41,029 nt of DNA from a virus. Of the stretch, positions 1-41,029 are shown piece by piece. The stretch covers positions 1 through 41,029 of IMG/VR virus record IMGVR_UViG_3300032291_001563. One strand, 5' to 3'. Below the pieces are notes generated by a model. It did no database searches, had not been told where the DNA came from, and saw nothing but the letters and a program-made list of their open reading frames with translations. The first letter of the stretch is position 1. Each line of letters starts with the position of its first letter. The position numbers were made by a program, and so were the translations under genes.

Positions 1-123
1 AAGGGTGCTTGGATGGAGCTCCGGCGCCAGCTGCTGGGCTACAAGCTAGATGACAAGAAGCTGGAAACTGATGCCGTAATGGCACTGGCGCTGTCGGTGA
101 GGCACGCGACCAGAAACCCTTCG
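1..123. repeat. Terminal direct repeat (circular join)
   Basis: Bases 1-123 are identical to 40907-41029. The repeat lies inside the large terminase gene, whose frame continues smoothly from the end of the window into the start. The simplest reading is a circular or terminally redundant genome whose assembly was opened in terL with a short overlap. A true short direct terminal repeat cannot be excluded from sequence alone. Confidence 0.95.
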
Positions 124-177
124 AACCCGGTGACGAAGCCTGTGTTCAGCTATTTTGGGGAGATTGCAAATGCCTAA
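1..177 (+). CDS. terL: Terminase large subunit, C-terminal part
   Basis: This is the C-terminal end of the packaging ATPase/nuclease whose main part is at 39581-41029. It enters the window in frame 1 and stops at TAA 175-177. It contains the TDAVMALAL segment, whose aspartate (residue 466 of the joined 500-aa protein) fits the last metal-binding acid of the RNase H-like terminase nuclease. The stop overlaps the portal start codon at 170 by 8 bases, the usual close packing of terL and portal genes. Bases 1-123 are duplicated at the window end, so this entry and the one at 39581 are one gene. Confidence 0.93.
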   Translation, partial: KGAWMELRRQLLGYKLDDKKLETDAVMALALSVRHATRNPSNPVTKPVFSYFGEIANA

Positions 178-2434
178 AGACAAACTAAAGATGACCTCTG
201 GGTCATTCGTGGATGGGAAGGAAGTACCTTCTCTAATCACGACTGACCCTAACGTCGTCACTCCGGGTAATATCCAGGGTATCAAGAAGGCTATCGAGAC
301 CGCCCGCAAGGAGATCCGTGGCCAGAAGACTGCAGCAGTTGCTGCTCCTGGTACCCCAATCAAGACAGAAGCCACACCAGCTGCTACGAAAGGCCGCAAG
401 GCACGCGCACTCCCCAGCGCTATTGCCAATGGTCGTACGAAGAAGGCTGGCTCAGGCCGCACCATCAATGACGCCCTCATCTCCGGCGGCAAGGTGCGTG
501 TCTCCAAGATTAATCCAAAGTTCGACCGACTGCAGGCCCTCACCGCCGAGCAGAAGAAGGGCATGTCACTGGAGCGCCAGCGCCTCAACCAGCTTGGCGA
601 GGTAGCTGAGGAGAACGAGGACTTCCTCCTGGCACTCGAGGCCATGAACCGCAAGCAGCTGGTAGAGCCGGAGCAGAACCGCATGCGTGCGATCTACCGA
701 CGCTACGACCACTACTTCCACCCTAACACCTTCACCCTTGGTGGTGCGGATCACTGGGCAGAGGACCCAAGCGCACGGCTCTCAGGCCGCTCGCACGTGT
801 CGGTCAACCTGCACGCTTCCTACGTCCAGATCCCAGCCTCACTGCAGGCTGTCACCCCTGTTATTAACTACGTCCCAACTGGCCCTACCGAAGGCGAGCG
901 AAACCAGGCTTCACGCAGAGAGCGTCTCATGTACGCTTGGTGGGATGCCAATGACATGGACCTCAAGCTCGAAGAGGCAGCTCTTCTCAAGGCCCTGTAC
1001 GGCAACACCGCTGCCAAGATCTTCTGGGATCCGATCAAGAAGATGCCACGCATCCAGATCGTCGACACCCCAGAAAACCTCTACGTTGGCTACGGCAGCT
1101 CTGACTACACCCGTGTAGATTGGGCTCTGTACAGCTACGGCCTGTCCCCACAGGCTGTGCTAGAGGAGTGGGGCGTTGACGTGATCCCGGTACGAGATGG
1201 CAACCAGTGGTTCCCATACACCTCGTCCAGCACGCATGACGACCCAATCGCCAGCATCTACCTGAACAGCTACCACCGCGATCCGATCCGCTACCAGACG
1301 GCGTACGACCAGATGAAGATCGAGATCATGGACTACTGGTACAAGCACCCTACTGCCCCAGGCAAGCCACCTCTCGTGTGCAACGCTATCATCGTCGGCA
1401 ACACCGTCGTGAAGCGCACTGAGCACCCTGAGCTTGAGGGGATCATCCCTTACATCATGCTCCGGAACAGCATGATCCCAGGCAGCCCATACGGCAAGCC
1501 TGAGCTGTACGACATCGAGCAGCTCCTCCGGGAGAAGGACGAGAAGATCACGGCGCAAGCCCAGATGATCCACTCCGTCGTTGGCGGTCAGATGTGGCAG
1601 CTCACTGGCGCTGAGGCTCCCGATGAGGTCCCGGCCAACGCCATCCCGAAGCCAAACCAGGTCGCTACCCCTGGGGCCGGGAACCGCATCGAATCCATCA
1701 ACCCATTCATTCCTCAGTTCCAAGTAGAGGATTACAACAAGCGTATCGACCGTGAACTTGCAGTCGCCTCTGGCTTGAACGATCTTCTACTTGGACTTGC
1801 TCCATCTAGCGTGCTTGGCTCGAGCCGTGCGATTGCGCAACTCATGGCCAACTACGAAGCTCGCATCTCCCCGAAGCGCAAGCTCCTTTACAGCTGGATC
1901 CAGCAGGTATGGGAAGTGTGCGCACGCGTGTGGGAGAACAAGGACAAGGCAGTTGCCAACGTCATCGATGGCGAATACTCCATCATGCTGACGCCACCAG
2001 AGCTCACACCACGAGACACCATCGAGCTTGCTCAGACTGCCATTAACCTGGTGCAGAACCGACTCTGGTCGGCAGAGCGTGCAATGGATCGCATGGGCGT
2101 AAGCGATCCAGAGGGCGAGAAGGACCTGATCCGCGACGAGCAGACAGACGCCACGCTCAACCCAGCTGCGGTACAGACGATGGGTGCGCTCATCCAGATG
2201 TTCTCGCAGATGCAGCAGCAGGCTCCTGAGGCAGCTCAGCAGCAGGCAGCAGCAGGGCAGGCAAGCGCCATGGAGGCCATGGCTAGCATGAACCCACCAC
2301 AGGGTGGCATGCCAATGCTCAACTCACCAACGGATGGCGCCGTGCCTCCGCAAGAAGCTCTCCCTCAGAACGCGCAAGAGGGCGGAGCAGACATAATGTC
2401 AATGCTTCAATCAATGCAGGGAGGTAATGAATAA
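170..2434 (+). CDS. Portal protein
   Basis: A 754-aa protein in the position expected for the portal, the dodecameric ring at the capsid vertex through which DNA is packaged and ejected. The middle and C-terminal parts look like large podovirus-type portals: a long alpha/beta body, then a helical stretch around GLNDLLLGLAPSSVLGSSRA and a Gln/Ala/Met-rich tail. The first 110 or so residues are a Lys/Ala-rich, low-complexity extension not typical of the family. An in-frame TTG at 155 would remove the Shine-Dalgarno site GGGGAG at 157-162, so ATG 170 is preferred. The gene overlaps the end of terL and is followed by a coupled ATAATG junction at 2431-2436. The assignment rests on position and general resemblance, not on a single catalytic motif. 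Confidence 0.85.
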   Translation: MPKDKLKMTSGSFVDGKEVPSLITTDPNVVTPGNIQGIKKAIETARKEIRGQKTAAVAAPGTPIKTEATPAATKGRKARALPSAIANGRTKKAGSGRTINDALISGGKVRVSKINPKFDRLQALTAEQKKGMSLERQRLNQLGEVAEENEDFLLALEAMNRKQLVEPEQNRMRAIYRRYDHYFHPNTFTLGGADHWAEDPSARLSGRSHVSVNLHASYVQIPASLQAVTPVINYVPTGPTEGERNQASRRERLMYAWWDANDMDLKLEEAALLKALYGNTAAKIFWDPIKKMPRIQIVDTPENLYVGYGSSDYTRVDWALYSYGLSPQAVLEEWGVDVIPVRDGNQWFPYTSSSTHDDPIASIYLNSYHRDPIRYQTAYDQMKIEIMDYWYKHPTAPGKPPLVCNAIIVGNTVVKRTEHPELEGIIPYIMLRNSMIPGSPYGKPELYDIEQLLREKDEKITAQAQMIHSVVGGQMWQLTGAEAPDEVPANAIPKPNQVATPGAGNRIESINPFIPQFQVEDYNKRIDRELAVASGLNDLLLGLAPSSVLGSSRAIAQLMANYEARISPKRKLLYSWIQQVWEVCARVWENKDKAVANVIDGEYSIMLTPPELTPRDTIELAQTAINLVQNRLWSAERAMDRMGVSDPEGEKDLIRDEQTDATLNPAAVQTMGALIQMFSQMQQQAPEAAQQQAAAGQASAMEAMASMNPPQGGMPMLNSPTDGAVPPQEALPQNAQEGGADIMSMLQSMQGGNE

Positions 2435-5232
2435 TGGCCCGACGTGGTAGCTTCGGCAGATCAGGCACAACGCAGAACCTTTCTGTACTCGTGTACCAGC
2501 TGGTCAAGGAGCAGATGAGCACTGAGCTCACGAACATCCTTAACGCTTACGAGAACAACATGAAGGACGGTAGATACACCACCCAGTTCAATGGTCAGAA
2601 CGTAGACGGCGAGTACGTCATGACGTACATGTCGCAGATGCTCCAGGGCTTCCCGCCTGGATCGACTGAGTACGAGACCCTCAACTCGCAGCTGGCAACA
2701 TTCCGTTCACGATACCAGCGCGATGTACAGAACCTTGTTATTGACTCGATGAACAATGGAACCCAGATTGACTTCGGCCTTCTCGGGCCGGCGTTCTCCA
2801 ATAAGGGGATCGCAGAGGTGGAACTCTCCGACGTCCGTAACTGGGCAGACGGAGAGATCGCTGCCTTGCTCGAGAATGGCGATAGCGCCCAGGCCGACAA
2901 GATTAAGGGCGCAGTCTTCGTTGCCGGGTTCAACGTTGAGAACGACGGCAAGGTTGCCGCCGTCAACAACGAGACCATGACCAGAGGACAATACAATAAC
3001 TGGCTAAAGGGCCAGCTTCAAGGCGCTCTCGACGCTGGCTACACAAAGGACAGCGAAGCGTACCGTGGCATCCTAAAGCTACAGGCTGAGGCTGCTAAGC
3101 AGGCTAAGTCTGAAGGCGAGGGAAAGGCAGCCGAGGCGGTCGTCAAGAAGTTCAACGCTATCAAGAGCGCACTAAACGACAAGGCCAGAGACATGCTCCA
3201 GGCATATGCTGATGCCAATGGCATCAACATGGCTGAGATCAACTCACTCATCGGCCAGGCTAAGGGCGACTTTGTTTACTACGAAACGATGCAGACCCTC
3301 GCTTCTGCTATCGGCAAGGGCGGCGAGTACGATGGATTCTACGGCGACGTAACAAGATTCGCTGGGGATCAGCTGCTCTCAGAGTTCAACGCTTTGGTTG
3401 TAGGCAGCCAATCGCAACTTATTGACCTTAGGGATAACGGCCTAGGCGGCCTGTCTGAAGAAGATAGACTTAAGATCAAGGGTGACCTCGATGGCGAGAT
3501 CGCCACAGGTAACGCATACGTTTCGCAAAGCGGCATCCCGTTCAGCTCTGGCGGAAGTGTAAGCGCCCTTGACTCACTGTACACCGGGCTAGGCGCTGCT
3601 GGCGTGTACTTCAGAAGCGACGGCTCAACCAAGATCGGAGAGGGCGGACATCCTGAGGCTGTATTCGCAGTCATGAAGGAGTTTGGTGACAAGCTCGGTG
3701 ACGTCGAAGGATACTCACTACTCAAGTCACTTGCCAAGGGCGATATCCCTGTCACGCTCATCGAGGGCTTTGGCAGCGAACTCATCCAAGACAACAACCC
3801 ACCTGACGGCGTGATCAGCTCGGCAGAATGGAAGACCGCCTTCGAGAACGGTCTATCACGAGACACGTTTGCTAGCATCGAGGAAGCAGCCGCGACGAAG
3901 GCTGCCACACTTGTAATGCCTTCGGTTGGCGGGTCTGCTACAATCTCACCAAAGAGCTTGGTAAAGATTGTGCTCGGCGCTCACATGAGCAGCTACATGC
4001 TGGCTAACGGCGGGCAGGTTGTCATCCGCCCAACCGGCACTGTGACGATCAGCGATGCATCCTCGCCAGCTGGCCCGCTTGCACGTCCTGCCCTCATCAA
4101 GGTAGGCGGCAAGACCTACGGCGGTATCAGCGAACCATTGACGATTAGCCAGGTAACTGAGGGATCGCAAGAGGCAACAGACTGGGCAGCAGCGAACACA
4201 AATATGCAGATTAACGTTTACAGGACTGGTGGCCCAGGGGACAAGAATGCTGGCATCTACGTCAGTATTGTCGGAGGGCTAGAAGGGCCTAATGGCAAGG
4301 CGCCGAACGGCATCATCATCCCTTACGACAAGTTCAAGCGCTGGATGCGTGACGTTGCTGGAGTCGACATCGATGACAGAACCTTCATGGTGCCAAACTC
4401 GCAAGAGCCTGCCATCATCAGGGTGTCCTCAACCGACCGTGCCACAGCAGAAGGCATTGACATCAACAAGGCTCTCGCTGGGATCACTAACCCAGACAGC
4501 GAATACTTCATTGGTAGGTCTACTACTGGCAAGGGAGCTGGCATTATGCAGCTCACAGAGACTGGGGTTACCAGCCTACAGGATCCTGGGTTTATTACTG
4601 ATCCAGCCAATGTCAAGGGCGCTATCGACGAGGCATTTAAGAATCCATCAGATATCTTGTCTAGGGCTACTGCGTACGCAGCCGCAAGAGGAGAGCAGGT
4701 AACTCAGAAGGACTTGATCAAGGCCGTCTACGCAAGCATCCCTGGCATCCCTACGACGTACAACATGGACCTCCAGGCTGAGCAGTTTGGTAAATACGGT
4801 GACGTTGGCGCAAGGATCACAGCGTTGTTCCCAAATATTAAGTCCGGGGCTCCAGTGATTCCGAAGGGTGAGGGTACTGTCCCTGGGACAACGTACCCAG
4901 CTCCGTCTATCCCACAAGACCCTGTGCCGACTTGGCGCCAGCCTCAGGTAACGCCAAACAATGGACGCGGGCCAGAGATCCCAAATAGCACAACGCCTGC
5001 TCCTGCAATCCCAACTCCAGCTGGAGGGTCTGGGAAGAAGGACGACGGCGGACCGTTTGGATTCCTTGGCGAAGTATTCCGGAACATCCCGAATATCTTT
5101 GGGGCTCCAAAGGTTGGCACTACAAAGCCAGCCGAAACGAAGCCTGTTACCGCCAAGCCGAAGGAGACCAAGCCGGTATCGTACTCGCTCACTCCTAGAA
5201 ATAGACCACCTGGAACTGGAGGCAATGTTTAA
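2434..5232 (+). CDS. Large structural protein, 932 aa, function unknown
   Basis: A 932-aa protein between portal and a second giant gene. It is mostly soluble and alpha-helical in the first 350 residues, then Gly/Ser-rich mixed sequence, and ends in a Pro/Thr/Lys-rich tail of roughly 120 residues (from about residue 810) with repeated TKP and PAP patterns. No catalytic motif was recognised. Its start overlaps the portal stop by one base (TAATG) and a GGGAGG site lies just upstream. Its place in the head region suggests a virion component, possibly an internal protein ejected with DNA or a protein lining the portal, but this is inferred from position and size. Its last codon overlaps the next ATG, so the three genes are probably translationally coupled. 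Confidence 0.8.
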   Translation: MARRGSFGRSGTTQNLSVLVYQLVKEQMSTELTNILNAYENNMKDGRYTTQFNGQNVDGEYVMTYMSQMLQGFPPGSTEYETLNSQLATFRSRYQRDVQNLVIDSMNNGTQIDFGLLGPAFSNKGIAEVELSDVRNWADGEIAALLENGDSAQADKIKGAVFVAGFNVENDGKVAAVNNETMTRGQYNNWLKGQLQGALDAGYTKDSEAYRGILKLQAEAAKQAKSEGEGKAAEAVVKKFNAIKSALNDKARDMLQAYADANGINMAEINSLIGQAKGDFVYYETMQTLASAIGKGGEYDGFYGDVTRFAGDQLLSEFNALVVGSQSQLIDLRDNGLGGLSEEDRLKIKGDLDGEIATGNAYVSQSGIPFSSGGSVSALDSLYTGLGAAGVYFRSDGSTKIGEGGHPEAVFAVMKEFGDKLGDVEGYSLLKSLAKGDIPVTLIEGFGSELIQDNNPPDGVISSAEWKTAFENGLSRDTFASIEEAAATKAATLVMPSVGGSATISPKSLVKIVLGAHMSSYMLANGGQVVIRPTGTVTISDASSPAGPLARPALIKVGGKTYGGISEPLTISQVTEGSQEATDWAAANTNMQINVYRTGGPGDKNAGIYVSIVGGLEGPNGKAPNGIIIPYDKFKRWMRDVAGVDIDDRTFMVPNSQEPAIIRVSSTDRATAEGIDINKALAGITNPDSEYFIGRSTTGKGAGIMQLTETGVTSLQDPGFITDPANVKGAIDEAFKNPSDILSRATAYAAARGEQVTQKDLIKAVYASIPGIPTTYNMDLQAEQFGKYGDVGARITALFPNIKSGAPVIPKGEGTVPGTTYPAPSIPQDPVPTWRQPQVTPNNGRGPEIPNSTTPAPAIPTPAGGSGKKDDGGPFGFLGEVFRNIPNIFGAPKVGTTKPAETKPVTAKPKETKPVSYSLTPRNRPPGTGGNV

Positions 5233-8200
5233 TGCCACTATACTACGACCAGCCACCACAGCGTCTACCTGGTAACGAAGTAAGTACCAGGGATCTTCGG
5301 ATCAATCTTGACATTGGTGGAGATCAGAAGGTAAAGGATCTGCGCCCAGACGAGCAGCTGTTTGCTGCAATGGGCGGCGCAGTAACTGACACCATCAAGA
5401 CTGGTATCTCTATCGGCAGCAAGATCCCGCTTCTTAGCGATGCGGTAAAGTTTGTAGCTGATAGCCCTGTCGGCTTTGTCGTGGGCAAGAGCCTAGAGGC
5501 CCTGCAGCTTTCGTCTAACATCGTAAGCACTGGCGGAGCGTTCCTGCGAAAGGCTCTGACACGCAAGGAAGATCTGCCAGCAGACATCCAGAGAATGATT
5601 AACTCTGGGGCTGACGAGATGGACGTACTCAACTACATGGTGAAGACACAACGAGCATGGAGCGACTCCCCTGAAGCCAACCTGGTATTCAGCCTCCTGA
5701 CAGATCCACTCACGTACACGCCTGCCGTACTTGGAAAGGTCGGTATGCTCAAGCCTGCAGTCGGCGTCGCTACCGGTGTTGCCGGCGGCGTGGCCGGTGG
5801 TGCAGCTGCTGGCGCAATGGGCCTTGGACCTATCGGCGCAGTCGGCGGCGGTATTATCGGTGGAGTTGTCGGCGCAAGAAAAGCTGGCCAGTTTGCTGGT
5901 CGTGCCCTTGAGCGTGCCGGAAAGCTAGAGCGAGTTGCTCAGCGAGCGAAGCTGGCTGGCAAAGAAGTCCTCGAATCCGACGTTGCCGCATTCGGCGGAG
6001 AACTTACTACCGCAGAGAAGCTTGCCATTGGACTAAACAAGCCAAGAGGCATGAACCTCAGCGAGAGACTTGCCATTGGTCGACAGGCTACACAGGCGAT
6101 TGCCAAGGCTGAGAAAATCCTAGAAGGAGCCAAGGACCCAGGCGTCATCCAGGCCCAGAAGAAAATCATCTCTAATGCGCAAGAGGCAATGAAGGACGCT
6201 AACGCCATTGACGAGGGGATCATCTACGGAACGTACAGCGCCCTTAAGGCTATGACTGAGACGGCAAGCGGCCCCATGAAGTACCTAGCTTCTGCCTTCA
6301 CTGTGCCTGCCCACATGCTTATGCAGAGAGAGTTGGGCGGCATTAGGCTGAACGAGCGTGTTGCCAAGTATGGCGCTGGCATCTTTGGCGACGGCGTGAC
6401 GTCGTCGTTCAACGAGCTGGTTGGAAGAGGCATTGCCAACTTCGGCATGATCGGCATGCAGAACGTCTTCCTTGGGAAGAACACATACAGAGCAACCAAC
6501 GTAGCTGAGCGCATTGCCAAGGCATACTTCGACGCGAAGCAAGACCTAAGAACCCTTAGCGGTGCCGGAGCAGAGGTAAGATTCACCCCACAAGAAGTCA
6601 TTGAGCAGATGCGAACGAACGTTTCCGCTGCTGCCGCCCAGGGCGGGGACACAGGTATCGTCGGCATGTTTGACGCCACCAACCTTGAAGAGCTCACAAA
6701 GCGCATCGAGTTCCTATCCAGCGTAGACCAGCAGGCTGCTGCACTGACGCCTGGACGCGGCACCATCCCACAGATTAAGGCTCTTGCCAACTACATCGAG
6801 AGCGAGATGAACATCGGAGACATCCAGGCTATCCGACGTGCCAACCCAGACGCACCAGCCGGGCAGGCGTTCGAGAAGACGTTTGTGTCCCAGATCAAGG
6901 AGTCTGGCGTTGAGGCATTCCACCAGGCTGGTGTTGATCAGATTAAGAATCAGATGGTCAAGCTCACGTTCGAGGTTCGCAACAAGCAGGTTGCCAGGAC
7001 CATGTTCGAGCAGCATGCCAAGTCGGCCACTATCGCCCTTGGGCAGAAGTGGGAGGAAGTTGCCGCTGCATGGCGCCGAACGTTCGAAGAGAGATTCGGT
7101 AAGTTCTACGATGAGCGTGGTCTTCCCAAGAGCGAGGCAGCCATTGACGAGGCAGCAGAAGAGATGCTGTTTGTGCAGTCCATCGGCTACTCTGGCGCAA
7201 GCGAAGTCACCGGCACTGTGAACAGACTCTTCGACAGAGTCCAGGCAGCCGACCCAACGCTGATCGCCGAGATCGGGCAGGAGTCATTCGAGCAGCTGCA
7301 GAACATCTTCTCAGAGATTGGCGGCAAGGTCAACGTCGTATCCAAGTATCACCTATTTAGCGACACAGCCACAGCCCTACGCCATGCCTACATGCTTGTG
7401 GAGAAGGCGACACCAGAAGCTACGTCGAGGTACGTAGACGATGAAGCCAGACTGGTAACGGTAAACATTGAAGACAACGTTAGCTCCAGCGTAGCTCGCA
7501 GAGCTGGATCGTACGGCGACGTAGCTACGATCAAGCGCCAGCTCCAGAAAATGGCCACCAATCCTAAGGCGCCAAGAGGATACGTCAAGATCCTCAACAA
7601 GCTTATTGATGGGATTGACAACACAAGCAACCTTGACGATGTGCGAGCCATGTGGGCTAAGACAGCGGCAGATGAGCTTGACGACGTCAGGGCTTTCGGT
7701 GGCACTAAGAACCATAAGGAGATCTACGAGTTCCTGCGCGAGGCTATCGACCAGGGGCTTACCTCAAAGAAGCTTTCAGATCGCCAGATCGCCAGGCTCT
7801 CGTCAGCTCTCCGCATCATTGGTTACGATGGAGACTTCATTGCAGGACTCAACAACGGTGCATACAGGGTTGCCCTTGCGCCAACCAACAACATGATCTA
7901 CAAGCCATCCTTCCTTGAGACGGCAACTGCCCAGGGCGGCAAGAGGGCTGGCATGTTCTCCAATAAGATCGTTCCGTTTATTGACAACACTAGCGAAAGC
8001 GTTATGAAGGTGTCGAAGCGGATGGTGCCAAATCCGGAGTACAAGTCTACGTTCCTACAGGAGTTTGGAACCAAGTGGTTTAGCGACATCCCACAGAAGT
8101 ACATCACCGCATCTATCAGACGGCGTATGGCTTCGTACCTAGCTCGCGGCGGCCTTGGCGAGGAGGCAGCAGATGCAGTGCTTGACGATCTTGTGCAGAG

Positions 8201-10343
8201 GGGTATCGCCAACGGCGTGTCCGCAAGAGGGCTTGAGACCACTGAGCACTACACAGCGTTTAAGAACGCTATTGATAGGGTCGGCGGTGTCGGCGCTTAC
8301 GAGAACTTTGTCCAGTCATACATGCGAAACACCGTTGATGGTGCGACTAAGTTCGATCCTACAAGAGCAGTAATGTACGCCTTCCGTGGCGACAAGAACG
8401 TCATCGGCGCTACCCAGTACGCTACAGGTGGCGCAAAGGTTTGGGCTCCGTGGATCGCAGGGTACACCGACAGAATCTATCCAACGCTTAAGTTCAAGAT
8501 GAACCCAATCTACTTTGTCCAAGAGTACCTTGAGAGCCCGACGTTAAACGCTGCTCGTGGTGTCGATGTCGATACCCTAGCCAGCATTAGCCGTGATGGC
8601 GCTATCTCCAACGTGAGCGCTGGCCAACTTAGAAACCTCAGTGACGTCGGTCCTGAAACTCAGAACTATCTGGACAACGTTAACTTCCTGGCTGTGTTCC
8701 GCAACGACGCTATTGCCCAGGCAACAACTGGCCGATACGATGATGTGGTTGCGGCCACTGGCCTGTGGCAGAACATCAAGACTGGTCGATCACTTAGCAA
8801 GCTTGCCCAGAATAAGGAGAAGTACAGAGACGCATTGGCGCTTGACCTAACGGCGAAGACGTTCTCTGAGACGCTAAGAAACAGAGACTTCAACACCTGG
8901 TCCGCCCTGTCCGCCCACTACGGCACGACCGACGCCCGCGCAATATTCACGAACTACGTGAACTATAGGCTGCGACTTGGCGACACGAAGCGTGTGCTCT
9001 CTGACATTGAAGCATCCAGGCCGGCAGGCGTTGGCTTCAACCGCATCCCTGACCCAGAGGGTAACGTCCGGTTTGCCGCTAAGGTAGAGCTAATCACTGG
9101 CAACAGCAGACTCCCTGAGGAGTTGGCTGGGCAGTTTGGTGGCAAGAACCTTGGGCCAGAGGAACTCCTCGAGTACTACACCCAGAACCCACACATCTGG
9201 AGAGCAGAGCTGGACAAGCACATGATCTCCCTGCAGGACGCTGGCTACGACATGACTGAGATCCTCCCTGTGGCTGAGACCCTTCGCAAGAGGATCATTA
9301 GACTAGAGGATGCCATGAGGGAGCAGGCCTACGTTCCAGAAGATATGCGTGGCTTCCTCTCCACCGCCGGTCTTGCTGAAGCATCAGACAAGCTGGGCGA
9401 GGTGCTCAATAGACTTGACATCCAGAGCATCGAGCTGATCCACAAGCAGTCTGCTCTCAGGACCCTGGCCAGCGCCTCTGGCATGATCAACCCTGAAGCG
9501 ATGACTGACCTTGGCGACATGGTTGTGCAGACCCTGCTAGTTGGTAAGGGCTTCTCGACTGAGGCGCAGAATGTTATCGACGCCGTGAATAGATCCATTG
9601 ACGCTGCCAAGAACGGTGGCGCAAACATGTTCACGGAAGGGCGGGCGTTCTCTGAGGCCGTGAGCAACGCCATGCGCGCAGAGATCGCAGCTGACCCAAG
9701 CCTGATTAGGGTGTTCCAGGAGAACAGCCTGGAGATCATCTCCAACCGCAGCGCAGAAGAGACCGTGTACAATGCGTTCCAGTACGCGTACACCAAGGCT
9801 CTCGAGCAGGCGAACAAGACGACCTACTACGCATCGCAGCGCTCGTTCTTCGAGCGTACGATTAACCACCCAATGCTTGGTTTCTATCCGTACAGCTACA
9901 TGTTCAAGAAGATCCTGCCAGAGTTCTACCAGCTGCTCTTCAAGGGCGGCTTTGGTGTCAAGGCCCCAGGCGCTGGATACTCTGCATACATGAATGTTCG
10001 TGACTATGTGGAGGCCCAGCTCGAAGAGGACCCATCGTTCCGCCGTGCGCTCGAGGCTAAGCCTGAGATGATGTACATGGCAACGATGCTTTTCCCAGGC
10101 GTGCCGTGGGATCTGTCAGTTGTGCCGCCGGTATGGGCGAGAAACATCTACAAGCGCCTTGCTACGGATAAGGACATCACCCTTACCAACATCCTCGTTG
10201 ACGACACACTTAGCAGATTCTCTGACTTTGGCCCATTCACAACAGTGCCTCTTGCACTAGAAGGTATTGGGCAAGCATTTGAAGATAATAGCCCGAAGCC
10301 TATCAGACGGGTTCCGTCTGCATTCCCTTCGAGCTTGGATTAA
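5232..10343 (+). CDS. Giant internal/ejection-type virion protein, 1703 aa
   Basis: A 1703-aa protein between the portal-linked 932-aa gene and scaffold. A striking Gly/Ala/Val-rich hydrophobic segment at about residues 175-215 (many GG and GxxxG pairs) could insert in a membrane. The rest is long, charged and helical, ending with an aromatic-rich segment around GFYPYSYMFKKILPEFYQLL. It is too long to be a scaffold or protease and lacks recognisable enzyme motifs. Giant proteins with glycine-zipper segments in the head module are typical of internal virion proteins that short-tailed phages eject to build a DNA channel. That role is inferred. A tape-measure role is possible but the position, upstream of the capsid gene, argues against it. 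Start ATG overlaps the previous stop and follows GGAGG. Confidence 0.8.
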   Translation: MPLYYDQPPQRLPGNEVSTRDLRINLDIGGDQKVKDLRPDEQLFAAMGGAVTDTIKTGISIGSKIPLLSDAVKFVADSPVGFVVGKSLEALQLSSNIVSTGGAFLRKALTRKEDLPADIQRMINSGADEMDVLNYMVKTQRAWSDSPEANLVFSLLTDPLTYTPAVLGKVGMLKPAVGVATGVAGGVAGGAAAGAMGLGPIGAVGGGIIGGVVGARKAGQFAGRALERAGKLERVAQRAKLAGKEVLESDVAAFGGELTTAEKLAIGLNKPRGMNLSERLAIGRQATQAIAKAEKILEGAKDPGVIQAQKKIISNAQEAMKDANAIDEGIIYGTYSALKAMTETASGPMKYLASAFTVPAHMLMQRELGGIRLNERVAKYGAGIFGDGVTSSFNELVGRGIANFGMIGMQNVFLGKNTYRATNVAERIAKAYFDAKQDLRTLSGAGAEVRFTPQEVIEQMRTNVSAAAAQGGDTGIVGMFDATNLEELTKRIEFLSSVDQQAAALTPGRGTIPQIKALANYIESEMNIGDIQAIRRANPDAPAGQAFEKTFVSQIKESGVEAFHQAGVDQIKNQMVKLTFEVRNKQVARTMFEQHAKSATIALGQKWEEVAAAWRRTFEERFGKFYDERGLPKSEAAIDEAAEEMLFVQSIGYSGASEVTGTVNRLFDRVQAADPTLIAEIGQESFEQLQNIFSEIGGKVNVVSKYHLFSDTATALRHAYMLVEKATPEATSRYVDDEARLVTVNIEDNVSSSVARRAGSYGDVATIKRQLQKMATNPKAPRGYVKILNKLIDGIDNTSNLDDVRAMWAKTAADELDDVRAFGGTKNHKEIYEFLREAIDQGLTSKKLSDRQIARLSSALRIIGYDGDFIAGLNNGAYRVALAPTNNMIYKPSFLETATAQGGKRAGMFSNKIVPFIDNTSESVMKVSKRMVPNPEYKSTFLQEFGTKWFSDIPQKYITASIRRRMASYLARGGLGEEAADAVLDDLVQRGIANGVSARGLETTEHYTAFKNAIDRVGGVGAYENFVQSYMRNTVDGATKFDPTRAVMYAFRGDKNVIGATQYATGGAKVWAPWIAGYTDRIYPTLKFKMNPIYFVQEYLESPTLNAARGVDVDTLASISRDGAISNVSAGQLRNLSDVGPETQNYLDNVNFLAVFRNDAIAQATTGRYDDVVAATGLWQNIKTGRSLSKLAQNKEKYRDALALDLTAKTFSETLRNRDFNTWSALSAHYGTTDARAIFTNYVNYRLRLGDTKRVLSDIEASRPAGVGFNRIPDPEGNVRFAAKVELITGNSRLPEELAGQFGGKNLGPEELLEYYTQNPHIWRAELDKHMISLQDAGYDMTEILPVAETLRKRIIRLEDAMREQAYVPEDMRGFLSTAGLAEASDKLGEVLNRLDIQSIELIHKQSALRTLASASGMINPEAMTDLGDMVVQTLLVGKGFSTEAQNVIDAVNRSIDAAKNGGANMFTEGRAFSEAVSNAMRAEIAADPSLIRVFQENSLEIISNRSAEETVYNAFQYAYTKALEQANKTTYYASQRSFFERTINHPMLGFYPYSYMFKKILPEFYQLLFKGGFGVKAPGAGYSAYMNVRDYVEAQLEEDPSFRRALEAKPEMMYMATMLFPGVPWDLSVVPPVWARNIYKRLATDKDITLTNILVDDTLSRFSDFGPFTTVPLALEGIGQAFEDNSPKPIRRVPSAFPSSLD

Positions 10344-10355
10344 AAGGAGGTCAAA

Positions 10356-10874
10356 GTGACCGACGAAGTCGTGCTGAACGACCAGGACCAGTCGCAGGTT
10401 GAGCCTACCACTGACCAGGATAACGACATCACCACTTGGAAGAAGCGTCTCGCTGGTAAGGACCAGGCTCTGACGGCTACCAAGAAGCAGCTGGATGAGA
10501 TCAAGGCTGAATACGAAAAGGTTCAGACTTGGAAGCTCCAGATGGAGGAGGCAAGCCTCACAGAGTTTGAACGTGCGCAGCGACGCATCGCCACTTTGGA
10601 ACAGGAACTGAAGGCAACTCGGGAAGCCGAGAAGCGTGAGCGACTGTCCAAGGAATACCCAACCTACGCTTCGTGGGTTTCGAAGGTGGAGGCTCTCTCA
10701 GATGAGGAGCGTGCTGCTGAGTTCGAAGCATTCATGAAGACTGGCGGGGCCCCCAAGCAGGAGTTCGTAGATCCAAACAAGCCGGCGAAGGGCGTTCCTT
10801 CGACCGGAAAGAAGCGCTCCTCTGAGGACATTGTTAAGGACATCGCTGCCCTTGGCAATCCTTGGGGCGAGTAA
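10356..10874 (+). CDS. Capsid scaffolding protein
   Basis: A 172-aa, highly charged, Glu/Lys-rich protein with a long predicted coiled coil (about residues 25-95) and a basic C-terminal part, directly upstream of the major capsid gene. This combination is the usual signature of a phage scaffold, which directs procapsid assembly and then leaves the head. The GTG start at 10356 follows a strong AAAAGGAGG site at 10343-10351, which decides the start. No protease motif was seen in it or beside it, so scaffold release may be passive or done by another protein. The role is given by position and composition. Confidence 0.85.
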   Translation: MTDEVVLNDQDQSQVEPTTDQDNDITTWKKRLAGKDQALTATKKQLDEIKAEYEKVQTWKLQMEEASLTEFERAQRRIATLEQELKATREAEKRERLSKEYPTYASWVSKVEALSDEERAAEFEAFMKTGGAPKQEFVDPNKPAKGVPSTGKKRSSEDIVKDIAALGNPWGE

Positions 10875-10888
10875 AAAAGGAGTAACTA

Positions 10889-11899
10889 ATGGCAACGAAT
10901 ACGCGTGCAGTTATTGACGGTAACTCGTCAAATGCATATTCAGCGCTCATTACGGAGCTCGTTTCGCAGCAGGCTCAGGAGAACCTGCGCAACCGACTGG
11001 TCCATGCGATGCCGGGGAACTACACCTCGGGCCGCTTCCAGAAGGGGAGCAACGAGATTCGCTATGCACGCTACCCAGACCTCACGCCGCTTGGCGTAGG
11101 TGACACCCTTACCGAGGCAGGCGCCCCTTCTGAGTACGACCTCACGGTTACGACCGAGTCGTTCGTGCCAAAGCAGTACGGTAAGGTTCTCAAGATCTCG
11201 GATCTTGCGCAGCTTGACAGCCCGCATGACCTGATCGCCATTGCGTCGGAGCGTCTTGCTCGCGCCGCCACGGAGTCGATGGACAACATCATCCGTGACG
11301 TCGTAGCACAGGGCACCAACGTTATGTATGCTGGTGACGCTTCTGCTCGTGCCAACGTTGGTACCGGCAGCAACGACAACCTCACCGGTCTGGCCATCAA
11401 GAAGGCTGTTGCGAAGCTCAAGGCAGCAAACGTCCCAACGTTCGCTGACGGCTTCTACCGCGCAATCATCCACCCAGGGGTCGAGTTCGACCTCTTGACG
11501 GACACCAGCGCGAACGGCTTCCTCGAGGCAACGAAGTACACCAAGTCGCTCGACCTCCTCAACGGAGAAATCGGCGCGTACGCTGGTGTTCGTTTCCTCG
11601 TTTCGCCAAACGCAAAGGTCTTCACCGGCGCAGGCGCAAGCTCGGCGGACGTCCACTCGACGTTCCTCTTTGGGCCTGACGCCTACATCGTCGGAGACAG
11701 CCAGACGCTTCAGAGCTACTTCGTGGCTCCTGGCGGCGACCACAGCGATCCAATCGCGCAGGTTGCAACGCTTGGCTTCAAGATGCGCTTCGGCGCGATT
11801 CTCCGTGGTGAGGGCACGACGGGCGAGTTCGATGGTAGCAATACCTCGACCGGCCAGCCGCGCTACCTCCGCATTGAGTCGACCGCAACCGCTCTGTAA
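10889..11899 (+). CDS. Major capsid protein, N4-gp56 family
   Basis: A 336-aa protein matching the N4-gp56 type of major capsid protein by its run of features: an early GNEIRYARYPDL-like arm (written here SNEIRYARYP), the TEAGAP segment, SFVPKQYGKVLKISDL, the AAIIHPGVEFDL-type core (here RAIIHPGVEFDL) and LNGEIGAYAGVRFLVSPNA. These proteins have the HK97 fold and form the icosahedral shell. A very strong Shine-Dalgarno run AAAAAAGGAG precedes the ATG, and a stable UUCG hairpin follows the gene, both fitting a highly expressed product. It lies right after the scaffold gene and before the head-tail adaptor. Codon use looks more restricted than in neighbours, as expected for high expression. Confidence 0.92.
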   Translation: MATNTRAVIDGNSSNAYSALITELVSQQAQENLRNRLVHAMPGNYTSGRFQKGSNEIRYARYPDLTPLGVGDTLTEAGAPSEYDLTVTTESFVPKQYGKVLKISDLAQLDSPHDLIAIASERLARAATESMDNIIRDVVAQGTNVMYAGDASARANVGTGSNDNLTGLAIKKAVAKLKAANVPTFADGFYRAIIHPGVEFDLLTDTSANGFLEATKYTKSLDLLNGEIGAYAGVRFLVSPNAKVFTGAGASSADVHSTFLFGPDAYIVGDSQTLQSYFVAPGGDHSDPIAQVATLGFKMRFGAILRGEGTTGEFDGSNTSTGQPRYLRIESTATAL

Positions 11900-11914
11900 T
11901 CGTAACTAGGGAGT

Positions 11915-11940
11915 GGGGGTCGGGCTTCGGCCCGGCCCCC
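11915..11940 (+). terminator. GC-rich UUCG hairpin after capsid gene
   Basis: An 11-bp stem (GGGGGTCGGGC paired with GCCCGGCCCCC, one G-U pair) closes a TTCG tetraloop. No T-run follows, so it is more likely a partial terminator or an mRNA 3'-end stabiliser than a full intrinsic terminator. It separates the capsid gene from the adaptor gene, whose AAGGAG site follows at once. Confidence 0.8.
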
Positions 11941-11959
11941 GCAACCGCAAGGAGACCTT

Positions 11960-12595
11960 ATGGCTATTACACTATCAGCACTCAGGACTATAGTACGGCG
12001 AGACCTGCGTGACTCTGGTGCCACTAAGACATGGAGTGACGACGAAGTCAACGACATGATCAAGTGGGGCGTCCAGGAGGTCTCGCGCATCCGCCCACAG
12101 GAGATCTATGAAGAAGTTGCTTACACTGCTCCTGCCGTCGGAGCTTTCTTTACTATCAACACACTTACGCTCGACACTGTTTACCGTGTTGACGCGTATA
12201 AGAGCGGCAAGCTCGTGGCTTCAGTCCCGTTTGCCATCGATGCACAGGCTACTGGTGGATGGGACTTCCTTAATGGAAAGCTGCACATGCCACCCTATCT
12301 CGTCCTGCCTGACGGGTCTACACTGCGGGTGTTTGGATACAAGCACTATACGCAGCCCACGATTGACTCGTCCTCTATCGAGCTCGACGACGATGCTACT
12401 AACGCCGTGCGTGCCTGGGTCCAGAAGGAAGCGATGTTCATGCTGATCTCTGACCGCGTCCGATTCCAGCAATGGCAGGTCGCAGCAGGGGCATCAGACA
12501 CTAACAGCATTCAGTTGGCCCAGCTTTACAGTGCGGCAGAGCGACGCTGGTCTAGCATCTCTAAGGCTGTACGCCGCGTAAGGAAGACACCCTAA
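11960..12595 (+). CDS. Head-tail adaptor (connector) protein
   Basis: A 211-aa protein directly downstream of the capsid gene. The N-terminal LRTIVRRDLRDSGATKTWSDDEVNDMI pattern (a helix starting with the first 10-30 residues, then WSDDEV) is typical of gp6/gp4-type head-completion adaptors that sit under the portal ring. The centre is beta-rich and the C-terminus helical with an Arg/Lys-rich end. ATG 11960 follows an AAGGAG site. The stop overlaps the next ATG (TAATG). The function is inferred from order and general resemblance, with no diagnostic catalytic residue to check. Confidence 0.72.
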   Translation: MAITLSALRTIVRRDLRDSGATKTWSDDEVNDMIKWGVQEVSRIRPQEIYEEVAYTAPAVGAFFTINTLTLDTVYRVDAYKSGKLVASVPFAIDAQATGGWDFLNGKLHMPPYLVLPDGSTLRVFGYKHYTQPTIDSSSIELDDDATNAVRAWVQKEAMFMLISDRVRFQQWQVAAGASDTNSIQLAQLYSAAERRWSSISKAVRRVRKTP

Positions 12596-13446
12596 TGGAT
12601 CTTAGCGCAGCAGTAACTATCCAGCGTCCGGGGGCTGCGCCCTTGGACATCAATAGCATACGAGACCCTAATGCGATTGGGTCTTCGCCTGTTTCTGGAT
12701 ACATGATTGAGCAGGTAGACTTCTCGTCTGTTCCGATTACTGCGTTCACAGAGGATACCCCGCTAGTGGACGGTGTCGACAGCTACGATCCGTACCTGTC
12801 AGCCCGTACCATTAACATCGCCCTGTCCGTATACGGCAGCAGCTATGGTGACTTCTGGGACAAGATCACTGCGCTAACCGCAGCTTTCCAGGCACAGCCT
12901 AAGGCTGCAGATACCGGCACGTACCCAGCGCTGGAGGCAGACGGACGGCGCAAGCTATCGTTCACGCAGCCTAAGGCTGCTGGCACATACAGCCTTTACA
13001 TGATGGTCAGGCCAATGGCTTTGCCTAGATTCCTTACGGATGCGGCATCAGCCGCAGGTGATTCAAACCGTGGCTACTCGGTCCGTTGCACAATCACCCT
13101 TATGGCAGAAGACCCATACAAGTACTTCGAGACAGCGTCTACCTTCAGCCGCACTGGCAGTGGGTCTCTGTCCGTTGTCAATAGTGGCACCACAATCGCT
13201 TGGCCTACTGTGACATGGAACGTCAATACATCTAGCACTGTGTCCGTTGAGCTAGGTAGCGAGAAGGTCGAGCACACGGCAGTGGCAGCCAACGTTACTG
13301 ACACGTTCAAGAACGCCGGGTCGACCAGCTCCGCTACCCTAACCAGCTACGAGTTCTTCAGCATTCCGCCGGGAACCTCTTCTGTTACCGTAGTAGGGCA
13401 GGCTGGACAGACCGTAAGCATCACCATCAGGGAGGCGCTCCTTTAA
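12595..13446 (+). CDS. Dit-like distal tail / baseplate protein
   Basis: A 283-aa protein resembling the N-terminal half of siphovirus distal tail (Dit) proteins. The segment RTINIALSVYGSSYGDFWDK (residues about 63-82) followed by a helix with LTAAFQAQP, and the later MAEDPYKYFE motif ending the first domain, are the typical pattern of that fold. The C-terminal part is a small beta domain rich in Thr/Ser/Val. Dit rings join a tail tube to the hub. Here it follows the adaptor directly with no tail tube, chaperone or tape-measure gene in between, which is odd for a long-tailed phage. Start and stop are both coupled by TAATG overlaps. Confidence 0.65.
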   Translation: MDLSAAVTIQRPGAAPLDINSIRDPNAIGSSPVSGYMIEQVDFSSVPITAFTEDTPLVDGVDSYDPYLSARTINIALSVYGSSYGDFWDKITALTAAFQAQPKAADTGTYPALEADGRRKLSFTQPKAAGTYSLYMMVRPMALPRFLTDAASAAGDSNRGYSVRCTITLMAEDPYKYFETASTFSRTGSGSLSVVNSGTTIAWPTVTWNVNTSSTVSVELGSEKVEHTAVAANVTDTFKNAGSTSSATLTSYEFFSIPPGTSSVTVVGQAGQTVSITIREALL

Positions 13447-15665
13447 TGGCAGCTAAGAACATTGTAGTTATCCGACAGCGCAACGCATACAATGCAGCGG
13501 ACGAGTTCTGGCAGGGTGCTCCTGTTGCTGTAATCACCGACGCTCGTGACATTGGCGTGCAGCTGTATGCCAACGATGGCGGGTCAATGTTCTTCACCTT
13601 GCCAGTAGACCACCCAGCCCTTCCGCTCATCGACCCACTAAACCAGCACTACGTTGTGCAGCGCTGGAATGGTAGTAGCTATGACACTATCCAGTCTGGC
13701 TTCATCACCGATTACGACGCTAGCGCCAACGAGGTGGTAATCAATGGCGTTGACTACATGACCACGATGAACAAGTACTACACCCCGATCCATGGCCCGG
13801 AGCTCGGTGCCAAGGCTATCCCCAACACAGACACCACCATCCTTGTAGACAACACGGCACCAACCGCAGATGTCACGCCGAAGTCAGTTATCGAGGGAGC
13901 TATTTCTAAGGATAGGGCGAAAGCATCAGAAGGATACGCAGTAGCTACGGTAAACTCCTCATATCCAGACGCTGGCAAAGTGTCCATTTTTTCAGGTTCC
14001 GCACAGTCTTCCGCAATCCCAAGTGGCGTAAGAGATTCAGTAACTGTAGATTACGAAGAAATCTCAGGGGTCAAGACAGGGACTGTCATTCTGAGCGGAT
14101 GCGTTTATATTTACCGAGCCAACTATGGAGCCGGGTCACCAGTTAAATACGATACATTCCAAGATGGAGAGAAGGGTGAAATCGTCCAGGGCAACTTCTC
14201 TATCGGCACAAGCTCTTCAGCAAAGGGGAAGATCGGGTTTATTATTTCTTCAAACCCAGGCGGCCCACTTGCAAAGGTTGAGTACGACGTCTATGTTGCC
14301 ACAGGTGGACTTGACATCGGCATGTCCAACAATGTCCCACTTAACTTCAACATCAAGCTGCGCCCAGTGGCTAACTTTGCTGCTGGTTCTGAGGTGCATA
14401 ACTCAACAAGCTCTACTAACCTAAACCGCACAATGTCTATCCTGTCTGAGGGAGTAAGTTACGAGTTCTATATTACACCTTACTACTACGGAACACTAAA
14501 CCCAACAGCCCTAGTACCTCCTGGTGGCGCAGCTGGTACCGGTAATGCCAACTACCCTCAATATATTTGGGGGGCAACTACACGTGCCCTTGACGCCACG
14601 TTCACAGCGGGACTTCAGACTAATACCATTAAAGATGCATTTGATGATCTTGTCGACCTAAATGATCCAGCTAATATTCTTGATAGATCTGATGACTACC
14701 CAACTATAACACCGACAGCGCCAGTCCCTCTAATCAAGTTCATGTCAATCGAGCACCTAGGAACAAGCACAACAACAGTACACCCGTACGTAACAGCAGG
14801 TCAAGGCCCGGTAGACTTTATGCGTGACATGGCAGATATCGAGATGGGCTCTAGAACTAATGGCGAGAAGGTTGTATTTAACTTTTACGGGGTCCCTTCC
14901 GCGTCGCCTGATGGTAAGAAGCTGAGTGTACACCACTCTGTCTCGCCAAACCCACAGGCTACCATTATCTACCCAGGGCAGATCCTGGATTATAATGTAA
15001 CAAACAAGCGTAGCGCCAAGGTTACATCAGCCAGGGTTATTCCAACCACCGACTTCCTTATCGGCGCAAGCACTGAAGGGTCTTCAGGATCCAAAACAAA
15101 GGGGGCAGTAAAGATTCCGGCAACTGGCATAACTAGTGCCAGCCCAGCTCTCCCCACCGTCACAAGCCAGGGCGGGTTCCTTTCGGCCACGGCAGCAGGG
15201 AACTTTGCGCAAGGCATCATCAACGACTTTGCTGAGGACGCAGACACGCAGATGATTAAGGTTTCTTTACGAACCGAGCAGTTCGGCCCCATCGGCGTTT
15301 CCGGTACGCCTAAGCTTGGGGAGACTGTTCGTGTGGTTGTCCGCCGTAAGAACGTTACTGTCGGTGGCGACGAGCTGTCTGGTCTCTATAACGTTGGCGG
15401 TATGCAGTGGTTGGCTAAGATCGACGGCACTGAGCGTCTTGCTCTGGACCTGATCAAGCCTAACAAGTTCAAGGGCCCTGCGATTACATGGGAGAGGAAG
15501 CCAAGCCCGCTGCCAGAGCCTACAACGGCGCCAACCAGGCCTACTGGATCCCCTCCCCCAACTCCGCCCAAGCCGTCTACGACACCGCCACGCACAGGCC
15601 CTAGCGGGACCGCCGTACCAGGAGTACCGCGCATTAATGGCCGCCCTGAGAGGTTCCAGCTGTGA
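13446..15665 (+). CDS. Tail hub / tail-tip protein, 739 aa
   Basis: A 739-aa, beta-rich protein directly after the Dit-like gene, the usual place of the tail hub (Tal/gp27-like) protein. The first 120 residues, with FFTLPVDHPALPLIDPLNQHYVV and SGFITDYDASANEVVING, look like the first two beta domains of siphovirus hub proteins. A long Ser/Thr/Gly insert (about residues 150-420) may be a carbohydrate-binding or decoration domain. The last 60 residues are Pro/Thr-rich. No peptidase or lysozyme motif was recognised. Its stop overlaps the GTG start of the holin-like gene (GTGA). Assignment is by order and fold pattern. Confidence 0.62.
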   Translation: MAAKNIVVIRQRNAYNAADEFWQGAPVAVITDARDIGVQLYANDGGSMFFTLPVDHPALPLIDPLNQHYVVQRWNGSSYDTIQSGFITDYDASANEVVINGVDYMTTMNKYYTPIHGPELGAKAIPNTDTTILVDNTAPTADVTPKSVIEGAISKDRAKASEGYAVATVNSSYPDAGKVSIFSGSAQSSAIPSGVRDSVTVDYEEISGVKTGTVILSGCVYIYRANYGAGSPVKYDTFQDGEKGEIVQGNFSIGTSSSAKGKIGFIISSNPGGPLAKVEYDVYVATGGLDIGMSNNVPLNFNIKLRPVANFAAGSEVHNSTSSTNLNRTMSILSEGVSYEFYITPYYYGTLNPTALVPPGGAAGTGNANYPQYIWGATTRALDATFTAGLQTNTIKDAFDDLVDLNDPANILDRSDDYPTITPTAPVPLIKFMSIEHLGTSTTTVHPYVTAGQGPVDFMRDMADIEMGSRTNGEKVVFNFYGVPSASPDGKKLSVHHSVSPNPQATIIYPGQILDYNVTNKRSAKVTSARVIPTTDFLIGASTEGSSGSKTKGAVKIPATGITSASPALPTVTSQGGFLSATAAGNFAQGIINDFAEDADTQMIKVSLRTEQFGPIGVSGTPKLGETVRVVVRRKNVTVGGDELSGLYNVGGMQWLAKIDGTERLALDLIKPNKFKGPAITWERKPSPLPEPTTAPTRPTGSPPPTPPKPSTTPPRTGPSGTAVPGVPRINGRPERFQL

Positions 15666-15886
15666 CGCGGGGGCAGTTCGAGATCCTTCTTGCTAAACTT
15701 GACGAGATCGACGTGCGTATCCGTGCCCTAGAGATGGAGAACGCTGGAACTAAAGCTGTGCGGAAGGCTAGACAAGCTGGCGATCTAGAGGCAAAATGGA
15801 AGGCAGGGATCGTGGCGTCCATTGTGGGCGGACTCGTAACCCTTACAGCCAAGGTGTACGACGCCTTGACAAACGGAGGTAAGTAA
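15662..15886 (+). CDS. Holin-like membrane protein, XhlA-type layout
   Basis: A 74-aa protein with a heptad-like amphipathic N-terminal helix (about residues 5-45) and one hydrophobic span near the C-terminus (GIVASIVGGLVTLTAKVY, about 50-67) ending in a short polar tail. This coiled-coil plus single C-terminal span layout is that of XhlA-type holin or lysis-associated proteins. It starts at GTG 15662, overlapping the hub stop by four bases, and ends in a GGAGGTAAGTAATG junction that provides the next gene's ribosome site. The nearby endolysin candidate at 16964 supports a lysis role. A tail-associated membrane protein is an alternative. Confidence 0.6.
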   Translation: MTRGQFEILLAKLDEIDVRIRALEMENAGTKAVRKARQAGDLEAKWKAGIVASIVGGLVTLTAKVYDALTNGGK

Positions 15887-16602
15887 TGGCAAAGGCTAAC
15901 CTAGTAGATCGCGTGGGCGAACTCAAGGAGCAGGGCCTGTCCTTCTCCAAGATTGGGGAGCTGCTTAATATGAGCAAGGACCAGGTTCAGAAGTTCCATA
16001 AGCGCTACGCTGAGGGGATCCCGGAAGATCTCTTGCCAGCGCAGAAGAAGGCTTCGAAGACTCCGCCGTTCGTGGGGATCGACATCGCCTACTTCGACAT
16101 CGAGACAACGTTCAGCAACTGGCGACGCATGCTGTGCGGTTCGATTGCCGACAGCCTTGGTAACGTCATCACGCTCAGCCACGACACGCACCCTGGCAAG
16201 AACTGGCAGGACGATAGCGTGCTGGTGAAGGCATACTGCGAGGAGCTCGACAAGTACGACGTTATCGTCGGCTGGAACTCCAAGCTGTTCGACGTGCCAG
16301 TACTCAACTCGCGCATGCTGTACCACGGATTCAAGCCGTACAATCCACGCATGCATCTCGACCTTATGTACAAGGCGACTGGCTCGTCGATTGCGATTGG
16401 CCGCAAGTCCCTTGACAATGTGTCGAAGTACTTCGGTGTTCAGAACAAGAAGACCCCGCTTGACCCACGCACGTGGGACGATGCAGATCATGGTGACCGC
16501 GCAGCATACGAGAAGATCATCGAGCACTGCGAGGCGGACGTGCTGGTCCTCCGGGATGTGTACGCCAAGCTTAAGCCGATGGTGCACATCCTTCACCGAT
16601 GA
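15886..16602 (+). CDS. DnaQ/PolB-exonuclease-like 3'-5' exonuclease with N-terminal HTH
   Basis: A 238-aa protein. Residues about 17-42 form a helix-turn-helix (LSFSKIGELLNMSKDQVQKF). From residue 67 an RNase H-like exonuclease follows: Exo I with D71 and E73 (YFDIETT), Exo II with N131 and D136 (VGWNSKLFDVPVL), and Exo III around H214-C-E-A-D218. Such domains remove nucleotides from DNA or RNA 3' ends using two metal ions. The Exo III motif has His where the PolB-type family mostly has Tyr. There is no polymerase domain or polymerase gene nearby. It sits in the late unit between holin-like and HAD genes. The joined HTH suggests site or structure recognition, which is inference. Confidence 0.8.
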   Translation: MAKANLVDRVGELKEQGLSFSKIGELLNMSKDQVQKFHKRYAEGIPEDLLPAQKKASKTPPFVGIDIAYFDIETTFSNWRRMLCGSIADSLGNVITLSHDTHPGKNWQDDSVLVKAYCEELDKYDVIVGWNSKLFDVPVLNSRMLYHGFKPYNPRMHLDLMYKATGSSIAIGRKSLDNVSKYFGVQNKKTPLDPRTWDDADHGDRAAYEKIIEHCEADVLVLRDVYAKLKPMVHILHR

Positions 16603-16967
16603 CCGAAGACCAGATCCAGGAACACTTCGATAAGACCATTGCCGTGGACTTTGACGACACGATTGTCGTCAGGGTCTTCGGCACTTTGGTTCCTGCGAAG
16701 GATTGCGTAGAGGCGCTGCACATGCTGCGAGAGCAGGGGTACAGGATCCTTGTCCACTCAGCCAGGTCCTGGGAGAACTGGCAGGATCGCATCGAGCGAG
16801 AGAATGAGATGGTCAACCTGCTTAACCAGTGGGAGGTACCGTACGATTCTGTCTACGCTGGTAAGGGTAAGCCGCCAGCTCTGGCATACATCGACGACCG
16901 TGGGCTGCGCTTTAGCAACAACTGGATGGATATCGCACGGTTGATTTTAGAGAAAGGGAAGCTATGA
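16599..16967 (+). CDS. HAD-superfamily phosphatase-like protein
   Basis: A 122-aa protein with the core HAD motifs: motif I DFDDT (D17 nucleophile and D19), motif II serine S54 in VHSARSW, a lysine candidate K89 or K91, and the acidic motif IV D99-D100 in AYIDDRG. HAD enzymes use an aspartyl-phosphate to hydrolyse phosphate esters. The protein is short and has almost no cap domain, like phage proteins related to the phosphatase half of polynucleotide kinase. The substrate cannot be told from sequence, but a nucleic-acid end or nucleotide is plausible next to an exonuclease. Its ATG overlaps the exonuclease stop (ATGA). Confidence 0.78.
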   Translation: MTEDQIQEHFDKTIAVDFDDTIVVRVFGTLVPAKDCVEALHMLREQGYRILVHSARSWENWQDRIERENEMVNLLNQWEVPYDSVYAGKGKPPALAYIDDRGLRFSNNWMDIARLILEKGKL

Positions 16968-17548
16968 GCAAGCTAAAGATCGTAACGCAAACAGATAACA
17001 TCGAGGGCAAGAAGACAAAGACCGTCGCAGACAACTGGATGGATGACTGCGCCTGGGCTACGCTAGCCTGCGCTGCCAACTACCTGACTGGCTCGACGTT
17101 CACGTCGTTCGACGGAGTAGAGTGGGGCGAGAAGGTTGGTCGCAAGGACCGGGATGGTCTGCCTGACCCAACGTCTCTGGCACAGCTGGTAAAGGCTGGC
17201 CCTTTGGCTGGCCTCAAGGTGACGTACCCTAAGGACTGGGTGTCTGTAGTCAACGCCGTAAAGGGCGGGGCTGTTGTCCTGATCAACGTTGAGCAGGCTG
17301 CTAACTATCCCGTTATCCCAATGAGTGCCTGGCACAAAGGTCATCAGAAGCGCAAGCCTGGTAAGACCTATGGTCACATGACCTGCGCTGCGCTTACGGC
17401 TGACGGCCTGGAGTGGGCTGACCCGACGATGAGCGGCACTGGTACGGAGACGTACGCTGTTCCGGTCACCTGGGCTGAGCTCAAGCAAATCGCCAGCTCG
17501 AAGGGGGATGCTCCGCACAAGCGCTGCCTGATCGCACGTAAGAAGTAA
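16964..17548 (+). CDS. C39/papain-like peptidase, endolysin candidate
   Basis: A 194-aa protein with the three elements of a papain-fold peptidase in the order used by C39-like enzymes: C29 at the start of a helix (MDDCAWATLACAANYL), H138 in YGHMTCAA and D153 in WADPT. Several phage endolysins use such a domain to cut peptidoglycan peptides. No cell-wall-binding domain and no signal peptide are visible, so export would need a holin, and a holin-like gene lies three genes upstream. It is the last gene before the late terminator, and its ATG overlaps the HAD stop. A virion or polyprotein processing role is possible. Confidence 0.65.
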   Translation: MSKLKIVTQTDNIEGKKTKTVADNWMDDCAWATLACAANYLTGSTFTSFDGVEWGEKVGRKDRDGLPDPTSLAQLVKAGPLAGLKVTYPKDWVSVVNAVKGGAVVLINVEQAANYPVIPMSAWHKGHQKRKPGKTYGHMTCAALTADGLEWADPTMSGTGTETYAVPVTWAELKQIASSKGDAPHKRCLIARKK

Positions 17549-17551
17549 GAC

Positions 17552-17580
17552 TTGACATCCCATGTGGGATGCCCTAAGAT
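17552..17580 (+). promoter_or_regulatory. Sigma70-like promoter with palindromic operator
   Basis: A consensus -35 TTGACA (17552-17557), a 17-base spacer and a -10 TAAGAT (17575-17580) lie just upstream of the replication operon. The spacer holds an inverted repeat CATCCCA-TG-TGGGATG (17556-17571) that overlaps the -35, as an operator would. The expected start site, about 17586-17588, falls inside the left arm of the terminator hairpin at 17581. Prediction by eye. Confidence 0.65.
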
Positions 17581-17612
17581 CCCCAGTGGACGGACCCACT
17601 GGGGGTCTTTTA
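17581..17612 (+). terminator. Intrinsic terminator of the late unit
   Basis: A perfect 9-bp stem CCCCAGTGG/CCACTGGGG (17581-17589 and 17596-17604) with loop ACGGAC is followed by GTCTTTTAG. It lies 33 bases after the endolysin candidate stop and would end late transcripts. Transcripts starting from the promoter at 17552 would lack much of the left arm and so escape it. Confidence 0.85.
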
Positions 17613-17628
17613 GTTTATAGGAGGAGCT

Positions 17629-18339
17629 ATGGAAACAATAGCTAGAGCGTTTGACCTGGGGTTAAAGGCCAACCGTACGGATCGACCGTCCGGTACATTC
17701 TTCCGTGGCAGCAAGCTGGGGTCGTGCCTGCGTCAGCAGTACTACGATGCTACAGGCGAGCCTGTCACTAACCCATTCGAGGATCGGTTGTACCGTATCT
17801 TCGAGCAGGGTCATGTCATTGCTGAGACCTTTGAGCGCAACCTCAAAGCATCTGGGCTATTCGACGAGTTCGAATCTGAGGTTCCAGTAGAGATGGAGAA
17901 GTACAACTTCTCTGGCAACATCGACCATCTTGTTCAGTGGAAGAATCGAGACCACATGTACGAGAACGGGTGGGAAGTTATCGAGATGAAGTCGATGAAC
18001 TCGAACGGCTTTAAGTACCTTAAAGGACCTAAGCCAGAGCATGCCATTCAGGCTGCTAGTTACGCGCTTGCGCTGGAGTACAACGGGTTCCTACCTGAAG
18101 AGATCTACGATCAGCAGATCTCAGCTCGTGTTGTGTATGTCAGCAAGGATGACTTCCTGATTAGTGAGTATACTATTGACAGGTCCTGGTATGATAAGGC
18201 TATGCGGGTCCTCAAGATCGGTAACAAGTTTAAGGAGCAGGAACGGATTCCGTTCCGTCTCCCGGTGCCGGAGGGTAAGGATCCCAAGAAGATGTGGCCA
18301 TGCGGCGGGTGCCAATGGCTGACGAAGTGCAGGGGGTAA
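17629..18339 (+). CDS. Cas4/RecB-like PD-(D/E)XK nuclease with Fe-S cysteines
   Basis: A 236-aa nuclease. H62 (EQGHVIAE), D99 (GNIDHL), E119-x-K121 (EVIEMK) and Q141/Y145 (QAASYALAL) form the PD-(D/E)XK active site of the RecB/Cas4 group. Four cysteines, C33 (GSCLRQQYY), C225, C228 and C234 (CGGCQWLTKC), are placed as in Cas4 and AddB [4Fe-4S] clusters. Such enzymes process DNA ends. As the first gene of the operon, just before an ERF single-strand annealing protein, it is the likely exonuclease partner that makes single strands for recombination. There is no CRISPR array in the window. ATG follows GGAGGAG. Confidence 0.88.
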   Translation: METIARAFDLGLKANRTDRPSGTFFRGSKLGSCLRQQYYDATGEPVTNPFEDRLYRIFEQGHVIAETFERNLKASGLFDEFESEVPVEMEKYNFSGNIDHLVQWKNRDHMYENGWEVIEMKSMNSNGFKYLKGPKPEHAIQAASYALALEYNGFLPEEIYDQQISARVVYVSKDDFLISEYTIDRSWYDKAMRVLKIGNKFKEQERIPFRLPVPEGKDPKKMWPCGGCQWLTKCRG

Positions 18340-18340
18340 T

Positions 18341-18862
18341 ATGGCGGATAAGATCAGTCTAGCTACCAAGATTGCCAAGGTCATGGAGGCCGTTGGCTAC
18401 GTGCAGAAGGGCGGCACGAACAGCGCCCAGGGGTACAAGTTCGTACAGGCATCTGCCGTTGCGGACAAGGTACGCGCTGAGCTGAGCAAGCTCAACGTGT
18501 CGATGACCCCGACAAACATTGACGTGATTAGCGAGGGGCTGACACCGTCTGGTAAGCAGGCGCTGCTCACTCTTCGTTTCACTTGGACGCTCACCGACGG
18601 TGACAGTGGCGAGACCATCTCGTTCCAGTCCATCGGCACGGGGGCGGACAGCGGCGACAAGGCTGCGTATAAGGCAGCTACCGGCGCACTTAAGTACGCT
18701 CTGCTCACAGGGTTCCTGATCCCAACAGGCGATGACCCAGAGGCAGACGGCAAGACGGATGACGAGATCATTGCTGCTAAGGCTAAGGATCTCTTCAACG
18801 GGGTGGTTCAACAGCCAACCAAGAAGAAGGCTGATGTAGTGGAAGAGGAGTTTGCATTCTGA
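18341..18862 (+). CDS. erf: ERF-family single-strand annealing recombinase
   Basis: A 173-aa protein of the ERF superfamily, recognised by the core motif GADSGDKAAYKAATGALKYA (residues 101-120) followed by LLTGFLIPTGDDPE. ERF proteins anneal complementary single strands and, in phage genomes, drive recombination or circularisation. The gene follows a Cas4-like nuclease and precedes an SSB candidate, a normal recombination module. The C-terminus VVEEEFAF is acidic and ends in a hydrophobic phenylalanine, like the protein-docking tail of bacterial SSB. Its stop overlaps the next ATG (TGATG). GGGGG upstream serves as ribosome site. Confidence 0.93.
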   Translation: MADKISLATKIAKVMEAVGYVQKGGTNSAQGYKFVQASAVADKVRAELSKLNVSMTPTNIDVISEGLTPSGKQALLTLRFTWTLTDGDSGETISFQSIGTGADSGDKAAYKAATGALKYALLTGFLIPTGDDPEADGKTDDEIIAAKAKDLFNGVVQQPTKKKADVVEEEFAF

Positions 18863-19242
18863 TGGCAAGACTAGACATCTGGCTGAGCGACAAGAAGACG
18901 CCAGTCAACAAGGTATCCAAGAACGGTAACAACTATCTCGAAGTGTACGGCACCATGCAGACGGCAGCGTACGAGGAGTGGGCAGACAGCGACCGCGCTA
19001 ATGCCGCACCTGATCGGTACGCTTACGTGACGCTGCGGTTCTTCGACGCTGAGTCTGAGGCGCACGTTGGCAAGGTGTACGACTGGGCCATCTCGCAGGA
19101 GAAGGACCCACGTCCGAACGTGCACGTCGTAGGCAAGCTGAATGAGGACCGTGAGTACAACGGCAAGATGTACTACACCATGCTGGTGTCGGACATTGCA
19201 CCGCTGCAGTACGGTCCACTGCGAGCTAAGAAGAATGGGTAG
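18862..19242 (+). CDS. Single-stranded DNA-binding protein candidate
   Basis: A 126-aa protein with alternating beta-strand-like segments (KNGNNYLEVYGTMQ, YAYVTLRFFD, NVHVVGKLNED, KMYYTMLVSDIAPL) that fit an OB-like barrel, translated in overlap with ERF. Many phages place their SSB next to the ERF gene, and the VVGKL...MYYTMLVSDI pattern resembles the last strands of SSB. It lacks an acidic C-terminal tail, and interestingly the ERF protein next door ends in one. The function is inferred, as the sequence is too diverged for certainty. Confidence 0.5.
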   Translation: MARLDIWLSDKKTPVNKVSKNGNNYLEVYGTMQTAAYEEWADSDRANAAPDRYAYVTLRFFDAESEAHVGKVYDWAISQEKDPRPNVHVVGKLNEDREYNGKMYYTMLVSDIAPLQYGPLRAKKNG

Positions 19243-19591
19243 ACGAGAGCTGTCCATGAAGATGGTCGGTGAGATCGAGGCGTGGAAAGCTGACGGCTTT
19301 GATGATTGCATCGTCGGGGTCGGTCAGCAGTTCACCGAAGGTGGGCAAGTGTACATCTTCATCTATAGCAAGAAGGCTATCATCGAGACCATCGCCAACG
19401 ACATCGTCAAGGAGATTCACAACCGGGTCAATACGTCGGACGAGGAGCGAGCTGAGCTTTCCAAGTCTGCGTATGACGATGCTGTGGAGTTCTTTGACTA
19501 CAACATCGCAGGTGCGTACATCGGGCGTGGCATGCCTGTGTTCTTGGAGGACACGTACGAGAACCTGGTGAGGGAGGTCTTAGGTGAGTGA
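19235..19591 (+). CDS. Small acidic protein, unknown
   Basis: A 118-aa protein of unknown function in the recombination operon. The first half has beta-like stretches (CIVGVGQQF, VYIFIYSKK) and the second half is helical and acidic (EERAELSKSAYDDAVEFFDY). No catalytic motif was recognised. The most upstream ATG that overlaps the previous stop is at 19235; an in-frame ATG at 19256 is an alternative. The stop overlaps the next gene, which starts with GTG at 19584. Confidence 0.7.
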   Translation: MGRRELSMKMVGEIEAWKADGFDDCIVGVGQQFTEGGQVYIFIYSKKAIIETIANDIVKEIHNRVNTSDEERAELSKSAYDDAVEFFDYNIAGAYIGRGMPVFLEDTYENLVREVLGE

Positions 19592-19931
19592 TGCCTCACG
19601 TAGGGGTAGACTCAACCGCTCGAGGGGTAATGCCTTCGAGCGGGAAGTCGCCAAGAAGTTTGGCGGCAAGCGGGTCGGACAGTACGGTGGGCCTGAGGAC
19701 GTAGCGGCAGGACAGTTCAACATCCAGGCTAAGTGTGGCCAGATGTTTAGCGAGAAGTACTGGCGCTGGCTGCAGGCGGTACCACGCAAGGCGGATCAGG
19801 TTCCGCTCCTCGTAGTCGGTGATGCTCCGGGTTCCGGGGCTAAGCGGAGGGTAGTAGTTATCATTGAGGAGACTGACTTCCTCAATCTGATTGGAGGCGA
19901 CGATGCAGAGACCACGGAAGAAACTGAATAG
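19584..19931 (+). CDS. PD-(D/E)XK nuclease, Holliday-junction-resolvase-like
   Basis: A 115-aa protein with the compact resolvase-type pattern: an N-terminal basic segment and GNAFEREVAKKFGG helix (E19/E21), D39 in GGPEDV, and Q48-x-K50 in FNIQAKCG, followed by a beta strand PLLVVGDAP. These are the expected E, D and (E/Q)xK positions of Hjc-like and related phage nucleases that cut branched DNA. GTG 19584 overlaps the preceding stop. In a phage with ERF and DnaB it would resolve recombination or replication intermediates before packaging. The exact substrate is inferred. Confidence 0.75.
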   Translation: MSDASRRGRLNRSRGNAFEREVAKKFGGKRVGQYGGPEDVAAGQFNIQAKCGQMFSEKYWRWLQAVPRKADQVPLLVVGDAPGSGAKRRVVVIIEETDFLNLIGGDDAETTEETE

Positions 19932-20076
19932 CTTTGACCTGGCAGTGTCCTGGGCAAAGATCTTTGAGCTTATTCGCAACCGGCTCAAGGAGTTGGAGGT
20001 ACCAGATGCCGACAACATCGCAGCGGCTGCGGCAAACATTCTAGCTAAGGAGGGCGCCAATGGCGACAACACCTGA
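19903..20076 (+). CDS. Small helical protein, unknown
   Basis: A 57-aa helical protein starting at ATG 19903, seven bases or so after a GGAGG site at 19893-19897. An upstream in-frame TTG would include that site and is rejected. It overlaps the resolvase-like gene by 29 bases and stops in a TGATG junction. Alternating hydrophobic and charged residues (WAKIFELIRNRLKELEV) suggest a small helical binding protein. Nothing further can be said. Confidence 0.6.
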   Translation: MQRPRKKLNSFDLAVSWAKIFELIRNRLKELEVPDADNIAAAAANILAKEGANGDNT

Positions 20077-20257
20077 TGAGAAACAAGAAAGCGATAACGG
20101 ATATCAGAAGGTACTACGAACGGCGAAGGCAGCAGTCCAGGGAGTTGGCGAAAGAAGCCTACTCATTGCGGCAGCAGCTGGACTGGCAGTCGGACTTGAC
20201 CACCCTGCGCAAGCAGCAAGTCTCGCAATCCTCATCTATGTCGTCACCAAGCGGTAG
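20060..20257 (+). CDS. Small membrane protein, out-of-frame overlap with next gene
   Basis: A 65-aa protein with a strong AAGGAGGG ribosome site and a C-terminal half made almost wholly of Ala, Leu, Ile and Val (SLLIAAAAGLAVG and AASLAILIYVV), which could form one or two membrane spans before a basic end TKR. From 20076 to 20257 the same bases are also read in another frame by the MazG/Nmad1-like gene. Either the two genes truly share 182 bases or the other protein starts later, at ATG 20238. A membrane anchor or lysis regulator would fit the composition, but no family was recognised. Confidence 0.5.
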   Translation: MATTPDEKQESDNGYQKVLRTAKAAVQGVGERSLLIAAAAGLAVGLDHPAQAASLAILIYVVTKR

Positions 20258-20597
20258 GGTACCGGAGGCATTCAGCCACTACTTCAGGGACCTGTTCTCT
20301 GAGGCACACAGCATCATGGTTCTACGACAGGCATCGTATGGTCCTGTCAACGTAGAGAACCTGGGCCCGGTTGGTGTCTTCTCCCGCATGGCAATGGACA
20401 AGGTGGGGCGTATCTCGAACGCGCTCAATGGGAAGATCGTCAACGGTCAGCTCATTGTCGATGAGGACTGGTACGGTCCAGAGGTACACGATGCGCTCAT
20501 CGATACGATTAACTACGCTGCCATCCTCATTGCTCTTGGGCAGGGGAAGTGGAGCGAGGTATCACGGGAGGTAGACGATGTCCCTTCCGGAGATTGA
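20076..20597 (+). CDS. MazG/Nmad1 (DUF1599)-like nucleotide-related protein
   Basis: A 173-aa protein whose residues 63-157 match the DUF1599 or nucleotide-modification-associated domain pattern: SYGPVN (88-92 region), LGPVGVFSRMAMDKVGRI, then acidic D139 and D143 in HDALIDTINYAAI. The fold is all-helical and related to MazG-type pyrophosphohydrolases, whose acids bind metal. Phages use such proteins in nucleotide pool or base-modification pathways, though no modification enzyme was seen here. Residues 1-55 are a basic, Gln/Arg-rich coil coded over the preceding gene. ATG 20238 is a possible later start but lacks a ribosome site, whereas 20076 is in a TGATG coupling. Confidence 0.72.
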   Translation: MRNKKAITDIRRYYERRRQQSRELAKEAYSLRQQLDWQSDLTTLRKQQVSQSSSMSSPSGRVPEAFSHYFRDLFSEAHSIMVLRQASYGPVNVENLGPVGVFSRMAMDKVGRISNALNGKIVNGQLIVDEDWYGPEVHDALIDTINYAAILIALGQGKWSEVSREVDDVPSGD

Positions 20598-20820
20598 AGT
20601 AATGCCCATCTTGATCAACGGCAAGAGGGCTGCATCCATCACCGTCATCTACGGTAATGGTGGGTGGAAGGCACACGTTGCGCACCATGACAGGAGCACC
20701 CCATTGGCTTCTGTCTTGGCCGAAGGCACTGACTTACTTGGTCCGGAGTCAGCTCGTCAGATAGCAGTAGAGCTAGCGGAGAAGTGGCGTGACCAAGAGA
20801 CAAGATCAGGACGCAGCTGA
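20578..20820 (+). CDS. Small protein, unknown
   Basis: An 80-aa protein starting within the end of the MazG/Nmad1-like gene (20-base overlap) after GGGAGG. It shows a beta-rich first half (PILINGKRAASITVIYGNGGWKA style, shortened here to the strands ILINGK and ITVIYG) and a helical end (ARQIAVELAEKWRDQ). No family was recognised. It overlaps the next gene by 32 bases. Confidence 0.6.
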   Translation: MSLPEIEVMPILINGKRAASITVIYGNGGWKAHVAHHDRSTPLASVLAEGTDLLGPESARQIAVELAEKWRDQETRSGRS

Positions 20821-21022
20821 CTTCTTTAAGGAGGATGCCAAGCGTATGGGTATTGGCATCCGCGAGTATTGCCGCAGGTTTGGCATTGAGTATGAGTCAC
20901 TGGGTGGCCTCGAGAAGAAGGACCCATTGACAAAGCATGAGCACATGGACTACCGTAGCTGTGACGTATGCAGGATGAATGCCATCCTCAACGGTCGCAG
21001 TACGGAGGACATAGATGATTAG
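20789..21022 (+). CDS. Small protein with possible metal site, unknown
   Basis: A 77-aa protein starting at GTG 20789. It has a helical, charged first part (DFFKEDAKRMGIGIREYCRRFGIEY), then KHEHMDY and CDVC, which together could bind one zinc through His and Cys. The ribosome site is weak (GGAG), but tight overlap with both neighbours supports translation by coupling. Function unknown. Confidence 0.55.
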   Translation: MTKRQDQDAADFFKEDAKRMGIGIREYCRRFGIEYESLGGLEKKDPLTKHEHMDYRSCDVCRMNAILNGRSTEDIDD

Positions 21023-21434
21023 CTCACTACTCTTAACAGTGGCGCTGGCCTTTCAAACTACGGGAGTTCAGACTGGCTACGCCACATGGTATGGCGATAC
21101 CACACCGGGCGGTCCTAAGGGCTGCTACGGTGGGTATCGCAATACCTGTAGCCCCTACGTTCCGGTCTCTGAGGGCGGACGTGGGGGCGAACTCGTTATG
21201 TACGCAGCTGTGCCTGGCTTCGGCTTCTACGATAAGCCGTACCAGGTGAAGGTATGCCGGGTCAAGTACCCGGAGCGCTGCGTCATCGTGACGGTACGCG
21301 ACTGCCTCTGCAGCAAGAAGACAAAGAATATGATAGACTTGTCTCCGGCGGCATTCATGCGACTGTCAACGTTGGGGACAGGCAGGGTGCTAGTAACCAT
21401 GGAGGCTTACTATGTACGATACAGAGGACGCTGA
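21015..21434 (+). CDS. Secreted RlpA/expansin-like double-psi beta-barrel protein
   Basis: A 139-aa protein with an N-terminal hydrophobic signal-like segment (residues 2-14, with QTTG after it) and a double-psi beta-barrel of the RlpA/expansin type: YATWYG (22-27), VIVTVRDC with D96 in the position of the conserved acid, and IDLSPAAF (107-114). RlpA-like enzymes act on peptidoglycan glycan strands. Six cysteines between residues 37 and 99 are unusual for the family and could form disulfides outside the cell. It lies in the replication operon, not beside the holin, so it may alter the cell wall earlier or exclude other phages. Lytic activity is unproven. Confidence 0.72.
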   Translation: MISSLLLTVALAFQTTGVQTGYATWYGDTTPGGPKGCYGGYRNTCSPYVPVSEGGRGGELVMYAAVPGFGFYDKPYQVKVCRVKYPERCVIVTVRDCLCSKKTKNMIDLSPAAFMRLSTLGTGRVLVTMEAYYVRYRGR

Positions 21435-21555
21435 CATCGGAGTGGGCGAGTGCCCCATCTGCGGCAAGTACCGCAAGCAGATCGACGCAGGGACGATGAA
21501 GCCCTGCTACATGTGGGATAGAGTTAAGGAGGCGGACGATGAGCAAGAGGGATAA
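21412..21555 (+). CDS. 47-aa zinc-ribbon microprotein
   Basis: A 47-aa open frame starting at ATG 21412 after GGAGG and ending at TAA 21553. It carries CPICGKY and a later PCYMW, a partial zinc-knuckle pattern. It overlaps the RlpA-like gene by 23 bases and the next gene by 17. Ribosome site and coupling support it. Function unknown; nucleic-acid or protein binding would be typical. Confidence 0.55.
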   Translation: MYDTEDADIGVGECPICGKYRKQIDAGTMKPCYMWDRVKEADDEQEG

Positions 21556-21814
21556 GTACTTCCGCGAACGAACGAAGATCGGCCAGCTCGAGGCAGCTGC
21601 CCTTCGGTTCGCCCTAACCAAGGGGCACGAGCCTCGCCTGGTACGTGGCGACCGGCAGTCGACGTCAGTGGGCTGCTACAACTGTGATGCCTGGGGTTGC
21701 GCAGAGATCGAGAGTAAGATAGAGATAGTCCATGGCGACATCTTTATGGAGACATGTGGCACAACAATAGTGGAAGAGGAGGTACTCTATGCATCAAACC
21801 CCGCACTCTATTGA
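21539..21814 (+). CDS. Small Cys-containing protein, unknown
   Basis: A 91-aa protein starting at ATG 21539 after AAGGAGG. The N-terminal half is basic and helical (SKRDKYFRERTKIGQLEAA). Around residues 45-55, GCYNCDAWGC could bind a metal together with C73. The segment RFALTKGHEP followed by this cysteine cluster recalls small phage zinc proteins, but no named family was recognised. The gene overlaps the start of dnaB by 26 bases, so it is probably translated with it. Confidence 0.6.
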   Translation: MSKRDKYFRERTKIGQLEAAALRFALTKGHEPRLVRGDRQSTSVGCYNCDAWGCAEIESKIEIVHGDIFMETCGTTIVEEEVLYASNPALY

Positions 21815-23066
21815 GGCAGAGAGATCACTGCTAGGGTCGATCCTCATCGACCAGGCGGTGCTCTCTGACTTCGAGCTAAACCCGGACGACTTCTACGAAC
21901 CACGCCATGTAAAGATTGCGCGTGCCATCGTAGACGTACACACGTCCGGTGCTGCAGTCGACATCGTCACGGTATCGGATGCGCTAGCTGGCAAGTCCGT
22001 GCCCATGCTGTACCTAGCTGAGCTATCAGACTCAGTGCCTACGTCCATCCATGCCAAGAGCTACTACGACATTGTCGAGCGAATGGCTGTGTTGCGTGGG
22101 CTGGTGAAGGCTGGCACTGAGATTGTTGAGAGCGCATACAAGATGCCGGAAGACCCAGCTACTGCCATCGACGAGGCGGAGAAGATCCTGTTCAGCATCG
22201 GCAACAAGCGCCGTGCTGCCAGGTGGAACGACGCACTCGACCTGATGAACATGACGAAGGGGCGAGTCAAGTCCATCGTCATCGACGGGCTACGCCCAGG
22301 CGTACGCTCCGGCATCAGCCAGATCGATGCCATCACTGGGGGGTGGCAGAAGTCAGACCTCGTCATCCTTGCTGCTCGTCCAAGCGTTGGCAAGACAGCG
22401 CTCGCTACTAGCATGGCGCTGTCTGCTGCCATCTCAGGAAAGAAGGTAGCTATCTTCTCCATCGAGATGAGCGCTGAGCAGGTAGGCGCACGCATCCTAT
22501 CGTCAGCGTCAGGTATCCCGCTCGCTGCTATTCGCAATGGCGGCATCGACCTGGTGCAGATGAGCGAGCTAGAGCAGTGGGCCGATACAGTCGGCAAGCT
22601 TGGCATCTACGTCGACGACTCGCCAACTGCTAGCCCATCTGTGATGCGGTCGAAGTGCCGCAAGATTGCAGCTGAGCGTGGCGTTGACCTGATCATCGTC
22701 GACTACCTGCAGCTCATGGTCCCTGACCGCAGCGGCAAGGATCAGAACAGGGTCAACGAGGTGGCCGACATCAGCCGCGCACTCAAGGGCATCGCTCGTG
22801 AGCTGGACGTGCCGATCATTGCGCTGTCCCAGCTCAGCCGCATGAGTGAGTACCGTGATACCGGCGAGCCCCGGCTCTCCGACTTGCGTGACTCCGGTGC
22901 CATCGAGCAGGACGCAGACATGGTGCTCATGCTCTGGCGCAAAGAACAACCCGACTTCACCAAGCAGTCTGAGGTAGTCAGCTGCAAGATTGCCAAGCAC
23001 CGCAATGGTCCGACCGGTGTGTGCGATCTCGAGTTCGTCAAGTCGACCGCAAGCTTTAGGGGGTGA
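21789..23066 (+). CDS. dnaB: Replicative DNA helicase, DnaB family
   Basis: A 425-aa helicase that unwinds DNA at the fork as a hexamer driven by ATP. The N-terminal helical domain starts IEAERSLLGSIL, the usual DnaB opening. The RecA-like domain has Walker A RPSVGKT (K202, T203), EMS (FSIEMSAEQVGARILS), Walker B IIVDYLQL (D305), and the ALSQLSR and DLRDSGAIEQDAD motifs. Length is near that of cellular DnaB. No primase or DNA polymerase gene was recognised in the genome, so the phage must recruit the host replisome at this helicase. It ends in a GGGGGTGACATG junction with the next gene. Confidence 0.97.
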   Translation: MHQTPHSIEAERSLLGSILIDQAVLSDFELNPDDFYEPRHVKIARAIVDVHTSGAAVDIVTVSDALAGKSVPMLYLAELSDSVPTSIHAKSYYDIVERMAVLRGLVKAGTEIVESAYKMPEDPATAIDEAEKILFSIGNKRRAARWNDALDLMNMTKGRVKSIVIDGLRPGVRSGISQIDAITGGWQKSDLVILAARPSVGKTALATSMALSAAISGKKVAIFSIEMSAEQVGARILSSASGIPLAAIRNGGIDLVQMSELEQWADTVGKLGIYVDDSPTASPSVMRSKCRKIAAERGVDLIIVDYLQLMVPDRSGKDQNRVNEVADISRALKGIARELDVPIIALSQLSRMSEYRDTGEPRLSDLRDSGAIEQDADMVLMLWRKEQPDFTKQSEVVSCKIAKHRNGPTGVCDLEFVKSTASFRG

Positions 23067-23067
23067 C

Positions 23068-23340
23068 ATGTCAGTAACCAAACCGTTGCAACTTTCCATC
23101 GACTGCGGATGCTTCGACCTTTGCGACCACGCAGTAGAGAGTATCTCCAAGCTCATACAGGATGCCTTCGACGCAGGGTATGACGAGGGCTGGTCGGAAT
23201 CATTGCAAGGCCTACGCCGGATGATGATTAACGAAGGGGTACCAGGGGCAGAAGATTTAATCGTGCCGCCCCCGCCAGGTAAGAAGGCAGGCGCAGCGAT
23301 AACAGAGCGTGGCTCGAATAAGAAGGAGTACTCCAACTAG
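23068..23340 (+). CDS. Small protein, unknown, last gene of operon
   Basis: A 90-aa protein starting at ATG 23068, which follows GGGGG and lies two bases after the dnaB stop. An upstream in-frame start inside dnaB is rejected. It has CGCFDLCDHA near the N-terminus, a helical middle and a Pro/Lys-rich end (VPPPPGKKAG). Function unknown. Its place after dnaB might suggest a helicase-linked role, which is speculation. Confidence 0.6.
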   Translation: MSVTKPLQLSIDCGCFDLCDHAVESISKLIQDAFDAGYDEGWSESLQGLRRMMINEGVPGAEDLIVPPPPGKKAGAAITERGSNKKEYSN

Positions 23341-23344
23341 CTTC

Positions 23345-23356
23345 GCCATCGTCAGG
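23345..23356. repeat. 12-base intergenic motif, copy 1
   Basis: GCCATCGTCAGG. The same 12-mer, with one C/T change, is at 26865 and 28083. Each copy lies 22-24 bases from the T-run of a leftward terminator, on its downstream side. Confidence 0.75.
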
Positions 23357-23379
23357 TCTGGGGCGTTCGGTGTTCCGCT

Positions 23380-23428
23380 AAAATAAAAAAAGTGCCATGG
23401 TAGATGGGAAGGACTCATCTACCATGGC
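23380..23428. terminator. Bidirectional terminator between convergent operons
   Basis: A perfect 13-bp stem GCCATGGTAGATG/CATCTACCATGGC (23394-23406 and 23416-23428) with a 9-base loop. Leftward transcripts read it followed by a T-rich run, the complement of the A-tract at 23380-23392. In the rightward direction only GTATCTATTT follows, so it is weaker there. It lies between the ends of the helicase operon and the leftward block. Confidence 0.9.
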
Positions 23429-23437
23429 GTATCTATT

Positions 23438-23809
23438 TCAGCCGTATACTATCTCACCGAATAGTCCCAGCTGTACTACTGCGTCAGCTCCATCTGCATC
23501 CACATGGAACTCGTTGTCGTTGATGATCTGATACATGTGAGGATACTTCTCGATGAGCAACTTGACACCAGCTCTGATCTTAGCCGGTGTTAGCTGCTCA
23601 TCTTTGAAGTCATCGTCTTCTGTATCTGATAGAACTACTAGTACTTGGTCTGGCTCAAGAGGATGAACGATGTCATTCTCCCAGTCCTCGTACAAGTATT
23701 GCCACTTGTACTCGTCTGCGATGGCCCAGTATCCAATGCCACCTTCGAGCGCAGTGGTGTAGATGCTGACTACCTCTTTATCGCTTAGCTCTATGTCTAG
23801 TATCTTCAT
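23438..23809 (-). CDS. Phage protein, unknown (GGIGYWA motif)
   Basis: A 123-aa acidic protein, the last gene of the leftward block. The opening ILDIELSDKEVVSIYTTALE followed by GGIGYWA is a pattern I recognise from small phage proteins of unknown function, in which an N-terminal helix leads to this aromatic motif. The rest is helical with many Asp and Glu residues. It stops 10 bases before the shared terminator. An AGGAGGTAGCATG-type ribosome site precedes the ATG. No activity can be given. Confidence 0.7.
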   Translation of the reverse strand: MKILDIELSDKEVVSIYTTALEGGIGYWAIADEYKWQYLYEDWENDIVHPLEPDQVLVVLSDTEDDDFKDEQLTPAKIRAGVKLLIEKYPHMYQIINDNEFHVDADGADAVVQLGLFGEIVYG

Positions 23810-23817
23810 GCTACCTC

Positions 23818-24096
23818 CTATCTAACTTGCAGCAACCTGCCACCTTCATTGCACTCATCATCTGATGAGATAATATAGTGCATCTCAAGGCCATCCTCCC
23901 TCTGAAATACCAGTACTGGGAATGGGTTGGCAAAGATTGGCATGCCATCCATGTCTTCTCGATCTACATATCCACGCACTACCTTGCATCCGATGAGGGG
24001 ATCGATCATCTCTTTCGTGATGTATGCTACCTCTGCATCTACATGCTTATCCTGCGCTTCTTTTTCTGCCTGTCGCATTGCGTCAAAGTTTACCAT
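23818..24096 (-). CDS. Small protein, unknown
   Basis: A 92-aa protein starting at the ATG at 24096, chosen because AGAGGAGGAG precedes it and it overlaps the upstream stop as TAATG. Longer upstream frames lack a ribosome site. It has a basic/acidic helical N-terminus, then a beta-like region (IGCKVVRGYVDRED and FPVLVFQREDGLEMHYIIS). Function unknown. Confidence 0.65.
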   Translation of the reverse strand: MVNFDAMRQAEKEAQDKHVDAEVAYITKEMIDPLIGCKVVRGYVDREDMDGMPIFANPFPVLVFQREDGLEMHYIISSDDECNEGGRLLQVR

Positions 24097-24230
24097 TACT
24101 CCTCCTCTAAGAAGCAGTCGTGTCCGTATGTCCACTCTTGAGACTGCTCTTCATCAAACATATCAAATACCCTATTGCAGTTAGGGCAAATGATTATTGT
24201 TGCAATAGCTACATCTCTACTATTAATCAT
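24096..24230 (-). CDS. 44-aa zinc-ribbon microprotein
   Basis: A 44-aa frame starting at the ATG at 24230 and ending in TAATG with the next gene. It has CPNC near residue 15 and H-D-C near residue 38, enough for one zinc site. A GAAGGGGG site lies upstream and the start overlaps the preceding stop. Function unknown. Confidence 0.55.
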   Translation of the reverse strand: MINSRDVAIATIIICPNCNRVFDMFDEEQSQEWTYGHDCFLEEE

Positions 24231-24834
24231 CTGACTTGACCCCCTTCTCTGCTTGATGCTCAGCCTCAGCTAGCTTGCGCTCGCATTCAGCAATGGCTGG
24301 ATCTACTACTTCCTCAAAGAACTTAGCATACCCACCTGGATACACATACCCTCCGCATCCATCCAGTGTCTCAGTGTTAGTGCATCCGCACTCTTTGCAC
24401 TTGTTATATGTATAGATGTCAAATCGGAATACCTCACCCCTGAGGTATGCGTCGAAGTTTTCTACTGCATCACGAAGGAATCCCTCGTACTGATGTGGTA
24501 GTAAACCCCATTCGTCTGCGATCTTGCGAGTGATGCATGCGAATCCACACTGACCGCTATCCCATGGATCATTGTATCCACCCAAGCTGACGCTAACACC
24601 GCTGTGTGCCAGCATGAACAACGGTTGGTAGTACACGATGCTCTCTGCTTTGAGTGCAGCATCGAACTCATCCATGCCATCGCATACTTCGTCAACTGCA
24701 ATGTGCCTGCCGGTACCACGAGTGCCGATGATATAGAAATCGCTACGAATATCCGTTGTATCGTAGTCATAATCTATATGTGTCTCCCACCGGATACCAG
24801 ACTCTGTATTGCCGCTTTCAATAACTGTGCTCAT
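24223..24834 (-). CDS. Phage protein of a common unknown family (HSG...WDSGQ)
   Basis: A 203-aa protein. The stretch PLFMLAHSGVSVSLGG followed by PWDSGQCGFACITRK matches a pattern (HSG, then WDSGQ.G) I recognise from a widespread phage protein family without a known role. Four cysteines near residues 145-162 (KCKECGCTN and DGCGG) may hold zinc. The C-terminus is a charged helix. Start follows AGGAGGGACTATG. No enzymatic motif can be identified. Confidence 0.7.
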   Translation of the reverse strand: MSTVIESGNTESGIRWETHIDYDYDTTDIRSDFYIIGTRGTGRHIAVDEVCDGMDEFDAALKAESIVYYQPLFMLAHSGVSVSLGGYNDPWDSGQCGFACITRKIADEWGLLPHQYEGFLRDAVENFDAYLRGEVFRFDIYTYNKCKECGCTNTETLDGCGGYVYPGGYAKFFEEVVDPAIAECERKLAEAEHQAEKGVKSDD

Positions 24835-25166
24835 AGTCCCTCCTGTGCGTCATGAATGTAATGCTTAGCAATCTGATAGAAATCTACCATTGGTAGATAG
24901 CCAATGAAGATTGCGTCAGATGCTGGCCCATGCAGCTCGTCTCGGTCAATGTGTCCGAAGAACATCTCTTCTGTATAATCTTCAAGCCACTTAGCCAATG
25001 CATACTTAGCTTGATCTGTATCTACCTTCTCATCGTCTGTTGCATCTTCAAGTTCCTTGAGCGCTTGTTCATAGATGGCATCGCCCATGCCGTCCACTTC
25101 TCCAATCCATAGTGCTGTGTTCCATGTCTCCCAGTTCGTCCAACCGTTGTATGACTTGTCGCACAT
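24831..25166 (-). CDS. Phage protein, NGWTNWETWN family (DUF7249-like)
   Basis: A 111-aa protein that opens with YNGWTNWETWNTALWI, a pattern seen in a known family of small phage proteins of unknown function, to my memory DUF7249. The ATG at 25166 follows GGAAGGAG; a longer frame from 25232 lacks a ribosome site and is rejected. The remainder is acidic and helical (ALKELEDATDDEKVDT) with an aromatic C-terminal end (MVDFYQIAKHYIH). It overlaps the next gene by four bases. Confidence 0.7.
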   Translation of the reverse strand: MCDKSYNGWTNWETWNTALWIGEVDGMGDAIYEQALKELEDATDDEKVDTDQAKYALAKWLEDYTEEMFFGHIDRDELHGPASDAIFIGYLPMVDFYQIAKHYIHDAQEGL

Positions 25167-25244
25167 AACTACTCCTTCCGTAGCGTGTGCCGGATGGGTG
25201 GTGAACCACACCTCTAACCCATCCGGCTGCACCCTACTTATCTA

Positions 25245-25694
25245 TTACTTGACACCCTTTGATGCCAAGATCTTCTTGTCCTTCAACTTCTTAGTGAAGG
25301 TGATGTGCACCTCAGCTACTGTACTATCGTACAGATCATCTGTGCTTACACCCTCAGTGAAGTCACAACCTGCTCTCTGAGTTCGCCACTCTCGCAGCAA
25401 TCCTGCATCACTAAGGACTGTCTTGAATCCATGGTAACCATCCCATGCAGTGTTGATTTCATCAACCTTCATGTCAAGAGCTGTAGCAATATTCAGTGCC
25501 TTGATATTACCAGAGACACTGTTGCTGTATGTATTACCCTTGCCAACACGCTTGGCCAGTTCAGGCAGTGATGCCTGCATGATCAAGCCAATGATAGATG
25601 CGCTTGGTACTTCGATGCTTACCTGCTGGTTGAACTCAGCTGGGAGTTCCTTAAGCTTTGGTGCACCACACTTGTTATCGGTTGTCTTAGCCAT
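25245..25694 (-). CDS. Protein of 149 aa, unknown
   Basis: A 149-aa basic protein starting at the ATG at 25694 after AAGGAGG. The N-terminal 110 residues are mostly helical, and the C-terminal third has a beta stretch STVAEVHITFTKKL ending in a Lys-rich tail. The segment NIATALDMKVDEINTAWDGYHGF could be a helix-turn-helix-like DNA-binding pair but is not convincing. It overlaps the coiled-coil gene upstream by eight bases. Function unknown. Confidence 0.65.
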   Translation of the reverse strand: MAKTTDNKCGAPKLKELPAEFNQQVSIEVPSASIIGLIMQASLPELAKRVGKGNTYSNSVSGNIKALNIATALDMKVDEINTAWDGYHGFKTVLSDAGLLREWRTQRAGCDFTEGVSTDDLYDSTVAEVHITFTKKLKDKKILASKGVK

Positions 25695-26130
25695 TTGAAA
25701 CCTCCTTCTTAACTGTCTTATAACCAAACTGGTTGTCGTCATAGAAAGACTCTAGATTGTAGGCTTCATCCCACACTAGCTGTCCATTCTCTGAGCTAAA
25801 CAACATCTCAATAAATGAAACAAGGTTGCCGTACTTGTGCCTACTCTCGACTTGATTGCCATCAATAAGGTTCTCAAGTCGGTCGAGATACAATGCACGT
25901 ACCTTGTCGATGTACTTCAGATGCCGAATGGCACTGTCTACATCGTGCTTGTTATACCCGATGATATCATCGAGCTGCTCAATAGCTGCTGACACATTGG
26001 TCAATGCCTCATCCGCGTTGCGGACTGCATCCCGTGCATTGTCAGCTGCTTGGTCAGCATCCCATGATGCAGACTCAAGGTTGGTTTGAGCAGACTCAAG
26101 GGTATCCCTGAGTTCGTTAATGTCAGCCAT
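25687..26130 (-). CDS. Coiled-coil protein, unknown
   Basis: A 147-aa protein beginning at the ATG at 26130 after GAGGAGG. Residues 1-60 form a very regular Asp/Ala/Glu-rich coiled coil (repeats such as QAADNARDAVRNADEAL). The later part is helical with an aromatic, acidic end (ESFYDDNQFGYKTVKKE). Such acidic coils can act as DNA mimics or as assembly scaffolds, but nothing shows which. It overlaps both neighbours, as is usual in this block. Confidence 0.65.
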   Translation of the reverse strand: MADINELRDTLESAQTNLESASWDADQAADNARDAVRNADEALTNVSAAIEQLDDIIGYNKHDVDSAIRHLKYIDKVRALYLDRLENLIDGNQVESRHKYGNLVSFIEMLFSSENGQLVWDEAYNLESFYDDNQFGYKTVKKEVSNG

Positions 26131-26362
26131 TAGCTGCCTCCTCACATTGCTTGCAGCACCACGACACATACAATGATGTGCTTGGTGATGCTGATTCCTT
26201 GAGCTTCTTGACTTCACTTACAACTTTGTCAATGTTACCATTAACATAGGTTGAGAAGTGACTGTCGGGAACCTCAGTAAATGTCACGACTTCGATCATT
26301 GCACGATGATCACCATCGGTGCAACTCACGTCGTCTGGTTCAAATACCATATCGTTTACCAT
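26123..26362 (-). CDS. Small protein with C-terminal cysteines, unknown
   Basis: A 79-aa protein. ATG 26362 has good spacing from GGAG at 26368-26371; the in-frame GTG at 26368 sits on that site and is rejected. The centre is beta-like (AMIEVVTFTEV), and the end carries WCCKQC, possibly a metal site with C14. Function unknown. Confidence 0.6.
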   Translation of the reverse strand: MVNDMVFEPDDVSCTDGDHRAMIEVVTFTEVPDSHFSTYVNGNIDKVVSEVKKLKESASPSTSLYVSWCCKQCEEAANG

Positions 26363-26372
26363 AATCACTCCT

Positions 26373-26783
26373 TTAGTTGTTAGTATTCATGATACGTTCT
26401 AGTTCATCCATCACCTCCTTCTTATCTAGTTCTGACACTTGCCGATGGCTGGTAAGATCGGGCTCTTCTGGGAATGGGGCCTCCATCTCTGACGCTAGTT
26501 CATAGCCTAGCATGTATACCATCTTGCTGAGCAGATCAAAGTATTGTTCGAGTGCCTGATAGGTAGCATCAACTGCTTCCTCTTCAGTTGCACCTAGTGC
26601 TACCATCTCTGCTTCACCTTTGGTAAACACTTCCGGAAATGCATCGCGGAATCGTACTCGGTCAGACTGGAATGACTTAAGCATATAGAATCCTGAGATC
26701 AGGATACTAAGTGCTTCATCTGCATCCCCCTTGCTAAACCCAAAGTGTAGGTCTACTGTGACCTTATTGCTACTTGCGTCCAT
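26373..26783 (-). CDS. Protein of 136 aa, unknown, first gene of leftward unit 3
   Basis: A 136-aa acidic helical protein starting at the ATG at 26783, seven bases after AAGGAGG. A longer frame to 26999 would read through the leader hairpin and the upstream terminator and is rejected. It has a central helical bundle-like region (EEAVDATYQALEQYFDLLSKMVYMLGYELA, of which the key part is ALEQYFDLLSKMVYMLGYEL) and an acidic tail. It is the first gene after intergenic cassette A. Function unknown. Confidence 0.65.
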   Translation of the reverse strand: MDASSNKVTVDLHFGFSKGDADEALSILISGFYMLKSFQSDRVRFRDAFPEVFTKGEAEMVALGATEEEAVDATYQALEQYFDLLSKMVYMLGYELASEMEAPFPEEPDLTSHRQVSELDKKEVMDELERIMNTNN

Positions 26784-26810
26784 AACGCCTCCTTGCTGGC
26801 TATATTCTTC

Positions 26811-26834
26811 GGGGGGCAGACCAGCGCCGCCTCC
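26811..26834 (-). repeat. Leader hairpin, copy A
   Basis: On the leftward strand, GGAGGCGG pairs with CTGCCCCC around a 7-base loop (one mismatch, one G-U). It lies about 30 bases before the start of the 136-aa gene. The 3' arm CTGCCCCC recurs at 27937, 28532 and 28620, while the 5' arms differ but keep pairing. Confidence 0.65.
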
Positions 26835-26837
26835 ACG

Positions 26838-26851
26838 AAGAGAGCAGGGAG
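26838..26851 (-). repeat. 14-base leader repeat, copy A
   Basis: AAGAGAGCAGGGAG on the + strand, identical to 27963-27976. In both places it lies 2-3 bases upstream, in the leftward sense, of the leader hairpin. It may be promoter or leader sequence of leftward units. Confidence 0.7.
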
Positions 26852-26864
26852 GGGCCATCGACTT

Positions 26865-26876
26865 GCCATCGTCAGG
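26865..26876. repeat. 12-base intergenic motif, copy 2
   Basis: GCCATCGTCAGG, identical to the copy at 23345 and lying 24 bases from the T-run of the leftward terminator at 26901-26951. Confidence 0.75.
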
Positions 26877-26900
26877 CTGCCATCTCCGCTCTCTATTGCT

Positions 26901-26951
26901 ATAAAATGAGGGGCTGCGCTCGGCTTCACCTACCTTGCGCAACCCCTCATT
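26901..26951 (-). terminator. Leftward intrinsic terminator of unit 2
   Basis: A 15-bp stem, AATGAGGGGCTGCGC with GCGCAACCCCTCATT (one G-U), with a 17-base loop. On the leftward strand it is followed by TTTAT. It starts two bases past the stop of the 109-aa gene. Confidence 0.8.
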
Positions 26952-26952
26952 G

Positions 26953-27282
26953 TTACTCGTACTTGCCTCCATCACTCCAGTGTGATGGGGCATTGTCATT
27001 GTACATTGTGTACTTATAGTAATCTTGACGATCTTGCTTCACGATAGCTTCAGTTATACCGAACACTACCCTGAGGCTGACATTGCGCTTCTCGCAATAC
27101 CTCAGCAAATCATTGTATGCACTGGCGAATGCCTTGCATCCGCCGCAATACCCTAACTCTGAGTCGCACATCTCATGGCACATGCAGTCGTACGGATCGC
27201 AGCACAACTGTCGATCTGCTTGCAACTGCCTGTATACCATGGCCTTGTCAATAGCATTGCGCATGATCTGATTACTTGGCAT
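26953..27282 (-). CDS. Cysteine-rich protein, unknown
   Basis: A 109-aa protein with a dense cysteine cluster between residues 27 and 49 (LCCDPYDCMCHEMC then GYCGGC), most likely one or two zinc sites. The surrounding parts are helical. It starts at ATG 27282, preceded by AGGAGG, and ends two bases before the unit 2 terminator. The cluster resembles no family I can name. An RNA- or protein-binding role in host takeover would be usual but is not shown. Confidence 0.65.
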   Translation of the reverse strand: MPSNQIMRNAIDKAMVYRQLQADRQLCCDPYDCMCHEMCDSELGYCGGCKAFASAYNDLLRYCEKRNVSLRVVFGITEAIVKQDRQDYYKYTMYNDNAPSHWSDGGKYE

Positions 27283-27290
27283 ATATCCTC

Positions 27291-27398
27291 CTAGTTCCAG
27301 ATGCTAAATGCCTTATCGGCTAGGATCATGAGCGTCAAGCCCATGACCGTGCCAATAATGGATGCAATGATAGTCCATAGGAATGCTGCAAGATCCAT
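27291..27398 (-). CDS. 35-aa single-span membrane peptide
   Basis: A 35-aa frame with a strong GGAGG site. Nearly the whole peptide is one hydrophobic span (FLWTIIASIIGTVMGLTLMI) ending in a short polar tail (ADKAFSIWN). Its ATG shares a base with the previous stop (TAATG), so the two peptides are coupled. Function unknown. Confidence 0.6.
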   Translation of the reverse strand: MDLAAFLWTIIASIIGTVMGLTLMILADKAFSIWN

Positions 27399-27502
27399 TA
27401 TCGTACCTCCTTTCCGCCCATATACCATAGGGCAATGATGGTTGCGGATACTCCTGCTAGCGCACCTGATAGGAAGTGGAACTCACCGAATGTTACGCAC
27501 AT
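27398..27502 (-). CDS. 34-aa single-span membrane peptide
   Basis: A 34-aa frame starting at the ATG at 27502 after GAGGA, overlapping the end of the previous gene by 20 bases. It has one hydrophobic stretch (FLSGALAGVSATIIALWYM) and a basic end (GGKEVR). It is coupled to the next membrane peptide. The pair could be small lysis or exclusion proteins; this is a guess. Confidence 0.55.
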   Translation of the reverse strand: MCVTFGEFHFLSGALAGVSATIIALWYMGGKEVR

Positions 27503-27719
27503 AATAGTCCTCATTCAATCTGTTGATGCGACTGCGCTCAGCTGCTGCTGACGCTCGGCGCTCAATCTCATAGGATAGTAGGCGCTTTGGCGCCCACTTA
27601 ATCTGTTCACCCCTGTAATAGGTGTCTATATGTAAGATACATAGCCTCTTATTACCTTTGACTGTACGTATACCATCATAGGTACATAGCCGCTTACCTT
27701 CCATTGCTTGGCAGATCAT
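27483..27719 (-). CDS. Small basic protein, unknown
   Basis: A 78-aa basic protein whose ATG overlaps the preceding stop (ATGA). The first half is beta-like (GKRLCTYDGIRTVKGNKRLCILHIDTYY region, with C13 or so and C28), and the second half is an Arg-rich helix (IERRASAAAERSRINRLNE). The basic helix could bind nucleic acid. Function unknown. Confidence 0.6.
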   Translation of the reverse strand: MICQAMEGKRLCTYDGIRTVKGNKRLCILHIDTYYRGEQIKWAPKRLLSYEIERRASAAAERSRINRLNEDYYVRNIR

Positions 27720-27895
27720 TGCTCCTCCTTCTTCTTACGCTTGATCTTCTCAAATGTTACTGGATACCCTGCCATATAATCGTTGAACTTATCAAGGTAC
27801 TTTTCATACTCATATCCTGCTTCTTCTAAGCATTCCTTTGAGCAGAACCCTTGCATTCCCATTACGCTAGGCTGATCACACCATGGGCAGTTCAC
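27716..27895 (-). CDS. 59-aa zinc-knuckle microprotein
   Basis: A 59-aa frame starting at GTG 27895 after AAAGGAG and ending in an ATGA overlap with the next gene. Its NCPWC opening and FCSKECLEEAG are the classic CxxC...CxxxC arrangement of small treble-clef zinc proteins. The tail is a Lys-rich helix. It is the first gene after intergenic cassette B. Function unknown. Confidence 0.65.
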   Translation of the reverse strand: MNCPWCDQPSVMGMQGFCSKECLEEAGYEYEKYLDKFNDYMAGYPVTFEKIKRKKKEEQ

Positions 27896-27936
27896 TTGTC
27901 ATCTCCTTTTCAACTATGCTTGACCCTAACCTATTA

Positions 27937-27960
27937 GGGGGGCAGACCGAACGGTCTACC
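27937..27960 (-). repeat. Leader hairpin, copy B
   Basis: On the leftward strand, GGTAGACC pairs with GGTCTGCC (one G-U) around GTTC, followed by CCCC. It lies 43 bases before the GTG of the 59-aa gene and corresponds to copy A in place and 3' arm. Confidence 0.7.
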
Positions 27961-27962
27961 GC

Positions 27963-27976
27963 AAGAGAGCAGGGAG
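27963..27976 (-). repeat. 14-base leader repeat, copy B
   Basis: AAGAGAGCAGGGAG on the + strand, identical to 26838-26851 and in the same position relative to the leader hairpin. Confidence 0.7.
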
Positions 27977-28082
27977 AGGGGGTAATACACTGTCTCTCGT
28001 CCATACCCCTTAGCCCCTGCCTTATCACCATATCCACATTGTTACTGTGCATGCTATCGTATCCTTCCATTGTATATAAAAT

Positions 28083-28094
28083 GTCATCGTCAGG
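28083..28094. repeat. 12-base intergenic motif, copy 3
   Basis: GTCATCGTCAGG, one base different from the copies at 23345 and 26865, 22 bases from the T-run of the leftward terminator at 28117-28158. Between it and the leader repeat at 27976 lies an AT-richer stretch with no gene seen. Confidence 0.75.
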
Positions 28095-28116
28095 TTACCA
28101 GAATAGCCGTGCCCTG

Positions 28117-28158
28117 AAAAAGAGATGGAGGAGGATGACCGTAGCCATCCCCCTCCAT
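28117..28158 (-). terminator. Leftward intrinsic terminator of unit 1
   Basis: A 13-bp stem, ATGGAGGAGGATG (28125-28137) with CATCCCCCTCCAT (28146-28158), one non-Watson-Crick pair, 8-base loop. On the leftward strand CTCTTTTTC follows. It lies just past the stop of the 105-aa gene. Confidence 0.85.
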
Positions 28159-28174
28159 TGCTCTACCTTGCGCG

Positions 28175-28492
28175 TTACTTGGTCTCTGCCTGCACCTCCA
28201 CTACGCGTGGCTTCGTCCAGCGTCCGTCGCTCATCCGCTCGCTTGTGGCGAATACGGTGACTGTCGTCCACTGTGCCGCTGCGAGTGCTGCCGCTGCATC
28301 ACCGCGTGCGATGACTGGGTAGAAGTGCACCTTGCCCTCGTCGTTGACCTCTTCGATCACAACCTGAGCATAGGTTACATTCCCACCCTTGTCGTAGGTG
28401 ATGTCCGCTGTGTCCAGTGCGCCAGTGCGTGGCGCTGCGCTGGGGTGATCGTGCTCGCCCTGCACGATGCCCGTGATCTTGGTTAGAGCCAT
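28175..28492 (-). CDS. 105-aa protein, possible OB-fold, unknown
   Basis: A 105-aa protein, the sole gene of leftward unit 1 and the one closest to the divergent control region. It opens with TKITGIVQGEHDHP and ends with TTVTVFATSERMSDGRWTKPRVVEVQAE-like strands (key parts VTVFATSERM and RVVEVQAE), a layout that would suit a small OB-fold single-strand-binding protein. This is only a fold-level impression. It starts at ATG 28492 after AAGGAGGAG, and its own terminator suggests separate, perhaps strong, expression. Confidence 0.65.
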   Translation of the reverse strand: MALTKITGIVQGEHDHPSAAPRTGALDTADITYDKGGNVTYAQVVIEEVNDEGKVHFYPVIARGDAAAALAAAQWTTVTVFATSERMSDGRWTKPRVVEVQAETK

Positions 28493-28531
28493 TGGCTCCT
28501 CCTTCCCGCGACGCTTGACGCCGCGATCTTC

Positions 28532-28553
28532 GGGGGGCAGTACATCCGCCCCC
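28532..28553 (-). repeat. Leader hairpin, copy C
   Basis: On the leftward strand, GGGGGCGG pairs with CTGCCCCC (one G-U) around ATGTA, about 40 bases before the ATG of the 105-aa gene. Its 3' arm and distance to the start codon match copies A and B. Confidence 0.7.
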
Positions 28554-28619
28554 TCAACAAGGCGAGCCCCGTTCTCCCCCCCGTGCCGCCAGCGTATACT
28601 GTGTTACGCTGCTCGCTTC

Positions 28620-28681
28620 GGGGGGCAGACCCGCAGACTGCCCGATTTTGGGACGGGGGTCCCACTCGGGCTTTTCTGCGG
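28620..28681. repeat. Leader hairpin copy D and nested inverted repeat
   Basis: GGGCAG/CTGCCC (28623-28628 and 28638-28643) is the fourth copy of the leader hairpin. The same bases also take part in a larger nested fold: CCGCAGA/TCTGCGG (28631-28637, 28675-28681), GCCCGA/TCGGGC (28640-28645, 28666-28671) and GGGAC/GTCCC (28650-28654, 28659-28663). The two folds exclude each other. Confidence 0.65.
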
Positions 28682-28760
28682 TATAGCCCGTTTGGTGGGG
28701 TTACCCAACCTCCGGACTGGACATACCCATCTGATAAGAAACCTTAATGTTGGTAAACCC

Positions 28761-28790
28761 TTGACACGATTGGATATAAATAGAGGGTGA
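28761..28790 (+). promoter_or_regulatory. Late promoter-like motif, copy 1
   Basis: TTGACA, four bases, then TGGATATAAATAGAGGGTG. A near-identical element lies at 36410 before the tail fibre gene. TATAAA lies only about eight bases from TTGACA, so it is not a standard sigma70 arrangement. It lies upstream of the giant late gene. Confidence 0.6.
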
Positions 28791-28852
28791 TAGATATACC
28801 CTCTAATACGGTTTTACGGGTTATAAATAGAAAGTTATACCCTCTTAGAGGG
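28781..28852 (+). promoter_or_regulatory. Paired inverted repeats, operator candidate
   Basis: TAGAGGGT (28781-28788) pairs with ACCCTCTA (28798-28805), and CCCTCT-T-AGAGGG (28840-28852) is a second inverted repeat built from the same half-site. ATAAATAG occurs twice, at 28776 and 28823. The layout suggests two binding sites for a regulator flanking the late start region. Confidence 0.5.
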
Positions 28853-28869
28853 TGCACCAGAAAGGCAAC

Positions 28870-31800
28870 ATGGCAAAGATTCCAGATCCAAAGGAGATCC
28901 AGGCCCAGATCGACCGCCTCGTCAACAGAACCGTTGACCAGCAGGTGGAAGGTAAGGCTGCTCCGGCTGCGCCCAAAGCAGGTGCGGCCAAGGATCCGTT
29001 TGCCGGAATGAAGAAAGAGACCCCTAGGGCAGAGGCCCCAACACCTACACCCCCAGCTGCTGCCGCCCCCTCCGCTCCGGCAGCTGGGGGTACTTCTGCT
29101 CCAGCCGCCCCATCCAAGCCAGCGCCGTACCAGACCTACATCGAGTACGAGTACGTAGGCGAACCAGACCCAGACTCCATCGGCTCCCTGCCGTCGGAGG
29201 AGATGAACTACACCGCTGGAGAAAGAACAGCAAGTGGCAAGCTTGCCATTGCGCCAGCCGTCAGGGGCGACAAGCGCTCCAACATTGAGAAGGTCATCGC
29301 TGGTGAGCGCACCTCAACCAGCCGCCAGTACGCACCCAAGAAGGGCGTAGTCCCTGGAGCCAATCTTCTCCTTACCGTCCGCGGCAAGCCAGCTGCGGTC
29401 GTCCGCATCACCGCTGTCTACAAGATCATGGGCTCGACCCAGGATGGGTTCGCCGTCCTCCAGGATCTCGCCACTGGCACAGAGGTCAAGAAGCCGATTG
29501 AGCGCCTGGCTGCCTCAGAGGGCTACGACGCAGCCGAATACGCCAAGACAATCTACAACACCAAGATCACCCCTGGCCAGGCAATCGCCGCGGAATACGA
29601 TGCAGACCTCAACGCCAAAACCCAGGCTGACATCGCTGCCGCCCAGGGCGCTCCAGCCGAAGCCCCAGTTAGCCGAGCAACAAGCATCGGTATGGCACCG
29701 GGGGATGTTCCGGTACCACCTATGGGGGAAACTACGCCCTCCGTGGCTCCTACAGGCCTCCCAGAGGCTCCTATGCCCCCGGTTGAGACCCCCGAAACGC
29801 AAGTAACGGCGACGACCCCCACAGATGCCACCGTAGCTCAGGGGACAGAGCAGGGGACTTCTAAGCCTTTGGCCGCAGGTTCGAATCCTGCCGGTGGCGC
29901 CAGCAGCGCGTTCGAGTCCATGACGGCGACACCAGAACAAATCAAAGCAACGGCGGCGCCCGCTGACGGTGACTTTGGTATCGAGGGCGAGACCCAGCCG
30001 TATACATTGCCAGAAACTGACGGCAGATACGTGGGCATCATTGGCACGGCAGGGCGACGAGAAGATGGGGCACGACTGACAGAGGGCGACTACCGATACC
30101 TTGTCAAGTACATCGGCGGGGCGGTCAAGCCAAACGACGTCCTAATCTCCGGCGGCGCAGCGTGGGCTGACCACGTAGCTGTCCAGCTGTTCCTTGACGG
30201 CAAGGTAGGTGGCCTTGTGCTGCACCTTCCGGCAGAGCTGATCGTCGGGCCAGACGGGAAGCTGTCGTTCAGGAACGGTGGCTTTGGTACTGCAGGCAAC
30301 ACCGCTAACTACTACCACTCACTGTTCGACAAGGCCCTTAAGGTAGAGTCCGGATCTTCGCTAAAGCAGATCCAGGAGGCCATTGACCGTGGCGCTGTCG
30401 TCACATTTGGCGATGGCACACAGGGCAATGAGGGGATGAAAGCACGCAACAGCCTCGTTGCACGCGACGCACGCGACTTCCTGGTAGCCATGACGTTTGA
30501 TCCGAACATGAAGAACCAGACCCCGAAGGACGGCGGAACAGCAGACACCTGGCGCAAGCACCGTAAGGGGCACCCAGAAGCCAAGCGTAGACTGGTAGAC
30601 ATCCGCGCTCAGAATCCAGACCCATCAGAAGGCGAGCGGCTACGAGCATTCCGCTCAAAGAAGGGCCAGTATGCGCTAAGCCAAGTAGAAACTGAGCAGA
30701 CTGCGGACATGCTGAACGCGATGGCCCAGGCTGAGGGAGAGAAGGGATCGCTTCTAGACAAGGCGTCTAAGAATATTAGGGATCTTGCTATGACGGAGAG
30801 CACAGCGCAGGGGTACAACCTGCAGCAGGCGCTGCGGGCGATGCAGGCTGAGGAGGCGAAGGTCCTTACCAGAGCTGGTAGGATCGCATTCCTGCCTACC
30901 GATAAGCTTGTTTCAGCTGCCCTGGTGATTGCTATGCTTGATGCCCAGGCACCTGTGAGCGAAGAGATCTACACCATGATCGACGAAGGGTTCCTACCGA
31001 ACGTCGGCATGCTAAAAAGAGCGCAAGGGCGCGAAATCGACGTGCAGGCTGCCATCCGATTCATGCGCGACCGCATCTTGACCAAGACAATCGAGCTTGG
31101 TAAGGGCGAAAATGACGTCCTCATCACCAGAATCCTAGAGAACGCTGGCGTTCCACAGAGCGCATTCGCCAAGACTGGCGCAGATGCACCAGCATACACG
31201 TACCCAGGGGCCGATGCGCAGGCAGCAGAAGTCAAAATCAAGCGCGTGAACAACGACCTGAAGCGCGTACTTGCCAGAATCCAGAAGAACGCCGCAGATC
31301 TTGGTCCGCTGATGAGCCATCCAGAGGTGGCAAAGCGCTTGTACCTAGTTACCAACTTGCTTGCCGGGATCGAGCAGGACATCGACTCAGAGTTTGCTGG
31401 AGAGGCTCTGCCATCCAGGCTCAGAACTGACAAATACTCCGGACTTCCGTACCTTCGCGCACTCGAGCAGATCGATCCGATCTTCGAGTACATCCGAATG
31501 CGTGCCGACATCGACCCTGCGCAGGTCCTCCCAGAGGATCCAGGCGACAGAGACCCATACAAGATCTCCGAAGCGGTACTTGCTGCTGGTGCGCAGCCAC
31601 CACAGTCACGTGGCAAGCGAGGCAGATACGTTTACGACGAGGCACAGCTGCACGCCACCTACAAGGCTGGCACTCCGTACCGCCGATACGCGTTTGACAT
31701 CAACGGAGAGGTCCACCCACAGTACATGACGCTCGACGAACTCGGCTTGGTGACCGACAAGTTCGACGGATTTGAGAATCCATACGCCGGACTTGCCTCA

Positions 31801-34800
31801 GTCAACGAGGGAGAGACAGGCAGGACAAATACAAGCAGAGCTACAATCGGTATGCACATCAGCACCGACTCAAGCGCACGCGTAGAGTGGGTATCTCGCA
31901 TCCCGAAGAAGGAAGTTGAGGTACTGCGGGCTATCAAGAAGCTCCTTGCTGACAAGCATCCGTCATATATCACCCCTGGTACCCCAGACGAGATCGCAAT
32001 CGTGCCTGGTGCGTTCACTAAGTACACCAGAGATGCGTCACTTGTGGACGGTATTGCAGATGCCATCTACAACGACGTATCAAATGCCATGGGCAAGGTC
32101 TACCTTGTGGACGTTACTGGCAGCAGACAGAGCCAGGTCACCATTGATGGCCTCACGTACTACATCGGCAAGGGCATGTACGCATTCAAGGCTGGCGACG
32201 AGACCGGTCTTAAGCTCGCACAAGAGGTATCGGCGCTCGAAGACGACGCTGGCCCAAGCTCACGCGTCAGCAAGCCATTCAAGCTAGGCGATAGGGCCGA
32301 ATACCCAGCGATTACTGGCGAACTTAAGTACTTCAGGATTGATGTTGACCCTGTTGTCCACATGACCTTCGCACATAACGACAAGACGCTGCTCAGTCAG
32401 AGAGATGCAGCCCGATTCGGTGAGCCATTTGACCCAGATCAGCAGATTACCACCCCACTTAAGCCAGCAAAGGGTGGCAAGTTCCAGGGTATGTACCTGC
32501 TCAGCTCTGAATACACTCGAGAGCCAGGGTTTACCTACAAGATGGTTGAGGAGCCGTACAACCTTGAGCTAAAGAACGAAGACGGAACACCAATGCTCAA
32601 CGCTGAGACAGGCAAGCCTGTCACAGTGCGGATGTTTAGGACTGTTGCGGTTGGTGAGCGAGTAAGCATGGCGCCTGGTGTCGAAGACTTCGCAGACTAC
32701 ACAGATAATAGCCCAACCAATATCGAGTTTGACGAAGGTCTCCGGTTTGTTATTGGCAATGATATTCAGCTAGGTAGAACCCTGGATGGCGTCGACCTCA
32801 TTGAGGACAACTACAACGATGTTGTGGCTATGGAGATCCGCCAACAGCAGCCTGTGTTCCTCCAGGGCGCAGAGCGCCGTGCACGAGACCGCCAAGAGCG
32901 CATTGAGCAGGGTCTTGACCCAGTCGACGAGACGATGTCGGAGTCTGATAAGGCATACAGAAACTTCACCGAAGCTGGCGAGAGAGTCGACCACTTCGGC
33001 AGAGAGTACTCGTTTGCAGACCACGGTGAGTACGACACCGATTCTCCGTTTGCTGCCTCAGTCGCTGAGACCAGAACCAAGGAGCGGATGCAGGCACTTG
33101 CACCAGGGGCCGGTGGTGAGGCGCCAGCTGAAGCTGACGTAAAGGCTCTGCCCCAGTTCACCATGGAAGACTTCATGAGGCCGGAGGGCCTCACCCCAGA
33201 GAGCCAGAGGGCTCTTGACCAGCTCGTCGCAGATTACTTCTACATCCTACGCGTACGAGCCCGTGACGTTTCCCAGATGGTTCCGAACCCTAACTTCGTT
33301 GAGCGAGAAGGCCAGATTGGGTGGCGTGCACTTAGAGGGGTCGTAAAGCTTAGAGGCGAGATGCTCAGGGATCTTGGCTACAGAAGGGCTCTTGCTCTAC
33401 ACAGGTACCAGACCCGTGAGCCAGCCATCCTAAACGCTGTACTATTCGACATCTTTGCGGCGACCGGAGACAAGCTTGACGTGGCAAATGAACTCACCAA
33501 GCAGGTCTATACGGATATCGAGGTAGAAGATAACTTTGTCTCTACCCGAAAGGGTAAGCCGTCCTTTAGGGATACGCCTATTGTTGACGATGCTGACGCC
33601 CTGGCACGGGAGTTTGCTTTTAGCGTGGCACGCCGAATGCTCAGGGAGCGGACCCCTAATGTCTACTCAACCAGCACAGAGATGATGGCTGAAAGCGAAA
33701 CTTCCTCAGAAGAACGTGCCGCTGAGGCGGAGAGATCCGGAGGGTCTGCTGAGGCTGTTACCGACTACAAGAGCGAGCTAGCACAGATCGCTGCACAAAC
33801 CAATATGGCTGAAGGCCAGACCACCCCGTACACCGGCGTGGAGATTGGCGAAAGCCTGCAGCACACTCTTGAGGATGGTAGAACTATTTCCGCGTCGTCC
33901 CCTGATGGCAAGGAGTGGGTCCAGGCGATCATGGAGCGAGAGCGACAAGGGAAGATCCCTGAGAAGGTTCTCACCAACATGATTAACGCGCTTGAGACGG
34001 CAGAAGAGGAAGCTGCTATTAAGGCTCTTCGTAGCAGGATTAAGGGCAAGGAGGCTCCAGCACCACAACCTATCGAGGCTCCAGTAGCCAAGAGACCTGC
34101 CCCACGAGTTAATCGCGTACTTGATCCTATGAGCGTCGACGAGCGCAGGGCATTTGCAAACAGAGCGTGGGCACTTTACTCTGAGCACGTTGCAGCGGAT
34201 GGCGACGGAGACGCGTTCGTGAAGACGATCAACCGGGCACTTTCTGCCGCTACGACGGTAAAGGGCAAGGAGAACAGGTTCAACCAGATCCTTAACTTCG
34301 TATTCGACAACAACGGCACAGTCATGGTCCCAGACGTTTACTTCACCGACGTCAATGGGAACAAGACGTACCCAGAACCTAAGGTAAAGAATCCACAGTA
34401 CAACTCATCTGCCAGAAGAGGGAGCGCGTTTGATGCCACCTTCACCGTCGAGGAGATGGAGAAGTTTGTGACGGAAATGTCGACCATGAGAACCAGCAAG
34501 CTGGCTGGTGGGCTGAGGGAAATCATCCGATACGCCAAGGCACAGAATAAGTCCGCAGGCAAGAAGAAGCAGCTCCGGTTCTACCTAACCATGGACCCCA
34601 AGACCGGCATGCCGAAGTTCTCCCTGTCGGTATCCCCAACTTACCCAAGCCAGAAGTCCGTATCCACACCGTACGCCCCAGGTGGCGTTGACAGGGAAGG
34701 CAAGGTCAAGGCTGGTGGGGAGGCCTTTGACGACCCATTTGCCACCATGCAGGGCGATGCCAACAGACTCCAGTCCCTGACTGCCGATGACATTGAGGCA

Positions 34801-36018
34801 GTTATCCGCAGCGCTGGTGCTGACTCGGCAATCAAGGTAGTCCGCAGGGAATCTGAGATCCTTAGCCAAGCTGAGGGCGTAGCTAGCGCAGAGGACTTCG
34901 CCAGAGCCCAGCCGTACGACCTTGTGTTCACCGAAGGCTTTGACGCTGACGAAATCTCTGGAAGCCTGTTTGACGAACTCCCAGACCATGTCAAGGGCGA
35001 CGACAGATCTAAGGTTATGAAGATCATCCTTGATGCCGCAGTGCGAGCTAGGTTCTTCCAGATTATGAAGACAGATCTCGACCAGCAGGGCATTGACAGC
35101 AGCTTCATCACTGAAGATGACCTTGACCCAAGCGCGTTCAAGAAGGTAGAGACCCCTGAGGGTTCGAAGTATGCGCTGAAGCCACGCCTTGAGCAGGATG
35201 GCACGTTCGCCGGTCCGTTCTCGAGGCGAGGCAAGGGACCAGTAAGAACGCTCAAGCTTCTTGACATCGAAGGCGACGACAGGACTTCTCGAGCACTTAA
35301 GGCCGTGCTTGAGCGAATCAAGCAGGGCGGAACGTACGCTGAGCAGCTAGACATGGACGAGGCCGCACGACAAGCCGCTAACGTCCTGGATTTCCGAAAC
35401 AAGGCCCTTGGCCTTGAGAGGGACTCTGCACGTCCATCAAGCCCAGAACCGATCGACATGGTGTCGAATAACGTTCTCGGCCCATCAAGCAAGCTCCCAA
35501 GGTTCTCCCCTGGCGCAAAGGCTGGTATTGCTGGCGGTACGATTGCCGGCACTCTTGCAGCGTACCTGCAGTTCGGCGCTGACGAGCAGGCTAAGGAGAT
35601 TGCCCTTGCCTCACTACCAAGCCAGGTTGCATTCGAAGCTCTTGGCGCAGTGCCTAAGGTCGGCGGTCCTGTGGCAGCTGCTACGGGCCTGGGTTTGACA
35701 TACGCGACTGGCGGGGACATGCTTAGAGCGCTCGCTGGTATCACTGGCTCCGTGGTCGGCGGTATCGCAGGTACGGGTGCCGGTCTCTTCACTGGACCTG
35801 GTGCGTTCGTAAGCGGCCTTGCAGGCAGCACGGCTGGGTACATGATTGCAGACAACCTGTACTCAGCGGTCACTGGCAAGTCGCCAGCCAGCCAGGTACC
35901 AAACAACGTTGCAAGATCTAACTCGCTCATGGAGCAGAGAACGAGAACCCCGGGTGTGAGGGACGTCATGCCAGTAGTTAATAGGGATATAGCTGAGCTA
36001 GAAAGGATGGGCGGATAA
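28870..36018 (+). CDS. Giant 2382-aa protein with SLOG-like domain
   Basis: The largest gene. ATG 28870 follows AAAGG; an upstream GTG at 28852 lacks a site. Residues about 25-85 and 280-375 are Pro/Ala/Thr-rich linkers. Residues about 385-580 form a SLOG (DprA/YpsA/DUF2493-type) Rossmann-like domain: GIIGTAGR, VLISGGAAWADHVAVQLF, VVTFGDGTQGNEGMKARNSLV and a GGTADTWRK segment, features that bind nucleotide ligands. The long middle is charged and of unknown fold. Gly-rich hydrophobic segments lie at about 2215-2230 and 2260-2335. Position, size and glycine-zipper spans suggest an ejected virion protein, and the mixed domains recall phage polyvalent proteins. A complete tRNA lies within the second linker. 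The last base of its stop region overlaps the next ATG. Confidence 0.82.
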   Translation: MAKIPDPKEIQAQIDRLVNRTVDQQVEGKAAPAAPKAGAAKDPFAGMKKETPRAEAPTPTPPAAAAPSAPAAGGTSAPAAPSKPAPYQTYIEYEYVGEPDPDSIGSLPSEEMNYTAGERTASGKLAIAPAVRGDKRSNIEKVIAGERTSTSRQYAPKKGVVPGANLLLTVRGKPAAVVRITAVYKIMGSTQDGFAVLQDLATGTEVKKPIERLAASEGYDAAEYAKTIYNTKITPGQAIAAEYDADLNAKTQADIAAAQGAPAEAPVSRATSIGMAPGDVPVPPMGETTPSVAPTGLPEAPMPPVETPETQVTATTPTDATVAQGTEQGTSKPLAAGSNPAGGASSAFESMTATPEQIKATAAPADGDFGIEGETQPYTLPETDGRYVGIIGTAGRREDGARLTEGDYRYLVKYIGGAVKPNDVLISGGAAWADHVAVQLFLDGKVGGLVLHLPAELIVGPDGKLSFRNGGFGTAGNTANYYHSLFDKALKVESGSSLKQIQEAIDRGAVVTFGDGTQGNEGMKARNSLVARDARDFLVAMTFDPNMKNQTPKDGGTADTWRKHRKGHPEAKRRLVDIRAQNPDPSEGERLRAFRSKKGQYALSQVETEQTADMLNAMAQAEGEKGSLLDKASKNIRDLAMTESTAQGYNLQQALRAMQAEEAKVLTRAGRIAFLPTDKLVSAALVIAMLDAQAPVSEEIYTMIDEGFLPNVGMLKRAQGREIDVQAAIRFMRDRILTKTIELGKGENDVLITRILENAGVPQSAFAKTGADAPAYTYPGADAQAAEVKIKRVNNDLKRVLARIQKNAADLGPLMSHPEVAKRLYLVTNLLAGIEQDIDSEFAGEALPSRLRTDKYSGLPYLRALEQIDPIFEYIRMRADIDPAQVLPEDPGDRDPYKISEAVLAAGAQPPQSRGKRGRYVYDEAQLHATYKAGTPYRRYAFDINGEVHPQYMTLDELGLVTDKFDGFENPYAGLASVNEGETGRTNTSRATIGMHISTDSSARVEWVSRIPKKEVEVLRAIKKLLADKHPSYITPGTPDEIAIVPGAFTKYTRDASLVDGIADAIYNDVSNAMGKVYLVDVTGSRQSQVTIDGLTYYIGKGMYAFKAGDETGLKLAQEVSALEDDAGPSSRVSKPFKLGDRAEYPAITGELKYFRIDVDPVVHMTFAHNDKTLLSQRDAARFGEPFDPDQQITTPLKPAKGGKFQGMYLLSSEYTREPGFTYKMVEEPYNLELKNEDGTPMLNAETGKPVTVRMFRTVAVGERVSMAPGVEDFADYTDNSPTNIEFDEGLRFVIGNDIQLGRTLDGVDLIEDNYNDVVAMEIRQQQPVFLQGAERRARDRQERIEQGLDPVDETMSESDKAYRNFTEAGERVDHFGREYSFADHGEYDTDSPFAASVAETRTKERMQALAPGAGGEAPAEADVKALPQFTMEDFMRPEGLTPESQRALDQLVADYFYILRVRARDVSQMVPNPNFVEREGQIGWRALRGVVKLRGEMLRDLGYRRALALHRYQTREPAILNAVLFDIFAATGDKLDVANELTKQVYTDIEVEDNFVSTRKGKPSFRDTPIVDDADALAREFAFSVARRMLRERTPNVYSTSTEMMAESETSSEERAAEAERSGGSAEAVTDYKSELAQIAAQTNMAEGQTTPYTGVEIGESLQHTLEDGRTISASSPDGKEWVQAIMERERQGKIPEKVLTNMINALETAEEEAAIKALRSRIKGKEAPAPQPIEAPVAKRPAPRVNRVLDPMSVDERRAFANRAWALYSEHVAADGDGDAFVKTINRALSAATTVKGKENRFNQILNFVFDNNGTVMVPDVYFTDVNGNKTYPEPKVKNPQYNSSARRGSAFDATFTVEEMEKFVTEMSTMRTSKLAGGLREIIRYAKAQNKSAGKKKQLRFYLTMDPKTGMPKFSLSVSPTYPSQKSVSTPYAPGGVDREGKVKAGGEAFDDPFATMQGDANRLQSLTADDIEAVIRSAGADSAIKVVRRESEILSQAEGVASAEDFARAQPYDLVFTEGFDADEISGSLFDELPDHVKGDDRSKVMKIILDAAVRARFFQIMKTDLDQQGIDSSFITEDDLDPSAFKKVETPEGSKYALKPRLEQDGTFAGPFSRRGKGPVRTLKLLDIEGDDRTSRALKAVLERIKQGGTYAEQLDMDEAARQAANVLDFRNKALGLERDSARPSSPEPIDMVSNNVLGPSSKLPRFSPGAKAGIAGGTIAGTLAAYLQFGADEQAKEIALASLPSQVAFEALGAVPKVGGPVAAATGLGLTYATGGDMLRALAGITGSVVGGIAGTGAGLFTGPGAFVSGLAGSTAGYMIADNLYSAVTGKSPASQVPNNVARSNSLMEQRTRTPGVRDVMPVVNRDIAELERMGG
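29827..29902 (+). tRNA. tRNA-Arg (UCU) inside the giant gene
   Basis: A 76-base cloverleaf: acceptor stem GCCACCG/CGGTGGC with all seven pairs, TA, D stem GCTC/GAGC with an 8-base loop, A26, anticodon loop CTTCTAA with TCT at 29860-29862, 5-base variable loop, T stem GCAGG/CCTGC with loop TTCGAAT, discriminator G and encoded CCA. A20, C35 and U36 fit arginine identity. The anticodon stem GGGGA/GCCTT is weak (two G-U, one A-G mismatch). It is in sense orientation in a Pro/Thr-rich linker and has no stop in the host frame. AGA arginine codons are common in the late genes, so the tRNA would help translate them. Confidence 0.85.
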
Positions 36019-36413
36019 TGTTCAACACACAAGATCTTCAGGCGTACGTCAACAAGTGCCTTCCGGTATTTGGGCTTTCCAACTGGAAGGTAGAGGTATC
36101 GCGGCACCCAGCGGACGAGGATAACTGGGCCGATATCGAGGTATCAGACAACCTATGGACCGCTACTCTACGGGTGTCCAGCGACTTCTGGGGGCTAGAC
36201 CCAGAGGAGAAGCGCCGGATCGTAGCCCACGAGCTGCTCCACGTCCACTACGCAGGCCCAGAGCGAGCTGTAGAGTCCCTCTCAAACGTGCTTGGCAGCG
36301 AGTCATACGCCCTCCTTTCAGCCATCTTCGAGAAGGAGATTGAGCGCTCAGCCGATGCACTCTCCACCGTGGTAGCTAGACTGCTGCCTGGCGTAGATGT
36401 GCACAGCTCTTGA
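36018..36413 (+). CDS. Zinc metallopeptidase-like protein (HELLH)
   Basis: A 131-aa protein with a zincin motif, H71-E72-L-L-H75 in IVAHELLHVHY, and a glutamate about 32-34 residues later (FEKEIERSADAL) that could be the third zinc ligand. This layout is found in SprT-like and other small phage metallopeptidase-like proteins. The target is unknown; processing of the giant protein encoded just upstream is an attractive but unproven idea. ATG 36018 overlaps the previous stop. The stop codon lies inside the TTGACA of the next promoter-like motif. Confidence 0.75.
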   Translation: MFNTQDLQAYVNKCLPVFGLSNWKVEVSRHPADEDNWADIEVSDNLWTATLRVSSDFWGLDPEEKRRIVAHELLHVHYAGPERAVESLSNVLGSESYALLSAIFEKEIERSADALSTVVARLLPGVDVHSS

Positions 36414-36440
36414 CAAGCCTGGATATATATAGAGAGTATT
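36410..36440 (+). promoter_or_regulatory. Late promoter-like motif, copy 2
   Basis: TTGACA, four bases, TGGATATATATAGAGAGTATTA, matching the element at 28761 at about 23 of 30 positions. It lies directly before the tail fibre gene, within 42 bases of its ATG, and overlaps the peptidase stop codon. Confidence 0.6.
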
Positions 36441-36451
36441 AAGGAGTCTTA

Positions 36452-37942
36452 ATGGCACGATTCAGGTTCGGAAGGACAATCTCGCTGAGGTGGAATGGGC
36501 TGCTCATTGAGGGCCCTGCTAATACCGTGTTCGAGATCCCTGACGAATACTACGAGGAGTTCAACGAGGACATCGGTCCCGTAGAGCCTACCCTGGTGTG
36601 GCTAGACTCGGACGAGGGTGCTACTCTTAGAGCTCGCGTGACTTCACTAGAAACTGCTGGCGGAACACCAGGGCCGCAGGGACCTGCGGGCCCACAGGGC
36701 CCAGCCGGCCCAACAGGCCCTACTGGACCAGCTGGTGCGACTGGTGCAACGGGTTCTACCGGAGCGACAGGGGCCACTGGTGCCACCGGCCCGCAAGGCC
36801 CAACTGGTCCGCAGGGGGCAAACGGCGGATCAGTCTCGCACTATAGGTATCTAACCCGAACCAACACCACATCTGGTGATCCAACAAGCAATCAGTTGGG
36901 CTGGAATAACTCAACACAAACCAGCGCAACGGAACTCAGGATTAGCCACCTTGATGCCGACAACGAAGACACCAATATCTTTTTGGACCTAGTAGACGCT
37001 GGCGATATTTTTATTATTCAAGACGAGAATGCTGCCGCAAACTACCAGAAATGGGAAGTGACATCATCTAGAACAGACAACTCTACTTGGGACAACTTCC
37101 CAGTAACACTTCTTGCAAGCGGCGGAACTGGGACTACAAACTTTGCAAATAGCCATAGCGTCCTGCTGATTATTGTCTCTGTCGGTGCGGTAGGCCCAAC
37201 AGGACCGACTGGTCCGCAGGGCCCAACGGGTGCCACTGGACCCGCAGGGGCGACTGGTCCCACTGGGGCGACCGGCCCAACCGGACCACAGGGCGTTAAG
37301 GGAGACACTGGCGATACGGGAGCTACCGGCCCTACTGGCCCAGCCGGTCCAACAGCCCCCACCGGAGCAATCGTCATGTGGCCAACGGCAACTGCCCCAA
37401 CTGGCTGGCTGTTCCTAGATGGGCAAACAATCAGCCAGGCAACATACCCAGATCTTGCGGCAGTCTTCGGAGTTGGATCTGGGACGTTTGCACTCCCAGA
37501 TATGCGAGACCGCTTTGCCGCTGGAGCGGCAACAGTCGCGGCTATTAGCAACAACGCAGGTGCGCTTTCCCCAAGCTCTGGAACACCACTTACGCACTCT
37601 CATACCACCAACATTGCCCACGGGCACTCAGATACGATTGCAGTATCTACACACGGAGACCACACACACTCCGTTGACCCAGCGGCTACAACTTCTGGTG
37701 GCCCAAGTGCTACGACAAGTCTTGCATATAGTGGCGGTGCTGTAAACACCTCATTTCCAAGCACGACCCACACGCACTCCACCAACATTGCCGCAACAAC
37801 ATCCGGCGCAGAGAGTACCAACCTAACCCACACCGTTACCGGTGGTGTTACAAGCCTTGGAACAACATCAGTGACATCGTCAGATGGTCTTGGAACACTC
37901 GTAGCTAAGGTTACGTTGCTTAACTTCATCATTAAGACGTGA
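36452..37942 (+). CDS. Tail fibre with collagen-like repeats and collar domain
   Basis: A 496-aa protein. Residues about 72-126 and 248-304 are Gly-x-y collagen-like repeats ([12 protein letters not shown] type) that would form trimeric shafts. About 305-365 is a phage tail collar domain ([20 protein letters not shown] and [14 protein letters not shown]). The C-terminal 120 residues are Thr/Ser-rich with several HxH motifs (HSH, HGH, HTH), like metal-binding fibre tips. Between the collagen parts lies a beta-rich domain of about 120 residues. The N-terminus ([13 protein letters not shown]) probably attaches to the tail. It is the likely receptor-binding protein. AAGGAG precedes the ATG, and a promoter-like motif lies just upstream. 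Confidence 0.9.
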
Positions 37943-37950
37943 GGTAAAAA

Positions 37951-38127
37951 ATGGAGTTTGTTAGCGTACAGGTTTCATGTGAAACAGAAAACTGCCCGAA
38001 CAAAGGCATTCCTGCCAACACAATCCTTAAGCTCACTGAGAGCGGCGACCTTCCCTGGTACGTGTGCGGGGTTTGCCAGGTGGACCTAATCCCAAATCCG
38101 GATGCGAGCAATGAAGCTACTGAGTAA
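37951..38127 (+). CDS. 58-aa zinc-ribbon protein
   Basis: A 58-aa frame starting at ATG 37951 after GAGG. It has two metal-ligand pairs, C10/C15 (SCETENCPNKG) and C39/C42 (VCGVC), in the spacing of a zinc ribbon. It overlaps the small-terminase candidate by 26 bases. Similar small zinc-ribbon proteins occur beside tail fibres and terminases in other phages, to my memory without a known role. Confidence 0.6.
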   Translation: MEFVSVQVSCETENCPNKGIPANTILKLTESGDLPWYVCGVCQVDLIPNPDASNEATE

Positions 38128-38569
38128 GTGCGCAGTATGCGCGAGCCCACTCGTAGACGTCATCAATCGAAAGATGACCGAGGGTATGTCAGACATCAAG
38201 ATCAGCCTGTGGCTAAAGGCAGAGAACGCCTACATCAGCAGAATCACACTAGGAAATCACAAGCGCCAGCACCTTACCGAAGAGCACATGAATGCTCGTA
38301 AACAGGTAGCCAAGAAGGTGCAGCAGGCAGTACAGATTGAGGCTACCAACAGCGACTTGGCCAAGCTTGTTAGCGGATACGTTTTCAAGATGGTCGAAAA
38401 CGGGGATCTAGTGCCGACTCTGTCGGAGGGACTCCGGGCCCAGGAGATGCTGGACCGAAGAAAAGAAAAGAACGCAGACCGTGGTCTGGCCGTCGCAATG
38501 GCTGGGATTCTGGGAGGCGGATCATACACTCTGATCGCAGAGGAGGTAGACAATGAACAAGGAACTTAA
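38102..38569 (+). CDS. Terminase small subunit candidate
   Basis: A 155-aa basic protein four genes upstream of terL. An N-terminal CAVC and a helix-turn-helix-like segment (SDIKISLWLKAENAYISRIT) are followed by a long helix and a helical C-terminal half, the layout of DNA-recognising small terminases. The link is positional and structural, with no family signature. ATG 38102 or ATG 38111 may be the start; both lie in the overlap with the zinc-ribbon gene. Its stop overlaps the holin start by 17 bases. Confidence 0.5.
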   Translation: MRAMKLLSKCAVCASPLVDVINRKMTEGMSDIKISLWLKAENAYISRITLGNHKRQHLTEEHMNARKQVAKKVQQAVQIEATNSDLAKLVSGYVFKMVENGDLVPTLSEGLRAQEMLDRRKEKNADRGLAVAMAGILGGGSYTLIAEEVDNEQGT

Positions 38570-38768
38570 GGCAGTAGTGGCGTCCTGGGGGCGTTCATTC
38601 CTTGCCGCCTGCCTGGCGCAGTTCATTGCGCTTGGCGGTAGCGTTTTTGATCTTAACGGCGACGCCGGTAAGACTATTGTGTCGGCCGGAGTGGCCGCAG
38701 TTCTTCCAGTGATTCTTCGCTGGTTGAATCCAAATGACGCCAGTTTCGGCGTGAAAGCAGGAGAATAA
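38553..38768 (+). CDS. Holin-like membrane protein, r1t-type
   Basis: A 71-aa protein with two hydrophobic segments (FLAACLAQFIALGG and IVSAGVAAVLPVILRWL) separated by a short acidic loop and ending with LNPNDASFG. That two-span layout and the LNPxDxSFG ending resemble r1t-family holins of Gram-positive phages. GAGGAGGTAGAC before the ATG is a strong ribosome site. The basic neighbours and terL downstream leave its lysis role uncertain, as the endolysin candidate is far away at 16964 though in the same late unit. Confidence 0.62.
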   Translation: MNKELKAVVASWGRSFLAACLAQFIALGGSVFDLNGDAGKTIVSAGVAAVLPVILRWLNPNDASFGVKAGE

Positions 38769-38770
38769 TC

Positions 38771-39130
38771 ATGACAGCAAAGCCAAAGCCAAAGCCAAAG
38801 GTGGCCCCAACGTACAAGAACGACAAGGACTACATTAAGAAGCAGATCAATCTGCTTATTAAGGAGACCAACAAGAAGGGCGTAAACGGCGCTAAGGAGC
38901 GTGCAATCTGGTCGCAGATTGACAACCTCCGCAGCTCGCTTGGAACCCTCAACAACGCAAAGCGTCGCTCGCAGGTCAGCGCAAACGGAACGATGACGCT
39001 TCCTAGCGGGAAGAAGATCACGACCGTTAAGGGCGTAATGATGAACGACAACGAGGCACGGGCTGCGCTTAGCTCCGGGGCTGGCCGCAAGCCAACCACG
39101 TCAAAGCCACCACGCCGACCACAGTACTAA
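38771..39130 (+). CDS. Basic small protein, unknown
   Basis: A 119-aa protein rich in Lys, with a KPKPKPK opening, a basic helical central part and a Pro/Arg-rich end. GCAGGAG gives its ribosome site, and the stop is one base before the next ATG. It is the first of three basic proteins just before terL, so a DNA-binding role in packaging or in the virion is a reasonable guess. No family was recognised. Confidence 0.65.
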   Translation: MTAKPKPKPKVAPTYKNDKDYIKKQINLLIKETNKKGVNGAKERAIWSQIDNLRSSLGTLNNAKRRSQVSANGTMTLPSGKKITTVKGVMMNDNEARAALSSGAGRKPTTSKPPRRPQY

Positions 39131-39292
39131 ATGCCAGGCAAGAAGTTGCCAGCTTTCCTTACTGAAAAGTATGGAAAGAAGGGCGCCAAAGGAAAGGTTA
39201 AGCCAGCAAAGGGAAAGAAGCTTCCTAAGGGCGGCAAGACTCTCTTTGGTACTAACAAGGCCGGTCAGCGTACCGTAGCCCAGCGTGGCTAA
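39131..39292 (+). CDS. 53-aa very basic protein
   Basis: A 53-aa frame starting at ATG 39131, directly after the previous stop, and overlapping the next GTG. About a third of the residues are Lys or Arg, with many Gly (GKKGAKGKVKPAKGKK). There is no separate ribosome site, so translation would be coupled. The composition suggests a nucleic-acid-binding peptide. Confidence 0.55.
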   Translation: MPGKKLPAFLTEKYGKKGAKGKVKPAKGKKLPKGGKTLFGTNKAGQRTVAQRG

Positions 39293-39584
39293 GACACCAG
39301 CCTGGACCCGCAAAGAGGGAAAGAACCCAAAGGGCGGGCTAAATGCTAAGGGGCGTGCTTCCTACAAGGGAGGCACGCTCAAGGCACCGGTTAAGTCCGG
39401 AAACAATCCGCGTCGAGCGTCGTTCCTGGCTCGCATGGGCAACATGCCTGGGCCGGAGCGGGACTCGAAGGGGCGACCGACGCGTCTCCTGCTCTCACTT
39501 CAAGCGTGGGGAGCTAGCAGCAAAGCTGACGCTAAGGCTAAGGCTAAGGCGATTAGCGCTCGAAACAAAGGAAGAACTGCTTGA
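39285..39584 (+). CDS. Basic protein with GLNAKGRASY motif (DUF6321-like)
   Basis: A 99-aa protein starting at GTG 39285. WTRKEGKNPKGGLNAKGRAS, LKAPV and ASFLARM recall small basic phage proteins (to my memory DUF6321) that are encoded near terminase genes in aquatic phages. Its C-terminal third (SKADAKAKAKAISARNKG) is a Lys/Ala-rich helix. The stop overlaps the TTG start of terL, and its last codons supply that gene's AAGGAAG site. Function unknown; DNA binding is likely from composition. Confidence 0.65.
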   Translation: MAKTPAWTRKEGKNPKGGLNAKGRASYKGGTLKAPVKSGNNPRRASFLARMGNMPGPERDSKGRPTRLLLSLQAWGASSKADAKAKAKAISARNKGRTA

Positions 39585-41029
39585 ATATTAATGCTGAGAT
39601 TGCCCAAGATTTGGCCAGAGGTCGAACCGACATCGGTTTCTTTGCCTCTCGCTGGCTAGGTGTCAATCTCAATCCGGGCCAACTGGCCTGGTTAGAAGGT
39701 ATGGTTGCCCGTGATGAGACAGGGTTCAGGCCCAAATACCTGACCACTGTGTGCAGCGCCGGCAACCGGGCTGGTAAGACTTTGGGGATGGCGGTTGGAG
39801 TCCTGCACTCTGCCACCTACAAGCTGGGACTTCGTCCCCCGACTAACGGGTCCATTGAGGACGCCGAACGTTGGACTACCGAGCCTTACGAATGGTATCA
39901 CATTGGTATCCAGCAGGAAACTGCCGAGTTGGTGCATAGGGAACTATCGATGCTTCTTCAAGGAAGCCATCCAGCCCAGCGCGGTAGGGGATGCCCAATA
40001 GTGAAAGATATCGGTCCAGTATATAACTTCGAGAAGAAGTACCGTGGTGAGTACCTGTGGATCAAGGTTGACCCCATTTTTGGTGGGGCAAACATCCACT
40101 TCCGCACTACCCAGGACAAGGCTAAGGCACTCCTGGGCAAGGACATGAATGGCATCTCGTTCGACGAGGCAGCCTTCGAGCCACATCTTCTCATGATCTA
40201 CCAAGAGGTTCTGAACCTCCGACGACTCTCGACAGGTGGACAGCTACACTTCATTGGCACACCGACTGAGGGCATCAACGACTACGCAGACCTGTGGGAG
40301 CTGGGAAACCCAATCAACCCAGACCGCGATGACCAGTTCATGAGCTTCCGGCTCTCGACTAGGGACAACGTAGGGTTCGGTCTTAACGCCTCAACTTTCG
40401 AATCAATCGTACGACAGCAGGCAGAGTACCTGGTACCGCAGAACATTGACGGTTACTTCATCGAGGCGAGAGATGCGTACTTCAACGCAGACATGATCGA
40501 CAAGTGCTTCGTGGACTTCGAAGAGGAGATTGCTCCGACCAAGGGCCGCAGGTACTCCCAGGGCGTAGACCCTGGCATCTCATCAGACGCAACGTGGGCA
40601 GTCACTATTGACTACACGGAGCGCGACATGATGGTAGGGGTTAGGTGCCGACGCAAGGTTGGCAAGCAGACAATCCCATCGGTGGTAAACATGGTGCGAG
40701 AGGGGCACCTGCTCTACAACCAGGACGGGGCTGCATGCACCAGCACCATTGACTCGACTGGCTTCGGTGGGAAGCTTTTCCGCCAGGAGTTTAGCATCAT
40801 CAAGCCACTGAGGGATTATGACTTCGGTGGCACGAGAGCCAAGAAGCTGGAGCTTCTGGCAGATCTAAAGGCCGTGATTGATCGGCAACAGCTCAAGCTC
40901 CCACGCAAGGGTGCTTGGATGGAGCTCCGGCGCCAGCTGCTGGGCTACAAGCTAGATGACAAGAAGCTGGAAACTGATGCCGTAATGGCACTGGCGCTGT
41001 CGGTGAGGCACGCGACCAGAAACCCTTCG
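39581..41029 (+). CDS. terL: Terminase large subunit, N-terminal and central part
   Basis: The packaging motor ATPase and nuclease, 500 aa in all when joined to 1-177. Walker A is SAGNRAGKT (59-67), Walker B is GISFDEA (D195, catalytic E196), and the RNase H-like nuclease acids are D330 (GVDPG), D391 (TIDSTGFGG) and D466 (TDAVMALAL). It cuts concatemeric DNA and drives it through the portal. The start is TTG at 39581, placed six to seven bases after AAGGAAG and overlapping the previous stop as TTGA; no ATG fits before Walker A except inside the conserved part. It runs off the window end and continues at base 1. Confidence 0.95.
   Translation, partial: MNINAEIAQDLARGRTDIGFFASRWLGVNLNPGQLAWLEGMVARDETGFRPKYLTTVCSAGNRAGKTLGMAVGVLHSATYKLGLRPPTNGSIEDAERWTTEPYEWYHIGIQQETAELVHRELSMLLQGSHPAQRGRGCPIVKDIGPVYNFEKKYRGEYLWIKVDPIFGGANIHFRTTQDKAKALLGKDMNGISFDEAAFEPHLLMIYQEVLNLRRLSTGGQLHFIGTPTEGINDYADLWELGNPINPDRDDQFMSFRLSTRDNVGFGLNASTFESIVRQQAEYLVPQNIDGYFIEARDAYFNADMIDKCFVDFEEEIAPTKGRRYSQGVDPGISSDATWAVTIDYTERDMMVGVRCRRKVGKQTIPSVVNMVREGHLLYNQDGAACTSTIDSTGFGGKLFRQEFSIIKPLRDYDFGGTRAKKLELLADLKAVIDRQQLKLPRKGAWMELRRQLLGYKLDDKKLETDAVMALALSVRHATRNPS
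40907..41029. repeat. Terminal direct repeat, second copy
   Basis: This is the second copy of the 123-base repeat at 1-123. Removing one copy leaves a unit genome of 40,906 bp and restores an uninterrupted large terminase gene. Confidence 0.95.

Follow-up and report, generated by a model that had tools for sequence, protein, structure and literature searches.

In mitochondria, tRNAs that lie between genes punctuate long messages, from which the mature tRNAs are excised. Phage tRNA genes that match the codon use of the phage have been surveyed (PMC6409571) and studied computationally (PMC13015707), and they are described as free-standing or clustered. tRNA sequence is also found in phage DNA, in an actinobacterial setting, at attP sites that overlap tRNAs and in tRNA-dependent lysogeny, where the integrase acts on the 3' portion of a tRNA or on a short core, and the phage may or may not encode a tRNA of its own (PMC10865867). 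The nearest precedent that we found is a putative, clade-conserved tRNA-Pro nested in the octocoral mitochondrial mutS gene, for which we found no codon-use test (PMC11353228). In the open-access papers that we searched, no gene of a phage or bacterium was described with a tRNA nested in sense, and earlier reports may exist.

The tRNA-Arg(UCU) described here resembles the codon-matching phage tRNAs in being intact and in having its cognate codon enriched in phage genes, but it lies in frame inside a protein gene, and the enrichment concerns giant genes, not the terminase gene. As in octocoral mutS, a tRNA-like gene lies within a protein-coding region and is conserved in its clade; here, however, it is a bacterial-type tRNA of a phage and comes with codon evidence. 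Unlike at the attP sites, the tRNA is present as a whole, inside a giant gene, and no integrase turned up among the ORFs searched. A long message would give rise to the mature tRNA, as in mitochondrial punctuation, except that here excision would split a single reading frame. From the comparisons set out below, we consider it likely that these 76 bases are a working tRNA-Arg(UCU) gene as well as an in-frame linker of the giant protein, the tRNA most likely being cut from the giant mRNA.

The stretch of DNA analyzed, hereafter the window, is a virus record of 41,029 bases. Its terminase frame runs off the right end and its portal gene starts at base 155; since the two genes are adjacent in relatives, the record probably represents an almost complete genome in circular permutation. 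No terminase relative was detected among 50,697 records of isolated phages, and the phage is a member of an uncultured group. The frame of the giant gene is open for 2,388 codons, or 2,382 counted from the ATG at codon 7 (Table 1). Pfam and NCBIfam gave no conserved domain above cutoff in the giant protein, and no bacterial genome was found to encode its N-terminal region. Among isolated phages, only Erwinia phage UCB24 matched it (40% over 179 residues); this match covers the first domain past the linker, which by eye appears SLOG-like. The hydrophobic region at the C terminus is conserved in both lineages of phages that carry the tRNA. This region, the size of the protein and the place of its gene near tail genes suggest that it is probably virion-associated or injected. 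Just 3' of the giant gene, a 131-codon gene (36018-36413) encodes a VAHELLH motif and is zinc-peptidase-like, with no match in Pfam or NCBIfam.

Table 1. Coordinates of the features discussed, in window positions.
Feature	Coordinates	Strand	Remarks
Giant gene 1	2434..5232	+	AGA-rich, 0.33 of Arg codons
Giant gene 2	5232..10343	+	AGA-rich, 0.30 of Arg codons
Giant protein gene (2388 codons)	28852..36018	+	likely ATG start 28870
Ordered N-terminal domain 5' of linker	29134..29646	+	residues 95-265, pLDDT mostly 70-94
Pro/Thr-rich linker holding the tRNA, coil-like, low confidence	29650..29931	+	residues 267-360
Hinge aacggcgacgaccccc, common to the window and tRNA-less L222	29805..29820	+	homology ends 6 bases before the tRNA
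tRNA-Arg(UCU), complete, CCA encoded	29827..29902	+	codons 326-350 plus one base of the giant gene
First domain past linker	30016..30552	+	residues 389-567

An earlier note on this DNA had proposed that a complete tRNA-Arg(UCU) is nested in sense inside the giant gene, and this was confirmed. ARAGORN called a tRNA-Arg with anticodon TCT at exactly the interval given in Table 1, on the plus strand, and Rfam model RF00005 scored 62.9 bits against a cutoff of 29 bits (E = 1.8e-11); both methods found a single tRNA in the window. The tRNA begins at codon 326, after 325 codons of the giant gene, and sits within one continuous frame that is open throughout and has conserved protein on both sides, while the remaining two frames are closed by stops within the tRNA. 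Pairing is perfect in the acceptor stem (7 pairs), the D stem and the T stem, and the CCA is encoded. A20, C35 and U36 are the established identity bases of arginine tRNAs; all three are present, together with the mature CCA end (D-loop numbering by inspection).

An open frame across such a tRNA is not rare: of 119 bacterial tRNA-Arg(UCU) genes, 92 have at least one frame without a stop. It is the depth of the tRNA within the frame that sets this case apart: a search with one pattern gave 31 other viral tRNA-Arg(UCU) genes, and in none of them do at least 100 open codons lie on each side. Two bacterial tRNAs in long open frames (L064 and L069) were considered as parallels and rejected, since in both the tRNA is at the upstream end and precedes the recognizable protein. 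The nesting exceeds chance, because the tRNA occupies the same kind of place in nine of nine tRNA-bearing contigs and in every homolog of its own lineage that covers the place.

These nine phage contigs are separate records from two lineages, and all carry the tRNA in frame 0. A search of IMG/VR with the giant protein returned nine loci, six of which cover the place of the tRNA, and all six (L001, L002, L003, L005, L006 and L008) have it in the same frame. The second lineage, L012 and L016, was found by searches with the tRNA pattern. The giant proteins of L012 and L016 match at 76% overall, and those of the window and L012 align only over 26 residues, in the tRNA-encoded stretch, and over 85 residues near the C terminus. 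Terminase identity between the two lineages is about 70%, which makes them distant kin. Nevertheless, the window and L012 share 77 of 77 bases at the tRNA, with flanks that do not align. The nested tRNA is the sole tRNA in every carrier record.

Across the carriers, the tRNA is identical at 75-76 of 76 bases. Among codons that specify the same amino acid in the window and in L005, 0 of 24 differ within the tRNA versus 727 of 1,510 in the rest of the gene (P about 1e-7; 1e-6 with the local rate). Likewise, L012 and L016 differ at 0 of 24 such codons in the tRNA versus 468 of 1,427 elsewhere (P = 7e-5; 3e-6 with the local rate), so that same-amino-acid codons outside the tRNA differ at 33-48%. 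The only substitutions in the carrier set are C to A in L005 and C to T in L016. Both fall at D-loop position 20a, which varies freely in tRNAs, and both alter the residue (Thr to Lys and Thr to Ile, respectively). Changes at 20a only, together with zero silent ones, indicate that the protein tolerates change where the tRNA does and that the tRNA forbids silent change to which the protein would be indifferent. Hence, conservation of the tRNA at the nucleotide level exceeds what the protein needs. A tRNA passed between phages only recently could look equally conserved, but such a transfer would not by itself put both changes at 20a. The comparison of related phages that the earlier note had suggested, asking whether the tRNA is kept while the linker varies, came out in favor of the tRNA.

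The same data bear on whether a host-like tRNA fragment was acquired recently and passively and has been retained only through the accident of an open frame. Such tRNAs often lack stops in frame 0, and the linker tolerates inserts, but passive acquisition fits poorly with the near-identity of the tRNA beside diverged codons, its presence in two lineages and the linked use of AGA described below. Moreover, the closest bacterial gene is 92% identical, and its 6 differences mean that none of the host genes examined was freshly copied; we judge passive acquisition to be extremely improbable. That closest gene, from an Acidimicrobiia MAG, was rejected as the source of a host tRNA copy, and a class-wide search of 395 genomes gave no tRNA gene closer than it. 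The T arm and the 3' acceptor strand resemble actinobacterial genes (best 92% over 76 bases). As a whole, the tRNA is similar to tRNAs from Acidimicrobiia and from other Actinobacteria or Chloroflexi, a likeness that may be a weak hint to the host.

A terminase-based search gave 80 loci, from which 50 whole records, many of them fragments, were scanned for tRNAs. The nested tRNA-Arg was absent from all 50 scanned records, and a single one has a tRNA, which is of Ile type with no ORF of 150 codons over it. Several tRNA-less relatives encode giant proteins homologous to those of the carriers at about 27-33%. At the linker where the window has the tRNA, L222 has plain sequence, and L219 and L226 have a different domain. 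Since the same protein occurs in relatives without the tRNA, the 25 tRNA-encoded residues constitute a dispensable linker. In AlphaFold predictions on eight relatives, residues from about 95 to 265 formed an ordered domain, and the tRNA-encoded residues lay in a coil-like stretch of low confidence after it; what comes C-terminal to this coil is likewise of low confidence, probably owing to a shallow alignment. The coil and the tRNA-less relatives agree with the earlier proposal that the tRNA lies in a linker that tolerates inserts. In a terminase tree, the carriers fall in two groups with non-carriers within and between them, which requires at least three gains or losses, counting L143, whose giant gene was not covered. 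L145, with a terminase 97% identical, has no tRNA in the part of the giant gene that is covered, and its AGA share is 0.12.

Homology between carriers breaks at the borders of the tRNA. L012 and L016 are 84% identical from 2 bases 5' of the tRNA onward and unrelated upstream of it, except for a common 50-base linker. L001 and the window diverge along a stretch of about 80 bases that stops about 5 bases short of the tRNA, and in L005 the CCA is directly followed by about 770 additional in-frame bases. These breaks place the tRNA at a junction used for exchange. The 50-base linker (L012, about 2375-2424; AEVTPENTKNLPDGVT) is 96% identical in DNA between L012 and L016 and, being common to N-terminal regions that are unrelated apart from it, is perhaps a second recombination hinge. 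The N-terminal domain of the giant protein of L016 (12816-13622, minus strand) is a cpYpsA SLOG domain (Pfam PF12694, E = 5e-14), and L012 has an unrelated domain at the same place. The insert of L005 (5690-6493) encodes a domain of about 260 residues with no Pfam or NCBIfam match.

The tRNA sequence could thus be kept as a DNA hinge or attachment-like site for swapping domains of the giant protein, making a tRNA product unnecessary. The breaks at the tRNA borders are what such a hinge would leave, as are the other domains found at the same linker in tRNA-less relatives. An exchange junction may explain how the tRNA arrived, but it leaves the AGA result unexplained: a hinge gives no reason to expect three separate genes to be enriched in AGA. 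In addition, changes at 20a alone are the signature of a tRNA and not of a DNA hinge, and no integrase match was found among the ORFs tested. We therefore regard a hinge without a tRNA product as unlikely; a DNA hinge and tRNA function are compatible, and both can be true. An attachment site (attP) was rejected on the same lack of an integrase among the ORFs searched, which left out some short ORFs.

The strongest evidence that the tRNA probably works is the enrichment of AGA that accompanies its presence. We compared the giant genes of 8 carriers and 11 non-carriers across 59 degenerate codons. AGA represented 0.21-0.34 of the Arg codons in carriers versus 0.03-0.19 in non-carriers, and was used about two and a half times as often with the tRNA as in tRNA-less relatives. 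It ranked first of the 59 codons (p = 2.7e-5, uncorrected for kinship) and was the only one to separate the two sets completely, and among effects that agree between the two lineages its own was the largest (log odds +1.04 and +1.35). CGA was lower in carriers and GC3 was similar to that of non-carriers, so the rise in AGA is not a drift toward A. In giant genes 1 and 2, which were outside the first test, the AGA share was 0.34 in carriers versus 0.11 in non-carriers, again with complete separation; cysteine codons outranked AGA there, only owing to near-zero counts. The terminase gene showed no AGA difference (0.11-0.14 in carriers versus 0.03-0.17 in non-carriers). The cognate codon of the tRNA is thus enriched in carriers relative to non-carrier kin, as for a codon-compensating tRNA. 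Within the window, the AGA share was 0.25-0.33 in the three giant genes but 0 in the capsid gene, 0.05 in the portal gene and 0.11 in the terminase gene, so that the earlier statement that AGA is common in the late genes holds for the giant genes and fails for the other three.

At matched Arg positions, AGA gains predominated over losses in L012 and L016 compared to L224 (14:0 and 16:2, respectively) and in L005 (12:2 and 12:3), whereas the ratios for the window itself were not significant (8:2, p = 0.11; 9:4, p = 0.27). The AGA comparison amounts to about two independent contrasts, since the carriers within one lineage are close kin. A change of host could also shift codon use, and causation could run either way, as AGA-rich phages may be those that keep the tRNA. 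Within the giant gene, AGA was rarer 5' of the tRNA than 3' of it (11/81 versus 164/554, p = 0.002) in the window, L005, L012 and L016, a contrast that rests on few upstream Arg codons and toward which three of four non-carriers lean likewise.

No promoter-like site was detected on either strand at 28400-30500 with an E. coli-type consensus, which may not fit the host. As no recognizable promoter lies beside it, the tRNA is most likely cut from giant transcripts. Host RNase P would cut its 5' end out of part of the giant-gene transcripts, the usual 3' nucleases would form its 3' end, and the released tRNA would be charged with arginine and serve in translation of the AGA-rich giant mRNAs. Every tRNA cut out would cost one copy of the giant mRNA, of which a stop-less piece of 325 codons would remain; we infer such excision, and with it the trade-off with protein synthesis that the earlier note had anticipated. 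The tRNA was probably acquired at the linker, a hotspot of domain exchange, and passed between the two phage lineages.

The base at -1 is T in all carriers despite different codons (GAT, CGT and AGT), and T at -1 fits the preference of RNase P. However, -1 is mostly C in related bacterial genes (C in 68 and T in 28 of 119), which makes this T weak as evidence. It would equally suit a tRNA-shaped processing or regulatory element whose cleavage sets the amount of giant protein, the freed tRNA not decoding, as would the sense orientation within the message and the lack of a recognizable promoter nearby. Yet such an element would need neither conservation of the anticodon loop nor enrichment of AGA, and the T at -1, atypical of the related bacterial genes, is a weak point; we hold this explanation to be very unlikely. 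With respect to a decoding tRNA cut from the message, in silico folding was also examined. The tRNA folds well alone and, in L012 and L016, within the message. With 40-base flanks, however, the acceptor stem was not favored in most of the window lineage (p 0.00-0.05), which speaks against a working tRNA, whereas p was 0.54-0.82 in L005 and L001. As 38% of free-standing control tRNAs misfold likewise with 40-base flanks, folding in context is uninformative.

The anticodon stem, with G27.U43, G28.U42 and A31.G39, is indeed the weakest part of the tRNA, as first noticed, and its weakness counts against a working tRNA. The accompanying idea that it shows a compromise between coding and folding did not hold. 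Silent changes of CCT to CCC and TTG to CTG would turn both G.U pairs into G-C, and no carrier has such a repair at G28.U42 or G27.U43. A mismatch at 31-39 is usual in free-standing genes of the related bacterial type, being C.T in 85 of 119 bacterial tRNA-Arg(UCU) genes (retrieved with a pattern that leaves these positions free). A forced coding compromise was rejected on the available synonymous repairs and the normal 31-39 mismatch, and the stem is weak for another reason.

Together, these results make it very probable that one stretch of DNA both encodes protein and gives a working tRNA. As far as the open-access papers searched go, no phage or bacterium had so far provided a well-supported example of the two on the same strand, and this one would be the first. 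Standard annotation, by tRNA masking or by ORF-only calling, misses one of the two genes. The conflict between two products of one transcript becomes directly testable. It is possible, if doubtful, that the arrangement forms a self-coupled circuit, in which the tRNA for the AGA-rich genes would be freed only by cutting the giant mRNA and its supply would be tied to output; if so, every tRNA would cost one message. Finally, the finding connects a tRNA with domain exchange in giant phage proteins.
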